Below, piece by piece: positions 1-64,000 of a stretch of DNA of 64,000 bases (positions are counted from its first letter, which is position 1; each line of letters opens with the position of its first letter). A program made the translations under genes and the position numbers. The notes below the pieces were generated by a model that saw only the letters and a list, made by a program, of their open reading frames with translations, was not told the origin of the DNA and did not search any database. Source of the stretch: Candidatus Aminicenantota bacterium (GTDB taxonomy: Bacteria > Acidobacteriota > Aminicenantia > Aminicenantales > Aminicenantaceae). Where the stretch lies: assembly GCA_016927475.1 (NCBI GenBank), contig JAFGMO010000028.1, positions 123,096-187,095 of the forward strand. The letters run 5' to 3'.

Positions 1-238
1 TCGAAAATCCGTGTTGACGACAACAGACAGCGGCGGTCCGTCTGAACTTGTCCAAAACGGGCAAACGGGTTACATCGTTCCTGCTCAGCCGAAGGCCATC
101 GCCGCCAAGCTGGACGAACTTGTTGAAAACAGGGCTCTGGCTGAAAAAATGGGAAATCAAGCCTATTCCTTTATTTCCACATTCAGTTGGGAAAATACCG
201 TCCGGACACTGCTCATACATGACAAAATACCGCAATGA
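1..238 (+). CDS. Glycosyltransferase family 4 / group 1, C-terminal fragment (5' end outside window)
   Basis: Frame open from the window edge; TTTDSGGPSELVQNGQTGYIVPAQP matches the GT-B C-terminal donor-binding motif. Confidence 0.8.
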   Translation, partial: RKSVLTTTDSGGPSELVQNGQTGYIVPAQPKAIAAKLDELVENRALAEKMGNQAYSFISTFSWENTVRTLLIHDKIPQ

Positions 239-270
239 TCTTTTTAAAATAACGAGTGAAATATGATAAA

Positions 271-346
271 CTGGGTTGAATTTATAAGCCGGCGTCTCGG
301 TTTCACAAACCTTCATGATTCACGTCAAATTTATGAATAACCCAGG
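271..346. repeat. Short derivative of the dispersed intergenic repeat family (copy H)
   Basis: ctgggttgaatttataa...gtcaaatttatgaataacccagg; the ends resemble the terminal inverted repeat of the longer copies. Confidence 0.5.
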
Positions 347-368
347 TTAACCAGGAAAAGGAGGCTGC

Positions 369-2546
369 ATGAAAACAGACAGCGTTACGGGATCATCTTT
401 TAAACCTTACATTCCCGCTGAAAAAGTTATTCCGGAATTTACACTGAGAGCTGTTCTTGTCGGTGCGATTTTTGGTTTGATTTTCAGTGCGGTTACGGTT
501 TATCTCGGGCTCAAGGTCGGACTAACCGTCAGCGTGGCCATCCCCATCGCCGTTATGGCCATGGCGCTCTTCAAATTCCTCGATAAGATGAATCCCGGAA
601 GACGGGTAACGATTCTCGAATTAAACACCGTTCAGATAACGGGAGCGGCAGGAGAATCCATCGCCGCGGGCGTCATCTTTACGCTGCCGGCTATGGTTTT
701 TCTGGGATTTTCATTAAAGTTTTTTAATATATTCGTTGTCGCCCTGGCCGGAGGTTTTCTCGGAACGCTCTTCCTGATCGTTCTTCGAAATTATTTAATA
801 GAAAAACAACACGGAAAACTGATGTACCCCGAAGGCGTAGCCTGTGCCGAGGTACTTATCGCCGGCGAGAAAGGCGGAAAGCTGGCCGCCAAAGTTTTTT
901 CAGGAACGATCCTCGGTTTTGTTTATAAATTTCTGATGGGTATCATGCATTTCTGGAAGGAAAAACCATATATCCGTTTCAAACCCTATCCGGGCTCTTT
1001 TGTCAATGCCGAGATATCTCCCGAGCTTCTGGGTGTCGGTTATCTCATCGGGATTCGCACGGCCTCCATCATGGTTGGAGGCGGACTTTTGGCCTGGGTG
1101 GTTCTCATTCCCCTGGCAACTTTTTTCGGTGACCTTCTGGCCATCAATATCCCCACCTTTCCCGAAGCACACACCATCGGCGAGCTTTACCGCAGCGTCA
1201 ATATCGTGGATTTTACCAAGCAAATCCATACCAATTTCATCCGCTACATCGGAGCGGGCGCGGTGGTCGCTGGCGGTTTCATCAATCTAGCCAAAGCTTT
1301 TCCGACCATTATTCGCTCTTTCAAATCCGGCCTCAAATCCGTAAAGAAAAGCTCCGACGGCCAAACGGCCGCCGTCAGCCGGATATCCAAAGACCTGTCC
1401 TTTACCTGGGTGGGAATCGGAACAATTGTCATGTTTTTCGTCATCTGGGCCCTTCTCAATTTTTACATCAATCCCGGTCTTATTCTGGCCAATGTTGTTT
1501 CCTCTCTCCTGATTATCATCTTCGGATTTTTCTTTGCCACCGTTTCAGCCAGGCTTGTCGGCGATATAGGGGTGTCATCCAATCCCACATCCGGAATGAC
1601 CATTGCTACCTTGATGGGAACCTGCTTGATTTTCCTGGCCGTCGGATGGACCGGGGGCGCCTACGCCGCCGTTGCCTTGAGCATAGGAGCCGTCGTGGCC
1701 ATTACGGCCTCCAATGCGGGAAATGTAGCCCAAAGCCTGAAGACCGGATACCTCCTTGGAGGGACTCCCTACAAACAGGAATACGGGTATATCATCGGCG
1801 CCGTCTCATCCATCCTTGTCGTCGGAGCGACCGTGCTGCTGGTAAACTCCGCATTCACAAAAATCAACCCCGTCGGTATCACCGATATGAAAGTAACAGG
1901 AGATATGGTTGTCGAATCAAGACAGGAGGTTGAAGGCACGAAATACCGGGTTGTCAATCCGAAAAATCCGAGCATTCCGCCCAATATCCGCTATCTGGCC
2001 AAGGAAGATTCGGACATCATCGAAAAACAGCTCGAATATGGCATCGGGTCCGAATCACTGGCCGCTCCCCAGGCAACGCTTATGGCCACGGTCATTCAGG
2101 GCCTTCTCGACCAGAAACTGCCGTGGAATCTCGTTCTTTTCGGCATTTTCATCACCATCATCATCGAGCTCTGCGGAGTGAAAGGATTGCCTTTCGCTGT
2201 CGGCCTTTATCTTCCTGTTTCCATTTCAACCCCGATCTTTATGGGAGGACTTCTTCGCTGGATCATCGATTCCCGGTTTCGAAAACCGCCTAAAGGTGAG
2301 GACCCGGAAGCCGCTCCGGGTATGCTTTTCAGCTCCGGCCTCATCGCCGGCGGAGCCATCGGAGGCCTCCTCATCGCCATTCTGACGGGAATGGATCTTG
2401 ACAAAATCCTAAACAAAATCGGGCCTTCCTTTTTGGGCAGATTGACAGACAACAGCCTTTTTGCTCTCGTCATTTTTGGATTTATGGTGGCCACATTGTT
2501 CGCTATCGCCAGAGAACGCAAAAAAAGAACAAAAAGTAATATTTGA
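369..2546 (+). CDS. OPT family oligopeptide transporter
   Basis: 725 aa, multi-TM; FKPYIPAEKVIPEFTLRAVLVGAIFGLIFSAVTVYLGLKVGLTVS typical of the OPT N-terminus; paralogue of the ORF at 15486. Confidence 0.92.
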   Translation: MKTDSVTGSSFKPYIPAEKVIPEFTLRAVLVGAIFGLIFSAVTVYLGLKVGLTVSVAIPIAVMAMALFKFLDKMNPGRRVTILELNTVQITGAAGESIAAGVIFTLPAMVFLGFSLKFFNIFVVALAGGFLGTLFLIVLRNYLIEKQHGKLMYPEGVACAEVLIAGEKGGKLAAKVFSGTILGFVYKFLMGIMHFWKEKPYIRFKPYPGSFVNAEISPELLGVGYLIGIRTASIMVGGGLLAWVVLIPLATFFGDLLAINIPTFPEAHTIGELYRSVNIVDFTKQIHTNFIRYIGAGAVVAGGFINLAKAFPTIIRSFKSGLKSVKKSSDGQTAAVSRISKDLSFTWVGIGTIVMFFVIWALLNFYINPGLILANVVSSLLIIIFGFFFATVSARLVGDIGVSSNPTSGMTIATLMGTCLIFLAVGWTGGAYAAVALSIGAVVAITASNAGNVAQSLKTGYLLGGTPYKQEYGYIIGAVSSILVVGATVLLVNSAFTKINPVGITDMKVTGDMVVESRQEVEGTKYRVVNPKNPSIPPNIRYLAKEDSDIIEKQLEYGIGSESLAAPQATLMATVIQGLLDQKLPWNLVLFGIFITIIIELCGVKGLPFAVGLYLPVSISTPIFMGGLLRWIIDSRFRKPPKGEDPEAAPGMLFSSGLIAGGAIGGLLIAILTGMDLDKILNKIGPSFLGRLTDNSLFALVIFGFMVATLFAIARERKKRTKSNI

Positions 2547-2553
2547 GGTATAA

Positions 2554-4209
2554 ATGAACTCCTTGTTTCTCGGCGTTTTGCTCATTCTGTGGCTGGTCCT
2601 CGGGTATAAAATTTACGGCTCTTTCATCGAAAAAAAAGTGGTAAAAATCGATGAAAACCGCACCACACCTGCCCAAACGCTCAATGACGGGGTCGACTAT
2701 TCGCCCGCCAAAAATCCTCTGCTTTTCGGCCATCATTTTTCGTCCATCGCAGGAGCCGGTCCCATCCTCGGACCTCTTTTGGGAGTTTTGTATTTCGGCT
2801 GGCTGGGCGCCCTTCTTTGGGTGGCCCTTGGCAGCGTTTTTCTCGGGGCTGTCCACGACTTCACCTCGCTTATGACCTCCGTCCAAAATAAAGGCACCTC
2901 ACTGGCCGACATATCCGAGAAAACGTTGGGGACACGAACACGTTTCATTTTTTCCGTCTTTCTCTGGCTGTCATTGGCATTGGTTATCGCGGTTTTCGCC
3001 GTCGTTGCCGCTCAAACTCTGGTCTCCCAACCCGAAATTGTCATCCCGACCTTCGGCCTTATTTTTGCGGCCATGATCTTCGGCTGGCTTATTTATAAAA
3101 AAGGAGTCAATACCGTTGCGGCTACCCTAGCCGCCCTTGTTTTCCTGTTTCTGCTGATTTTCCTGGGAAAACTTTATCCCTTGGCGCTTCCCAGCACCAT
3201 TTTCGGAATGTCCAGCCAGACTTTCTGGTTTTTCATTCTGATTATCTATAGTTTTTTCGCAGCCTGCCTTCCCGTCTGGTTTCTCCTTCAACCTCGTGAC
3301 TATATCAGCACATGGATTCTTTTTATCGGCCTCGGCATAGGTTATCTCGGCCTGGTCGTAGCCCATCCACGCCTGAACGCGCCCGCATTCATCTCATTCG
3401 GCAGCAAGGGTGGCCCCCTGTGGCCGATGCTCTTCGTCATCATTGCCTGCGGGGCCATTTCCGGGTTCCATTCGGTCGTCGCCGGAGGAACCACCGCCAA
3501 ACAGCTTTCCAACGAAAAAAGCGGAAAGCTGATAGGATTCGGCGGTATGCTGACTGAAGCCGCCCTGGCGGGTCTGGTTATATTCATCGCAGCGGGCGCC
3601 CTTATCTGGGATCCATCGGCCGCCAAAGAATTAAGCTTTCAGTACTTAATGACCGCAACCGGCGATCCCATCAAGGCGTTTTCGATGGGTTACGGAAAGC
3701 TAGTTTCCTCGCTTCCTTCGATTACGGTGGTTTTTGGATCCTTTTTCGGAATGGTCATGCTCAATGCATTTGTCCTGACGACACTGGATACGGGAACACG
3801 TCTGGGAAGATTCATTTTCTCCGAACTTTTGGGAAGAAAGGTCCAGATTTTCAAGAACCGTTGGTTCTCATCGGTGTTTATACTCATCTTCGCCGCCATT
3901 TTAGGAGCAACGGAAGGTTACAAAGCCATCTGGCCGGTTTTCGGCGCTTCCAACCAGCTTGTCGCCGCTCTGGCCTTGATCATCATCACTTCCTATCTCG
4001 TCGGCATCAAAAGCCCCAAAAGGTATACCCTTATTCCCGCAATGTTCATGCTTGTCACCACATTAGCTGCCCTGTTTTACCTGGGTTATCACTTTTTTAT
4101 AGAGAAAAATATCCTTCTTGGGATTGTTTCCGTTATATTGATTTTACTGGCTCTTGTTATTGTCTATGACGCCCGAAAAATATTGTTTACAAAATATAAA
4201 CGTTCCTAA
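2554..4209 (+). CDS. cstA: Carbon starvation protein CstA family (peptide/pyruvate transporter)
   Basis: 551 aa multi-TM; YSPAKNPLLFGHHFSSIAGAGPILGPLLG and GAISGFHSVVAGGTTAKQLSNE motifs. Confidence 0.92.
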   Translation: MNSLFLGVLLILWLVLGYKIYGSFIEKKVVKIDENRTTPAQTLNDGVDYSPAKNPLLFGHHFSSIAGAGPILGPLLGVLYFGWLGALLWVALGSVFLGAVHDFTSLMTSVQNKGTSLADISEKTLGTRTRFIFSVFLWLSLALVIAVFAVVAAQTLVSQPEIVIPTFGLIFAAMIFGWLIYKKGVNTVAATLAALVFLFLLIFLGKLYPLALPSTIFGMSSQTFWFFILIIYSFFAACLPVWFLLQPRDYISTWILFIGLGIGYLGLVVAHPRLNAPAFISFGSKGGPLWPMLFVIIACGAISGFHSVVAGGTTAKQLSNEKSGKLIGFGGMLTEAALAGLVIFIAAGALIWDPSAAKELSFQYLMTATGDPIKAFSMGYGKLVSSLPSITVVFGSFFGMVMLNAFVLTTLDTGTRLGRFIFSELLGRKVQIFKNRWFSSVFILIFAAILGATEGYKAIWPVFGASNQLVAALALIIITSYLVGIKSPKRYTLIPAMFMLVTTLAALFYLGYHFFIEKNILLGIVSVILILLALVIVYDARKILFTKYKRS

Positions 4210-4212
4210 TCT

Positions 4213-4482
4213 CTAAAGAGCCGTGATTTTAAACTCCACTCCCTTCGGGTCGGGGCAGCAAAGGACATCTGTCTCGGCAATCCAGTCGTCATGGGGCAGC
4301 TCATCTTCCCGCTGTTTGGCTGTTAAAAAGGGAATCAGGCTGTTTAAGGCATAAAGGCAGACTTTTTTCCCGTCAGGAACTTCCAGAGTTCCCTCCCCTC
4401 TGATGAAAAATACATCCCCGACTTTATGCTTCGCCCCGCAACGCTCTTTTATACCGCAAACTTCCACTTTTAATTCACGCAT
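4213..4482 (-). CDS. TIGR04076 family protein
   Basis: Start re-set to MRELKVEVCGIKERCGAKHKVGD, preceded by GGAGGATT; family pattern recalled from sequence. Confidence 0.7.
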   Translation of the reverse strand: MRELKVEVCGIKERCGAKHKVGDVFFIRGEGTLEVPDGKKVCLYALNSLIPFLTAKQREDELPHDDWIAETDVLCCPDPKGVEFKITAL

Positions 4483-4613
4483 AAATCCTCCATTTTTGTT
4501 TTTGCTTTTATCAGTATTTAATATATTCCAAAAAAAATCAATCAAACACATTGACAACCTTCAGGGGTTATCGTAAAATTTTTATCTGAACCATGGAGAG
4601 ATAGGAGGTTATT

Positions 4614-5009
4614 ATGTCAAAAGCTGAACCTAATGTTGTTCCGCTGTGCGATGTGCTTCTCGTTTTATTAATCATTTTTATGGTTATTACTCCCGTCGTT
4701 CAAAAAGGAATCGACGTAAAACTCCCTGAAACAAGCAGCGAAGCAGGCGCCAATCCCAACGTTGTCGTTTTAACCATCCACAACAATATGAAGGTGGACA
4801 TCAACAACACTTTTTATGAATTTAATCTCGTACAGGATGAACTTATCCGCCTTTTCGCCAGCCGTCACGAAAAAACCTTGCTCATCAGAGCTGATGCCCG
4901 CGTTCCTTACGAAAAGGTCGTCGAGGCCATGGATATGGCAAGGGCTGCCGGTGTTGAAACACTGGGATTGGTTCCCGATTATTTCGAAGAAGCTGATATG
5001 AGACCTTAA
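4614..5009 (+). CDS. ExbD/TolR family biopolymer transport protein
   Basis: NVVPLCDVLLVLLIIFMVITPVVQKGIDVKLPET; single TM plus periplasmic domain; AGGAGG RBS. Confidence 0.9.
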   Translation: MSKAEPNVVPLCDVLLVLLIIFMVITPVVQKGIDVKLPETSSEAGANPNVVVLTIHNNMKVDINNTFYEFNLVQDELIRLFASRHEKTLLIRADARVPYEKVVEAMDMARAAGVETLGLVPDYFEEADMRP

Positions 5010-5038
5010 TCTTCAAACGGGAATGTTCATTCCCTTTC

Positions 5039-5596
5039 ATGAAAAAAAGGCTGATATTCCTTTTTTGCCTCTTATCTATCTTTACTTTTTCTCTAACTGA
5101 AAAAACGGATATCGTCGGACCAACATCCAAAGAACAAATCCTTAAACATTTCCCGGAATGGGCGGATTTTGTAAAGGCTTACTCTCCTGATCCGGAAATC
5201 ATCAACCAACTCAAAAACATCAACCGCAGTGTAACCATAGAAGTTTTCCTGGGAACATGGTGCCCGGATAGCAAATCCCATGTCAGTGAATATTTCAAAA
5301 TTATGGAATCCGTCGATAATCCCCTTTTTTTTTCGAACTACATCGGCCTTCCCAGGGATAAACAGGCAAGAATTCCCTTTATCAAGGGTAAAGATATTGT
5401 CCGTATCCCTACGTTTATCATCCTTATCGACGGCTTAGAAAAGGGAAGGATCGTGGAACATCCGGTGGATTCGCTGGAAAGAGATCTTCTTAACTTTGTC
5501 TCGGAGTCCGACCGGGCCGAAACCTACGAATTTTGCCAGTCAAACTATCACGCCGACTTGCCGTTGAATTGTATCGACTGCCACTTAAAATTTTGA
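5039..5596 (+). CDS. Thioredoxin-like secreted/anchored protein with C-terminal CxxCH
   Basis: N-terminal hydrophobic segment, EVFLGTWCPDSKSHV thioredoxin-like motif, C-terminal NCIDCHLKF. Confidence 0.65.
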   Translation: MKKRLIFLFCLLSIFTFSLTEKTDIVGPTSKEQILKHFPEWADFVKAYSPDPEIINQLKNINRSVTIEVFLGTWCPDSKSHVSEYFKIMESVDNPLFFSNYIGLPRDKQARIPFIKGKDIVRIPTFIILIDGLEKGRIVEHPVDSLERDLLNFVSESDRAETYEFCQSNYHADLPLNCIDCHLKF

Positions 5597-5616
5597 TTTT
5601 CTTCAAAAATCAAAAT
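5590..5616. terminator. Perfect 11-bp inverted repeat at the end of the thioredoxin-like CDS
   Basis: ATTTTGATTTT-cttca-AAAATCAAAAT; AT-only stem with no long T tract, so terminator function is uncertain. Confidence 0.35.
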
Positions 5617-5626
5617 ATGAGGTGTA

Positions 5627-5893
5627 CCTGCGTTATTCACGAGCCAAGCTTGCTGCAGATGGGAGGCGGCCGGTCTGTGAAGCTGTGCTCGGCACCGCGA
5701 ACAGGCCGCAACGAAGCAGATACGGTGAGATCGGTGGGTTAGGTTGGGTCGGCGCCTGAAAGGTAAATTTAGCCGATATTTTCTTTAAAACAGCCACGGA
5801 AAACGTTCCCTTATCAAACTTCCACTAAGACATCAGAAAATAAAACTCAATATTGAAATTATCTATTGGTGTCGGCCAAATTTATTAATAACC
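5627..5893 (+). repeat. Dispersed intergenic repeat, full-length copy A (modules 1+2)
   Basis: cctgcgttattcacgagccaagcttgctgcagatg...aggtaaatttagccgatattttc...tattgaaattatctattggtgtcggccaaatttattaataacc. Confidence 0.85.
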
Positions 5894-5896
5894 TAA

Positions 5897-7045
5897 TTAT
5901 TTGATTGGGCCGATAACTTCCCTCGCTATCACCAAACGCTGTATTTCGTTCGTCCCTTCGTAAATCTGAAGGAGCTTGGCATCCCGCATCAGCTTTTCCA
6001 TAGGATAATCCTTCATATATCCATATCCGCCTAGAAGCTGAAGGGCTTCCACTGTTGTCCTCATGGCGACATCCGATCCGAAACATTTAGCCATAGCTGA
6101 TTCTTTGCCGCATTTTTCACCACGATCCATCAGCCAAGCTGCATGCCAAACAAGATGACGGGCGGCATTGACCTCCATGGCCATCTGGGCCAGTTTGAAA
6201 GATGTATTCTGAAAAAGAGCGATAGGCTTCCCGAACTGAACCCGGGTTTTAGTGAATTCGATGGCATGTTCCAGGGCGGCTCTGGCCACACCTACACCAC
6301 CAGCCCCGACAGGGGCTCTTGTTTGGTCCAGGGTTCTCATGGCAATCTTAAAACCCATTCCTTCACTTCCGAGAAGGTTTTCCGCCGGTACCTTCATGTC
6401 CTCAAAAAAGAGCTCCGCAGTATTGGAAGCCCGGTGTCCCATCTTGTCCTCTTTTTTACCGATGACTAATCCGGGTGTCCCTCCGGGAACAATGAAAGCG
6501 CTTATGCCCCGGATTCCTTTTTCCTGCCTAGTATTGGCGAAAACGATGTAAAGATCGGCCACTCCTCCGTTTGTAATAAAACATTTAGAACCATTGATTA
6601 CATATTCTGATCCCTTTTTTTCGGCTTTTGTTTTTATGGCACCTGCATCGGAACCGGCTTCCCTTTCCGTCAGGCAAAAAGATGACAACCCGGGCTTTTC
6701 GGTAAAGGGAATCAAGTACTTTTTTTTCTGCTCTTCGGTTCCAAATAAAATGATTGGTGTAAAAGCCAGTGAACTGGCCATGATTGAGGTATACATGCCC
6801 ACGCATCCCCAGGCCAACTCCTCACTTATTATGACGGTATCCAGATGACTCAATCCTCCTCCGCCATATTCTTCAGGTATATCACACGATATCAACCCGA
6901 CCTCAAAAGCCTTTTTGATGACGTCATCAGGATGGGCTTCCCCTTTGTCATATTCAGCAGCTCTAGGCCTCATCTCTTTCTCGGCAAATTCATGGGCCAT
7001 CTGTTGAAGAGCTTTTTGCTCTTCGTTCAAACTGAAGTCAATCAC
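5897..7045 (-). CDS. Acyl-CoA dehydrogenase
   Basis: 382 aa; SSFCLTEREAGSDAGAIKTKAEKKGSEYVINGSKCFITNGG and LLQIYEGTNEIQRLVIAREVIG. Confidence 0.95.
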   Translation of the reverse strand: MIDFSLNEEQKALQQMAHEFAEKEMRPRAAEYDKGEAHPDDVIKKAFEVGLISCDIPEEYGGGGLSHLDTVIISEELAWGCVGMYTSIMASSLAFTPIILFGTEEQKKKYLIPFTEKPGLSSFCLTEREAGSDAGAIKTKAEKKGSEYVINGSKCFITNGGVADLYIVFANTRQEKGIRGISAFIVPGGTPGLVIGKKEDKMGHRASNTAELFFEDMKVPAENLLGSEGMGFKIAMRTLDQTRAPVGAGGVGVARAALEHAIEFTKTRVQFGKPIALFQNTSFKLAQMAMEVNAARHLVWHAAWLMDRGEKCGKESAMAKCFGSDVAMRTTVEALQLLGGYGYMKDYPMEKLMRDAKLLQIYEGTNEIQRLVIAREVIGPIK

Positions 7046-7140
7046 TCTTTCCTCCTCATTATATTTTCATCCGTTATTTTCATTCTGATTCAAAGATTAC
7101 CCCGTTATATACTTGATTAAGTTGGTCATGTCAATTCCGG

Positions 7141-9678
7141 TTATTCTTCCGGTTGTCCCTTCCTGTTATTCTTTTCCGATCTCAATACAATTTCCCGCCT
7201 GCTTAAAGCATATATCGCATCATCACAGCCAAAAGCCTTTTGTATAATATCCTGGATTCGCGTAGGCCGGTCAACCCGGTAACTAAATCTCAGCCACAAA
7301 AATTTATTTTCTTCATCGAAGCCGATTTTTTCTATAGGCCCCCTTCCATTGTCCACACCCCAGGAATCTAAAGCACTGTATATCATTTTTCTTTTTTGAG
7401 GAATTTTTCCTTTCATTTCCGGGCTTGCCGTTTCAAGAACATAAACAGCCGCTTCCAGATCGTCATTCAACTTTGGTGTGCCGGGCGGCAACTGTTTGAT
7501 ATCTGAAAACATCAAACCTTTCGGTAAAAAGCCATTTATTCTGTCGAGAAAGGCGCTTTTGCTAAAAGAATTTTGGGACGAAAAATCCAATCGTTCCGCA
7601 TATCCCTTCATTCCCAAAGGAAGCGCCGGAAGATAGGATATCTTCATTTTTGGGTGAAATCCCTGGGTACAAACAACGGGAATTCCCGCTCTTCTCAAAG
7701 AACGTTGGATGGCATTACTCATTTCAAGATGAGAAAGAAACCTGGCATCTCCTGTTTTTTCGTATGTCGCCCGGTAGGATACAACATCCTCTGACTTATC
7801 TCCAAAATCAGAAAATTTCAAAGCGGCTGTTTCCATTTTTCTGCCGAAATCCCTCTCTATAAGATGGGGGACATCACATCCGAGGCAATCCCCGCATTTT
7901 TTTTCCCAACAGGATAGAGTGAAAATTTCTCTTTTTGACCTCTCCCATTCACTAAGAAGATGAACTTTTTTGATTCCCGTCCTGATATGATCCCAAGGCA
8001 GGTTTTTATCCAAGGGAATCGCATTGAGAAATGTTTGAGGATCAACTCCGACCTTTTCAAAAGCCTCCAGCCAGATATCAAAATCGAACTTATCTCCCCA
8101 GCTGTCAAAACGGACGCCTTTCTTCCATGCTTCGATAAGAACGTCATTCAATCGCCTGTCACCCCGCGAAAAGATTCCTTCAAGAACAGAGTTTTTAAGC
8201 GGATGTTGTCTGATTTTGACCTTACGATATTTTTTCAGTTTATTTCGCAAATAGTGATGTTTTTCTTTCAGAATATCTTCCTTTTCCATGGCCAGCCACT
8301 GAAAAGGCGTATGCGGTTTCGGTATAAATGATGATATGCTGATATTCAATCCCGGAGAAACATTTTGATAGCACCGTCCAATTTTTATAATTTCATCCAC
8401 CATACGAATGATCCCATCAAGATCATCTTCTGTCTCTGAAGGAAGGCCGACCATAAAATAAAGTTTGATAAGTTTCCACCCTCTTGAGAATATTTCGGCT
8501 ACAGCCTGGAATATCTCTTCATCTTCCAAACGTTTGTTGATAACCCGCCTCAACCTCTCCGTACCGGCCTCGGGAACAATGGTAATCCCCGTTTTTCTAA
8601 CCTGAAGGATATTCTCGACAACCTTAGCTGAAAGTCCCTGTGGACGAAGGGAAGACAGGGAAAGGGAAATACTTTTTTCCTTAAATCCTTCCATCAACGT
8701 TTCAACCAGTTTTTCCAGATAAGGATAATCACTGATCGAAAGAGAAGCCAAGGAGGCCTCATCGTATCCCGTGCACTTCAGGCTTCCGAACGTGTTTTTT
8801 TGCACAAAACAGGGGTCTTTGATCCTGGGAGGAAAATATATGCTGAAAGCCTGGCAGAATCGGCAACCTTGAGGACAGCCTCTGGCCGCCTCTATGGATA
8901 CCCTGTCGAAAACGGCGGAAACATGAGGAACGATAATTTTTTCAGGGAAAAACGATCTATCAAAAGGATGTTGGATTCGTTTCCGGATGAACGGAGGAGT
9001 ATCAGATTTCGATGTGACCACCTTAAGTCCACCAGGATAAGATAGTCTGGTTTCGTAAAAACGGGGAACATATACTCCATGAATAGACGATAACTCTTTT
9101 AACAGTTCCTCTCTGTTCCCCTTTTTTCCTCCGTATCCGGCAATTTTATCCAATATTTCCAGAAAACCTTCTTCCCCGTCGCCGATCAAAAAAAAATCAA
9201 ATATATCCGCTACAGGCTCGGGATTAAATGCGGCGGGACCTCCGGCTCCGATTAGAGGGTGTCCTTCTTTTCGGTCCTCGGAACGAAACGGAATTTTTCC
9301 CAAATCCAGAATGGTAAGCACATTGGAATAATTGAGCTCATAAAGAAGGGAAAAACCCAGCAGGTCAAACTCATAAAGCGGTCTGCGGGTTTCGAGGGAA
9401 AACAAAGGAATATGATGAGAACGCAATTCATCTTCCATATCTTCCCATGGAGCAAAAACACGTTCCGCAGCATATTCCGGATAACGGTTGATAAGCGCAT
9501 ACAGTATTTTCTGTCCCAAATAGGACATTCCGACCTCATAGAGGTCCGGAAAAACGAGGGCGACCCTGGCCTTCACCCGGCTGGAATCTTTAACAATGCT
9601 GTTGAATTCTCCGCCTATGTATCTGCCCGGTTTTTGGACTTTTTTCAGAATCTCCGTTATGTCGCCTTTTCTGTTCAT
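7141..9678 (-). CDS. TIGR03960-type B12-binding radical SAM protein with C-terminal DUF2344-like domain
   Basis: 845 aa; GCPQGCRFCQA CxxxCxxC cluster motif; C-terminal YRATYEKTGDARFLSHLEMSNAIQRSLRRAGIPV. Confidence 0.9.
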   Translation of the reverse strand: MNRKGDITEILKKVQKPGRYIGGEFNSIVKDSSRVKARVALVFPDLYEVGMSYLGQKILYALINRYPEYAAERVFAPWEDMEDELRSHHIPLFSLETRRPLYEFDLLGFSLLYELNYSNVLTILDLGKIPFRSEDRKEGHPLIGAGGPAAFNPEPVADIFDFFLIGDGEEGFLEILDKIAGYGGKKGNREELLKELSSIHGVYVPRFYETRLSYPGGLKVVTSKSDTPPFIRKRIQHPFDRSFFPEKIIVPHVSAVFDRVSIEAARGCPQGCRFCQAFSIYFPPRIKDPCFVQKNTFGSLKCTGYDEASLASLSISDYPYLEKLVETLMEGFKEKSISLSLSSLRPQGLSAKVVENILQVRKTGITIVPEAGTERLRRVINKRLEDEEIFQAVAEIFSRGWKLIKLYFMVGLPSETEDDLDGIIRMVDEIIKIGRCYQNVSPGLNISISSFIPKPHTPFQWLAMEKEDILKEKHHYLRNKLKKYRKVKIRQHPLKNSVLEGIFSRGDRRLNDVLIEAWKKGVRFDSWGDKFDFDIWLEAFEKVGVDPQTFLNAIPLDKNLPWDHIRTGIKKVHLLSEWERSKREIFTLSCWEKKCGDCLGCDVPHLIERDFGRKMETAALKFSDFGDKSEDVVSYRATYEKTGDARFLSHLEMSNAIQRSLRRAGIPVVCTQGFHPKMKISYLPALPLGMKGYAERLDFSSQNSFSKSAFLDRINGFLPKGLMFSDIKQLPPGTPKLNDDLEAAVYVLETASPEMKGKIPQKRKMIYSALDSWGVDNGRGPIEKIGFDEENKFLWLRFSYRVDRPTRIQDIIQKAFGCDDAIYALSRREIVLRSEKNNRKGQPEE

Positions 9679-9735
9679 ACCTGCTCTTTTTATATTTTCA
9701 AACCGTCCCCTTTCTGGATGGAAATGCAGGTGTTA

Positions 9736-9990
9736 CCTGCGTTATACACGAGCCAAGCTTGCCGCAGATGCGAGGCGTCGATGGGCGAAGCTGTGCTGGT
9801 TCAACGCGAGTCCATCGCAACGAAACAGATGCGGTAAGATCGGCTTGCCCAAAGGGGAAATTTGGCCGGCATTTTCTTGAAAACGAACATGGAAAATGTT
9901 TCATTATTAATTTTACCGAAAACCATCATTAAATGACACATAATATTGAAATTATCTGTTGGTGTCGTCCAAATTTCTGAATAATGCAGG
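9736..9990 (+). repeat. Dispersed intergenic repeat, full-length copy B
   Basis: cctgcgttatacacgagccaagcttgccgcagatgcgaggcgtcg...ttaaatgacacataatattgaaattatctgttggtgtcgtccaaatttctgaataatgcagg. Confidence 0.88.
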
Positions 9991-11082
9991 TTATATGTTG
10001 ACAAAACGACGCATCTTTACATTCAGAACCAAAGAAACAGCAAGATAATGAGTGAGAAGTGAAGAACCTCCATAACTCAACATCGGAAGAGGGATTCCCG
10101 CCACCGGGAAAAAACCGATAACCATAAAAACGTTTATGAAGAATTGAAAAGAAATCATCACAGCAACCATAAAAATGATATAAACCCCTCCCCTATCACG
10201 GGACTTTTTCACGGAAGAAAAAAGTCTTGAAATGAAAACGATATACAACAACAGGACCACCGCAACACCGGCGAAACCGAATTCTTCGCCGATCACCGAA
10301 AAAATGAAATCCGTATGACGGGCGGGCAGAAACCGCAATTGGCTTTGACTGCCTTTTTGGAATCCTTTGCCGAACATCCCCCCAGCTCCAATAGCGATTT
10401 TTGACTGAAGGATATGATACCCGGCACCCTGAGGATCTTTTTGGGGCAGGATGAGCGTTGTGATTCTTTTTTTCTGGTAATCTTTCAAACCAAACATCCA
10501 TCCGAGAGATGCAAGTATAACCGCTAAAACCAACAAAATAACGACCGTCTTGGTTCTCAAACCCGCCAGATATAAAGCTGCCGCAAGGATAACAACGAAT
10601 ATCAAAGCCGTCCCCAGATCGGGTTGGATTGCCGTCAGAATAAAAGGAACCAAAACAAGCGATGCTCCAAAAAGACCGCGCCTCCTTGAAACAAATCTAT
10701 CTTTATGGGAAGCAAATACTTTCGCCAGCACCAAAACAATAGCGATTTTTGTCAATTCCGATGGTTGAACCTGAAACAATGGAAGTCTTATCCAGCTTTT
10801 TGTCCCGGCAATAAACCGCCCGAATAAAAGAATCCCGACAAGAATTCCAACAAGAACAATATATATATAGAGCGAATAGGTGATGAGTTTTCGGTAGTTA
10901 ACGGTCAGAAATATGAACAAAACAGCCAGGCTAATCAGCATAAAAATGATCTGTCGAACAAAATAATTTCCCGGTAGATAACGGGAACTGCTGTATATGA
11001 CAAAGACTCCGATGATTGAAATAAGAACAAGGAGAAAAATGAGTTTCCAATCGATGTTTTTCAACAAACTCTTTTCAGTCAT
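9991..11082 (-). CDS. rodA: Rod shape-determining protein RodA (SEDS family)
   Basis: 363 aa, SEDS motifs (RLPLFQVQPSELTKIAIVL, QPDLGTALIF, LPMLSYGGSSL); in mre operon. Confidence 0.95.
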   Translation of the reverse strand: MTEKSLLKNIDWKLIFLLVLISIIGVFVIYSSSRYLPGNYFVRQIIFMLISLAVLFIFLTVNYRKLITYSLYIYIVLVGILVGILLFGRFIAGTKSWIRLPLFQVQPSELTKIAIVLVLAKVFASHKDRFVSRRRGLFGASLVLVPFILTAIQPDLGTALIFVVILAAALYLAGLRTKTVVILLVLAVILASLGWMFGLKDYQKKRITTLILPQKDPQGAGYHILQSKIAIGAGGMFGKGFQKGSQSQLRFLPARHTDFIFSVIGEEFGFAGVAVVLLLYIVFISRLFSSVKKSRDRGGVYIIFMVAVMISFQFFINVFMVIGFFPVAGIPLPMLSYGGSSLLTHYLAVSLVLNVKMRRFVNI

Positions 11083-12886
11083 ACTTTTCCCGAAATAGGG
11101 TAAAAATTTGCCTCGCTAAGGGTGCGGCCGTTGTTCCGCCCATACCACCATATTCCACTAAAACGGTTACAACGATCCGGGGTTGTTCCCGGGGAGCAAA
11201 GCCCGTGAACCAGGAATGTGTCCGGATCCATTTAGATTCTTTATCCAGTTTTTCCGCCGTCTCGCGGCTGACAATTTGGGTGGAACCTGTTTTTCCGCAA
11301 ACATCAAATCCCTGGACTCTGGCACCTCTCGCCGTTCCTCCGGCATTAACAGAGCTCCACATACCCTTTATAACGCTCTCAAAATGTTCCTGTGATATAA
11401 AATCCGTTCCTTTCTCAGACGGGGTATGATTCGGAAACAAAACCTGCCCCCTATTTCCTCCCATAAGAAGATGGGGAATCACTTTTTTTCCCCTGTTAGC
11501 CACCATGGCCGTATGAACAGCTACCTGAAGCGGAGTTACAGAGAGTATTCCTTGTCCGATGGAAACGGATATGGTATCTCCGGCATACCAGGGCTCATTC
11601 CGGACTTCCATTTTCCACTCCGGATCCGGAAGAAGCCCTTTTTTTTCACCCGGTAAATCAATCCCCGTTAGTTCACCATAGCCCAAATTTTTGGCGTATC
11701 GGGCAATATCACTTATGTTCATCCTTCGTCCCAGCTGGTAAAAATAAATATTACATGATAAACGGATAGCTTCTATAAGACCGATACGGCCGTGACCGGG
11801 AGCATACCAGCAGTTGTAAGGATGATCATAGATACGCACCACTCCTCCGCAATAGAATGAAGAGGAAGGACGGATCACATCGAGATCGAGCGCGGCCAAT
11901 GCCATCAAAACTTTAAAAACGGATCCCGGCGAATAAAGGCCCCGAATGGCCCGGTTTTCCAAAGGATTTGCCGGATTGTTGACTAAGGCCATCCATTCTT
12001 CGGGAGTGAAACGATTAATGAATTTATTAGGGTCGAAATCAGGGTAGCTGGCCAAGGAATAAACCCCGCCTGTACATACATCCAGACATATAATAATCCC
12101 CTCTTTACCTTCGAGAAGCTCCTCTGCTTTGCTTTGAATATCAAAATCAAGGCTCAGCCTTATATTGTTACCCGCACGAGGTTCCCGCCTCCTTTTTTCT
12201 CCTTTTATGCGGCCCATACTATCCACTATTTCAACCGAAAACCCGTCGGTACCGGCCAGAACCGATTCATAGGTTTTTTCAACTCCTGTTTTTCCAATAA
12301 TATCTCCCATCCGTCGATCTTTGTATTCGGGTATCGCCAGTTCTTCCGGAGATAACTCCTGAAGGTAACCGATGATATGAGAAGCAAATTTGCCGAAGGG
12401 ATAATATCGTTTGGGATCTGCTTGAATGATGAGTTCGGGAAGTTCAAGCTTCCGTGCTTCCAGTCTGGAGACCTCGCGAAGTGTCAGATTATCTTTGATA
12501 ACAATAGGTTTGTATGTCGATAATCCACGGTACTTTTGAATCCGTTCTTCCAAAACAGACTTTTCCAAATCCAGGAGTTGGGAAACTTTATCCAGCCAAT
12601 CGCCATGATCACGGTTTTCTTCGATCAAAACAGAAGCTTTATAAGAGGCAATATTTTCCGCTAATATATTTCCTTCCCTGTCCAGGATGAGCCCCCGCGG
12701 AGCAGAGATGGGAATTTCACGAAGTCTGTTGGCTTCCGCTTTCTGCCAGTATTCCTTATGGTCAAGAATCTGAACTTTCCAGAAGCAAACCAGCAAAAAG
12801 CCAAACAGAACAAGCATGCTCAAACGGATGTGGTTTGCCCTTTTCAGGACGGTTGAAAGATCTTCATAAATTTTATCTTTCATCAT
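11075..12886 (-). CDS. mrdA: Penicillin-binding protein 2
   Basis: 603 aa; SxxK in YSPGSVFKVL, SCN, KTGSTQ; overlaps rodA by 8 bp. Confidence 0.95.
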   Translation of the reverse strand: MMKDKIYEDLSTVLKRANHIRLSMLVLFGFLLVCFWKVQILDHKEYWQKAEANRLREIPISAPRGLILDREGNILAENIASYKASVLIEENRDHGDWLDKVSQLLDLEKSVLEERIQKYRGLSTYKPIVIKDNLTLREVSRLEARKLELPELIIQADPKRYYPFGKFASHIIGYLQELSPEELAIPEYKDRRMGDIIGKTGVEKTYESVLAGTDGFSVEIVDSMGRIKGEKRRREPRAGNNIRLSLDFDIQSKAEELLEGKEGIIICLDVCTGGVYSLASYPDFDPNKFINRFTPEEWMALVNNPANPLENRAIRGLYSPGSVFKVLMALAALDLDVIRPSSSFYCGGVVRIYDHPYNCWYAPGHGRIGLIEAIRLSCNIYFYQLGRRMNISDIARYAKNLGYGELTGIDLPGEKKGLLPDPEWKMEVRNEPWYAGDTISVSIGQGILSVTPLQVAVHTAMVANRGKKVIPHLLMGGNRGQVLFPNHTPSEKGTDFISQEHFESVIKGMWSSVNAGGTARGARVQGFDVCGKTGSTQIVSRETAEKLDKESKWIRTHSWFTGFAPREQPRIVVTVLVEYGGMGGTTAAPLARQIFTLFREKYD

Positions 12887-12898
12887 GTCTTCTCTGGT

Positions 12899-13387
12899 TT
12901 ATGGAACAATGAAAAATTTATATTTCTTTAAAATCATGAACAAAAACGAACCTAAAATCGAGGTCAAAAGCGGCCGGAAAAAAACTCCTGTTCCTCCTCG
13001 AAAAAAGCTTCCCTTGGTTATAAACCAATAAAAAAAACTCCAAATAAGAATTTCCATCACAACAAGCACGAAAATCAGAATGAAGCTTCTGAAAGGAGAA
13101 TTGATGTTTATCTTGCGGGAGATATACCCTGCTAAAAATCCAGTCAGTGTTTTAGCCAAACCGGAAATTCCATAAATACCGGCCGAAAATGAATCCTGAA
13201 TAAGTCCACAGACGGTTCCCAAACCAGCCCCAAAAAGTTCTCCTTTTTTGACCGCATATAAAATGACAACCAGACTGAGGAGACTTATATATTCATTGGC
13301 CGAAATAGAAATTTTTTCCAGGAAGGTATGTATAACCACCGCTGTGATTATACCGATTCCGGCACCGATTCCACTTCTTATACGCAT
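12899..13387 (-). CDS. mreD: Rod shape-determining protein MreD
   Basis: 162 aa membrane protein between mreC and mrdA. Confidence 0.85.
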   Translation of the reverse strand: MRIRSGIGAGIGIITAVVIHTFLEKISISANEYISLLSLVVILYAVKKGELFGAGLGTVCGLIQDSFSAGIYGISGLAKTLTGFLAGYISRKININSPFRSFILIFVLVVMEILIWSFFYWFITKGSFFRGGTGVFFRPLLTSILGSFLFMILKKYKFFIVP

Positions 13388-13399
13388 AAAAAATCCATG

Positions 13400-14224
13400 C
13401 TATTGGTCGTTTTTTTTAAGCACAACCACCATGTCCAGCCGGTTGAAATTAAAATATGGCCTGACCTCGACTTTTTGAAAAAGCGAAGAGGATTCTTCCA
13501 TCGAAATGATGGAGCCTACTCTAATTCCTTGCGGATATATTCCGTCATATCCTGAAGTTGTCACCGTTTCCCCCAGGGAGATTGATTTTTCCGTCGTTAG
13601 GATATGGTCAAGAAAACACATTCCGTTTCCTTTTCCTTTGAGAATTCCGTAAACCATACTATTCTCCGTGTAAATACCGACGGCACAAAGATTATCGGTG
13701 ATAAGTTGTATTCTGGCTTCTTTCAAGGAAATAGGTTCGATGACTCTGCCCAAAAGATGGCCGTATTTATCACATACGGCCATATTCTTTTCAATCCCGT
13801 CCATAGTTCCCTTATCTATGATTGCGGATTTATATAGATTACTGAAATCCAAACTGATGATACGGGCTAAAAGAATATGATTGTGAAACTGTATAAGATC
13901 TTTCTTAATCTCTTCGATATCCCTGAATTCTTTCAGGCTGTTCTTAAGGAGGATATTTTCATGCCTGAGACGGGTTATCTCTTTGTTCATTTCCCGGTTT
14001 TTCTTTTTGGCGTGCCAAAGGTCGAAATAATTCTCCCAGAAACGTGAAATCCCCTTCATCAAAGAGGAAAATCCATGCTTAACAGCGGCAAAAATCGAAA
14101 AAGAAACTTTTTCAATAAAATTTTCAGCCTCCTCCAAATAAACCTGAAGAGAAATCAATATGAGATTGAAGACAATGAGAACCAAAAGAATGGATATATT
14201 TTTTCTATCTCTAAGAAAGGACAT
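13400..14224 (-). CDS. mreC: Rod shape-determining protein MreC
   Basis: 274 aa; N-terminal TM, coiled coil, ARIISLDFSNLYKSAIIDKGTMDGIEKNMAV. Confidence 0.93.
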   Translation of the reverse strand: MSFLRDRKNISILLVLIVFNLILISLQVYLEEAENFIEKVSFSIFAAVKHGFSSLMKGISRFWENYFDLWHAKKKNREMNKEITRLRHENILLKNSLKEFRDIEEIKKDLIQFHNHILLARIISLDFSNLYKSAIIDKGTMDGIEKNMAVCDKYGHLLGRVIEPISLKEARIQLITDNLCAVGIYTENSMVYGILKGKGNGMCFLDHILTTEKSISLGETVTTSGYDGIYPQGIRVGSIISMEESSSLFQKVEVRPYFNFNRLDMVVVLKKNDQ

Positions 14225-14283
14225 AAACTTTCAGTCTTTTGACCTTAGCCTGTACTAATACTTGCGAATAATCCAGTTAAATT

Positions 14284-15315
14284 CTATATCAAGGAAATCT
14301 TTTTTAGAAGCTCGAGATCATCAAGCATTTTCCCTGCCCCCAAGACCACTGTTTTCAATGGATCATCGGTAATATAAATGGGAAGCTGTGTTTCCTCGCA
14401 TATTCTTTTATCAATGTTTTTTAAAAGGGCTCCTCCACCTGTTAATATGATGCCACGGTCGATCATATCTGCCGAAAGCTCGGGAGGTGTCTTCTCCAAA
14501 GCGATTTTAACGGCATTGACGATGGTGGAGACAACGTCCTCGAGAGCTTCTCTTATTTCCTGATCATCAATGACAATGGTTTTGGGAATGCCTTCTCTTA
14601 AATCACGTCCCTTTATCTCCATGGTCATAGGTTCATCGAGAGGATAAGCGGAACCAATCTGCATTTTGACGTTTTCAGCGCTTCTTTCTCCAATGAGGAG
14701 GTTGTATTTTTTCTTCAAATATTGAATGATGGCTTCATCCATCTCATTTCCGGCAATCCGTATGGAATAGTTAAAAACAATGTCGTTCAACGAGATAACG
14801 GCAATATCCGTCGTTCCCCCTCCAATGTCTACAATCATGTTTCCCACCGGCTCCGATATGGGAAGGTCCGCTCCTACGGCCGCTGACACGGGCTGCTCGA
14901 CAAGAAATATTTCCGAAGCTTTTGCTCTCATAGCAATATCCTTTACCGCTCTTCTTTCCACCTGAGTAATACCTGTTGGAATACCGATCACTATTCGAGG
15001 GCGAAGAACAAAGCTGCGGTTGTTGGTCGACTGTTTGATAAAAAAATCAAGCATTTTTTCCGCAATCTCAAAATCGGCGATGACTCCATCTCTCATCGGT
15101 TTTATCGGTATTATGCTTGCGGGTGTCTTTCCCAGCATTTCTTTAGCTTTGGTTCCAACTGCTTCCAGCTTTCCTGATTCTCTGTTGACAACAACTATAG
15201 AAGGCTCCTGAAGAATGATGCCTTTCCCTTTCAGGAAAACAAGAGTATTCGCCGTTCCTAAATCAATAGCCAGATCACATAAAAGCTTGTCTTTAAACCA
15301 ACTAATTATGCTCAT
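14284..15315 (-). CDS. mreB: Rod shape-determining protein MreB
   Basis: 343 aa; DLAIDLGTANTLVFLKGKGIILQEPSIV, VDIGGGTTDIAVISL. Confidence 0.97.
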   Translation of the reverse strand: MSIISWFKDKLLCDLAIDLGTANTLVFLKGKGIILQEPSIVVVNRESGKLEAVGTKAKEMLGKTPASIIPIKPMRDGVIADFEIAEKMLDFFIKQSTNNRSFVLRPRIVIGIPTGITQVERRAVKDIAMRAKASEIFLVEQPVSAAVGADLPISEPVGNMIVDIGGGTTDIAVISLNDIVFNYSIRIAGNEMDEAIIQYLKKKYNLLIGERSAENVKMQIGSAYPLDEPMTMEIKGRDLREGIPKTIVIDDQEIREALEDVVSTIVNAVKIALEKTPPELSADMIDRGIILTGGGALLKNIDKRICEETQLPIYITDDPLKTVVLGAGKMLDDLELLKKISLI

Positions 15316-15485
15316 AAGAATCCTTCACAATTTATATCACAGCAATTATTTAACACAAATACCATATTCAAGCAAGATAACGGTTAATTTAGGACCTTAA
15401 AAGAAACATGATGGATTTTTCCTTGACTTTTCCCTAGAGAGAAATATATATTCAAAAAAATATTATCGAAGTAGAGGAGGTCCTT

Positions 15486-17498
15486 ATGAGTGACAATTCC
15501 TTCAAGCCTTATATCCCTCCAGAACAATCTATGAAAGAAATATCCTTCAAGGCAATTCTTTTAGGAATCATCATGGCCATCGTCCTGGGTGCCGCCAATG
15601 CCTATCTCGGACTTCTTGTCGGCATGACGGTCGCAGCAACATTTCCAGCCGCCGTCATCGCTATGGCTGTTCTCAGGCCTCTTAAAGGAACGATCCTTGA
15701 GGAAAACCTAGCCCGAACGACGGGAGCAGTTGGTGAAGCGCTGGCTGCCGGTGCCATCTTCACCATTCCCGCTTTTCTTCTTACCAGGCCTCCCGTATGG
15801 GAAAAATTCGATGTTTTTAAATCCTCCCTGCTTATGCTTGTCGGAGGCGTCCTCGGCGTATTTTTAATCATTCTTGTCCGGAGAACTCTGGTACAGGATA
15901 CGGAACTTCCTTTCCCCGAAAGCGTTGCCTGCGCAGAAATGGTTAAAACAGGACAAAAAGGCGGCTCCAATGCCGCTTATATGTTCTGGGCCATGGGCCT
16001 TGGAGGTTTGATCGAATTTTTCACAAGTGAAAACGGCATTCGATTGATCAACCCATATGTAAGAGGAATTTTCAAAATACCGGGATTATCACGAATAAGC
16101 TACCTTGACGGTGATAATGTTCTTCAATATAAAACACCTCAAGCCGCCCAAATGAAAGGAAGACTTTTTATTGAAACACCTGCCGCCAACGCAGCCATGA
16201 CGGGAGTCGGATACATCATCGGCCCGAAACTGGCCGCACTCACCTTTTCCGGAGGTGTGCTCGGCTGGTTGTTTCTGATGCCGATACTCCTATTTATTTC
16301 AGGCGATCTCAACGCCGTTGTCTCCGCATTTGGTGGAGACTGGACACAGGCTGCCGTTTCTGCATACAATGCCCAAATCAAACCCATCGCCGTTGGAGCT
16401 ATGCTGGTGGGTGCTTTTTATACGCTCTTCAAAATGCGTAAGAGCCTGGTCACAGGAATCGGGCGCTCAATTAAAGACGTGAAAAAATCCCAGATCGAAG
16501 GAAGTTCAGGCCTGGAAAGGACTGACAAGGACCTTCCTTTTCCATCCATTGTTCTGGCCATCATCGCTCTTATCATCCCCATGGTCATACTCTACAACAT
16601 TTTTACGAAAAACATCGGCTCTGCATTGGTTGCCGCAATCGTTATGATCATCATGGGCCTGCTTTTCGCAGCGGTTGCCGGATACCTGGTCGGAATCATC
16701 GGTTCCTCTTCAAATCCCATATCCGGCTTGACATTGACAACCCTTCTCATCGCTGCCCTGATGATGGTCATCATGGGGCAAAAAGGCAATCCGGGAATCG
16801 CGGCTGTCCTGGGGGTGGCTGCGGTCGTTTGTTGTGTCGCCGGAGTGGCCGGTGATATGATCCAAGACTGGAAAGTCGGTCATATCCTCGGAGGAACTCC
16901 CTGGCGCATGCAGATCGGCGGACTTATCGGTGTTGTCGCCGCTGCTTTAACTTTGACCTTCTCCCTTCAGCTTCTTCACAGCACCATGCGCATCGGAAGT
17001 GAAGCCCTTCCCGCTCCCCAAGCCAACCTTATGGCCATGATGTCCCAAGGTATAGTCGGAGGAGAAATGGCCTGGCCCCTTGTTGTCGCTGGAATGCTGC
17101 TCGGCATCGGCCTTATCCTGATCGGCTCGCCATCCCCCATGATCATTGCCGTCGGTATGTATCTCCCCCTCAGGGCAACGGCCTGCATCTTTTTCGGCGG
17201 TGTCATCAAATATTTCATCGATTCCAGTGTCAATCGCAAAAAACCGACACCTAAGGGAAAAACCATCGTTGAAAACGTAGGACTCCTTCTCGCTTCAGGA
17301 TTGATCGCAGGACAGGCCATCATGGGCATTATCACGGCAGCCTTGAAAGGCGCCAATATCCGTATGCCCGCTTCTCTTGATAATCCGTGGCTGGCTTTAG
17401 TCATTTTTTTCCTTCTAGGTTTTATCTTGATCTACTTCCCCTATAAAAAAATGATCGCTTCCGGAGAATACGGGAAAAAGCCAGAAAGCGACTCATAA
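15486..17498 (+). CDS. OPT family oligopeptide transporter
   Basis: 670 aa; FKPYIPPEQSMKEISFKAILLGIIMAIVLGAANAYLGLLVGMTV; GSSSNPISGLT. Confidence 0.92.
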   Translation: MSDNSFKPYIPPEQSMKEISFKAILLGIIMAIVLGAANAYLGLLVGMTVAATFPAAVIAMAVLRPLKGTILEENLARTTGAVGEALAAGAIFTIPAFLLTRPPVWEKFDVFKSSLLMLVGGVLGVFLIILVRRTLVQDTELPFPESVACAEMVKTGQKGGSNAAYMFWAMGLGGLIEFFTSENGIRLINPYVRGIFKIPGLSRISYLDGDNVLQYKTPQAAQMKGRLFIETPAANAAMTGVGYIIGPKLAALTFSGGVLGWLFLMPILLFISGDLNAVVSAFGGDWTQAAVSAYNAQIKPIAVGAMLVGAFYTLFKMRKSLVTGIGRSIKDVKKSQIEGSSGLERTDKDLPFPSIVLAIIALIIPMVILYNIFTKNIGSALVAAIVMIIMGLLFAAVAGYLVGIIGSSSNPISGLTLTTLLIAALMMVIMGQKGNPGIAAVLGVAAVVCCVAGVAGDMIQDWKVGHILGGTPWRMQIGGLIGVVAAALTLTFSLQLLHSTMRIGSEALPAPQANLMAMMSQGIVGGEMAWPLVVAGMLLGIGLILIGSPSPMIIAVGMYLPLRATACIFFGGVIKYFIDSSVNRKKPTPKGKTIVENVGLLLASGLIAGQAIMGIITAALKGANIRMPASLDNPWLALVIFFLLGFILIYFPYKKMIASGEYGKKPESDS

Positions 17499-17501
17499 TA
17501 C

Positions 17502-17858
17502 TTGAAGAAAAATAACAAAGACGAAGCACCGGTCAATCTTCTCGATCTGATACCTGAAAGGCGCATAGAGTGGGAAAAAACAGATGCCGGATTGGTCAAC
17601 CTTTTAAAGGTGAAATTCCGACATCCCTGGCTGGTCAAACATCTCATTCCCCGACTTAAAAATCCTTATTTTCGCATCAAGCTCGATGATATCGGGAGCT
17701 CAACCTGGAAAGCATGTGATGGAAAAAGGGACGTCCGGCAGGTGGGAAAAATCCTTAAAGAAGAATTCGGGGAAAAAGTCGAACCCCTGTATGACAGGCT
17801 GGCCTTTTTTCTCCAGCAGCTGGAAAAAAACAGGTTTATCACCTTTCGAAAAAAGTAA
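17502..17858 (+). CDS. PqqD family (RRE-like) protein
   Basis: TTG start; FRIKLDDIGSSTWKACDGKRDVRQVGKILKEEFG...YDRLAFFLQQLEKNRFITF. Confidence 0.75.
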   Translation: MKKNNKDEAPVNLLDLIPERRIEWEKTDAGLVNLLKVKFRHPWLVKHLIPRLKNPYFRIKLDDIGSSTWKACDGKRDVRQVGKILKEEFGEKVEPLYDRLAFFLQQLEKNRFITFRKK

Positions 17859-18010
17859 CCTGCATTTTCTTCTGGATCATGCACAGCATATCTTTAGGCG
17901 GTGTACGCCAATGGGAGCAGATCCCCCAAAAATGGCATCAATTAATCTTCAGCTGTCAAGTCTGTTGAACAAACCCCTAATATAATCTACAATGTTTTTC
18001 GGAGAAACCA

Positions 18011-18523
18011 TTGGAAGAACACGATAACATCGCCCTCGATATTGCCGTTATCGGTAATCCGGTCTTGGCCCGAAAAGCCGAAGAAATAAAAAATATTGAT
18101 GAAAAAATTATCGAACTGGCAAAGCGCATGCTTTACACGATGTACGCAGCCCCCGGCATCGGACTGGCGGCTCCTCAAGTCTCCCAAAGCAAAAGGTTGA
18201 TTACAGTGGATATATCCGTCGGCAAAAACAAGTCGGATCTTTTCATCTTGATAAACCCGGAAATCATCCATAAAGAGGGTCAGGACATCATGGAGGAAGG
18301 ATGCCTGTCGGTTCCCGGAGTACGGGAACCCGTCTCCCGGCCATTCCAGGCCGTGATCAAGGGGATTACTCTCGAAGGGAAGGAAGTCAACCTCGAAGCG
18401 GAGGGACTGGCCGCCCGTGTATTCTGCCATGAAATCGATCATTTAAACGGAAAGCTGTTCATTGATCGGCTGTCTCCTTTGAAACGAAGCCTCATCCGAA
18501 AAAAATTCAAAAAGAAAAACTAA
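18011..18523 (+). CDS. def: Peptide deformylase
   Basis: GIGLAAPQVSQSKRL, EEGCLSVPG, FCHEIDHLNGKLFIDRL. Confidence 0.96.
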   Translation: MEEHDNIALDIAVIGNPVLARKAEEIKNIDEKIIELAKRMLYTMYAAPGIGLAAPQVSQSKRLITVDISVGKNKSDLFILINPEIIHKEGQDIMEEGCLSVPGVREPVSRPFQAVIKGITLEGKEVNLEAEGLAARVFCHEIDHLNGKLFIDRLSPLKRSLIRKKFKKKN

Positions 18524-18533
18524 AGCTGATCTT

Positions 18534-19469
18534 ATGAAGATTTTTTTTTATGGAAGTCCACCTTGGGCGATTCCTTCGCTTCAAAAGATCGTTGAATCCG
18601 GCCATGAAGTCGCCCTTGTTATCACGCAACCCGACCGGCCTTCGGGACGGGGAAGACATGCCGGTGTATCCGCCGTTAAGGCCGCCGCTTTGAACATGGG
18701 ACTTCCGATCCATCAACCCGTTAAAATCAGAAAAGATTCCTTCATTCTGGAAAAACTTGAAGAACAAAAGCCTGACCTCAACGTGGTCGTTGCATACGGA
18801 CAGATCATACAGGCTTCGGTCATCTATTTTCCTCCTTTTCATTCCCTGAATCTTCACTTTTCTCTTCTTCCATCCTACCGGGGAGCAGCCCCTGTTCAGT
18901 GGGCTCTTTATCATGGTGAAAGAACAACAGGCGTGAGCATCTTTGAACTCAACGAAAAAATGGATGAGGGGAAGATTCTGGCTCAAAAAAAAGTTTATAT
19001 TCAAAAAAACGAAGATGCGATCCGTCTACAATCGAGATTGTCCGAGATCGGATCTGATCTTCTTGTCGCGACTATATCCAATATTGATAAAATTACTCCC
19101 GTTGAACAGGACAACAGTTTAGCTACCTATGCCCCATTAATTAAAAAAGAAGACGGCCGTATCAACTGGCAAAAAACGGCATCTGAGATCAGCAATCATG
19201 TCAGGGCTTTCCATCCATGGCCCTCCTCATTCTGCTTTTTCAAAAAGCAGCGCATAAAACTCATCAGCGTATCCCCGTTGGACGAATCCCCTTCCCCCGA
19301 CAAAGCCTATGGAAAGATATGGGATATCCGTTCTGAGGGAATCTCTATTCTCTGCGGAGGACCCAGCCTGCTTTTGGTGAAAAGACTCCAACCTGAAAAC
19401 AAAAAAGAAATGGATGCTTATTCTTTCTGCCTGGGCGCCGATGTCAAGCCCGGAGACCGGTTTTTGTGA
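18534..19469 (+). CDS. fmt: Methionyl-tRNA formyltransferase
   Basis: FFYGSPPWAIPSLQKIVESGHEV, NLHFSLLPSYRGAAPVQWAL, KEDGRINW. Confidence 0.95.
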   Translation: MKIFFYGSPPWAIPSLQKIVESGHEVALVITQPDRPSGRGRHAGVSAVKAAALNMGLPIHQPVKIRKDSFILEKLEEQKPDLNVVVAYGQIIQASVIYFPPFHSLNLHFSLLPSYRGAAPVQWALYHGERTTGVSIFELNEKMDEGKILAQKKVYIQKNEDAIRLQSRLSEIGSDLLVATISNIDKITPVEQDNSLATYAPLIKKEDGRINWQKTASEISNHVRAFHPWPSSFCFFKKQRIKLISVSPLDESPSPDKAYGKIWDIRSEGISILCGGPSLLLVKRLQPENKKEMDAYSFCLGADVKPGDRFL

Positions 19470-19567
19470 GAGTGTTTATATCCCGGTTAAACAGAAATCC
19501 CCTCTAAAACAGGCTCTTCTTACCTTGTTTTTCGAATCAAAGGGAAAAAAGACGGAATAAGGAAGAT

Positions 19568-20458
19568 TTATTCTTCTTCCAGGAGGAACTGGTAAGGATT
19601 CAGCCGTTTGCCGTCTCTCCGAACTTCATAATGAACGTGGGGGCCTGAGGCTTTGCCCGTTTTTCCGACGTAACCGATGATATCCCAACGCTTAACTTTG
19701 TCGCCCGGCTTGACGTTAAATTTGCTGAGATGGCAGTAAACCGTTTGATAACCGCTCCAATTGTGATTGATGATGATCGTCCGGCCACCGATTTTTTCAT
19801 AACTTGCCTTGGCAACGACGCCATCGGCTGTCGCGACAACTGGGGCACCATAAGCGGTGGCGATATCAATCCCCCAGTGGAAGGTAGTTTTTCCGCTGAA
19901 AGGATCGGTCCGCCTTCCAAAAGTCGATGTCATCCAGCCGTTTGTCGGACGAATGGTAGGCGTAGAAGCAAGCAGAACTTTTTGGTTCTCATAAAATCCG
20001 ACCAACTCGTTCAAATTCCTGCCGACAATACCAGCCCTTTCGCGAAGAAGCTGCAGGTTCTCCATATCCACTCCCGGCGTCAAGGGATTCTGGGGTGCCT
20101 CGAATGATTGATCGCTGTTACCATTGCCGATACTCAACTCTTTCATAATCTCCGGTGACTTCAATCCGGCCAGCACATTGATTTTTTCCGTATACTTTTC
20201 CATATCTTCCAGCTTGTTGCCGAGTTTTTCATACTCGTCAAGGGCCTCTTTCTGAACCTTGTTAACATGGAGAAGTCGATTGTACTTCATGCGGGTGACA
20301 TTCATGCTGAAATAGTCAACAAGAAAAACAACAAGAAGAACGATTAAAAATATGGTTATTCCGGCAATTGTCTTCACTTTCTTTTCAGAAAAAGTAAGCG
20401 TCTTAAATTTCCGGTTGGAATGTGGAACGATAATGAGTGAAAAAAATTTCTTATACAT
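19568..20458 (-). CDS. M23 family metallopeptidase
   Basis: FGRRTDPFSGKTTFHWGIDIATAYGAPVVATADGVV, GKASGPHVHYEVRRDGKRLNP. Confidence 0.92.
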   Translation of the reverse strand: MYKKFFSLIIVPHSNRKFKTLTFSEKKVKTIAGITIFLIVLLVVFLVDYFSMNVTRMKYNRLLHVNKVQKEALDEYEKLGNKLEDMEKYTEKINVLAGLKSPEIMKELSIGNGNSDQSFEAPQNPLTPGVDMENLQLLRERAGIVGRNLNELVGFYENQKVLLASTPTIRPTNGWMTSTFGRRTDPFSGKTTFHWGIDIATAYGAPVVATADGVVAKASYEKIGGRTIIINHNWSGYQTVYCHLSKFNVKPGDKVKRWDIIGYVGKTGKASGPHVHYEVRRDGKRLNPYQFLLEEE

Positions 20459-20518
20459 GGACTTTTATTGATTATATCCAGCAGAAAAACAATGTCAAGT
20501 TTTTTCTTTATTAGTGTT

Positions 20519-20917
20519 TTATTCTATGTTTTTATGAATCCATTCAACAATATCGGCTGTTTTTGTTCCCGGCGGAAAAACCACTTTCAGACCTGCTTTC
20601 TTAAGTCCGGGAATATCTTTCTCCGGAATAATGCCGCCTCCAATGACAGTTATGTTTCCAGCTCCTTTTTTTTTCAGCAGAGACAGGATTTCAGGAAACA
20701 ATATGTTGTGAGCTCCTGAAAGACTACTGAGTCCCAAGATGTCGACATCCTCCTGAATAGCAGCTGATACAATTTCTTCAGGCGTCCTGCGGAGCCCCGT
20801 ATAAATGACTTCAAATCCGGCATCCCTAAGGCTCCGGCAAATGACCTTCGCACCCCGGTCATGACCATCCAAACCGGCCTTAGCGATTAGAATGCGTATC
20901 CTTCTTGAACTACTCAA
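20519..20917 (-). CDS. Cobalamin B12-binding domain protein (methylmalonyl-CoA mutase C-terminal-like)
   Basis: [45 protein letters not shown]. Confidence 0.93.
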
Positions 20918-21185
20918 TCCCTGTATTTTCCTCGTCTGTCACTCGAAAAACAACATCATGCTCCCGAACCGGGCTCTCCACCTTAAAGGCAAATTCCTGC
21001 CCTGCTTTCACTTCCGATACCGGTTCATGCTCTATCTGCATGGATGACACATTCTGATAAAAATCCGTTGTGTGGCCTTTGATATGCAAGGTATCCCCGG
21101 TATGCAGCCTGCCTTCCTTCATTTCCATAACGGCAACGCTGATCTTGGCAAAATAGTGGGTGACGATTCCAATTCTCTCCTCCAT
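20910..21185 (-). CDS. Small translation-elongation-factor-like beta-barrel protein
   Basis: [53 protein letters not shown]-Tu domain-2-like; overlaps the next gene by 8 bp. Confidence 0.75.
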
Positions 21186-21290
21186 CTCATTTCCTCCCTA
21201 ATTGATAATCTTTACCAAAATTTAAAATCAAAAGCAAGGATACTTGGAGTTCTCCCAATTTTTAAAGTTTTCATTGGAAAGTCAGAGGCA

Positions 21291-23828
21291 TCACATATAG
21301 TCCAGCTTCAAATTTTCCACCTTATCAAACTGCAAATAAAAGTATATATCCTTTGTATAAGGAAAGATTTTTTCCTTCATCACTTTAAAATATTCCTCAG
21401 GGGTCGGCAATTTTCCCAATACGGCCGTCACGGCCGCCAACTCCGCCGAACCAAGATATACCCTTGCTCCGTCGCCCATACGATTGTCAAAGTTACGCGT
21501 TGATGTCGAAAAAATCGTTGCTTTCGGATGTACCCGCGCTTGATTCCCCATACATAATGAACAACCTGGGATTTCCGTTCGGGCCCCTACCTCGGCAAAT
21601 GCCGTATAAACTCCCTCCCGTAAAAGCTGGGCCCTATCCATCTTGGTCGGAGGGGTAAGCCAGACTTTGGTGTCCAAATAACCCGCTCCCTGGAAAATTC
21701 TGGCCGCGGCCCGAAAATGACCGATATTTTCCATGCAGGATCCGATGAAGACCTCGTCGATCTTATCTCCGGCGACCTCAGAAAGAAGCTTTACATCGTC
21801 CGGATCATTGGGACAAGCGACAACAGGCTCTTCAATTTTAGAAAGATCTATCTCTAAAACCGCGGAAAACTCCGCGTTCTCATCCCTTTGCAAAAGAACA
21901 GGATTTTTCAGCCATTTTTCACAGGCTTCAATCCTTCTTTCGAGTGTTTCCGCTGACTGATATCCGTCTTCGATAAGTTTTTTCATCAATGCGATATTAC
22001 TCCGCAAATAATCGCTGACGGATTCCTTTGAAAGGACAATGGTTCCTCCCGCAGCCGATCTCTCCGCCGTGGCATCGGTCAACTCGAAGGCCTGTTCGAC
22101 TGTAAGTCCGGGAAGACCTTCCATTTCGATCAGCCGGCCGTTAAAAACATTTTTTTTGTTTTGTTTGGCAACTGTTAGTAATCCTTCTTGAATCGCCATA
22201 TAGGGGATAGCATTGACAACATCACGAATGGTGATGCCGGGCTTTATTTTTCCCTTAAACCTGACCAGCACGGATTCCGGCATGTCCAGAGGCATAAATC
22301 CCAGGGCTCCGGCAAAAGCAACCAGTCCCGATCCGGCGGGAAAACTCAACCCGATGGGAAATCGGGTATGAGAATCCCCCCCAGTCCCCAGAGTATCAGG
22401 AAGGATAAGCCGGTTGATCCAGGAATGGATGATTCCGTCGCCCGGTCGCAGAGAAACACCCTTCCTTTCTTCAACAAACCGGGCCAACCAATGATGCATA
22501 TCAACATCGGTCGGTTTGGGATAAGCAGCCGTATGGCAAAAAGACTGCATAAAAAGCTCTGTTTGAAATTCAAGGCAGGCCAGTTCTTTTAGCTCATCCG
22601 CCGTCATAGGCCCGGTCGTATCTTGAGAGCCCACGGTCGTCATTTTCGGCTCACAGGCTGAACCGGGAAGAATCCCATCCACACCACAGGCCTTTCCCAC
22701 GATTTTTTGAGCCAGGGAATATCCCTGTCCGGGCTTAGGAACAGGATTTTTTATCTCTGTAAAAATATCTGCGGGAGGTTTTTCCAAATCCGCTCTGGCT
22801 CTATCCGTCAGATTTCTTCCGATAATCAAGTTTAGTCTGCCGCCTGCTCTGTACTCGTCCTTGATCGTCAATGGATTCAGTTTGAACGTTGCCAGGGTTT
22901 TTCCCGACTCATCCTTAATCAAACCCTGAACGGCATCAATGATGATAACATCACCGGATTTGATCCGAGAGACATCACACATGATCGGCCATCCCCCTGA
23001 ATCTTCCCAAGTATTGAAGAAAATGGGTGCAATCAACCCGGCCAGCACAATTCCCCCCCGCCTTTTGTTCGGTACAAAAGGGATATCTTCACCGATATGC
23101 CACATCAATGAATTTGTCGCGGATTTTCTTGAAGATCCCGTCCCCACAACATCCCCGACAAAGGCAACCTTAAATCCCTGTTCACGATATGTTTTAATGG
23201 TTTTTATCCCCTCCGGGAATCGCTGCTCTCCCATAGAAAGAGCATGAAGAGGGATATCAGGACGGCTCCAGGCATGTTTTGCCGGGGACAAGTCATCCGT
23301 ATTGATCTCACCATCGATTTTATATACTTTTAGCGTAACTTCGTTTGGAAACTCCGGCCTCGACAAGAACCATTCCCCTTCAACCCAAGACTGAAGGATT
23401 TCCTCGGCATACCGGTTTTCCGAGGCCATTTTTTTTATTGTGTCATAAGCGCTGTATACAAGTATGGTCTTTTTCAGTGCTTCAGCGGCATCAGAGGCAA
23501 ATTCCTTTGAAGTCAAAAGCTCAATCAGAGGATCGATATTGTATCCTCCCAGCATTGTCCCCAGGAGGGAAACGGCCTCCTTCCGGCTAAGCATTGGGGA
23601 TTTTTTTTTCCTTGAAGCTAAATCAGCCAGCCATGAAGCTTTTACCTTAGCCGCTGGATCAACACCCGGAGCTGTTCTGTTTTTCAAAAGATACAGATAT
23701 GTCTCCGCTTCTTTTCCTTTGGATTTCTCCAACCGGCGGCAGACTTCCGATATTTGCTCGGTGTTTAGAGGAAGGGGAGGAATGCCCTGACTGTGCCGCT
23801 CCTTCTCATGTTTAAAATAGTATTCCAT
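21291..23828 (-). CDS. acnB: Bifunctional aconitate hydratase 2 / 2-methylisocitrate dehydratase
   Basis: 845 aa; N-terminal helical domain, QDTTGPMTADELKEL, IGSCMENIGHFRAAA, PGCSLCMGNQ. Confidence 0.95.
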   Translation of the reverse strand: MEYYFKHEKERHSQGIPPLPLNTEQISEVCRRLEKSKGKEAETYLYLLKNRTAPGVDPAAKVKASWLADLASRKKKSPMLSRKEAVSLLGTMLGGYNIDPLIELLTSKEFASDAAEALKKTILVYSAYDTIKKMASENRYAEEILQSWVEGEWFLSRPEFPNEVTLKVYKIDGEINTDDLSPAKHAWSRPDIPLHALSMGEQRFPEGIKTIKTYREQGFKVAFVGDVVGTGSSRKSATNSLMWHIGEDIPFVPNKRRGGIVLAGLIAPIFFNTWEDSGGWPIMCDVSRIKSGDVIIIDAVQGLIKDESGKTLATFKLNPLTIKDEYRAGGRLNLIIGRNLTDRARADLEKPPADIFTEIKNPVPKPGQGYSLAQKIVGKACGVDGILPGSACEPKMTTVGSQDTTGPMTADELKELACLEFQTELFMQSFCHTAAYPKPTDVDMHHWLARFVEERKGVSLRPGDGIIHSWINRLILPDTLGTGGDSHTRFPIGLSFPAGSGLVAFAGALGFMPLDMPESVLVRFKGKIKPGITIRDVVNAIPYMAIQEGLLTVAKQNKKNVFNGRLIEMEGLPGLTVEQAFELTDATAERSAAGGTIVLSKESVSDYLRSNIALMKKLIEDGYQSAETLERRIEACEKWLKNPVLLQRDENAEFSAVLEIDLSKIEEPVVACPNDPDDVKLLSEVAGDKIDEVFIGSCMENIGHFRAAARIFQGAGYLDTKVWLTPPTKMDRAQLLREGVYTAFAEVGARTEIPGCSLCMGNQARVHPKATIFSTSTRNFDNRMGDGARVYLGSAELAAVTAVLGKLPTPEEYFKVMKEKIFPYTKDIYFYLQFDKVENLKLDYM

Positions 23829-23933
23829 CTTATTAATACTCCTTAATATTCCTTATCTATTAAACCGATATGTTTATTTCCAAGGTTTATTAAAACAGGT
23901 ATCACCCCTGGACTTTTCACGGATAGGCTCAGG

Positions 23934-25451
23934 CTACTCAACTTTGAAAATGGAATAACTGACTATGGGAATTCGCTCTTCCTGAACCAGAACAAGTTCT
24001 CCGAAATAAATTCCCGGATCCGGTATTCGAGACCATCGTCCAGAAAGATGCATTTCTCCATCCCCCTCTTCAGCTTGGATAGGGACCTGATAAAGAATAG
24101 TTCCGGACAGGCTGATTACTTTAAAAATACCTCGGCTTCCCTCCCCTATTTTCACGCTGCCAACCAAATCTGCGTTAAACTCCAGATAAGGAACTGATGG
24201 TAAAGACTCTCTTTTTTCTTCAGCCTCAGGCGTCGCTGGTGCCGGAATGCCGACGTAAACCACCAACCGGTCGCTCAAGGAAACCAAATCGTATTTTTGT
24301 TCACGCATAAAATCCACAACAACCCTGGTAATTTTTTCAGGTGAAATCTTGAATTGAGACGTCCGTATTTTAAGGACCTCGCTGGTATATAATTCAAGTG
24401 TTTTGGAAGGTAAATCGTTCAATACACCTTTAATGTCCAAAACAAGACGGTAAGGATCATCCAATTCAAACGGGTCAAAAGAAAGCCTGCCGTCGGCAAT
24501 AAGTGAAATCACTGTTCCTTTTTTCCTTCTTTCCATCTCGATAGCCTTCAGGGATGATGCTGCTTGCATCGATATCGGAGAAGTAACTTTCCGGGAATCT
24601 TTTTGGCCTGAGGGATATACGACTTTGACTTGAAAATTTTTTATTCTTTTTTTTGGAAATATGTATAAAGACTTCTCTATTCCCATATCCATATCCCCAG
24701 TACCCTCAATTTCCGCTCTGACGACAAAATTTCCTGCTTGCAATCCAGTCCCCAGAGTTTTCTTTACAATACCAAAAGAGGACTTCAATATGGGTGCCCG
24801 CCCTGGATTTAAGGGGCAGGAAAAAAGCTGATTTTTATCCTCATCGAAAAGCCGTAATATTCCTTGGGGCCTGATATGTAAGAGCCCCTTATTTCTAAAC
24901 ACAAGCGTACAAGCGACGGAGTCCTGCTGATCATATTGTTTCACATAAAATCCCGATATTTCTGCGTTTTTTTCCGTCACATCCGGGGGAGACGCAAAAA
25001 AAGGAATCAAAACCGGACCGGGTTTGAATATCCCTTCGAAAGCCGGCTCTCCTTCTTCCGGAAAAGGAGAAAAAACAATTTTTCCCGAAACCTCCTCATC
25101 CATTCCTGGGGGCATTCTGAACTGAAACCGGTAAATGCGATCTTCCTGAGGACCGAGCGAAAAAATCACAGGATCGGACGTGACATTATTTGAAAAAACC
25201 GAATCATCATTACTGTTATCAACAGGGTTTCCCATCGGATCCAGAAACAGGCTGGAAAATGTTACCTTGATCGCAAGCCTTTGATTGAAAACATTTTTCA
25301 CCTTAATAAGACCGTTATATGTCCCACCGGGAACAACGACAACCTGAAATTTCACCGGAGAAATCAAAAGGGACGCGGATGAAAAAATAAAAACATAAAT
25401 AATACCTAACAATAAACAGGCCAGTTTTTTATACGGCTTTTTGCTTCTCAT
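23934..25451 (-). CDS. Secreted protein with chaperone-like Ig domain and AMIN-like domain
   Basis: N-terminal hydrophobic segment, PVKFQVVVVPGGTYNGLIKVKN, then DDPYRLVLDIKGVLNDLPSKTLELYTSEVLKIRTSQFKISPEKITRVVVDF (AMIN-like). Confidence 0.6.
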   Translation of the reverse strand: MRSKKPYKKLACLLLGIIYVFIFSSASLLISPVKFQVVVVPGGTYNGLIKVKNVFNQRLAIKVTFSSLFLDPMGNPVDNSNDDSVFSNNVTSDPVIFSLGPQEDRIYRFQFRMPPGMDEEVSGKIVFSPFPEEGEPAFEGIFKPGPVLIPFFASPPDVTEKNAEISGFYVKQYDQQDSVACTLVFRNKGLLHIRPQGILRLFDEDKNQLFSCPLNPGRAPILKSSFGIVKKTLGTGLQAGNFVVRAEIEGTGDMDMGIEKSLYIFPKKRIKNFQVKVVYPSGQKDSRKVTSPISMQAASSLKAIEMERRKKGTVISLIADGRLSFDPFELDDPYRLVLDIKGVLNDLPSKTLELYTSEVLKIRTSQFKISPEKITRVVVDFMREQKYDLVSLSDRLVVYVGIPAPATPEAEEKRESLPSVPYLEFNADLVGSVKIGEGSRGIFKVISLSGTILYQVPIQAEEGDGEMHLSGRWSRIPDPGIYFGELVLVQEERIPIVSYSIFKVE

Positions 25452-25684
25452 AACATCTCTGATCTACCTGCTTCAATCAGGATTTTCAAAAATTATCATA
25501 TTGCCTTATAAAAAACAAGCGGCCTTCTCAATTTCAAAGAAGAGCCAATCTCATCATCGGAAAACATCATCGGAAAAAGTTGATTTTCCTCAAAAAAAAT
25601 TATAATATGGCGTTCCATCTAAATCATCTAGGAAGAGTAAGGCTTTTAATTTCTCTATCCTTTTATCATTAAGGAGGTATCATT

Positions 25685-26611
25685 ATGAGAAAAAAAGTAT
25701 CTGTTATCGGGGCTGGTCACGTTGGCGAAGTTACCGCCTTCAAAATCGCCGAAAAAGAACTGGCTGACGTTGTTCTTCTGGACATCATCGAAGACATGCC
25801 CATCGGAAAAGGACTGGATATGCTCGAAGGCGGACCGGTAGGTAGCTATGACTCAAAAATCACAGGAACTAATACATACGAAGACACCGCCGGATCCGAC
25901 ATAGTCGTTATTACAGCTGGCATCCCCCGAAAACCGGGCATGAGTCGAGATGAACTTGTGGGGACCAATTTCGGAATCGTCAAGAATGTCACGCAGAACG
26001 TCGTGAAGCATTCCCCTGACTGCATGCTCTTGATTGTCTGCAATCCCCTTGATGCCATGGCCTATACGGCCTTCAAAACCAGTGGTTTTCCAAAAAACAG
26101 GGTTTTCGGAATGGCAGGAATTCTGGATACGACACGGTACAGAACTTTTATCGCCTCAGAGATCGGTGTGTCCGTCGACAACATTCAGGCTTTGGTTCTG
26201 GGAGGACACGGCGATACGATGGTTCCCATCGTCCGCTACACCACCATTTCCGGAATTCCTTTGAATCACTTCCTCCCTCAAGATAAAATAGATGCCATCG
26301 TCGAGAGGACGCGTAAGGGCGGCGGAGAAATCGTAAAATATCTCAAGACAGGAAGCGCCTACTATGCTCCTTCTCTGGCTGTTGTTGAAATGGTCGAATC
26401 GATCATCAAAGACAAGAAAAAAATACTTCCCTGCGCAGCATACCTTGAGGGTGAATACGGCATCAATGACCTTTATTTTGGTGTTCCCGTCAAACTGGGC
26501 ACTGGGGGAGTAGAAGAAATCATCACCATAGATTTGAATGATGATGAAAAAAAGGCCATCACAGAATCTGAAGCAGCGGTTAGAATTGTCATCGACCTTC
26601 TCAAATTTTAA
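25685..26611 (+). CDS. mdh: Malate dehydrogenase
   Basis: 308 aa; [51 protein letters not shown]. Confidence 0.95.
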
Positions 26612-26613
26612 AA

Positions 26614-27168
26614 ATGGCTGAGCATCACATTCAGACACCCGTTTCTGATGAGACGATTTCCAAATTAAAAGCCGGTGACAGGGTTTTCATCACCGGATAT
26701 TTGTTCACGGGAAGAGATTCCGCCCACAAAAAATTGATCGAACTGGTTGAACAGGGAAAAGACCTGCCCGTGGACATTAAAGGACAGTTGATCTATTATG
26801 TCGGGCCCACACCGGCCCGGCCGGGAAAACCAATCGGCTCTGCCGGTCCCACCACCAGCTACAGGATGGATTCCTTCGCCCCTGCGCTGCACGCTATGGG
26901 ATTAAAGGGCACCATCGGAAAAGGAGCCAGGAGTGAGGAAGTTAAGAAGTCCCTACAGAAACACAAAGCTGTTTATCTGGCTGCTGTTGGAGGAGCCGGC
27001 GCTTTGATCTCCAGAAGCATTGAAGAAGCGGAAGTTATCGCCTATCCCGAACTCGGACCGGAAGCTATTCGAAGAATAAAGGTCAAAGATTTTCCCTGCA
27101 TCGTCATCAATGATATGTACGGAAATGACCTTTATGAAGAAGGAAAACAAGAGTATCAGCGTCGCTGA
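26614..27168 (+). CDS. Class I fumarate hydratase beta subunit / Fe-S hydro-lyase C-terminal domain
   Basis: KLKAGDRVFITGYLFTGRDSAHKKL, YYVGPTPARPGKPIGSAGPTTSYRMD. Confidence 0.92.
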   Translation: MAEHHIQTPVSDETISKLKAGDRVFITGYLFTGRDSAHKKLIELVEQGKDLPVDIKGQLIYYVGPTPARPGKPIGSAGPTTSYRMDSFAPALHAMGLKGTIGKGARSEEVKKSLQKHKAVYLAAVGGAGALISRSIEEAEVIAYPELGPEAIRRIKVKDFPCIVINDMYGNDLYEEGKQEYQRR

Positions 27169-27231
27169 TCTTTTTCGTCTTTTCAGCCGCGGTAAAGACA
27201 GCGCTTTTATCAGAACATAAGGGAGATTTTT

Positions 27232-28395
27232 ATGAAAATTCATGAATATCAAGCCAAAAAAATTCTCTCGAAATTCGGCGTGGCTATTCCTAAAGGGGAA
27301 ATGGCGGAAAATCCTGCCGATGCTAGAAAAATCGCCGAAAAGATTGGCCCTAAAGTCGTGGTTAAGGCCCAAATACACGCCGGTGGAAGAGGAAAAGGAG
27401 GCGGCGTTAAACTGGCGGATAATCCGGAGCAAGCCGAAAAAATCGCTGCCGAGATAATCGGTAAAATCCTGGTTACCCACCAGACTGGACCGGAGGGAAA
27501 GCTGGTCAGAAAAGTTTTGGTCGAAGAAGCCCTTGACATCAACAGGGAACTCTATATCGGCATTGTCATAGACCGAGCTAAGGAATCCCCGGTGGTAATG
27601 GCTTCGTCCGAAGGAGGAGTCGAGATCGAAAAAGTCGCTTCAGAGACTCCCGAGCTCATTTTCAAAGAATACATCCATCCCGGTATCGGCCTTCAGACTT
27701 TTCAGGCAAGAAAACTGGCCTTCAAACTTGGATTACAAGGAGACACATTCAAAAAAGCCGTCAAATTCATTCGAAGCCTGTATCAAAGCTTTGAAGCCTC
27801 CGACGCTTCTTTGGCCGAAATCAACCCACTTTTGATAACCAAACGGGGTGATGTTCTCGCCCTTGACGCCAAAATGAACTTCGACGATAACGCCCTTCTT
27901 CGTCATCCTGATATTCAAGCTATGAGAGACCTGACCGAAGAAGACCCCCTGGAAGCAGAAGCCGCCAAGTACGATCTCAACTATATCAAGCTCGACGGAA
28001 ACGTCGGCTGCATGGTCAATGGAGCCGGTTTGGCCATGGCCACTATGGACATCATCAAATATTCCGGAAGTATGCCCGCCAACTTCCTGGATGTAGGCGG
28101 CGGTGTTTCCGAGGAAGCTGTAAAAAACGCCTTCAAGATCCTGGTCTCGGACAAAGATGTGGAAGCGGCTCTGATCAATATTTTTGGGGGCATTGTTCGC
28201 TGTGACATGGTCGCCAACGGAATCGTAAATGCTGCAAAAGAGATCGGACTGAATATCCCCATGGTCGTCAGGCTGGAAGGCACCAATGTCGACCTTGGAA
28301 AAAAGATCCTTCAGGACTCCGGTCTCGATTTTTTTCCGGCTTCCAGCATGAAAGAGGCAGCGGAGAAAATCGTCACCCTGACAGCAGGAAAATAA
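27232..28395 (+). CDS. sucC: Succinate-CoA ligase (ADP-forming) beta subunit
   Basis: [53 protein letters not shown]. Confidence 0.97.
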
Positions 28396-28402
28396 GGAGT
28401 GG

Positions 28403-29284
28403 ATGATGAGTATACTGATCAATGAAAAAACGCGGGTAGTGGTCCAAGGGATCACCGGAAGCGAAGGCACTTTCCACACGGAACGCATGATAGAATATGG
28501 AACACATGTCGTTGCCGGTGTCACACCGGGGAAGGGAGGGCAAAAACACCTTAACCTTCCCGTATACAACACGGTTGCGGAAGCCGTTGAAAAAGAGGGA
28601 GCCGACACATCGGCCATATTTGTTCCTCCTTATTTTGCAGCCGATGCCATTATGGAAGCCGCCGAATCGGGAATCGGGCTTGTCGTCTGCATCACTGAAG
28701 GTATTCCGACGTTTGACATGATCAAAGTCAAGCAGTTCTTAAAGGAAAAAAATTGTTACCTTATCGGCCCCAACACTCCGGGTGTTATATCACCTGGAAA
28801 GTGTAAAATCGGCATCATGCCCGGTCATATTCACACTCAGGGTACTGTCGGGATTATTTCCCGCTCCGGCACCTTGACTTATGAAGCCGTAGCTCAGGTC
28901 TCACAGGCAGGGTTTGGTCAATCAACCGCCATTGGAATCGGTGGTGATCCCATTGTAGGACTCAAATTTATTGATTTGCTCAAAATGTTCAATGAAGACG
29001 ATGAAACCGAAGGTGTGATTCTTATCGGTGAGATCGGCGGCAGTGCTGAAGAAGAAGCGGCTGCCTACATAAAGGCCGAATTCAAGAAATCCGCGGCCGG
29101 ATTCATCGCCGGTCAGACTGCTCCTCCAGGACGCCGGATGGGACATGCCGGAGCCATTATCGCCGGAGGAAAAGGAACGGCGGCTGAAAAAATGAAAGCG
29201 CTCAAGGATGCCGGAGTATTTGTAGCGGAAAGCCCGGCGGATATAGGAAACAAAATCAAAGAAGCCCTCCTGCACTATTCATAA
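28403..29284 (+). CDS. sucD: Succinate-CoA ligase alpha subunit
   Basis: [62 protein letters not shown]; stop codon lies inside the repeat at 29269. Confidence 0.97.
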
Positions 29285-29451
29285 ATTTGGCCGGGGGTTG
29301 TGAAGAAAAGAAAAGAACCGGCCAAATTTACCTTCCAGGCGAACCGATCTCACTGCATCTGCTTCGTTGCGACGGACTCGCAGTAAGCAAGTACAGCTTC
29401 GTCCATCGACGCCTCACATCTGCAGCAAGCTTGGCTCGTGAATAGCACAGG
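29269..29451 (-). repeat. Dispersed intergenic repeat, copy C (module 1 with short stem-loop instead of module 2)
   Basis: Reverse orientation; AAATTTGGCCGG (29283-29294) pairs with CCGGCCAAATTT (29318-29329); ends in ggctcgtgaatagcacagg. Confidence 0.85.
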
Positions 29452-29453
29452 AA

Positions 29454-29513
29454 CCTGCACTATTCATAAATTTGGCCGTAACTTATATATATCTACTTTA
29501 TGAATAGCACAGG
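29454..29513. repeat. 60-bp mini-unit of the same repeat family abutting copy C
   Basis: cctgcactattcataaatttggccg...ctttatgaatagcacagg; imperfect terminal inverted repeat. Confidence 0.7.
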
Positions 29514-29530
29514 AATCTGTGCTTTTGATA

Positions 29531-31225
29531 TTAATGCCAGTTTTTATAAGGAACGGTGGGAAATTCTGCTGGTCGAACAACACGGAAAAACGGAAAAAGG
29601 CCGGCCTGTTCAGGTAACAGTTCATAATCCCAATAGCGGATGAGACCGTATAAAGATTGGGGTTCCAGCAGACAAACAATCAGATTTGCTCCTGGTTGAT
29701 CGCAGGGAATATAAAAATCTCCTTTATTCACGACAACTGTTCTTGAATTTTTTTCCACCATGATCTTCTTGGGAGGCAGATAATCATAATCCGCCGGCTC
29801 TATCTCCCCGACCGTGTAAACCTCAACGTCTATTTCCTTGTCATGGGAAAATATCTCGACTCGCAGAACATGATGCAACAGTGTATCAACCACATCCTTC
29901 CGACAGGAAGGAATAATATATCCAAGCGGACGGGATACGGACAGGGTGGGCTCTACAAGGGGAAACCAGTTTTTTTCGGTGACCGTCTCTACCCGGTATT
30001 CGGATGGATAGGGATAAGGTCCTATATCCTGTCGCATGAGCGGTTCCCCCGCCTTTTTGTCCACTTTCAGGACTCCTCGAATCGGTGAAGGAGATCTTTG
30101 AAATTGGTTTATGGTCAATTCCGGATCTTGGGGATTACGAGCATATTTCATCCTGATATGGACCCTATCATCCTCTGAAAAAACGTCGGCCCTTTCCAAA
30201 AGTTCCCGCCGGCATTCATCAACAAGCGACAGAATCTTCTCCCCGTTTTTAGCTACCGCTTCCGAAACGTAACGGATCCCTAAATACTGCCACCGCGTTC
30301 TCTCTTCCAGTGTCTCCAGGTCATGTCGGGAAGCCCCTTCCTGAATGAAGGATATGGTTTCGTATATCCCAAGGCTGTTTCTCCCGTCGTTCAAGTCCGA
30401 AGTACTGTACCTTTTCATCATCGGTCTTCCTTCTGTCTCACGGGAAGTATAGGTCACCCCGGCTGAAGAATCGATTCCCATCGGCTGGGTTATCAAGTAT
30501 TCATGAAAGGAGATTTTGTGTTTTTTCAACTCATTATCTACAGAACCGAGAAGCACCTTTCGTGAGAAATCCTGAAGTTCCATGCTAATATTCGCATTGG
30601 AAACACATCCGATCGAAACCCTGTAATAGTCATCTCCCTTTTCATGAACATCAATCGTTACCTCAGGCATCCAGTGACTGAAAACCCAATGAATGGCCCG
30701 AGATTCCGGCGCTTCCAGCTTGACATGGTCCCGGTTCAGGTCCAAATCCTGTTCATTGTGTCTCTGATCAAAAAAATTGCCATAAGGATTCGCCTGAGGA
30801 ATAACAAGAAAATTGACTTTATCCAGAAGAAGGTTAAGCTCTCCTACTGCCAGATCCCGGATCATCCGTAAAGTGGCTTCTTTGGCCGACTGTTCATTAC
30901 CGTGCTGGGAAGCGATGAAAAAAAACGTCGGTTTCTTCCGGTTCAACTCATCAGGCCGGAAACTTTTTTCACGGTTTATAATGCATAGGTAAATATCCCT
31001 GGATTCGTACTCGCGCGTTTCCTTCGTATGTCCTATTATCTTAACCTTGAGTTCCTCGGATTGATGGTCCAGTTCACTGAGAAATACCGTAATCTCCTCA
31101 TGCTGGCTGTACTTGGTATATCGTGAGATTTCTCCGGGTGTTTTTATTTCTTCAGCCGGCAGAAATTGGAACATAAAAAGAGCGCCTACTAGGATCATAA
31201 AAAAACGTTTATTTCTTAAATACAT
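29531..31225 (-). CDS. M14 family zinc carboxypeptidase-like secreted peptidase
   Basis: TFFFIASQHGNEQSAKEATLRMIRDLA (HxxE-type zinc motif); N-terminal signal-like segment. Confidence 0.85.
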   Translation of the reverse strand: MYLRNKRFFMILVGALFMFQFLPAEEIKTPGEISRYTKYSQHEEITVFLSELDHQSEELKVKIIGHTKETREYESRDIYLCIINREKSFRPDELNRKKPTFFFIASQHGNEQSAKEATLRMIRDLAVGELNLLLDKVNFLVIPQANPYGNFFDQRHNEQDLDLNRDHVKLEAPESRAIHWVFSHWMPEVTIDVHEKGDDYYRVSIGCVSNANISMELQDFSRKVLLGSVDNELKKHKISFHEYLITQPMGIDSSAGVTYTSRETEGRPMMKRYSTSDLNDGRNSLGIYETISFIQEGASRHDLETLEERTRWQYLGIRYVSEAVAKNGEKILSLVDECRRELLERADVFSEDDRVHIRMKYARNPQDPELTINQFQRSPSPIRGVLKVDKKAGEPLMRQDIGPYPYPSEYRVETVTEKNWFPLVEPTLSVSRPLGYIIPSCRKDVVDTLLHHVLRVEIFSHDKEIDVEVYTVGEIEPADYDYLPPKKIMVEKNSRTVVVNKGDFYIPCDQPGANLIVCLLEPQSLYGLIRYWDYELLPEQAGLFPFFRVVRPAEFPTVPYKNWH

Positions 31226-31249
31226 TTTTTCTCCCCTTTTTCCAAAAAT

Positions 31250-32464
31250 TCATTTCCCTTGAACGTAGTTTAAACGGACTTCCCGCTCATCACCATTTCT
31301 CAATATTTTGAACACGACGGAATCCCCCCAGGTGAACCGGGACAGATAAAACCGAAGATTGTTGATATCAGAAAAAGGTTTATCATCAACGGATAGGATG
31401 ACATCCCCTTTTTGAAAATCAGTGTTTTTGGCCGCGCCGGAAAGGGCTTTTTCCCGGATAACAAGGTTATCCAGTCCCGCCACGTTCTTCAACCTCAAAC
31501 CCGCTGCAGGAAAAGCCGGGCGCTCTTCAGCCGAAAGGCACCAGATAAAATCCCCCAGGCTTCGGGAAACCCGTATTTTTTCCTGATCCGCCGGCACGTT
31601 GACACAAATGACTGTCGAAAAGGGCTGACTATCTCTCTCCCAAACCCTACGGTTGATTCCCAGGTTGTATATCATATGTCCTGAACCGGCCAGAACGACC
31701 AATTTTGTTCCTTCAATTTCAGCAGCTTTAACGGCATTGGCGGCCATGACCTCGTCCCAAGCGGATTGGGCTCTATAAAGTCCCTCGAACATCATGTCCA
31801 ATCCTCTACCCTTCATCTGCGGCGGCAGGTCGGAATTTTCGAAGATCGTGCGAATTAACTTCCTGTGTTCTTCATGGGAAAGGTCTGGCTTGGGAACCTT
31901 CCCTTTCTCTTCCGGTAATAAGGAATCCCATCCGCGCATTCGAATCTTTGAAATGATATCCCGTTCGACATTCAATCCGTATAACGGGATTTTCCATTCT
32001 CTGGCCAACCGAAAAACAGGTGCATAATATTCAAAATGAAAATTCCAAGTGACATACCACCGGGATTCGTGAATGAATTCTTCCTCCGTTAAAAGCCCAA
32101 GGCTCCATTTGTTAAGAACCTGCTGTTGTTGTGAAAGAAACATCTCCAATCCTACGGCAACCCTCCGGTATTTTATGACCAGCGCCTGAATGATTTGCTG
32201 TTGAATGTTATGCATGGGCAGGCTGTCATGGGTTTCTCCAAGGTAGATATAGCGGCTGTTTTTCATCTTTTGAATCATTTTTCCGAAAGATATAGGTTCT
32301 CCATTTCGTGTTTCGTATATCTTCCCTGGTGCAATTTCCATGACCTTGTTCTTCAGAGATTCATTCCCAATGGAAAGAAGGTAAGTTTTATCTTCTTCTT
32401 CCTGGGAGAAAAGACCGGCTGACATGACGAAAAAACAGATAATATGAATGAAAATTTTTTTCAT
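31250..32464 (-). CDS. ChaN/DUF399-like haem-uptake superfamily protein with C-terminal PDZ domain
   Basis: SRYIYLGETHDSLPMHNIQQQIIQALVIKYRRVAVGLEMF; C-terminal AAKNTDFQKGDVILSVDDKPFSDINNLRFYL. Confidence 0.82.
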   Translation of the reverse strand: MKKIFIHIICFFVMSAGLFSQEEEDKTYLLSIGNESLKNKVMEIAPGKIYETRNGEPISFGKMIQKMKNSRYIYLGETHDSLPMHNIQQQIIQALVIKYRRVAVGLEMFLSQQQQVLNKWSLGLLTEEEFIHESRWYVTWNFHFEYYAPVFRLAREWKIPLYGLNVERDIISKIRMRGWDSLLPEEKGKVPKPDLSHEEHRKLIRTIFENSDLPPQMKGRGLDMMFEGLYRAQSAWDEVMAANAVKAAEIEGTKLVVLAGSGHMIYNLGINRRVWERDSQPFSTVICVNVPADQEKIRVSRSLGDFIWCLSAEERPAFPAAGLRLKNVAGLDNLVIREKALSGAAKNTDFQKGDVILSVDDKPFSDINNLRFYLSRFTWGDSVVFKILRNGDEREVRLNYVQGK

Positions 32465-32499
32465 GTTTTTCTCCTCACGGTATAATCCTGTTCAGACAT

Positions 32500-33114
32500 T
32501 TATCGCAAAACAATCATGGCATAAACATCCGCAGGAGACAGACCACTTTTTTGTGTGAACTCGGCAAGCGTAATCTTTGTGTCGTGAAGCACCACTCCCC
32601 TATTTTTTAATCTCTGCAGGGCAAGTTCGCGCGGAACGCCGGCTTTTTCAAAAAAATCATCAAAAGTCAGCCTTTCAGGATGGGAATCTAAGGACTCGAA
32701 CTCACTCCCCGGCCAAAAAATCTTTTGGATTTGTCCACCCAATTCCGTGAAGGTGGGTAAAGGCGGAACCTTCAGGACCGTTCCCGCAAAAATGAGCAGC
32801 ACTAAGGTTGCGGCAAGTAAAAATTCACGACCGACCGCCACGACCTTTTTCACACCCCTCCGCATGTATACTAAAATCGTTTTCCAGTTTTTGCAAATAT
32901 GAATAATCGCAAAAATAAGAAGTAAAAAGCTAAATATCGTATGAATTGAAACCCAACCGTCTTTTGAAAGGCCGAGAAAACGCCAGTTGTTCCAGCGGGC
33001 TTCACTCCCGGAGGGGATAACATATAAGATCAAACCTGATGCAGCATCAAAGAGAAAACTCAGAAAGATTGTCAGTGAAGTGAAAGCCCTGAATGCAAAC
33101 TTTTTTTTCCGCAC
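32500..33114 (-). CDS. DUF4405-type membrane protein
   Basis: RAFTSLTIFLSFLFDAASGLILYVIPSG, VSIHTIFSFLLLIFAIIHICKNWKTIL. Confidence 0.7.
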   Translation of the reverse strand: MRKKKFAFRAFTSLTIFLSFLFDAASGLILYVIPSGSEARWNNWRFLGLSKDGWVSIHTIFSFLLLIFAIIHICKNWKTILVYMRRGVKKVVAVGREFLLAATLVLLIFAGTVLKVPPLPTFTELGGQIQKIFWPGSEFESLDSHPERLTFDDFFEKAGVPRELALQRLKNRGVVLHDTKITLAEFTQKSGLSPADVYAMIVLR

Positions 33115-33179
33115 TGATTATTTTCCCAGCCTCAGGCAGCCGGAATATCGCCATTCAAAACGAGCTGTTTTCGAAAAAA

Positions 33180-35282
33180 TCACTTCTCCTCTTCTTCAGG
33201 TTTGATACGTCCCTCTTGAACAGCCTTATCAATGACTTTTTGCTGAAGCTGAGCGGGAACTTCCTCATACGAGAAAAATTCCATCATAAATGCACCCCGT
33301 CCCCCTGTGATTGATGTTAGGGAAGGTTCAAAATCCAGCATCTCCGCCATGGGTACCTGAGCTTTGATGATGCTCATCGCTCCCTTTTGTTCCATTCCCT
33401 GGACCTTCCCGCGGCGTCCATTCAGGTTTCCCATGATGTCTCCCATAAATGCTTCCGGCGTGTATACTTCAACACTCATGATGGGCTCCAGTATGGTGGG
33501 TTTGGCTTCCTTCATTCCCTTTTTGAAGGCCATGGATGCCGCGATTTTAAAAGCGATATCTGAAGAATCGACATCGTGATAAGATCCGTCATAAAGGATT
33601 ACCTTAAAATCGACTGTTGGGTAGCCGGCCGAGACTCCTTTTTTCCGGGCCTCCAGAATTCCTTTCTCAATGGAAGGAATGAAGTTTTTCGGAATAGCAC
33701 CTCCAAAAATTTTATCTTCAAACTCAAAATCTTTTCCACGGGATAGTGGTTCCATCTTGATCTTGACATCTCCGTACTGCCCCCTGCCTCCGGTCTGTTT
33801 CTTGTATTTTCCCTGGACATCTGACTTCCCTTTGATTGTTTCTTTGTAGGGAATCTTGGGAGGCTTAAGGGTAACGTCCACATTGTACCTTTTCTTCAGA
33901 CGATTGGTGATAATTTCTACATGAAGCTGACCGTTTCCGGAAATGATGAGCTCGTTTGTTTCCGAATCCCTCTCGATTCGTGCTGTCGGATCTTCATCCG
34001 AAATACGGTGAATGGCCTGAGAAATTCTGTCTTCATCCGCGCGGGTTTTGGGCTGTATGGCAAAGGAAATGGAGGGTTCAGGAAATTTTATTCGAGGAAA
34101 AAAAATATCGGAACCTTTCTGGCAAATTGTGTCTCCCGTTCCTGTAGCCTTTAGTTTAGCCGTGGCCACGATATCTCCCGCTTTCGCCTGTCCTGCAGGC
34201 ACCTGTTCTTTACCTTGTAGGAAAAACAAGCCGCCGATTTTCTCTTCGTTATCTTTATTTGCGTTATAAACCGAAGTATCAGGATTCAAAACCCCCGAAA
34301 AAACACGGATCAAAGATATTCTTCCCGTATAAGGATCGGAGATTGTCTTATAAACAAGAGCCGACATGTTTTTGTTCGCTGACATATCAAGAAGCTCTTC
34401 TTTTCCTTTGATGATAACGGGAATCTTGCTTCTTTCAAGAGGGGACGGCAGAAATCCCAGAATTCCGTCCAGAATAGGATGGATCCCAACGTTCATCAAA
34501 GCGGATGATACAAAAACAGGGAAAAACTGCCTGTTCAAAATGCTGGTTTTGAGCCCGGCTTCCAGGTCAGCCGCATCAAGGTCACCCTGTTCGAAATATT
34601 TCTCCATCAATTTTTCGTCGTTTTCCGCCACCATCTCCGTCAGCTCATTGATTTTTTTACCGACTTCGCTTTTCAAGTCTTCAGGTATTTCAGTTTCCGT
34701 TAACTTTCCGCCTCTATTCTGGTCAAAAACATAAGCTTTTTTTTGGATGAGGTCTACGACACCTTTGAAATTTTTTTCTTTACCAATAGGAATTTGGACG
34801 GGAACGGCTTGGCGGCCGAAAAATTGCTGTATGGACTCCAAAGCCTGCTCAAATTGGGCGTTTTCCCTATCCATTTTATTGATGACAATGATCCGTGGCA
34901 GTTGCAACTCGTTCATCATTTCCCATACCTTTTCCGTACCCACCTCAACACCGGAAATACTGCATACCATCACAACTCCGGCATCCACGGCTCTGAAACA
35001 AGCCCTTGTATCCCAGAGAAAGTTACTGTATCCTGGGCAATCAAGGATGTTTATTTTATGGCCTTTCCATTCCAGGAAACAGGGAGCTGAATTGATAGAA
35101 ATTTTTCTTTCAATTTCGTCCGGATCATAATCAGTAACAGTATTTCCCTTATCCACTTCAGTCAGTCGAGTTGTCGCACCTGTATCAAAGAGCATCGCCG
35201 CAGCTATTGATGTTTTTCCTGATGACCCATGCCCCACAAGGGCAACATTTCTAATCTTTTCTGCATTATAATCTTTCATCAT
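33180..35282 (-). CDS. Elongation factor G-like translational GTPase
   Basis: NVALVGHGSSGKTSIAAAMLFDTG, DCPGYSNF, INKMDREN; start re-set to MMKDYNAEK with GGAGG upstream, excluding 29 codons that run into the repeat. Confidence 0.93.
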   Translation of the reverse strand: MMKDYNAEKIRNVALVGHGSSGKTSIAAAMLFDTGATTRLTEVDKGNTVTDYDPDEIERKISINSAPCFLEWKGHKINILDCPGYSNFLWDTRACFRAVDAGVVMVCSISGVEVGTEKVWEMMNELQLPRIIVINKMDRENAQFEQALESIQQFFGRQAVPVQIPIGKEKNFKGVVDLIQKKAYVFDQNRGGKLTETEIPEDLKSEVGKKINELTEMVAENDEKLMEKYFEQGDLDAADLEAGLKTSILNRQFFPVFVSSALMNVGIHPILDGILGFLPSPLERSKIPVIIKGKEELLDMSANKNMSALVYKTISDPYTGRISLIRVFSGVLNPDTSVYNANKDNEEKIGGLFFLQGKEQVPAGQAKAGDIVATAKLKATGTGDTICQKGSDIFFPRIKFPEPSISFAIQPKTRADEDRISQAIHRISDEDPTARIERDSETNELIISGNGQLHVEIITNRLKKRYNVDVTLKPPKIPYKETIKGKSDVQGKYKKQTGGRGQYGDVKIKMEPLSRGKDFEFEDKIFGGAIPKNFIPSIEKGILEARKKGVSAGYPTVDFKVILYDGSYHDVDSSDIAFKIAASMAFKKGMKEAKPTILEPIMSVEVYTPEAFMGDIMGNLNGRRGKVQGMEQKGAMSIIKAQVPMAEMLDFEPSLTSITGGRGAFMMEFFSYEEVPAQLQQKVIDKAVQEGRIKPEEEEK

Positions 35283-35301
35283 TGAGCCTCCAACGAGATA
35301 G

Positions 35302-35555
35302 CCTGCTTTATTCACGTGCCAATCTTGCCGTAGCTGCGAGGCGTCAGCCTGTGATGCTGTGCTAGGCACCGCGAACAGGCTGCAACAAAGCAGATGCGGT
35401 AAGATCGGCTCGCCTAAAAGGTAAATTTGGCCGATATTTTTTTGAAAACGTTTATAGAAAATTTTTCATTATCAATTTTAACGAAAATCATCATTAAATG
35501 ACACATATTATTAGAATTATCTGTTGGTGTCGGCCAAATTTATGAATAATACAGG
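35302..35555 (+). repeat. Dispersed intergenic repeat, full-length copy D
   Basis: cctgctttattcacgtgccaatcttgccgtag...AAATTTGGCCGA (35423-35434)...TCGGCCAAATTT (35530-35541)atgaataatacagg. Confidence 0.88.
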
Positions 35556-35560
35556 ATAGA

Positions 35561-35590
35561 TATTGTGAAGTAATTGTTTTATTCACAATA
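35561..35590. repeat. 9-bp perfect inverted repeat just outside copy D
   Basis: TATTGTGAA-gtaattgtttta-TTCACAATA. Confidence 0.6.
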
Positions 35591-35614
35591 GTTTGTCCTT
35601 TCCTTACAACCGAT

Positions 35615-35654
35615 CCTGCACTTTTGGAGCAACCTCGGCTCGTTAATAATACAG
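35615..35654 (-). repeat. Repeat-family end fragment in inverted orientation next to copy D
   Basis: cctgcacttttggagcaacctcggctcgttaataatacag; reverse complement resembles the module-1 start CTGTATTATTCACGAGCCAAGCTTGC. Confidence 0.6.
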
Positions 35655-35736
35655 CCGATATGATACAATAAAGTTTCCCCCCGACTCAAGAAAAAACAAT
35701 ATGAAAGAACATACTCAGTTAATCTTATAATACAGG

Positions 35737-36651
35737 CTAAGAAGGATTAATGGTCTTTAGAAAATTCCGTAGATCCTCCGGCATAGGAGCGGAAAATTCA
35801 AGCCAGCTCCCCAATTCAGGATGTTTGAAAGCCATCCGGTGAGCATGAAGAAAAATCCGCGGGCATCCCCTTTTCTCCTTCGCCGGTCCATAATAATTAT
35901 CTCCCAGCAATGGATGACCGGAAGCCGCCAGATGGACGCGTAATTGGTGAGTCCTTCCCGTTATGGGTTTCAACTCCAGGAGGGAAAATTCATCATATTG
36001 TTTTTGGACGTCATAAATCGTCTCCGCATCTCGAAGTTTTTTAGCGCTGATCGACATCCGCTCCCTGTGCTTGCCGTGACGTCCGATGGGATAATTGATC
36101 CGTCCGGATTTTTCCGGCATTTTCCCCCAAACAAGTCCGATATAATATTTATCCACTTCTCTCTGCTTGAATTGACTTTTTAGATTGAAATAGGCCCTGG
36201 ATGTTTTGGCAATCACTAACAAGCCGGAGGTATCTTTGTCCAATCTATGGACAATCCCCGGTCGTTCCGGACTCCCCACCTCCAGAATTTTTGGAAAATA
36301 ATACAGCAAGGCATTGACCAAGGTATGGTCTGGATTTCCCGCTCCCGGATGGACGATGAGGCCCGGGGGTTTGTTAATGACCAAAAAATGCCGCTCCTCC
36401 CATATGATATCCAGGGGAATACATTCAGGTTGGAGCTGAAATTCCCGATGGTTAGTATACTCAATCCTGATCCGGTCTCCCTCTTTTAACCTGTAGCTGG
36501 CTTTTTGGAATGTACCGTTAACAGTGACTTTTTTTAAGAGGATAAGTTTTTTAATCTGAGAACGGGTGAGTGTTTTTGTCTTTTCAGCTAAAAAGAGATC
36601 CAAGCGTGAATTGAGATCATCTTGGATGTGATAATCATAAACGTTTGTCAT
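35737..36651 (-). CDS. rluD: RluA family pseudouridine synthase
   Basis: 304 aa; S4 domain, IVHRLDKDTSGLLVIAKTSRAYFNLKSQF, GRTHQLRVHLAASGHPLLGD. Confidence 0.94.
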   Translation of the reverse strand: MTNVYDYHIQDDLNSRLDLFLAEKTKTLTRSQIKKLILLKKVTVNGTFQKASYRLKEGDRIRIEYTNHREFQLQPECIPLDIIWEERHFLVINKPPGLIVHPGAGNPDHTLVNALLYYFPKILEVGSPERPGIVHRLDKDTSGLLVIAKTSRAYFNLKSQFKQREVDKYYIGLVWGKMPEKSGRINYPIGRHGKHRERMSISAKKLRDAETIYDVQKQYDEFSLLELKPITGRTHQLRVHLAASGHPLLGDNYYGPAKEKRGCPRIFLHAHRMAFKHPELGSWLEFSAPMPEDLRNFLKTINPS

Positions 36652-36791
36652 GGATCGCTTTCCATCCCCTGTTTATTCCAGGATTTTTTTAAGATCATCA
36701 GGTCCGGCCAAAGGAAATGATTCCCTCTTTTTGAAGAGAAAATAATCCCACTATGATCATGAGGCTTCCGACTCTTGCTCCTTGAATGTGA

Positions 36792-37601
36792 TCATCCCTC
36801 CTGCCTTTTTTTTTGCCTTCGGCGCATGAAAAAAAGAAGAAAAACCCCGGCCGCGATGCCGACTAGACAAAAAAACTGGGGCCAGGACAAGCTCAGATAA
36901 GGAGATGAATGCTTAATCAAAAAAACACGGTCTGGATGATCCCCCCTGTAATATTCCACAAAAAAACGGAGAACGGAATAATTGATAACGTAGAAAGAAA
37001 ACACTTGCCCTTCGAATTTTTTTCTCCTGAGAATGAAAAAAAGAACGAAAAAATTTAAAAAATTGAGGATGGATTCATAAAGCTGCGTAGCATGCAAGAG
37101 AGTGTTGATGGGAATTCCCGTGATATTATGCGCCTGCACGCTCTTGAATGTTACCCCCCAAGGAACGGTGCAAGAACGTCCGTAGCAGCATCCGGCCAGG
37201 AAACAACCGATTCTGCCGAAACCATGTCCAAGAGCCAGAGCCGGGCCGATGATATCGGCGATCTTCCAGGTAGGTAGCTTGTGTTTTCGAAAATACCAGA
37301 GGGCGAATATAATGCCGAAAGCCAGTCCGCCCTGAAAAACCCCTCCGGATCTGGCCAGGCTGAAAAGATCCTTTGGATTTTTGATATAGTATGAAAAATT
37401 CCCAATAAAAAGAATGAGCTTTGCCCCAACGAGGGCGATAATGACCGTGTAGAATCCCATGTCGATTAGCTTCGTCGCAGGAAGATTTTGTTTTTTTGCC
37501 TGTATATATGTAAACCAAAAAGCACACACAACGCCGAGCGCGAGCATAAAACCATAGGAATAAAGGGAAATAGGGCCTATTTTGATAAGGATGGGATGCA
37601 T
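36792..37601 (-). CDS. lgt: Prolipoprotein diacylglyceryl transferase
   Basis: GHGFGRIGCFLAGCCYGR, RSGGVFQGGLAFG. Confidence 0.95.
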   Translation of the reverse strand: MHPILIKIGPISLYSYGFMLALGVVCAFWFTYIQAKKQNLPATKLIDMGFYTVIIALVGAKLILFIGNFSYYIKNPKDLFSLARSGGVFQGGLAFGIIFALWYFRKHKLPTWKIADIIGPALALGHGFGRIGCFLAGCCYGRSCTVPWGVTFKSVQAHNITGIPINTLLHATQLYESILNFLNFFVLFFILRRKKFEGQVFSFYVINYSVLRFFVEYYRGDHPDRVFLIKHSSPYLSLSWPQFFCLVGIAAGVFLLFFMRRRQKKRQEG

Positions 37602-38077
37602 TTATCGCTCCTTTTAAAAAGAAAAATTCCTATCAGAAAAACAGCACCAATGGTGATGCACGAATCGGCGACATTGAATGTGGCCCAGTGCCATTTTTTG
37701 ATATAAAAATCCAAAAAATCTATGACGTAACCCTTGAAAATACGGTCAACAAAATTTCCCAAGGCCCCCGCCAAAACAAGAGAAAGGGCGAATCGGGTTA
37801 GCTTTTCCTTATAGGGAGTTTTGATATAAAAATACACAACGATGAGCATGGCAAGCGTTGTTGCCGCCATGAGCAAAATGTATTGCATTAAGCCGTTAGA
37901 TTGAGAAAACATGCCAAATATCGCTCCTCTGTTCCGGACGTGAATGATATTAAAAAACCCGGGAATGAGAGATATCTTTCCGTAAAGCGATAGAGTTTTA
38001 TGAATCATCGCTTTCGACACCTGATCGAGAATGATAAAAAAAAGAATTACAGACAGATAAAATCCGTGTTTTTTCAA
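37577..38077 (-). CDS. lspA: Lipoprotein signal peptidase
   Basis: IIHVRNRGAIFGMF, LAGALGNFVDRIFKGYVIDFLDFY, NVADSCITIG. Confidence 0.95.
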   Translation of the reverse strand: MKKHGFYLSVILFFIILDQVSKAMIHKTLSLYGKISLIPGFFNIIHVRNRGAIFGMFSQSNGLMQYILLMAATTLAMLIVVYFYIKTPYKEKLTRFALSLVLAGALGNFVDRIFKGYVIDFLDFYIKKWHWATFNVADSCITIGAVFLIGIFLFKRSDKCIPSLSK

Positions 38078-40851
38078 AGGCCCAACTCCTCAACAACATC
38101 CTCGCATCGACGGCAGAGTTCCGGATGTTTCGCACTTTTTCCTACAGACTCCAGATACTTCCAGCACCGCTGACATTTCTGAAATTTTTCCCGGTGCACT
38201 TCTATCACGAGACTGGGGCTGGAACCGGTTAAAATTTCAATAAAAGAAACGATGCATAAATCTGCCAGTTCGTCGGCAAACATTTTCAAAAGATTTTTTT
38301 CCTCATCGGATGGCCTCAATCTCACTCTTGCTTCCAAGGAGTTGCCGATCAGCTTTTCTTCACGGGCTTTTTCCAGTTCCTTCAGGACAAGCTCCCGAAT
38401 GCCATAAAGCTTCTCCCATTCTTTAAAATCTGCATCTTCCTGCCATCTTTTCTTGAATGAAGGAAAAAGCTCGAGATGGACGGATTCTTCTTTTTCCTTA
38501 AAACCGGGCATGGTTTCCCAGGCTTCTTCCGCCGTAAATGGAAGAATAGGGGCCATCAAGATCAGCGTGTTTTTCAGCAGATGAAAGAGAGCTGTTTGGG
38601 CGGATCTTCTCAGCTGAGATGCTTTTCCCGAACAGTAAAGCCTGTCTTTAAGCACATCAAGATAATAGGAGCTGAGTTCAACCGTAAAAAAACTGTAAAT
38701 ACTATGGAAAACGATATGATACTCGTAATCATCATAGGCCCTAAGAATGCGTTTTCCGATACGGGCACACCTTTCCAAGATCCATTTATCCAAAGGCATC
38801 ATTTCAGACATATCGACCATATCGTTATCCGGATCAAAATCGTAAAGATTCCCAAGGATGAACCGCCATGTATTGCGGATTTTCCTGTAGGCTTCGATAA
38901 TTCTCTGAAGAGTTTCATCCCCGAACCGGGCGTCTTCCTTATAGTTTAACATCGCCACCCAGAGCCGCAAGATCTCGGCCCCGTTCTTTGATATGATCTC
39001 TTCGGGCTCGATAAAATTGCCAAGGGATTTGGACATCCCTTTTCCCTCTTCATCAAGGACAAATCCATGGGTGATCACCGACCGGTAGGGCGCCGCATTT
39101 TTGGCTCCGACACCGACAAAAAGCGAACTGTTGAACCAGCCCCTGTACTGGTCATGCCCTTCGATGTAAATATCCGCCGGCCAGGAAAGATAGTCAGACC
39201 GGTTCAAGACATTATGGCTGGCTCCCGATTCAAACCAAACATCAAGAATATTATTTTCTTTATCGAATGTATTTGATCCGCAGCGGGGACATTTGGTCCC
39301 GGAAGGCAGTAGTTTTTCAACCGGATGAATATACCATGCATCGGATCCTTCTTTTTCAAAAATATCAGCCACAGCCCTCGCTATTTTCTCATCGGCCACA
39401 ACCTCACCGCATTCACGACAGGTGAATGCGGGAATAGGAACACCCCAGGAACGTTGCCGTGAAATACACCAGTCAGGCCTTGCACTGACCATGTTGGTGA
39501 TACGCTCTTCACCCCAAGCGGGAATCCAGCGTACCTTTCTAATTTCTTTTAATGCCTTTTCTCTCAAACCGCTTTTGTCCATAGAAATAAACCATTGTGC
39601 CGTTGCCCTGAAAATGACAGGTTTTTTACACCGCCAACAATGGGGATAAGAATGCAAAACGGTTCCTTGTTTGACCAGACTGCCGTCCTTTTTCATATCC
39701 TCGTTGATGACACTGTTGGCATCAAAAACATTCATTCCGTGATATTTTTCCACCTGATCCGTAAAACAGCCTTCGCTGTCCACGGGGGTGTAAATATCAA
39801 GACCATAAGCCATTCCCGTTAGGTAGTCATCATATCCATGGCCCGGGGCTGTATGAACACAACCGGTTCCCTGATCCAAAGTGACATAATCAGCAAAAAC
39901 AAAAGCGGATTCCCGGTCGATAAAAGGATGCCGTGCTTTTTTCCCTTTCAGCTTTTCTCCGGGGAACTTCGCCAGAATTTTCGGATCGGAAATACCCAGC
40001 TCTTCAGCGATAACGGGAACCAGGCGGCTGGCGGCGATAAGAACCTCAGAACCATAAAGGAAAGCGGAGTACTCGTATTCCGGATGAAAGGCTATGGCCA
40101 GGTTGGCCGGCAGGGTCCAGGGAGTCGTTGTCCAGATAAGGATCGAAACCTTTTTTCCTTTCAGCGCGGGAAATTCTTTCGACATATCCGTCTCCAGGGG
40201 AAACTTGACATAGATGGAGGGGGACTCCCGGTCGTGGTATTCGATCTCGGCTTCAGCCAGAGCCGTTCGGCAGAAAGGACACCAATGGACGGGCCGTTTT
40301 CCTTTGTAAACGTTTCCCGTCGCAAAGATAGCGGCCAGGTACCGAAGGACCTCGGCTTCATAGGCTTTGTTCATCGTCAGGTAAGGATTCTTCCAATTGC
40401 CGAAAACACCCAGCCTGATGAACTGGTTGCGCTGTATATCGACAAACTTCAAGGCATATTTTCCACATTCCTCCCTGATTTCTATGGTCGACATGTCCTT
40501 TTTTTTGTTCCCTAGAAGCTGGTCGACCTTGATCTCAATAGGAAGGCCGTGGCAATCCCACCCCGGAACATAGGGAGCCCTGTGCCCCTTCATGGTCTTT
40601 GACTTGATGATAAAATCCTTCAGAATTTTGTTGAGAGCCGTTCCCAAGTGAATATTGCCGTTGGCGTAAGGAGGACCATCATGGAGAATAAAGGATTCTC
40701 CATCTTTTCTTTGTTGCAATACTCTGTCATAGAGTTTGATCTCGTTCCATTTCTTAATGATCTCGGGTTCCTTTTGAGCCAGTTTCGCTTTCATCGAAAA
40801 AGATGTTTGCGGGAGATTGAGTGTGTTTTTGATCTTATCGTTTTCAGCCAT
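38074..40851 (-). CDS. ileS: Isoleucyl-tRNA synthetase
   Basis: ILHDGPPYANGNIHLGTALNKILKDF, KGMSKSLGN; start re-set to MAENDKIKNTLNLPQ. Confidence 0.96.
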   Translation of the reverse strand: MAENDKIKNTLNLPQTSFSMKAKLAQKEPEIIKKWNEIKLYDRVLQQRKDGESFILHDGPPYANGNIHLGTALNKILKDFIIKSKTMKGHRAPYVPGWDCHGLPIEIKVDQLLGNKKKDMSTIEIREECGKYALKFVDIQRNQFIRLGVFGNWKNPYLTMNKAYEAEVLRYLAAIFATGNVYKGKRPVHWCPFCRTALAEAEIEYHDRESPSIYVKFPLETDMSKEFPALKGKKVSILIWTTTPWTLPANLAIAFHPEYEYSAFLYGSEVLIAASRLVPVIAEELGISDPKILAKFPGEKLKGKKARHPFIDRESAFVFADYVTLDQGTGCVHTAPGHGYDDYLTGMAYGLDIYTPVDSEGCFTDQVEKYHGMNVFDANSVINEDMKKDGSLVKQGTVLHSYPHCWRCKKPVIFRATAQWFISMDKSGLREKALKEIRKVRWIPAWGEERITNMVSARPDWCISRQRSWGVPIPAFTCRECGEVVADEKIARAVADIFEKEGSDAWYIHPVEKLLPSGTKCPRCGSNTFDKENNILDVWFESGASHNVLNRSDYLSWPADIYIEGHDQYRGWFNSSLFVGVGAKNAAPYRSVITHGFVLDEEGKGMSKSLGNFIEPEEIISKNGAEILRLWVAMLNYKEDARFGDETLQRIIEAYRKIRNTWRFILGNLYDFDPDNDMVDMSEMMPLDKWILERCARIGKRILRAYDDYEYHIVFHSIYSFFTVELSSYYLDVLKDRLYCSGKASQLRRSAQTALFHLLKNTLILMAPILPFTAEEAWETMPGFKEKEESVHLELFPSFKKRWQEDADFKEWEKLYGIRELVLKELEKAREEKLIGNSLEARVRLRPSDEEKNLLKMFADELADLCIVSFIEILTGSSPSLVIEVHREKFQKCQRCWKYLESVGKSAKHPELCRRCEDVVEELGL

Positions 40852-40951
40852 GATGTTCTCCATCAATAAGAATTTAGATAACAAATGCCCATTATAAACG
40901 AAGTATCCCTAATTCTCTACTCAAAACTGAATAATGATTCTTTTTTATATA

Positions 40952-40977
40952 TCGGCCGAATTTATGAACAATACAAG
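40952..40977. repeat. Detached right end of the repeat family, abutting copy E
   Basis: tcggccgaatttatgaacaatacaag. Confidence 0.6.
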
Positions 40978-40979
40978 TC

Positions 40980-41178
40980 CCTGTATTGTTCACGATTCGA
41001 GCTCTCCGCAGTGGTAGGTCGGGGCGGGGCGAGGCGTCGGTGTGCGAAGCTGTGCTCGGCACCGCGAGCGCGCCGCAACAAAGCAGATGCGGTGAGATTC
41101 GGCTCGCCTGCAAGGTAAATTTGGCCGGGTTTTCTTCCTGCCTTTCTAACCACCGGCCAAATTTATGAACAATACAGG
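40980..41178 (+). repeat. Dispersed intergenic repeat, copy E (short stem-loop in place of module 2)
   Basis: cctgtattgttcacgattcgagctctccgcag...AAATTTGGCCGG (41117-41128)...CCGGCCAAATTT (41153-41164)atgaacaatacagg. Confidence 0.87.
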
Positions 41179-41181
41179 GTA

Positions 41182-42756
41182 TTAGTTTTTTCGATAGTGC
41201 GCTCCCCGGCTGACGGGATTGCTCAATGCGGCATACGTTATGAGCTGGGCTACTTGAATTCCGTGCTTCAGAACGACAACTTGAGAGTCCATACGGGCCT
41301 CTTTGTAAAATTTATCGATACGGTGCTTGAGGTAATCCAAATCTGCCCGGGCTCTCTCCAATCTTTTTTTTGTCCGAATAATTCCGGCATAATTCCACAT
41401 TGTCGACCGGATAGACAGCCAGTCCTGATTGATCAAAGCGGGATCTATCTCTTCCTCCTCCTCAGGATAATACCAGTTATGTATTTCCGACTCGCGATAA
41501 GCGAAAGATGGGTTGAAGTGCGCTGCAATGAATTTGGAGGCGTTGGTTCCCCATACAAGCCCCTCAAGAAGTGATGTGGATGCCAGACGGTTCGCTCCAT
41601 GAACACCGGTACATGAAACTTCCCCTACGGCAAACAATCCTCTGAGAGTTGTCTGCCCGCATTTGTCCACCAGCACACCTCCACAGGAATAGTGAGCTGC
41701 CGGAACGACCGGAATGGGTTCCCGGGTGATGTCGATTCCGTATCGAAGGCATGTACGGTAAATATTGGGAAATCTTTTTTTTATGTCGATCGTAGCATAA
41801 GAAGCTAAGTCAAGATTAACATAACTCGAACTGGAATTGGTCATTTCCTCATAAATGGCCCTTGTCACCTCATCCCTGGGCGCCAGCTCTCTTTTTTCAC
41901 AATATTTCTCCATGAATGTTTTCCCAGCCGGTGTTTTCAGTTTGGCACCTTCACCGCGTACTGTTTCAGAGATCAAAAAAGCCTCCGCGTCCCGGTGATA
42001 GAAGGAAGTGGGATGAAACTGGATGTATTCCATATTGACGATCCTGGCACCTGCCCGGTAGGCCATGGCATACCCATCCCCAACAGCATCCTTCGGATTT
42101 GACGTATAAAGAAATACGGCACCGCATCCGCCCGAAGCCAGAATGGTATACGGCGCAAAAATCATTTTTACCCGTTTTGTCCGGTTGTCTAAAACATAAG
42201 CGCCAATGTTTTGGGGACGATGGTAGTATGCCGTGGGATTTTTAGAATGATGGGGAACCGTCAACAAATCGACGGCCGTATGATCGGCAAGGAACCGAAC
42301 ATTGGAGTAAGTCTTCAGAACGGCGATAAACTTTTCTTGGATTGTCTGTCCGGTCGTATCTTTTATATGAAGAATACGCCGCCGCGAGTGACCCGCCTCG
42401 ATAGCATAATCCAGCTTATCCGGTGACGAACGGGTAAAAGGAATTTTCAATTCCTTGATGAGTATATTATTGACCATTTCCTGTCCTTGTTTGGCCAGAA
42501 TGTCCACCGCATCAGAATTGTTGATCCCGTCGCCGGTCTGAATGATATCATCCTTGAGAAGCTCCGGGTGGTCGTCGGGTCCCAGAGAAACAATGCCTCC
42601 CTGGGCATAATAAGAATTGGTTTCCTCCAGATTTCTATTTTTGGAGATAACAATAACCTGGAGCCCGCTCTTCGCCGCTTCCAAAGCGGCACTGGAACCC
42701 GCGATGCCGCAGCCGATAATCAGGACATCAGTGTGCCATTTTTCGTTTTTTTTCAT
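41182..42756 (-). CDS. nadB: L-aspartate oxidase
   Basis: VLIIGCGIAGSSAALEAAKSGLQVIVISK, SCGGVLVDKCGQTTLRGLFAVGEVSCTGVHGANRLASTSLLEGLV. Confidence 0.95.
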   Translation of the reverse strand: MKKNEKWHTDVLIIGCGIAGSSAALEAAKSGLQVIVISKNRNLEETNSYYAQGGIVSLGPDDHPELLKDDIIQTGDGINNSDAVDILAKQGQEMVNNILIKELKIPFTRSSPDKLDYAIEAGHSRRRILHIKDTTGQTIQEKFIAVLKTYSNVRFLADHTAVDLLTVPHHSKNPTAYYHRPQNIGAYVLDNRTKRVKMIFAPYTILASGGCGAVFLYTSNPKDAVGDGYAMAYRAGARIVNMEYIQFHPTSFYHRDAEAFLISETVRGEGAKLKTPAGKTFMEKYCEKRELAPRDEVTRAIYEEMTNSSSSYVNLDLASYATIDIKKRFPNIYRTCLRYGIDITREPIPVVPAAHYSCGGVLVDKCGQTTLRGLFAVGEVSCTGVHGANRLASTSLLEGLVWGTNASKFIAAHFNPSFAYRESEIHNWYYPEEEEEIDPALINQDWLSIRSTMWNYAGIIRTKKRLERARADLDYLKHRIDKFYKEARMDSQVVVLKHGIQVAQLITYAALSNPVSRGAHYRKN

Positions 42757-42812
42757 GTTTTCTCTTCCGCAACAAAATATTTATCGGTACTATCAGACTT
42801 CCCGAAAATGGA

Positions 42813-43646
42813 TCAAGATAAAAATTCCATACTGATATCAAGCGATTTGAAAGAATGAGTCAGTTTTCCAACGGAAACATAATCGACATTCAAGCGGGCC
42901 AACTCTTTTAGTCTCTTCCTGTCAACATTCCCCGAAACCTCGAGAGGGACTCTTCCCGAAACCCAATCGACGGCTAAGACAATCTCCTCATTCGTCATGT
43001 TATCGAGCATTATCATATCCGCCCCGCTCTCAAAGGCTTCCTTTACTTCAGCCAAAGATGTCGTTTCGACCTCTATTTTTATTCCTTTTGCTATACGCTC
43101 TCTGACCCGGCGGACAGCCTGTGAGATACTTCCGGTGAGCCGCAGATGATTGTCTTTGATCAAAACCATATCCGATAAACTGAAACGGTGGTTTTCTCCC
43201 CCGCCCATTTTAACGGCATGTTTCTCCAAAAGGCGAAGCCCCGGAGTGGTTTTTCGTGTATCGAGAAGTTTTGTTTTTGTCCCTTTAAGTTCCTTGGTAT
43301 ACAAACGTGTCTTTGTCGCAATTCCCGATAATCTCTGTAAAAAATTCAAGGCTGTCCTCTCTCCTTTAAGAAGAGATAATGAACATCCTTCAAGCCTCAT
43401 CAACACGTCACTCTTTTTGACCTGGTCTCCGTCTTTGAAACATTGGGTGCATACGATTTTTTTGTCAACTTTCCAAAACACGCGGCAGGCGACATCGATC
43501 CCGGCCGCGATCCCATCCTCTTTGGCGATTATAATCGCCTTGGATATCGAATCCGGAGAAATGAGATTTTCAGAAGTAATGTCTCCGGCAGGCATATCTT
43601 CTCTCAAAGCGATCTCAAGAATAGGGTCAATTTCCTTAAAACTCAT
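42813..43646 (-). CDS. nadC: Nicotinate-nucleotide pyrophosphorylase (carboxylating)
   Basis: LREDMPAGDITSENLI, LDTRKTTPGLRLLEKHAVKMGGGENHRFSLSDMVLIKDNH; start re-set to MSFKEIDP. Confidence 0.95.
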   Translation of the reverse strand: MSFKEIDPILEIALREDMPAGDITSENLISPDSISKAIIIAKEDGIAAGIDVACRVFWKVDKKIVCTQCFKDGDQVKKSDVLMRLEGCSLSLLKGERTALNFLQRLSGIATKTRLYTKELKGTKTKLLDTRKTTPGLRLLEKHAVKMGGGENHRFSLSDMVLIKDNHLRLTGSISQAVRRVRERIAKGIKIEVETTSLAEVKEAFESGADMIMLDNMTNEEIVLAVDWVSGRVPLEVSGNVDRKRLKELARLNVDYVSVGKLTHSFKSLDISMEFLS

Positions 43647-43702
43647 GAAAAAATTATATTTTTTTTCCAATATCCAGTCAAACATGACATAATCGAAAAA
43701 GA

Positions 43703-44749
43703 TTGTTTGATATGAAGAAAAGCGGAATAGTTCGTCGGAACATCATCTACCTTATCCTGTCTTTTTTGCTGTCCGGAATTTTAATAGCCTTTCTTTTTTC
43801 CCAAATCGAACTCAAAGACTTAAAATTCACTTTCAGTAATCTTTTTTTTTCCGGACTGGTGGGATTTGTTATCTTTGCCCTCACCGGCTCCGTTCTCAGG
43901 GCTTACCGGTATAAACTCCTTCTTCGGCCTTATCCTCCATCCTTTTTAAGCCTATTCTGGGTAACACTTATTCGCAACCTCTTCGTCGACCTTCTTCCTG
44001 CCCGGATCGGCTCGCTATCCTATATTTATTTAGTAAACAAGCGTCTTTATTTTCCCTTTGAGAGGGCCGCCTCTTCTTTTATTCTCGCTGTTATCTTCGA
44101 TTTTTTGACTCTGGGACCTTTCCTGATTGTATCCTTATTTGCCGTGGGGCTGAACGCTTCTTCTCTGAAAAAAACACCTCTTTATATCATATCCTCTCTT
44201 TTTTTCCTTTTTTTTCTACTGTTGACCTGGAAACTGGCTCCCTTTCTTGTTTTTTGTACCCGTTTGTACCGAAAGTTCCTACACAAATTCCGCTTGGAAA
44301 AGAAAAAAATATGGACCGATCTTTCCGGCAAGCTCGAAAAGACGGCCGGGCTAGTCGCTTACGCTGAAACTAAAAAGACTTTTCTCCCTATCTTCTTCCT
44401 CTCGGCGGCCATAAGGTTGGCAAAATATGCTGCACTTTTTTTTCTTTTATTCAGCCTCATCCACAGCCACGGTTACAATCTTTCCGATTTGAGTTTCTTC
44501 AAAACCGTTCTGGGAACAACCGGAGCGGAATTTACTTCCGTTCTGCCTGTAAAGGGCCTAGCCGGATTTGGGACCTGGGAATCAGCATGGGCCCTGACAT
44601 TCAACCTTCTTGACTTTGATAAAAAGATCGCCGTCATCTCCGGAATCGGAGTCCATCTCATAACCAATATTTTCGAGTATTCCTTGGGACTTTTCGCCAT
44701 TTTTATTCTTGCTTTTCCCCTTTTACGTTCTTCAAGGGGAAAAAAATAA
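43703..44749 (+). CDS. Lysylphosphatidylglycerol synthase TM region / UPF0104 flippase-like membrane protein
   Basis: 348 aa multi-TM; LRAYRYKLLLRP, LFVDLLPARIGSLSYIYLV, GLAGFGTWESAWAL. Confidence 0.82.
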   Translation: MFDMKKSGIVRRNIIYLILSFLLSGILIAFLFSQIELKDLKFTFSNLFFSGLVGFVIFALTGSVLRAYRYKLLLRPYPPSFLSLFWVTLIRNLFVDLLPARIGSLSYIYLVNKRLYFPFERAASSFILAVIFDFLTLGPFLIVSLFAVGLNASSLKKTPLYIISSLFFLFFLLLTWKLAPFLVFCTRLYRKFLHKFRLEKKKIWTDLSGKLEKTAGLVAYAETKKTFLPIFFLSAAIRLAKYAALFFLLFSLIHSHGYNLSDLSFFKTVLGTTGAEFTSVLPVKGLAGFGTWESAWALTFNLLDFDKKIAVISGIGVHLITNIFEYSLGLFAIFILAFPLLRSSRGKK

Positions 44750-44999
44750 CCTGTATCACGGATTGTTTTTTCCCTCCTTTTTGATTACAATGAAAAGGCA
44801 AAGCGGACAATTGATCTTTTCAGGCATAGAATCTTTTCGCAAATAATTAGCAAAAAAATTTTGGGGAACTCCCCAAATCGAATAAGACCAAAACATTATC
44901 AGGGATAGTATCTTCTGATCCCTTTTCTCTCGCGGTAAAAAGGGTACTGTCCTCAATAAAAGTTCCTCAGGAATGGAAAAAATAAAGGAAGGAACCAAT

Positions 45000-46163
45000 A
45001 TGACGGAAGCGATGAAAAAAGAGACCGAGCAAAGAAAGAGAAAATATATCCGGGACATCCTCAATAAAGAGTCAAAGGATATAGCCTTCTGTGTTTTGGG
45101 AGCCGGCCATGGAGGATTAAACATGGCCGCCCACCTAAGCCTTATGGGATTCAAAGTTAACCTTTTTAACAGGAGCCGGAAGAAGATCCGCCCGATTATT
45201 GAAAGAAAAGCCATTAAGATCGAAGGAGAAATCCAGGGTACGGCCAAAATCGACATCGCTTCCAACAACATCAAAGAATGTATCGAAAACGTGGATGTTT
45301 TAATGGTCGCGGTGCCGGCCACAGGGCACCGTTTTATCGCAGAAAAATGCGCTCCCTATCTCCAAGAAAAGCAGGTTGTCCTCCTAAACCCGGGAAGAAC
45401 AGGGGGAGCCCTTGAATTTCTTCAGACTCTCAGGGAAAAAAAATTAAGCCGTTTTCCCTTTATCGCCGAAGCCCAGACTTTCATATATGCCGCAAGGGCC
45501 ATGGGACCAGCCCACGGCAAAATTTTTTCCATAAAAAATTCGGTTCCCGTGGCAACCCTCCCCGCATACTGGATTCCGGGAGTCCTAAAGATCATCAACC
45601 GGGCTTTCCCTCAATTCATCCCCGGTGACAACATTTTTAAAACCAGCTTTGACAATATCGGAGCCGTTTTCCATCCCGCCCTGACTATTCTGACGGCTTC
45701 ATGGATTGAAGAAACTCACGGTGACTTCGAGTATTACATTCAGGGCGCCAGCAAATCCGTATCCCGCATCCTGGAAAAACTGGATAAAGAGCGGCTGTCT
45801 GTGGCCGCTGCTCTGGGCATTAAAGCTCAGAGCGCCCGCGACTGGCTTTATACAGCCTACAGCGCCACAGGAAAAAATCTCCATGAGGCTATCCATGATA
45901 ACCCCGGTTATCTCGGACTCAAGGCTCCTGACAGGCTGCATCACCGGTACATCGACGAGGACGTTCCCATGAGCCTGGTTCCTCTCGCCTCCATCGGCAA
46001 AATGCTTAGGGTCAAAACACCGACGATCGAGGCGATCATTCATTTGGCTTCCGTGATGCGTGAAATCGATTTTTGGAAAGAAGGCCGAACCGTAGAAAAA
46101 CTGGGTCTTTCCGGAATGTCAATTAAAGATATCCGCCTTCTTGCTGTTACGGGAGAGCTGTGA
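45000..46163 (+). CDS. NAD/NADP octopine/nopaline dehydrogenase family protein
   Basis: FCVLGAGHGGLNMAAHLSLMGFKVNLFNRS, VVLLNPGRTGGALEF; start MTEAMKKETEQ with GGAAGG upstream. Confidence 0.85.
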   Translation: MTEAMKKETEQRKRKYIRDILNKESKDIAFCVLGAGHGGLNMAAHLSLMGFKVNLFNRSRKKIRPIIERKAIKIEGEIQGTAKIDIASNNIKECIENVDVLMVAVPATGHRFIAEKCAPYLQEKQVVLLNPGRTGGALEFLQTLREKKLSRFPFIAEAQTFIYAARAMGPAHGKIFSIKNSVPVATLPAYWIPGVLKIINRAFPQFIPGDNIFKTSFDNIGAVFHPALTILTASWIEETHGDFEYYIQGASKSVSRILEKLDKERLSVAAALGIKAQSARDWLYTAYSATGKNLHEAIHDNPGYLGLKAPDRLHHRYIDEDVPMSLVPLASIGKMLRVKTPTIEAIIHLASVMREIDFWKEGRTVEKLGLSGMSIKDIRLLAVTGEL

Positions 46164-46205
46164 CCTGAACATTCAGCTTGCCGGAAATACGGGATTCATT
46201 TATAA

Positions 46206-47645
46206 ATGATAAAAGATATGAAAAATTCACCCAATTCCTTACTTGAATATTCCCGGCTGTCACAAAAAAATCTGGAACAAGCCTTACAAACAGCCCTCTC
46301 GCGAGGAGGCGATTTTTCAGAACTTTATCTGGAATATGCATCGTATAAACTTGTCCATATGGAAGAAGACATCATCAAGGAAACCACTGAAAGTATCAGT
46401 CTGGGGATGGGAATAAGAGTTATCGATGGGGAAAAAACAGGGTATGGCTATACATCCGACCTGGCGATGGATAAAATCTTAAAGACCGCCCAAACAGCGG
46501 CCGCCATCGCTTCAAACAGCCCGAACAAAACCGTCAGACTTCGCTCTATGCCTCTCAAACACAATTTTTATCCTATAAAAATGGCTCCCGACCGGGAACC
46601 GTTCCGTAAAAGAATCCAAATCGTAAAAGAGGCGTACGCCGCCGCACAAAATTTTCATAAAAACATCATGAAAGTAAATGTCACCCTTGCGGATTCCGTA
46701 CAGACCATCCTCGTGGCCAATTCGAATGGATTGTATATTTCGGATACCCGGCCTATGGTTAAACTCGTATGTAAAGCCATTGCTGAAAAAAACGGGGTAC
46801 GTGAATACGGGTTCTCCGGAGGAGGCGGTCGGGTCGGCTATGATTATTTTTCCCATGAACAATCTCCAAGAGAAATCGGACGGGAAGCGGCTGAAGAAGC
46901 CGTCCTTCTATGTGATGCCGTTGCACCACCCGCCGGAGAGATGCCCGTCGTTTTAACACCGGGACACAGCGGTGTTCTCGTCCATGAAGCTGTCGGCCAT
47001 CTTCTGGAAGCTGATTTCAACAGGAAAAAAACATCCGTATTCTGGAACAAAATGGGACGATTAGTGGCCCATCCTCAAGTCACCATTTATGACGATCCAA
47101 CCATCCCCTATTTTCGCGGCTCCTACAACATTGATGATGAAGGAACCATCCCTCAAAAAATCCTCCTCATAAACCGGGGCATTTTGAGTGGACTTCTGCA
47201 GGACAGGCTTTCCGCACGAATCATGGGCTCTTCATTGACCGGTCATGGAAGACGACAGGATTACAGCTCTATTCCTTTCCCGCGAATGAGCAACACCTAC
47301 ATCGATAAAGGCGAGTATGATCCGGAAGAAATAGTAAAATCAGTAAAAAAAGGATTTTACGCCAGCAAATTTCAGGGAGGACAGGTTGAGGATTCAGGAA
47401 AATTTACGTTTTCAGTCAGCCTGGGATATCTTATTGAAAACGGTCGTATCACGTCCCCGGTCAAACAGGCCACCCTTATCGGAAACAACATTCAAACCCT
47501 TGCTTCCATAGAGATGGTTGGATCCGACTTAAAATTCGGATTTCAAACGGGAACCTGCGGTAAAGAAGGTCAGTCGGTCCCCGTTTCCGACGGCTGCCCG
47601 ACTCTGAAGATTTCGAGAATGACAGTCGGCGGCCGCCAAGGTTAA
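46206..47645 (+). CDS. TldD/PmbA family metalloprotease (TldD-like)
   Basis: 479 aa; GVLVHEAVGHLLEAD metal motif, SNTYIDKGEYDPEEIV. Confidence 0.92.
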   Translation: MIKDMKNSPNSLLEYSRLSQKNLEQALQTALSRGGDFSELYLEYASYKLVHMEEDIIKETTESISLGMGIRVIDGEKTGYGYTSDLAMDKILKTAQTAAAIASNSPNKTVRLRSMPLKHNFYPIKMAPDREPFRKRIQIVKEAYAAAQNFHKNIMKVNVTLADSVQTILVANSNGLYISDTRPMVKLVCKAIAEKNGVREYGFSGGGGRVGYDYFSHEQSPREIGREAAEEAVLLCDAVAPPAGEMPVVLTPGHSGVLVHEAVGHLLEADFNRKKTSVFWNKMGRLVAHPQVTIYDDPTIPYFRGSYNIDDEGTIPQKILLINRGILSGLLQDRLSARIMGSSLTGHGRRQDYSSIPFPRMSNTYIDKGEYDPEEIVKSVKKGFYASKFQGGQVEDSGKFTFSVSLGYLIENGRITSPVKQATLIGNNIQTLASIEMVGSDLKFGFQTGTCGKEGQSVPVSDGCPTLKISRMTVGGRQG

Positions 47646-47649
47646 GTAT

Positions 47650-49281
47650 TCAAAAACCTCTGCCGAACATCCCCCAAAACTTGTCGCCCAATTCCATATA
47701 TTTCTGAATAGCGGCGCGGGCGAAGTTATTGGTGTATGAAGTAAGATAATCACGAAGCTCATGAAAATTCGGATCAGAATTTCCTTTTTTAAACAGTTCA
47801 ACAGCTCTATCCTCGATTACCGGCAGGTCGGAAAGCGCTTTATCTTCGAATTCTTTTACCGCTTCTTCGATATATTTCCCCGCTATGCCCCAGCGGACAG
47901 TCGCCAACTTGTTAGCCCGGCGGAAAGCCCAGCAGGCCGAATCCAAACGAAAACGGTGCTGAGCACATATGGCAAAACTCGGGGGAAGTTCCTTCACTCC
48001 GGCAAAAACCGGAATACGCGGACTCTGCCCTGGGCTGTCAAAGGCAAACCATGCTACGGCCCCAACAGGATCGGGAAGCCAATTCCGGCACTGAATAATG
48101 TGAGAATAGGAACACCCCGCTATAGCGATGCTTCTGCGGTATGGAACCGTTCCCGGTTTGAGCGTATTAAGAAGAGTGATCATATCATAGGACATGAAAG
48201 GATTGGCTAAAGTGCTTTTGATCATTTCATCGCTGCGGCGCTTTTTCACCATCAAGTTTTTTGTCTTATCCCAATCGGTTCCGCTATAAGTCTCTCTGTA
48301 TAAGGACATCATATCCTGAATGGAAACCTTTTTTTCCGGCTTGACCGAAAATGGAAGTTCTTCCATTTTCTCGTTGAGATCAAGAGAAGGAGCCAGCTTT
48401 TGGAAAACAAACAGCTCCCTGTCAGAATAAGGATGGCGTCCACTGTAGGCTTTCCAAAATACAAAGGGTTCCTCACTGTCAGGATTCCACCAACCCATTT
48501 CCTCCGCACATGAAAAAACATTATCAGAGGCCATAAAAAAATCAGGATTGTTCAGGTCGATTTTTCCAATCCTGGGGATATTGGCTGAAATACCCACATG
48601 ACCATCAGGTATTCTGGCAGCGGCCCAAACACCTCCGATCTCCAGGGGACCGGCACCGAAAATTTCAAGCTGCCAGACTTCTTTGGGATCAGCAATGGTG
48701 ATACATTCTCCGCGGTCGGAATATCCATATTCCTTGACTAATTCACCCAGCAGCTTTATGGCTTCCCTGGCCGTCCTGCATCGTTCCAGCATCAATCTTT
48801 CCAGTTCTTCGATAACAAATAAGCCTTCACTGTTATAAAGCTCCCGCTTGCCTCCTATCGTCGTTTCTCCGATAGCCAGCTGTTTTTCATTCATGCAAGG
48901 ATAAGCCGTATACAGATATGCATAGGTCTTTTTTACCTGAGGGATCGCTCCCTTTATTACCAATCCACGCATATCCCAGGCGGTCTCCGTGTGCATCGTT
49001 CCGTGAACAATGTTTGTTGTTTCTCCTTCTTTATATTCCCGTGCAGGAACGATTGTTACCCAGGTCCGGTAATTGCCGTCACAGGAGTGAGCCGTCATGA
49101 CGGAACCATCGGCCGAGGCCAGCCGCCCAACCATGATGCTCGTACAGGCGGCATTTTGAAAATCCACGCCGGCGAATCGGGCCGTGAATCCCGCCGAGAT
49201 AGAACTCTGAACACCAATGAGGAAAATTAAAATAAGAAACCAAACAAACCTTGATGATGAAAAATATTTATTGCTCATCAC
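47650..49281 (-). CDS. C69/U34 family dipeptidase
   Basis: CTSIMVGRLASADGSVMTAHSCDGNYRTW; GECITIADPKEVWQLEIFG. Confidence 0.9.
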   Translation of the reverse strand: MMSNKYFSSSRFVWFLILIFLIGVQSSISAGFTARFAGVDFQNAACTSIMVGRLASADGSVMTAHSCDGNYRTWVTIVPAREYKEGETTNIVHGTMHTETAWDMRGLVIKGAIPQVKKTYAYLYTAYPCMNEKQLAIGETTIGGKRELYNSEGLFVIEELERLMLERCRTAREAIKLLGELVKEYGYSDRGECITIADPKEVWQLEIFGAGPLEIGGVWAAARIPDGHVGISANIPRIGKIDLNNPDFFMASDNVFSCAEEMGWWNPDSEEPFVFWKAYSGRHPYSDRELFVFQKLAPSLDLNEKMEELPFSVKPEKKVSIQDMMSLYRETYSGTDWDKTKNLMVKKRRSDEMIKSTLANPFMSYDMITLLNTLKPGTVPYRRSIAIAGCSYSHIIQCRNWLPDPVGAVAWFAFDSPGQSPRIPVFAGVKELPPSFAICAQHRFRLDSACWAFRRANKLATVRWGIAGKYIEEAVKEFEDKALSDLPVIEDRAVELFKKGNSDPNFHELRDYLTSYTNNFARAAIQKYMELGDKFWGMFGRGF

Positions 49282-49556
49282 ACCTTCCTTTTTTCAAATC
49301 TTCGTTTCTTTTTGAAAGCACCTGAACAACATTTTTCGGCTATTATAATATAAAAATGTACCTGCAACCAGCTTTAGGCGGATCATCTCAAAGGAAAGAA
49401 CCATAGTTCATCAAATTTCGTATAATATTAACAAGATTAATGCGATATTTCTTATGAAGAAAAAAATCTATTATTTTTTCCCATCATCCGGTAGCATTTA
49501 TTCCCCCTTTATGTGTTCTATCATTGGAAACGAAAATTGAAAAGTGGAGATTTGCC

Positions 49557-51830
49557 ATGAAAAAACATTTGATATTTATACTCACCATCTTTTTAGCCAC
49601 AAGCTGTTTTTTCCCTCTTTTAGCCTCGGGACGAGAAAATCAGATAACCACAAAAAGATACGCTATTGCCGTCGGAGCCAATGATGGAGGCCCAAACCGG
49701 ATAAAACTTCTTTATGCTGTATCGGATGCCCGTTCCTTGATCGATCTTTTTCAAGAAATGGGCGGTGTTTTGGATAATGACAGTTATATCCTTTCCGATC
49801 CGGACAAAAAGACTTTTTTTACCGTTCTGGAAAAAGTCAAAAATCAGGTTTCAACAGCCCGGTCCGAGTACGGCCGAGTGGAGTTTCTTTTTTATTATTC
49901 CGGACACTCGGACGACGAAAACATACTCATTGGCAATGAGAAAATCCCCTACCGTGATTTGCGGACTGAAATACATAGCATTAATGCTGACCTTCACATC
50001 GCTGTTCTCGATTCCTGCGCATCAGGCGCTTTCGCCCGAATCAAAGGAGGCAAAAAAAAGTCTCCCTTCCTAATGGACGCCGCCTACAGCATGAAAGGTT
50101 ATGCCTACATGACTTCCAGCTCTTCGAATGAATCCTCTCAAGAATCCGACCACTTAAAAGCCTCATTCTTCACTCATAATCTTATTGCCGGTATGCGCGG
50201 GGCTGCGGATTCCAATCAGGACGGCCGGGTCACTTTGAACGAAGCTTATCAGTATGCTTTTAACGAAACCCTCACTCAAACGGAAAAAACCATGAGCGGC
50301 CCTCAGCATCCCAACTACAACATCCAGATGATCGGAACAGGCGATGTGGTCATGACGGATATCCGTAAAAGTTCGGTTGTTCTCACCATCGATAAAAATA
50401 TCAGCGGACGTATCTTCATTCATGATCAAAACAACGTCCTAGTTATTGAACTCAACAAACCGCAGGGACGACCCATTGAGCTGGGACTGGCGGAAGGGAA
50501 ATACAGAATAACAACCGTCAGCGAAGGATCCATATACGAATCACGGATTGAGCTCCGTCCAGGAGAAGATTTCTTCTTGGCTGCAGATCTTCTCCAAGAA
50601 ACGGAAAAAATTCCCGCCACGCCCCGCGGTATAAAAAGCAGTCCTCAGAGGATTTACAACGACCAGAACCTGGTGGATGTCCCCTTCAATTTTTCCTTTA
50701 TTTCCTTTCCCCCTATGAATTCCCGGTCCGTTCACCACGCTTCTTTTGCACTGATCTCATCCCACTGTGCTTATCTCGAAGGAATCGGCCTGAGTGCATG
50801 CTTTCAATTTGTCGACAAAGACGCCTCATTCGCACAGTTTGCTGGCCTGGCAAATATAACCGGAAGGAATATGCAATACATCCAGATGGCCGGGACATTC
50901 AACATCACGGGCCGTCTGATGGACGGCGTTCAGGCAGCCGGCGCTTTCAACTACACTCATGAACGTGTTACCGGAATCCAGATGGCCGGAGCGTTTAATT
51001 ACACCCGGCTTTTGGAAGGAATCCAGACGGCGGGAGGATTAAACATTGTTTTGGGGCATGTGTCGGGAGGACAGGTTTCAGGGGGCTTGAACGTCTCTGC
51101 CTCCCTATCGGGAGGGCAGGTTACCGGCGGCGGCAACATCGTTGCGGGCGATGTCACAGGCTTCCAAATTGGAGGAGGATTTAACCTGGCTCGCAATGTT
51201 TGCGGTGTTCAACTGGGAACGCTCAATATAGGCCGGGATATCGAAGGTGCACAGATCGGAGTCATCAATATCGGCCGCATCGTCAAAGGATTCCAATTGG
51301 GTGTGATCAACATTTCTCAAAGAATGGATCATACCTCTCTGGGTCTTATCAATTTCATCGCCCAGGGAAAAACCCAGTTCGATATATGGGGAGATGAGCT
51401 GGGATTCTTGAACTTCGGTTTTCAGCACGGAAACGGCCGTTTTTACAATCTTTATACGGCCGGTTTCAACAGCGCATTCAACCGTTATCTTTTCGGCTGG
51501 GGATACGGATACAACTGGAATCAACAAAAAAGTTTTTTCATCAGCAGCGATGTTATGGCAAAATCCGTTTTTCCCAAGTACGATTGGTCATGGCCGGCCC
51601 TTTGGATTACTCTGCGCCTTTCGCTGAATGTGTCCCTTTCGAAAGGTTTTTCCCTTTTCGGAGGAGGCTCCTATAATTATTTTTATACATCGAACGAGGT
51701 CACCCTGGATGAACCGTTCCATGGAAGCTTACTGAGTTGGAGTTCAGACAGGCACCGTCACTGGCTTGGCCTTTTTGCGGGAATAAAAATTCTTCTTTCA
51801 GACCGGACTTTACGAAAAGATTTACCCTGA
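49557..51830 (+). CDS. Caspase-family (metacaspase-like) secreted protein with C-terminal GxQ.AG..N repeat array
   Basis: LFYYSGHSDD (His) and VLDSCASGAF (Cys) dyad; about 11 tandem repeats of roughly 14-17 aa between aa ~420 and ~620; N-terminal signal-like segment. Confidence 0.82.
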   Translation: MKKHLIFILTIFLATSCFFPLLASGRENQITTKRYAIAVGANDGGPNRIKLLYAVSDARSLIDLFQEMGGVLDNDSYILSDPDKKTFFTVLEKVKNQVSTARSEYGRVEFLFYYSGHSDDENILIGNEKIPYRDLRTEIHSINADLHIAVLDSCASGAFARIKGGKKKSPFLMDAAYSMKGYAYMTSSSSNESSQESDHLKASFFTHNLIAGMRGAADSNQDGRVTLNEAYQYAFNETLTQTEKTMSGPQHPNYNIQMIGTGDVVMTDIRKSSVVLTIDKNISGRIFIHDQNNVLVIELNKPQGRPIELGLAEGKYRITTVSEGSIYESRIELRPGEDFFLAADLLQETEKIPATPRGIKSSPQRIYNDQNLVDVPFNFSFISFPPMNSRSVHHASFALISSHCAYLEGIGLSACFQFVDKDASFAQFAGLANITGRNMQYIQMAGTFNITGRLMDGVQAAGAFNYTHERVTGIQMAGAFNYTRLLEGIQTAGGLNIVLGHVSGGQVSGGLNVSASLSGGQVTGGGNIVAGDVTGFQIGGGFNLARNVCGVQLGTLNIGRDIEGAQIGVINIGRIVKGFQLGVINISQRMDHTSLGLINFIAQGKTQFDIWGDELGFLNFGFQHGNGRFYNLYTAGFNSAFNRYLFGWGYGYNWNQQKSFFISSDVMAKSVFPKYDWSWPALWITLRLSLNVSLSKGFSLFGGGSYNYFYTSNEVTLDEPFHGSLLSWSSDRHRHWLGLFAGIKILLSDRTLRKDLP

Positions 51831-51848
51831 AAACGTCCCCTGTAACAT

Positions 51849-52430
51849 TTATGATGTGAAACGGTTATAATGCATGACCTCTTCGAGGCTTCGCTTAGGG
51901 ACATGGAAAAGCCCCTGGGAATCCTTCCAATATTTTACAGACCCTGAAAAATTTTCGATTTTCGACTCTTCATCAGGATATCCGAGTGCCAATACCGAAT
52001 CGATCACATAATTTGCGGGAACATCCAACACAATGCGGAGCCGGTCCCTGTCTAAGGAGAGAAGCCAACAACTGGCAATACCCACCGCCCAAGCAGCCAG
52101 TATCATGTTTTCCATCGCAGCTCCAACATCGTATTCATATCCCGTTTTCCTCACCTTAATGTTTACCAGCGGAAATATATAGGCAACGGGTTCCCGGCCG
52201 GGTTCCGGATTTCCCTTAGGGGCAATATAAGCAGCCCATTTTAAACAGGGAAAAATTTTTTTCCGGAGTCCTGGGTCATCGGCAATAAAAAATTCCAAAG
52301 GCTGGAGATTGGACGCCGAGGGAGCCAAACGGCCTCCATTGACCAGTTTTCGAAGAATCTCTTCAGAAATTTTATCCTGTTTAAACTGACGTATGGTTCG
52401 CCTCGCGGCGATGATGTCGTACATATTCAT
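51849..52430 (-). CDS. Nitroreductase family protein
   Basis: YDIIAARRTIRQFKQDKISEEILRKLVNGGRLAPSASNLQPLEF, VGAAMENMILAAWAVGIASCW. Confidence 0.93.
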   Translation of the reverse strand: MNMYDIIAARRTIRQFKQDKISEEILRKLVNGGRLAPSASNLQPLEFFIADDPGLRKKIFPCLKWAAYIAPKGNPEPGREPVAYIFPLVNIKVRKTGYEYDVGAAMENMILAAWAVGIASCWLLSLDRDRLRIVLDVPANYVIDSVLALGYPDEESKIENFSGSVKYWKDSQGLFHVPKRSLEEVMHYNRFTS

Positions 52431-52829
52431 ATTTCATCCCCCGATAAAAGATAAAGATACGCTTAAGAAAGGCTGGCAACCTAACAAAAAAAAATCCTTT
52501 ACGGCATAGTATCCGCTGTTCGACCCTGCTTAATTACGCTTTATCAACCACAGCAGGCCTTATTATACACTGTTTGAAAAATATGTCATTCCTTACTTAC
52601 TCACCATTCACCTTCGTGCAATGTGCCCAGGTACATTAGTGTGATGAACCTTAAAACCACTCAAAAATGTAGCTATTTTTAAATAATAATAATTATTGAT
52701 TTTCTAACCCAAGAGCATTAGAATAATTTGTTATGCTGCTGGATTCAGAAAATTCGTTTCTTAAGTAAAAACCGGATTCCATAACGATTGACAATTTGGA
52801 ACCTGTAACTATAATAAACGGTTTATTAC

Positions 52830-54125
52830 ATGATTTTTACAAAAAAGAAGCCAAAAAAAAGAGTCCTGGTAATCGGACTGGATGGTGTCCCCTATTTCCT
52901 GTTGAAAGATCTGGCACAACGGGGTGTTATGCCCTATGTTGCCTCTCTCATCGATGAAGGTTTTCTTCACAAGATGAAAGCAAGCCTTCCCGAGATATCC
53001 TCGGTAAGCTGGACAAATTTCATGACCGGATCCAATCCCGGGCAGCATGGGATCTTCGGCTTTACGGATTTCAAACCGGATTCTTATGATATCCGTTTTC
53101 CAAACTTTCTTGATGTGAAAACGGAAACATTTTGGGATATCCTCGGCCGTGAGAACAAAAAATGCATCATTATCAATCAACCGAGCACTTATCCCGCCCG
53201 CAGAATTAACGGCATTTTGATAGCAGGTTTTGTCGCTCTAGAGCTTTCCAAAGCACTTTACCCGCTTTCTTATAAGGCAGCATTGGATAAAATCCCTTAC
53301 CAGATTGACATTGATACCATGAAAGCCCGGGAAAACCATGAATTCCTCTGGACGGACTTGATACGAACACTTTATGGACGTCAAAAAGCCATGGAGCTGC
53401 TCTGGAATGAAGACTGGGATTACTTTGAATTTGTCATCACGGGAACAGACCGTCTGCAGCATTATCTGTGGAACGCCTACGAAGACACATCACACAACCA
53501 CCATGAACGCTTTTTCGATTATTACCAAAAAGTCGACAACGTTATCGGAAAAATCGTTTCTTCCTTTCGCAAGCTGTCCAAAGACAATGGGCGGTTGTAC
53601 CTCCTTTCCGATCATGGTTTCACCGGTATCAAACAAGAAGTCTACCTCAATACCTGGCTCATCAAGAAAGGATATCTCGAAACGCCAAATTCCTCTCCAA
53701 AAAGCTTATCCGACCTCTCCCCTTCTTCTCTCGCTTTTGCCTTGGATCCCAACCGGATTTATATCAACCGAAAAGACAGGTTTCCCAAAGGCTGTGTCAA
53801 GCCGGATGAAATATTTTCCTTGAAACGCGAGCTTACCGAAAAGCTGGAAAAATTAGAATACGAAGGTTCGAAAGTTGTCCATAAAGTATTCGATACGCAG
53901 GAAATATATTCAGGCCCGCAATCCGAGCACGGACCGGACCTCATCGTTCTTTCGGAAAAAGGTTTTGATATGAAAGGCTCGATCAAAAAGAATGAAATCT
54001 TCGGGCGTTCAGACCTCCAGGGCATGCACACCTGGGACGACGCTTTTTTCTGGGCCGAAAACGAATATGGCGCCGATCTTTCCATTCAGGATCTGGCAAA
54101 AATTCTTTTGGAACAGTTTTCATGA
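52830..54125 (+). CDS. Alkaline-phosphatase-superfamily protein (type I phosphodiesterase-like), cytoplasmic-type
   Basis: VLVIGLDGVPYFLL, SSVSWTNFMTGSNPGQHGIFGF, LLSDHGF; overlaps the next gene by 4 bp. Confidence 0.88.
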   Translation: MIFTKKKPKKRVLVIGLDGVPYFLLKDLAQRGVMPYVASLIDEGFLHKMKASLPEISSVSWTNFMTGSNPGQHGIFGFTDFKPDSYDIRFPNFLDVKTETFWDILGRENKKCIIINQPSTYPARRINGILIAGFVALELSKALYPLSYKAALDKIPYQIDIDTMKARENHEFLWTDLIRTLYGRQKAMELLWNEDWDYFEFVITGTDRLQHYLWNAYEDTSHNHHERFFDYYQKVDNVIGKIVSSFRKLSKDNGRLYLLSDHGFTGIKQEVYLNTWLIKKGYLETPNSSPKSLSDLSPSSLAFALDPNRIYINRKDRFPKGCVKPDEIFSLKRELTEKLEKLEYEGSKVVHKVFDTQEIYSGPQSEHGPDLIVLSEKGFDMKGSIKKNEIFGRSDLQGMHTWDDAFFWAENEYGADLSIQDLAKILLEQFS

Positions 54126-56278
54126 ATCCGACAGATAAAAACACACGAAACAAAACAGTCCTCAGCGTTATTCTTTTAACGGCCTGCATGAGCATACCTC
54201 TGCAGGCTTATATCGGACCGGGGGCCGGATTTGCTTTTCTCTCCTCTTTTCTGGTTCTTTTTCTGACTTTTTTTCTGGCTCTTTTTTCTTTTCTTTCCTG
54301 GCCCTTCAGGTTGATCGGACGGCTCATCAAAGGACAGAAAGCCTACAAAAAAAGCAACATCAAAAAACTGGTCATCATCGGCCTGGATGGTTTAGAACCC
54401 ACACTTGTTGAAAAATACATGGACCAGGGAAAACTTCCGCATTTATCGGAGCTCAAAAAGGAAGGATCCTATTCACGCTTGGAAACGACGATCCCCTCCA
54501 TATCTCCGGTTGCCTGGTCCTCATTCATGACAGGCTGCCATCCGGCTAAACATAATATTTTCGATTTTTTAAGCCGCGATCCCAAGACATATCTTCCGGA
54601 CCTATCATCAGCACGGATAGGCCAACCAAAACGCACCCTATCGCTTGGAAAATTCAGGATTCCGCTTTCAAAACCGGAAATAAAAGGACTCAGAAAAAGC
54701 GTTCCTTTCTGGAAGATACTGGGAGATAACGGGATTTTCAGCACTATTTTAAAAATTCCAATCACGTTTCCTCCGGAGAAATTCAAAGGACACCTCATCT
54801 CAGGGATGTGCGCGCCCGATCTGAAAGGAAGCCAGGGCACTTTTTCTTTTTATACGTCCGATCCAAAGCAGGTCGTCAACCGGGAAGGGGGTGTTATCAT
54901 CCCGGTCTCCCAGAATGGAAATATCATCAAGACATTTATCTCCGGCCCGGAAAACACCCTTCTCAAAAACCCGAAGGAATTAACACTGCCACTGGAAATA
55001 GACATTGATAAAAATCATAATCAGGCAGTTCTCAAAACGGACTCCCAAAAGATCTGTTTGAAGCAGGGTATGTTCTCGGAGTGGATAAAACTAACTTTCA
55101 AACCCGGACTAGGTATAAAAATAAGATCAGTCTGCCGGTTTTATATCACAAGCCTGGAACCTCACTTTCAAATGTACATGACACCGCTCAATATCGACCC
55201 TGAAAAACCTGCCCTCCCCATCTCTCATCCTTTTATCTATTCGGTCTACCTGGGGAAATTACTGGGAAGCTTCACCACATTAGGAGAAGCAGACGACACT
55301 TGGGCTCTGAATGAAGGTATTCTTTCCGAAGAATCCTTCCTCAAGCTGACCTATGATACCCACTCTGAAACAGAGGCCATGCTGTTCAACGCGCTGGATA
55401 AAACAAAAAGAGGTGTTGTCGCCTGTTGGTTCCAAGCAACGGACAGCCTTCAACACATGTTCTTTCGCTACCTGGACAAAACACATCCGGCTCTAAAATC
55501 CGGACAAACCAATAAAAGCGAAAAAGTCATCGAAGAACTCTACATAAAAATGGATGAACTGGTTGGCCGTGTCAGACAAAAGATAGACCGCAAATCGGTC
55601 TTGATCGTCATGTCCGACCATGGATTCAAGCTTTTTCGACGCGGCGTCAACCTCAATTCCTGGCTGTATCTCAACGGCTATCTTCACCTGAAAGAAGGGA
55701 AAAAAACCAGTAGGGAATGGTTCAAGGATGTGGACTGGACACGGACACGGGCATACGGCCTGGGATTGGGAGGTATTTATCTGAACATGAAAGGACGTGA
55801 AGCCCAAGGGATCGTCTCCCCAGGAGACGAAACAGCGGTCCTGAAAAAAGAGCTTTTCTCCAGGCTTTCGGGCCTTCGCGATGAAAAGGAAGACAAGGTC
55901 GCCATCAATAAAATTTACGACAAGGACAAACTGCCTCCGGGACCTTACAAAGATAACTGCCCGGATTTTATCGTCGGTTACAACGAAGGATACCGTGTTT
56001 CCTGGGATTCCGTAACCGGTAAAGTTAACGACACTCTTTTTGAAGACAACACAAAGGCCTGGAGCGGGGATCACTGCATCGATCCCCTTGTCGTTCCCGG
56101 GATATTTTTTTCCAACCAGGCTCTAAAGATAGAAAAGCCGTCCATCGTCGATATCGCTCCCACGGCCCTCGATCTTTTCGGCCTCAAACCGCCCAAACAT
56201 ATGGACGGCCGAATGATGATGGAGCCGGGGCTTTTTGATCCCGGAATAAAAAAAGATTCAAAGGAAAAAGAACAATGA
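54122..56278 (+). CDS. Alkaline-phosphatase-superfamily protein with N-terminal membrane segment
   Basis: AYIGPGAGFAFLSSFLVLFLTFFLALFSFLSWPFR then LVIIGLDGLEPTLV, SPVAWSSFMTGCHPAKHNIFDF, MSDHGF, SGDHCID. Confidence 0.88.
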   Translation: MNPTDKNTRNKTVLSVILLTACMSIPLQAYIGPGAGFAFLSSFLVLFLTFFLALFSFLSWPFRLIGRLIKGQKAYKKSNIKKLVIIGLDGLEPTLVEKYMDQGKLPHLSELKKEGSYSRLETTIPSISPVAWSSFMTGCHPAKHNIFDFLSRDPKTYLPDLSSARIGQPKRTLSLGKFRIPLSKPEIKGLRKSVPFWKILGDNGIFSTILKIPITFPPEKFKGHLISGMCAPDLKGSQGTFSFYTSDPKQVVNREGGVIIPVSQNGNIIKTFISGPENTLLKNPKELTLPLEIDIDKNHNQAVLKTDSQKICLKQGMFSEWIKLTFKPGLGIKIRSVCRFYITSLEPHFQMYMTPLNIDPEKPALPISHPFIYSVYLGKLLGSFTTLGEADDTWALNEGILSEESFLKLTYDTHSETEAMLFNALDKTKRGVVACWFQATDSLQHMFFRYLDKTHPALKSGQTNKSEKVIEELYIKMDELVGRVRQKIDRKSVLIVMSDHGFKLFRRGVNLNSWLYLNGYLHLKEGKKTSREWFKDVDWTRTRAYGLGLGGIYLNMKGREAQGIVSPGDETAVLKKELFSRLSGLRDEKEDKVAINKIYDKDKLPPGPYKDNCPDFIVGYNEGYRVSWDSVTGKVNDTLFEDNTKAWSGDHCIDPLVVPGIFFSNQALKIEKPSIVDIAPTALDLFGLKPPKHMDGRMMMEPGLFDPGIKKDSKEKEQ

Positions 56279-58257
56279 CTTCCATAAAAAGAAGAGATTT
56301 TATAAAGATGGGACTTACAGCAGGATCCCTTATGGCCCTAGGTGACGGACCCGGTATGATAACCAAGGTTTTTGGTAAAACCGAATCCCCGGTCCGCATG
56401 ATCATCCTTGGAATGGACGGCATGGACCCCCACTTGACCGATGTTATGATCAAACAGGGCAAGCTTCCCGCATTCGCCAAACTCAGAGCCATGGGAGATT
56501 TTATGTCCCTGAGAACAAGTTTACCACCACAGAGTCCTGTAGCCTGGTCCAATTTTATGACGGGGATGAATCCCGGCGGTCACGGCATATTCGATTTCGT
56601 CCACCGTGATCCTTCGAATTACACACCCACTTCATCCTCAGCGGAAACCAGCGGGGCCAGCCGCACACTGAACATCGGAAATCTTGTCCTGCCTTTATCC
56701 GGTGGAAAGGTCCAGCCCATCCGGAAAGGAAAAACTTTCTGGGAGCACCTTGAGGACCATGATATTCCGGCCACGGTTTTTAAGATGCCGGGAAATTATC
56801 CGCCCGCCCCCACCAATCAAAGAACAATCTCAGGAATGGGAACACCGGACCTGACCGGAAATTTTCGAAATTTTAACTATTACACGACTGAAGCGAGCGA
56901 GATGAAACCGGATATCGGCGGCGGTGAGATTCACGAAGTTTATGTTATCGGCAACAGGGTCGACGCCACTCTTCCGGGACCTGAAAATTCCTTCAAAAAA
57001 AGCCGGCCCAGGGCGACCATCGATTTTAAGGTTTTCCTTGATCCCGTCTACCCCGTGGCCAAGATTGCCATCCAGGACCACGAGATCATTCTGAACGAGG
57101 GGGAATGGAGCGACTGGATGCATATACATTTTGACATGATCCCCACCCAGAGCGCCGTCGGCATCTGCCGTTTTTACCTCAAACAGGTCCATCCTCATTT
57201 CAAGCTCTATGTCTCCCCCATCAATCTCGACCCGGCAAAACCCGCCATGCCCATTTCCACTCCAGAGAGTTATGCCCTTGAGTTGGCTGACAAGTTCGGT
57301 CCTTTTTACACGCAGGGACTCCCCGCAGACACCAATGCCCTGGACCACGGGGTGTTTACTGAAGAAGAATTTTTATCTCAAGATGATCTTGTACTTGAAG
57401 AACGTATCCGCATGTTCGACTACGAGCTCAAAAAATTCGAAACAGGCCTTCTCTTTTACTACCTTTCCAGCACGGACCAGCGCCAGCATATGTTCTGGCG
57501 TCTCATCGATAAAAAACACCCCTTTTATGATGAGAAGCTTGCCGCCAAGCTGGGAAACAGCATCGAAAACATTTATATCGAAGCGGATAAGCTTCTCGAC
57601 AAGGCCCTGTCCAAAGTCGACAAAAATACCATTATTTTTGTAATGTCCGACCATGGATTTTCCCCATTCAGACGCACCTTCAACCTCAACTCCTGGCTGA
57701 AACAAGCCGGATATCACACACTCATCGATGAATGGGCTCCCAGCGAAGCGTTTTTCCTGAATACGGACTGGTCGCGAACCCGGGCCTATTCTTACGGCAT
57801 AAACAGCCTTTATATCAATCAGCGGGGCCGTGAAGCACAGGGAATCGTCGCAGCCGGCCCGGAGAAAAAAGCTCTTATTCGGGAAATCATAACAAAACTT
57901 GAGTCCTACCGGGATCCTGAAACCGGGGAAATACCGGTTCTGAAAGCTTACGCCGCAACGGATGTATACACCGGTGAGGTTTTAGCCTCAGCTCCTGATA
58001 TTATCCTTGGCTTCAACAACGGTTACCGCATGGCCTGGGCTTCACCTCTAGGACGGATAACCGATAACATCATGGGCAATAACATGGAAAAATGGAGCGG
58101 GGACCACTGCATGGATCCCACCGTCGTTCCCGGAATCCTCTTCACCAACCGGAAGATCAGGGCCGAATCCCCTTCTCTCGTCGACCTGACGGCCACCGTA
58201 CTCAATACATTTGACATCAAACCCCCCAAAGAAACGCAAGGAAAACCGGTCTTCTAA
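56275..58257 (+). CDS. Alkaline-phosphatase-superfamily protein with twin-arginine-like N-terminus
   Basis: KRRDFIKMGLTAGSLMALGDGPG, MIILGMDGMDPHLT, SPVAWSNFMTGMNPGGHGIFDF, MSDHGF, SGDHCMD. Confidence 0.88.
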   Translation: MTSIKRRDFIKMGLTAGSLMALGDGPGMITKVFGKTESPVRMIILGMDGMDPHLTDVMIKQGKLPAFAKLRAMGDFMSLRTSLPPQSPVAWSNFMTGMNPGGHGIFDFVHRDPSNYTPTSSSAETSGASRTLNIGNLVLPLSGGKVQPIRKGKTFWEHLEDHDIPATVFKMPGNYPPAPTNQRTISGMGTPDLTGNFRNFNYYTTEASEMKPDIGGGEIHEVYVIGNRVDATLPGPENSFKKSRPRATIDFKVFLDPVYPVAKIAIQDHEIILNEGEWSDWMHIHFDMIPTQSAVGICRFYLKQVHPHFKLYVSPINLDPAKPAMPISTPESYALELADKFGPFYTQGLPADTNALDHGVFTEEEFLSQDDLVLEERIRMFDYELKKFETGLLFYYLSSTDQRQHMFWRLIDKKHPFYDEKLAAKLGNSIENIYIEADKLLDKALSKVDKNTIIFVMSDHGFSPFRRTFNLNSWLKQAGYHTLIDEWAPSEAFFLNTDWSRTRAYSYGINSLYINQRGREAQGIVAAGPEKKALIREIITKLESYRDPETGEIPVLKAYAATDVYTGEVLASAPDIILGFNNGYRMAWASPLGRITDNIMGNNMEKWSGDHCMDPTVVPGILFTNRKIRAESPSLVDLTATVLNTFDIKPPKETQGKPVF

Positions 58258-58268
58258 AGGAGAATTAA

Positions 58269-58460
58269 ATGGGAAAAGTCAAAATCAAACTGGAAAAAGA
58301 GCTGATGGATAAAGTAAAAAAATTTGCTGACATGTCGGGATATTCTTCTCCCGAAGAATTCATCAGCCACTGTCTCGAAAAGGAGATTTCCTCTCTGGAA
58401 GGATCGGAATCGGAGGAAGAAATCAAGAAAAAACTCAAAGGACTTGGCTATATTTCTTAG
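58269..58460 (+). CDS. Small ribbon-helix-helix-like protein
   Basis: GKVKIKLEKELMDKVKKFADMSGYSSPEEFISHCLEKEIS...; preceded by AAGGAG. Confidence 0.55.
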   Translation: MGKVKIKLEKELMDKVKKFADMSGYSSPEEFISHCLEKEISSLEGSESEEEIKKKLKGLGYIS

Positions 58461-58537
58461 CCAAAACATTACGGTTCAGCCCGGACTACCGACACACGAG
58501 AAAATGCGTTCGGGAATGAAACCGAAGGTGAAGCATC

Positions 58538-59386
58538 ATGTGGGTTTTTAATACCGTCATCAATAAAATATTTGACATCTTCTTTTTCCCATTCCGCAAA
58601 TTAAGCCCCTGGTTTGCCATGATTTTTATATCCCTTCTCACAGCGGCTCTCATGCTTATTGTATTTCGCCTGACATCAAACCAGAAAGGCATCAAGCGGG
58701 TGAAGAACCTCATCAAAGCTCACCTCCTGGAAATACGGCTTTACAAAGGTAACATGTCGGTATCCTTCAAAGCCCAGGGTAAAATCCTTTTGACGAACCT
58801 GAAGTACATCAGCTACACGCTAAAACCCCTTTTGATCATGATCGTTCCGTTGGTTTTGATACTTATTCAACTCAATCTCTGGTTTGGCCATCATTCCCTG
58901 GAACCGGGCGCTCAAACCATACTCAAGGTCCATCTCCGCCAGAAAATTGATCCTTTTGCCGCCGACCTAAAAATCCTTCCTTCGCCGGTTTTCGAGGTTG
59001 AAACACATCCCCTTCGTATATCTGAAAATAATGAAATCGACTGGCGTATCCGAGCCGATAAAGAAGGACATCATAACCTTAATCTGATGGTCGACGGCCG
59101 TCCTATTTCCAAATCTTTAATCGTGGGATCCAATTCCCTGGCAAAGGTTTCCACTTCCCGAACCAATAATAAGTTTTTTGATTTGTTGTTCAATCCAGGC
59201 GAATCCCCCATTCCCGGAGACACACCCATTTCCTCTATAGAGATACAATATCCGGAAAAAAAGTTTGATCTTTTCGGCTGGAAAATCGGTACTTTTATCG
59301 GTGTACCAGGCTGGCTGTGGATCTATTTTGTCCTGTCCATTATATTCGCTTTTGCATTTAAGGGATTATTCAAGGTGGACATATAA
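58538..59386 (+). CDS. Membrane protein with EMC3/DUF106 (Oxa1 superfamily)-like topology
   Basis: TM1, basic helical linker (SNQKGIKRVKNLIKAHLLEIRLYKGN), TM2 (LKPLLIMIVPLVLILIQLNLWFG), soluble domain, C-terminal TM (GWLWIYFVLSIIFAFAFKGLF). Confidence 0.5.
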   Translation: MWVFNTVINKIFDIFFFPFRKLSPWFAMIFISLLTAALMLIVFRLTSNQKGIKRVKNLIKAHLLEIRLYKGNMSVSFKAQGKILLTNLKYISYTLKPLLIMIVPLVLILIQLNLWFGHHSLEPGAQTILKVHLRQKIDPFAADLKILPSPVFEVETHPLRISENNEIDWRIRADKEGHHNLNLMVDGRPISKSLIVGSNSLAKVSTSRTNNKFFDLLFNPGESPIPGDTPISSIEIQYPEKKFDLFGWKIGTFIGVPGWLWIYFVLSIIFAFAFKGLFKVDI

Positions 59387-60162
59387 CCTGGACGGCAGAT
59401 ATACAATAGCCGGGGAGGTCTTTCTTCGGGTTTTTCCAGAGTTTCCCCATCTCTTTTGCAAAAAACAAAATCCGATTTATCCAAAGCATACTCAATCTCG
59501 CTGGTTTTATATCCTCTCTCAACATGTTTCTCTCCAAATTTTCGGTAGCTATCCTTTTCCTTAAAAAAACCGGTCATCCGGCAAGTGGCCCTACCGCTTT
59601 TTTTCTCAAATGTATTTTCCATAATCAGTGTATACTTCTGATTCTCGATCGTTTTTGTGCTGTTCCACCTGTCCTCAAGACCCTCATAAGTGTTCATATC
59701 GAAAAAAAAGATGCTTTGATCATGCATCCAGGACCGGACGTTTTTGAAGAGACGCTCCAATTCAGCTTTCCTGGTGATGTAATTGAGGCTGTCAAACATA
59801 CAGGAAATGATATCGAATGGCTTTCGAAAAGCCAGATACCGAATATCAGCATTGATCAGACACGACTGCGGGGCGTTAATACGAGCAAAGCCAATTTGAT
59901 AGGGTGAACGGTCAACTCCGACTCCAATAAATGACCTTCGGTAAATGCGCCTCAACAAAAAACCGGTTCCACAGCACAAATCGAGCCATGTTTTTGCACC
60001 GGGGTATTCCTTTTTGACGGTTTTCAGCAAAAATGGAGTCGTGTTTTCCTCAAAATCACCCCATTTTTCGTTATAAATAAAGGCAAAATCCTTCCCATAG
60101 GGAATACATTCCTTCTGTATTCCTCTCCTCCGCCACAGCATATCCTGTATCCGTATTCTCAC
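59323..60162 (-). CDS. Class I SAM-dependent methyltransferase
   Basis: WLDLCCGTGFLLRRIYRRSFIGVGVDRSPYQIGFAR, FDIISCMFDSLNYIT. Confidence 0.88.
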   Translation of the reverse strand: MRIRIQDMLWRRRGIQKECIPYGKDFAFIYNEKWGDFEENTTPFLLKTVKKEYPGAKTWLDLCCGTGFLLRRIYRRSFIGVGVDRSPYQIGFARINAPQSCLINADIRYLAFRKPFDIISCMFDSLNYITRKAELERLFKNVRSWMHDQSIFFFDMNTYEGLEDRWNSTKTIENQKYTLIMENTFEKKSGRATCRMTGFFKEKDSYRKFGEKHVERGYKTSEIEYALDKSDFVFCKRDGETLEKPEERPPRLLYICRPGYMSTLNNPLNAKANIMDRTK

Positions 60163-60567
60163 TCAATCGAGGAGTCTTTTCGACCCTGTAAGTTTTTGAA
60201 TTTCTGTGATATTTTGGCTTACTTCCATACAGCCGAGATATTTTCCATTCCCATCCCTAAGGGCATAATACTCAATCAAGATTTTTTGAGGCCCCTCTTT
60301 TCCATTGACCTCAAGATCGATCCAAAAACGGGCTTTATCTCTTTCTCCCGATTTCATCTCCTTGATTATCGTCTCAACCTTGTCCAGACTGTGGGAAGGA
60401 TGACATCGACGAACATCCCGGCCTATGACGGCTTCATGCCGTTTGAAAATACGGGTATCATGTTTGTTCCATGCCAGGACCTTGTCCTCGGAATCGAGAA
60501 TGGAAAACTCAATGGGAAGCGTTTCCAAAAAAGAATCCATAATGTGCTGATCCATTTTTCCTATCAT
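60163..60567 (-). CDS. PAS domain protein
   Basis: FSILDSEDKVLAWNKHDTRIFKRHEAVIGRDVRRCHP, YYALRDGNGKYLGCMEVSQNITEIQ. Confidence 0.85.
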   Translation of the reverse strand: MIGKMDQHIMDSFLETLPIEFSILDSEDKVLAWNKHDTRIFKRHEAVIGRDVRRCHPSHSLDKVETIIKEMKSGERDKARFWIDLEVNGKEGPQKILIEYYALRDGNGKYLGCMEVSQNITEIQKLTGSKRLLD

Positions 60568-60681
60568 AGAGCCTCCTAGCTAATTTCTTTTTCTTATCAT
60601 CATACAGGGTAAAATCAACATAGGCAATCACCAAAGCACAATTCCTCCAAGCACAATAACAATACTTTAATCATCATAAAC

Positions 60682-60870
60682 ATGTTTTATTCACGAGTCG
60701 AGATTGCTCCAGTGGTTAGGGCGGGTCGGGTCAAGGCGTCAGCGTGCGAAGCTGGATGTCATCACGAAGTTCCGACGGAACTGTGGCAATCCCATGCTTC
60801 GTGGTATTATTCCAGGAGATAGCCGCGTCGCCTTGCTCCTCGCAACGAGCACGCCGCAACGAAACAGATA
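60682..60870 (+). repeat. Dispersed intergenic repeat, copy F (5' module only, interrupted by another palindromic element)
   Basis: atgttttattcacgagtcgagattgctcc...aggcgtcagcgtgcgaagct | insert 60754-~60846 | gagcacgccgcaacgaaacagat. Confidence 0.75.
60754..60846. repeat. Palindromic element nested in copy F
   Basis: gatgtcatcacgaagttccgacggaactgtggcaatcccatg...gagatagccgcgtcgccttgctcctcgcaac; degenerate inverted arms resembling the common TGTCATTGCGAGGAGC...GCTCCTCGCAATGAC type. Confidence 0.6.
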
Positions 60871-60955
60871 ATGTTTAATTTTTTTGAACAAATAGCTTGA
60901 ACAACCCGTCCTTATGTTTTATAATATTAAACATATTGTTGAAAATGGAGTCAAA

Positions 60956-61291
60956 ATGAAACTTTTAACACGTTCCGAAGAATACGTGCTCCTGGCCGTT
61001 CGAAAGCTCAAGGGAAACGCCTATACTCTATCCATTCTTCAGGAACTCTCAAATATGACCGGCTATACCTGGCAAGTGGGCGCCGTTTACGTCCCCCTGG
61101 AAAAACTCTGGAAAAAAGGTTATTTGACGCGGAAAAAAGGCGATCCTTCACCCGAACGCGGCGGCCGCAGCAAATTCCTTTACAATCTCACCAGGGACGG
61201 TATAAAAGCCCTTCAAGAAATAAGGGATATACAAGATAATGCCTGGTCCGGAATTTCTAAGATAACGACTGACGAGGAATATGAACAATGA
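60956..61291 (+). CDS. PadR family transcriptional regulator
   Basis: KLLTRSEEYVLLAVRKLKGNAYTLSILQEL, GAVYVPLEKLWKKGYLTRKKGDPSPERGGRSKFLYNLTRDG. Confidence 0.92.
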   Translation: MKLLTRSEEYVLLAVRKLKGNAYTLSILQELSNMTGYTWQVGAVYVPLEKLWKKGYLTRKKGDPSPERGGRSKFLYNLTRDGIKALQEIRDIQDNAWSGISKITTDEEYEQ

Positions 61292-63873
61292 CACCCGACG
61301 GAAGAAGACCTCCACGCTTGGGAGAAAAACTTTTTTCCTTCTTATACAAAGATGACCTCCTTCAGGAAAAACTCGGAGACCTCGAAGAACTCTTCAGCAT
61401 CAGAACACAAAAGTGGGGAAAAATCCGTGCGTCTTTATGGTACTTCAGTTTAATCTTCAGGCTTTTCCTGTCCGGACTGCAATGTTCCATTTACTGGAGT
61501 TTAAACATGTTCAAAAATTATCTGACAACTTCCTGGCGGAATTTGAAAAAACACAAGGGATATTCGTTGATCAATATCCTGGGATTGAGTATCGGTCTAG
61601 CGTCTTTTATGCTCATTTTCACCTGGGTTCTTCATGAGTTAAATTATGACAGGTTCCACGAAAAAGCCGATAATATTTACCGCGTTGTCGAGAAGAGGAA
61701 CTTTCCGGATATGGTGAAATACAGCGTCTGGACACCTGGTTTATTAGCAGGAGAGCTAAAAAAAAGTTATCCCGAAGTTTTAGAGGCGGTACGTACAGGC
61801 TGGACAGGACGGCGTATCATCCGCGCCGAAAAGATGAAATTTTATGAGAACGGCATTTTAACCGTGGATCCGTCTTTTTTTCGTGTGTTTGACTTTCCTT
61901 TTATCCAGGGGGATCCGGATACGGCGCTCCAAGATCCCTTTTCCGCCGTGATCACGGAAACAACGGCAAAAAAATATTTCGGAGAAGAATCACCCATCGG
62001 AAAAAGCCTGAATCTGGATAACAAATATGATTTAACGGTCACAGGAATCATTCACAACGCTCCTTCGGCCTCTCACATCCAATTCGATATTGTTGTTCCA
62101 TTTTACATGGTTCGGAAACTCGGCTGGAAGACGGATGTCTGGGACTTCAGCATGGCCTCGACCTATGTCCTTCTGGAAAAAAAGACTCCCCTCCAGGAAT
62201 TCGAAAACAAGATAGCCGGTGTGGTCAAAAACCACAACCCAGATTCCAATACAACCTTGTTCCTACAGCCTCTAACCCGTATCTGGCTTTTTTCATCATT
62301 CGCCGAGAACGGAGAAGAAAGCCGTATTTTTTATGTCTCTCTTTTTTCATTTGTCGTACTGCTTATCCTCTTCATGGCCTGTGTGAATTTCACGAACCTG
62401 ACAACGGCCCGGGCTGAAACACGGGCCAAGGAGATCGGTCTGCGCAAAGTTTTGGGGGCTGAACGAAAACAGCTTATCAAGCAATTTTTGACCGAATCCG
62501 TATTTTTCGCCTTTGCAGCCCTTTTATGCGCGTCTTTTTTAATTGGACTTTTTCTTCCCAAATTCAACAAAATAACCGGGGAAATTTTCTCAGTCTCTGA
62601 TTTTTTCAATATAAAGATGATTCTCTGGATTTCGATCGCCGCCCTTTTCACGGGAATATTTTCAGGAAGCTATCCGTCCCTTGTTCTTTCCGCCCTCCGT
62701 CCCTCCAATATCCTTAAAAGCCCCGAGACTACAGGAATCCGAAGAAACCTTATGCGCCGGATATTGGTTATCACCCAAACGAGTATATCTCTTATTCTCA
62801 TTATCGTTTCCATCTTCATATACCGGCAGGTACATTTTCTCAAAAGCAAAGATCTGGGATTTGATAAAGACCATGTTCTTACCATTCCCCTCGGCATATC
62901 CAACACAACAAACAGCTCAATATACAAGGCGCTCAAAAAAGAACTCTCTCAATATCAGGGAGTTCAAAGCATAAGCGCTTCTTTTTCCTACCCGACATCC
63001 TTCGCCACACCAGCCAGTGACGTTTTTTTTAAAGGCAAAAAACTGGATGCCGTCGTTCCTCTCGGCATCACTTCATTTGATTTTGATTTTATCGAAACCA
63101 TGAAAATACCCATCGTTGAAGGACGCAGTTTTTCCCGGCTTTTCGGTGATGAACGCGGCCATCTAATCGTCAATAAGGCCTTCGAAAAATTCCTGGGAGT
63201 CGATTCCGCCGTCGGAGAAGTCCTTCATATCGGGGAAAATTACCAGGGAATGATCATCGGAGTGACCGACGATTTCCATCTGGAATCCGTAGCAGGTTCT
63301 CTGATCAGCCCGCTTATCATGTTTTGTAATCCCAATATCAACACCATCGTCATTCGAACAAATCCGGAAAACATCAAAAACACCTTGGCCATTATCGAAG
63401 AAAGCTGGCAAAATCTTTTCCCCCATCTTCCTTTTTCCTTTAACTTTCTCGACGAAGAATTCTCCGCCCTTTACAAAAGCATTGAAAACTTGGGTGTCAC
63501 CTTGACCTATTTTACCATTCTGGCCGTCATGATCGCCTGCTTGGGGCTTTTAGGACTGGCTGCTTTCTCCGCTCAAAAACGGACCAAAGAAATCGGCATT
63601 CGCAAAGTCCTCGGCTGCTCTGTCCCCAAACTGGTCTTTTTTCTCTGCCGCGACTTTTTAACGCCCGTTTTGCTGGCAAACATCGTTGCCTGGCCCGCCG
63701 CCTGGATTTTTCTGCGGAAGTGGCTCCAGAATTATCCCTACAGGGTGGAGATATCCTTATTCACATTTTTCCTGGCTGGAGTGTTGGCTGCGGCGGCCGC
63801 CTTTCTAACCGTCAGCATACAGACCGTGAAAGCAGCTACAGCCGATCCCGTACGCTCTTTGAGATATGAATAA
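61288..63873 (+). CDS. FtsX/MacB-like ABC transporter permease with N-terminal permease prefix domain
   Basis: 861 aa; LGEKLFSFLYKDDLLQEKLGDLEELFSIR prefix; YLTTSWRNLKKHKGYSLINILGLSIGLASFMLI; C-terminal RTKEIGIRKVLGCSVPKLV. Confidence 0.92.
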   Translation: MTPDGRRPPRLGEKLFSFLYKDDLLQEKLGDLEELFSIRTQKWGKIRASLWYFSLIFRLFLSGLQCSIYWSLNMFKNYLTTSWRNLKKHKGYSLINILGLSIGLASFMLIFTWVLHELNYDRFHEKADNIYRVVEKRNFPDMVKYSVWTPGLLAGELKKSYPEVLEAVRTGWTGRRIIRAEKMKFYENGILTVDPSFFRVFDFPFIQGDPDTALQDPFSAVITETTAKKYFGEESPIGKSLNLDNKYDLTVTGIIHNAPSASHIQFDIVVPFYMVRKLGWKTDVWDFSMASTYVLLEKKTPLQEFENKIAGVVKNHNPDSNTTLFLQPLTRIWLFSSFAENGEESRIFYVSLFSFVVLLILFMACVNFTNLTTARAETRAKEIGLRKVLGAERKQLIKQFLTESVFFAFAALLCASFLIGLFLPKFNKITGEIFSVSDFFNIKMILWISIAALFTGIFSGSYPSLVLSALRPSNILKSPETTGIRRNLMRRILVITQTSISLILIIVSIFIYRQVHFLKSKDLGFDKDHVLTIPLGISNTTNSSIYKALKKELSQYQGVQSISASFSYPTSFATPASDVFFKGKKLDAVVPLGITSFDFDFIETMKIPIVEGRSFSRLFGDERGHLIVNKAFEKFLGVDSAVGEVLHIGENYQGMIIGVTDDFHLESVAGSLISPLIMFCNPNINTIVIRTNPENIKNTLAIIEESWQNLFPHLPFSFNFLDEEFSALYKSIENLGVTLTYFTILAVMIACLGLLGLAAFSAQKRTKEIGIRKVLGCSVPKLVFFLCRDFLTPVLLANIVAWPAAWIFLRKWLQNYPYRVEISLFTFFLAGVLAAAAAFLTVSIQTVKAATADPVRSLRYE

Positions 63874-63879
63874 CACAGG
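63864..63879. repeat. Repeat-family end fragment containing the permease stop codon
   Basis: atatgaaTAAcacagg vs family end tatgaataatacagg. Confidence 0.55.
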
Positions 63880-63883
63880 CCAG

Positions 63884-64000
63884 CCTGGATTATTCATAAA
63901 TTTGGCCGACATTAACAGAGAATTTCAATATTATGTGTCATTTAATGGTGATTTTAGGTAAAAGTGGCAATGAAACATTTTCCATGACCGTTTTCAAGAA
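63884..64000 (-). repeat. Dispersed intergenic repeat, copy G (reverse orientation, truncated by window end)
   Basis: cctggattattcataaatttggccgacattaacagagaatttcaatattatgtgtcatttaatggtgattttaggtaaaa...acattttccatg..cgttttcaagaa. Confidence 0.85.

Follow-up and report, generated by a model that had tools for sequence, protein, structure and literature searches.

A conserved cassette of AP-superfamily enzymes and a predicted Oxa1-superfamily membrane protein associated with sulfation genes in bacteria

Gene content of the locus and predicted protein functions

Five ORFs, designated P1 to P5, form a single unit in the window (the whole 64,000-nucleotide stretch analysed), which derives from a Candidatus Aminicenantes-like genome of the Acidobacteriota (Table 1). 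All five lie where the initial annotation had placed them, and the ATGA overlaps that it described at 54122 and 56275 are present. A perfect sigma-70-type candidate promoter precedes P1 and a weak terminator-like hairpin follows P5, both from consensus scans in which total counts were near shuffled expectation. Rfam matched no RNA element in the window. An anti-phage defence system was considered and rejected, as P1–P5 had no PADLOC match.

Table 1 Features of the P1–P5 locus (positions in the window)
Feature	Position	Strand	Basis
Candidate promoter, TTGACA-16-TATAAT, perfect sigma-70-type, 14 nt upstream of the P1 start codon	52788..52815	+	12/12 matches, consensus scan only
P1, 431 aa, soluble AP-superfamily enzyme of NPP type, probably cytosolic, optional fifth gene	52830..54125	+	sequence, Pfam, neighbourhood
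P2, 718 aa, AP-superfamily: signal/TM1, AYIGPGAG, TM2, K/R-rich stretch, AP domain with beta insert	54122..56278	+	sequence, Pfam, homologue alignment
AYIGPGAG motif of P2, flanked by its two N-terminal hydrophobic segments	54206..54229	+	sequence
P3, 660 aa, exported P2 paralogue (Tat-like leader), AP domain with P2-type beta insert	56275..58257	+	Pfam, model, folds
P3 Ser87 codon, putative catalytic nucleophile (PPQSPVAW)	56533..56535	+	invariant in alignments
P4, 63 aa, RHH-like, invariant C-terminal tail KKLKGLGYIS	58269..58460	+	sequence, Pfam, homologues
Codons of the invariant P4 tail KKLKGLGYIS	58428..58457	+	sequence
P5, 282 aa, 3-TM Oxa1-superfamily (DUF106/EMC3/TMCO1-like), Ig/filamin-like domain in the periplasm between TM2 and TM3	58538..59386	+	profiles, model
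Weak terminator-like hairpin and T-rich tail, directly after P5	59410..59429	+	consensus scan only

P1, P2 and P3 are assigned by sequence to the NPP branch of the AP superfamily and are predicted to be phosphodiesterase-type enzymes. All three match PF01663 (Phosphodiest; E = 2.4e-38, 1.5e-32 and 2.6e-29; 133, 114 and 103 bits, respectively, above the cut-off of 23). Their alignment bears out the previously noted AP motifs, namely GLDG (P1 and P2) or GMDG (P3), the nucleophile stretch and SDHG, with an additional GDHC in P2 and P3 to which GMHT corresponds in P1; TDxxxH is likewise found in all three. The NPP metal ligands (D, D..H, DH, H) and a Ser nucleophile are aligned in P1–P3 and are invariant or near-invariant in alignments. 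The annotated nucleophile region is thus present, but the T of FMTG is not the nucleophile. That role falls to the Ser in SPVAW/SSVSW, which aligns with T90 of Xac NPP, and we infer that Ser87 is the catalytic nucleophile of P3. The best PDB folds for the P3 model (pLDDT 91) are Xac NPP (Foldseek E = 1.2e-10, TM-score 0.64 by target) and ENPP1. Scores against the S1 sulfatase family PF00884 are below the cut-off of 25 bits for P2 (13.3) and P3 (20.5), and the formylglycine motif C/S-x-P-x-R is missing from the nucleophile stretch. Ser-type NPP-like enzymes usually act on phosphoesters. The cassette enzymes share the core fold, the two-metal ligand set and the position of the nucleophile with the NPP/ENPP branch (PF01663; Xac NPP, ENPP1), but differ in the Ser nucleophile, the long beta insert of P2 and P3, the pairing of a cytoplasmic membrane-anchored with an exported paralogue, and an identity of only ~10–12% in structural alignments.

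The three enzymes appear to differ in cellular location. P1 has no signal and is probably cytosolic. The N-terminus of P2 is hydrophobic; a TM and then a K/R-rich stretch (mean K+R 7.5 versus D+E 2.3 after TM2) follow, and the AYIGPGAG motif of P2 is kept in 89/93 homologues; by the positive-inside pattern of the stretch after the TM, the AP domain of P2 is probably on the cytoplasmic face of the inner membrane. P3 is predicted to be exported by its Tat-like leader (RRDFIK; PF10518 match only 0.13), and some homologues carry a lipobox-like leader in its place. The initial annotation had proposed cytoplasmic, membrane and exported paralogues. The signal-less P1, the membrane segment of P2 and the Tat-like leader of P3 agree with that proposal, but the AP domain of P2 probably lies inside, so the membrane-straddling pair would be P2 (inside) and P3 (outside).

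P5, previously described as a multi-TM accessory protein, is indeed multi-TM but is better described, on sequence evidence, as a bacterial DUF106/EMC3-type member of the Oxa1 superfamily with a periplasmic beta-domain, related to the EMC3 insertase of archaea and eukaryotes. A P5-family profile (A5) matches PDB MJ0480 (E = 6.3e-9) with TM1-coil-TM2 and TM3 in register, TM3 aligning weakly, and PF01956 is matched by 17/45 P5 members (best 3.5e-5), the sequence from the window by itself having no PF01956 match. The P5 model (pLDDT 95.6; helices 24–46, 49–68, 73–116 and 258–274) has a three-TM core in which a cytoplasmic helical hairpin joins TM1 to TM2. Foldseek with the whole P5 chain gave only Ig-like matches, none with E < 0.001, and no Oxa1 core, the Ig-like domain having swamped the search, which is why the assignment rests on profiles and topology. 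In published work DUF106 is an archaeal family with EMC3 as a relative (PMC8887752), and PF01956 matches among 14 control genomes were confined to archaea. The TM1-cytoplasmic coil-TM2 arrangement and in-register TM3 are common to P5 and the DUF106/EMC3/TMCO1 branch (MJ0480/Ylp1, PDB 5c8j; PF01956), whereas P5 is bacterial, has its TM2 and TM3 separated by a periplasmic Ig/filamin-like domain, and is operonic with AP enzymes. P5 was rejected as the YidC of the cell, since the one locus that PF02096 finds in the genome lies elsewhere (canonical YidC); PF02096 is absent from the matches listed for P5 members.

P4 retains its earlier description as RHH-like, although its match to PF01402 (RHH_1) is 15 bits, under the threshold of 20.5; the related protein RHH2 scores 20.0 bits. 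An upstream search for an RHH operator gave nothing convincing. The tail LxGLGY[IL] ends 110/110 P4 homologues, and LGY tails also end CysC, CysD, DUF2061, RHH2 and sulfatases. A strict tie of the tail to the cassette was rejected, as tailed CysC was found without P2–P5.

Conservation and genomic neighbourhood

The core of the cassette is P2-P3-P4-P5, and P1 is an optional, variable member. The four core genes occur together in 88/93 loci with room to test, P2 is present at 92/93 P5 loci, and P1 is near P5 in 45/93. The genome-wide scan was seeded on P3, as P5 and P4 alignments had no conserved stretches for seeds. Among 35 loci fetched via P5 that had room, P2, P3 and P4 were each present in 34, and linkage counts of 88/93 and 34/35 reject chance co-location of the cassette genes. 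Permuted orders (3-4-5-2, 2-4-5-3 and 3-2-4-5) retain all members, and the cassette is spread over ~15 phyla, as named in record titles. The initial annotation had held that a lack of co-occurrence in other genomes would count against the operon; the genes clearly do co-occur across phyla, which supports its proposal of a single conserved pathway whose related AP enzymes are placed in different compartments. Of its parallel set of three, P2 and P3 persist as a conserved pair and P1 varies. No description of this combination was found in the open-access literature.

Outside the class of the window, cassette neighbours include ATP sulfurylase, APS kinase, CysDN, PAP phosphatases and a small sulfotransferase. 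Sat, CysC, CysD/CysN, a CysQ-like phosphatase or a sulfotransferase adjoins the cassette in Acidobacteriota outside that class, Planctomycetota, Omnitrophota, Armatimonadetes, Tritonobacter and Zixibacteria, and Pfam confirms neighbours as APS kinase, ATP sulfurylase and Sulfotransfer_3. Sulfotransferase genes are present in 28/52 cassette-positive versus 8/147 cassette-negative genomes, and APS kinase genes in 49/52 versus 60/147 (counts uncorrected for phylogeny); the sulfotransferase is <=16 kb from the cassette in 19/28. P1 is also found in cassette-negative genomes, in AP460-CysC-PAP phosphatase-P1 operons. Within the class of the window no sulfation gene adjoins the cassette, and in its own genome the sulfation genes are on other contigs. 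Two other contexts, judged by eye, are an EPS cluster (L118) and a decaprenyl-arabinose-type cluster (L128). Similar sulfate-activation genes form PAPS-dependent sulfation loci (Sat/CysDN, CysC, sulfotransferase, PAP phosphatase), including those for bacterial sulfated capsules (for example PMC11641403, PMC11766843), and flank many cassettes; no such locus with P2–P5 was found in the open-access literature. The link between cassette and sulfation is well supported by these gene neighbourhoods. The neighbours point to PAPS-dependent sulfation and away from the unspecified lipid or glycan phosphoester suggested earlier.

A possible role in envelope sulfation

We tentatively favour, at somewhat less than even confidence, a reading in which the operon is an inner-membrane module that cooperates with the PAPS pathway in the synthesis or processing of a sulfated envelope molecule. 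It draws on features established from sequence: gene linkage, enzyme class, intact active sites, an Oxa1-type protein, the invariant P4 tail, and linkage to sulfate-activation and sulfotransferase genes. Several observations speak against it: sulfation genes do not adjoin the cassette in the class of the window, Ser-type NPP-like enzymes usually act on phosphoesters, tailed CysC is found without P2–P5, and L118 and L128 have other contexts. The product would most likely be a sulfated lipid-linked or surface glycan. P2 on the inner face and P3 on the outer face would be variants of a single metallo-phospho/sulfoesterase or transferase that handle a like substrate on both sides of the membrane, with P1 as a soluble cytosolic member of the module. 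P5 may offer a hydrophilic path through the membrane for the P2/P3 substrate or for the TM segment of a partner protein, and P4 may dock cytosolic enzymes by its C-terminal LGYI tail. A more specific version, in which an undescribed machine uses P5 to move a sulfated lipid-linked intermediate (or donor) between paralogous AP-fold P2/P3 transferases on opposite faces, and P4 organises the whole through an LGYI tail that is a docking code common to APS kinases and sulfatases, is unlikely.

The same enzymes could carry out a different chemistry, adding phosphate-containing groups (phosphoethanolamine-/phosphoglycerol-transferase-like) to envelope glycans or lipids, with sulfation genes co-located in tailoring the same surface polymer. 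EptA, LtaS and the GPI ethanolamine-phosphate transferases are AP-fold proteins like P1–P3 and transfer groups to envelope lipids or glycans, but P1–P3 lack multi-TM regions. An NPP-type active site with a Ser nucleophile and two-metal ligand set, phosphodiesterases as nearest folds and the presence of some cassettes within polysaccharide clusters (L118, L128) are all consistent with this possibility. It is nonetheless rather doubtful, as the link is to the PAPS pathway specifically and is seen again in separate lineages, in places immediately upstream of P1/P2, and the AP domain of P2 seems cytoplasmic, in contrast to the periplasmic transferases that are known. Another somewhat unlikely possibility is that P5 is dedicated to the membrane insertion or chaperoning of P2 or a partner, which would make P2 and P3 its clients instead of the ends of a substrate path. 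The Oxa1-superfamily assignment, the unusual conserved AYIGPGAG-TM hairpin of P2 and the near-constant presence of P2 at P5 loci argue for such a role, but the genome already has a canonical YidC, the linkage of P5 to P2 is no tighter than that to exported P3 or to P4, and an insertase has no obvious need for the conserved periplasmic domain.

The remaining alternatives concern sulfate metabolism itself. NPP relatives are known to cleave nucleotide phosphodiesters, and P1 and AP460 adjoin Sat, CysC and PAP phosphatases, so P1–P3 might hydrolyse or recycle APS, PAPS or PAP and thereby control the sulfo donor. This is distinctly unlikely: the predicted export would take P3 to a place with no known PAPS, the operons already include PAP phosphatases of the CysQ or PHP type, and P5 is left unexplained. 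Sulfate-ester catabolism through sulfatase pathways, with P4 as a regulator, is very unlikely; these genomes commonly carry LGY-tailed sulfatases, in some cases close to the cassette, but the neighbours (Sat, CysC, CysDN, sulfotransferase and PAP phosphatase) are biosynthetic.

If the favoured envelope-sulfation reading is true, these genes would point to a widespread, unrecognised envelope sulfation pathway, with a C-terminal tail common to unrelated enzymes within it. The assignment of P5, if true, would mean that bacteria have an Oxa1-superfamily protein of the DUF106/EMC3 type in a role other than that of YidC. The favoured reading would also assign a function to a set of linked genes that occurs in perhaps 15 phyla, for most of which there are few or no genetic systems.

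Conservation of the cassette

The operon comprises five ORFs at the coordinates of the initial annotation (table), in an assembly of 5.0 Mb and 104 contigs. Consensus scans found a sigma-70 consensus (12/12 exact) 14 nt 5' of P1 and a terminator-like hairpin directly 3' of P5; total counts in both scans were near those expected from shuffled sequence, which leaves some weight to the exact 12/12 promoter match alone. Median gaps between cassette genes are -4, 16 and 20 nt. A search with P5 found it in 52/199 genomes of the phylum, and the order P2-P3-P4-P5, with P1 in front or absent, is repeated around 38 of the 52 P5 loci. A genome-wide P3-alignment scan recovered 80 loci, most with the same cassette, from metagenome bins whose record titles include Acidobacteriota, Desulfobacterota-type, Nitrospira-type, Dadabacteria, Poribacteria, KSB1, Tritonobacter, Planctomycetota (including Scalindua), Omnitrophota, Armatimonadetes, Zixibacteria, Sumerlaeota and others. 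The genes thus co-occur in other genomes: among the 93 loci that extend 4.6 kb or more 5' of P5, called ORFs include P2 in 92, P3 in 92, P4 in 90, all three in 88 and P1 in 45. The P5-fetched set alone, which is free of bias towards P3, has P2, P3 and P4 each in 34/35; it overlaps the P3-scan set in some genomes (for example, L043/L090, L049/L106 and L079/L125). Terriglobia-type loci have the permuted order 3-4-5-2. P3-like enzymes in L117, L131, L152, L157 and L159, where the fetched stretch holds no P5, are possibly solitary paralogues.

Cassette genes, gene neighbours and other genes noted in the window, its genome (G000; C, contig) and compared loci (L)
Feature	Location	Coordinates	Description
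P1	Window	52830-54125	AP-superfamily enzyme
P2	Window	54122-56278	AP-superfamily enzyme
P3	Window	56275-58257	AP-superfamily enzyme
P4	Window	58269-58460	63-aa RHH-like protein
P5	Window	58538-59386	282-aa multi-TM protein
768-aa protein	Window	49524-51830	N-terminal caspase domain close to EACC1-associated type; surface-repeat-like matches in C-terminal part
Tandem P3 copies	L150	7771-9813 and next ORF	Cassette otherwise complete (one bin)
Genes 3' of cassette	L128, Nitrospiraceae bin	10925-14515	Decaprenyl-phosphoryl-arabinose-like: DprE1/DprE2-like, HAD, UbiA-like (read by eye)
AP460 operon	L203 (G000:C27)	6013-9635	Tailed RHH, Sat (ATP sulfurylase), AP460, CysC (APS kinase)
Second APS kinase homologue	L202 (G000:C53)	2619-3227	Altered P-loop GLPFSGKKK, C-terminal LQDLGHI; adjoins DASS-family anion transporter and polysaccharide export-like genes
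Sulfatase-like proteins	L206, L207 (G000:C68, C89)		Tails ELKSLGYIR, KLKALGYIK
CysD-CysN beside cassette	L044, L046, L057, L135, L141
Sat and/or CysC beside cassette	L050, L056, L057, L059, L062, L070, L143, L147, L155
CysQ-like phosphatase beside cassette	L050, L056
Sulfotransfer_3 protein beside cassette	Some 16 loci		~200 aa

AP enzymes and an Oxa1-type protein

P1-P3, initially called phosphodiesterase-like, each score well above the PF01663 cut-off (Pfam), and their motif positions were mapped in the window. Catalytic residues are intact, with all metal ligands aligned across the three; nucleophile T90 of Xac NPP aligns with the Ser of PPQSPVAW, so Ser87 of P3, like its counterpart Ser in P1 and in P2, would be the catalytic residue. 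The closest solved folds to the P3 model (pLDDT 91) are Xac NPP and ENPP1, and its nearest named relatives among P3-scan matches are Candidatus Aminicenantes (Acidobacteriota). P2 and P3 (38% identity in the window) share a beta insert, and across phyla own-profile scores are far above cross-profile scores; judged by these scores, their duplication predates the spread of the cassette across phyla.

Between two hydrophobic segments, 89/93 P2 homologues carry Y-x-GPG-x-G, and the stretch after the second segment averages 7.5 K+R versus 2.3 D+E, which by the positive-inside rule would make the AP domain cytoplasmic. P3 is taken as exported, because Tat-like or lipobox-like leaders occur in 81/116 homologues counted with a simple motif. 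The proposed action across the envelope is retained, with a changed topology for P2.

The P5 model (pLDDT 95.6) combines long helices with an Ig-like beta domain, and whole-chain Foldseek returned Ig-like proteins only. Its family profile matches PDB 5c8j chain MJ0480 (6.3e-9), an alignment that keeps the last TM in register too, and 17/45 members match PF01956 (EMC3_TMCO1); by profile comparison, this multi-TM protein is of Oxa1 type. A separate YidC is encoded in the genome. PF01956 matches among control genomes were in archaea only, and DUF106 has been described in a phylogenetic study as an archaeal family (PMC8887752).

The LGY tail and sulfate-activation genes

The small RHH-like protein now belongs to a family in which 110/110 homologues end in LxGLGY[IL]. 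C-terminal L..LGY[ILVMF] occurs in 119/1538 called ORFs of the compared loci, mostly P4, and four scrambled versions in 0/1538. The tail also ends APS kinases, CysD, a DUF2061 protein, a second RHH family (RHH2), sulfatases and one P3, and so, on sequence grounds, is a terminal element common to proteins connected with sulfate; it may serve in docking.

Outside the window's class, sulfate-activation genes adjoin many cassettes (table), as in L059 (RHH2, Sat, CysC, P1, P2, P3, P4, P5); Pfam confirmed the APS kinase, ATP sulfurylase and sulfotransferase assignments. With kinship ignored, sulfotransferase is found in 28/52 cassette carriers versus 8/147 others in the phylum, and APS kinase in 49/52 versus 60/147 (29/32 versus 60/146 outside the window's class). 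In 19 of the 28 carriers sulfotransferase lies within 16 kb of P5, a proximity independent of presence/absence, yet common to related genomes. Three P5-less genomes keep P1 in an operon AP460-CysC-PHP-P1, whose PHP protein has 3',5'-nucleoside bisphosphate phosphatase as nearest model, scoring below its cut-off. In the window's genome, AP460 is a 465-aa AP enzyme with Thr at the nucleophile position; its operon, on a contig other than the window's, adjoins UDP-sugar enzymes and a sulfotransferase-like gene, and a second APS kinase and the small sulfotransferase are encoded elsewhere. We know of no role for AP460 in sulfate activation.

The genomic link to PAPS genes turns the initially proposed pathway towards sulfation, to which the cassette is probably connected. 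P2 and P3 would act on opposite membrane faces; the substrate would pass through P5 or alongside it, the C-terminal tail would mediate docking, and the product would be a glycan or lipid of the envelope. Oxa1-type insertases scramble lipids both in vitro and in simulations (PMC10491306), which makes a lipid head-group path via P5 plausible. The two-face mechanism is itself tentative and rather doubtful; joined with the sulfation connection, it makes a working hypothesis that we rate just short of even. The system noticed in the initial annotation is real and under-described.
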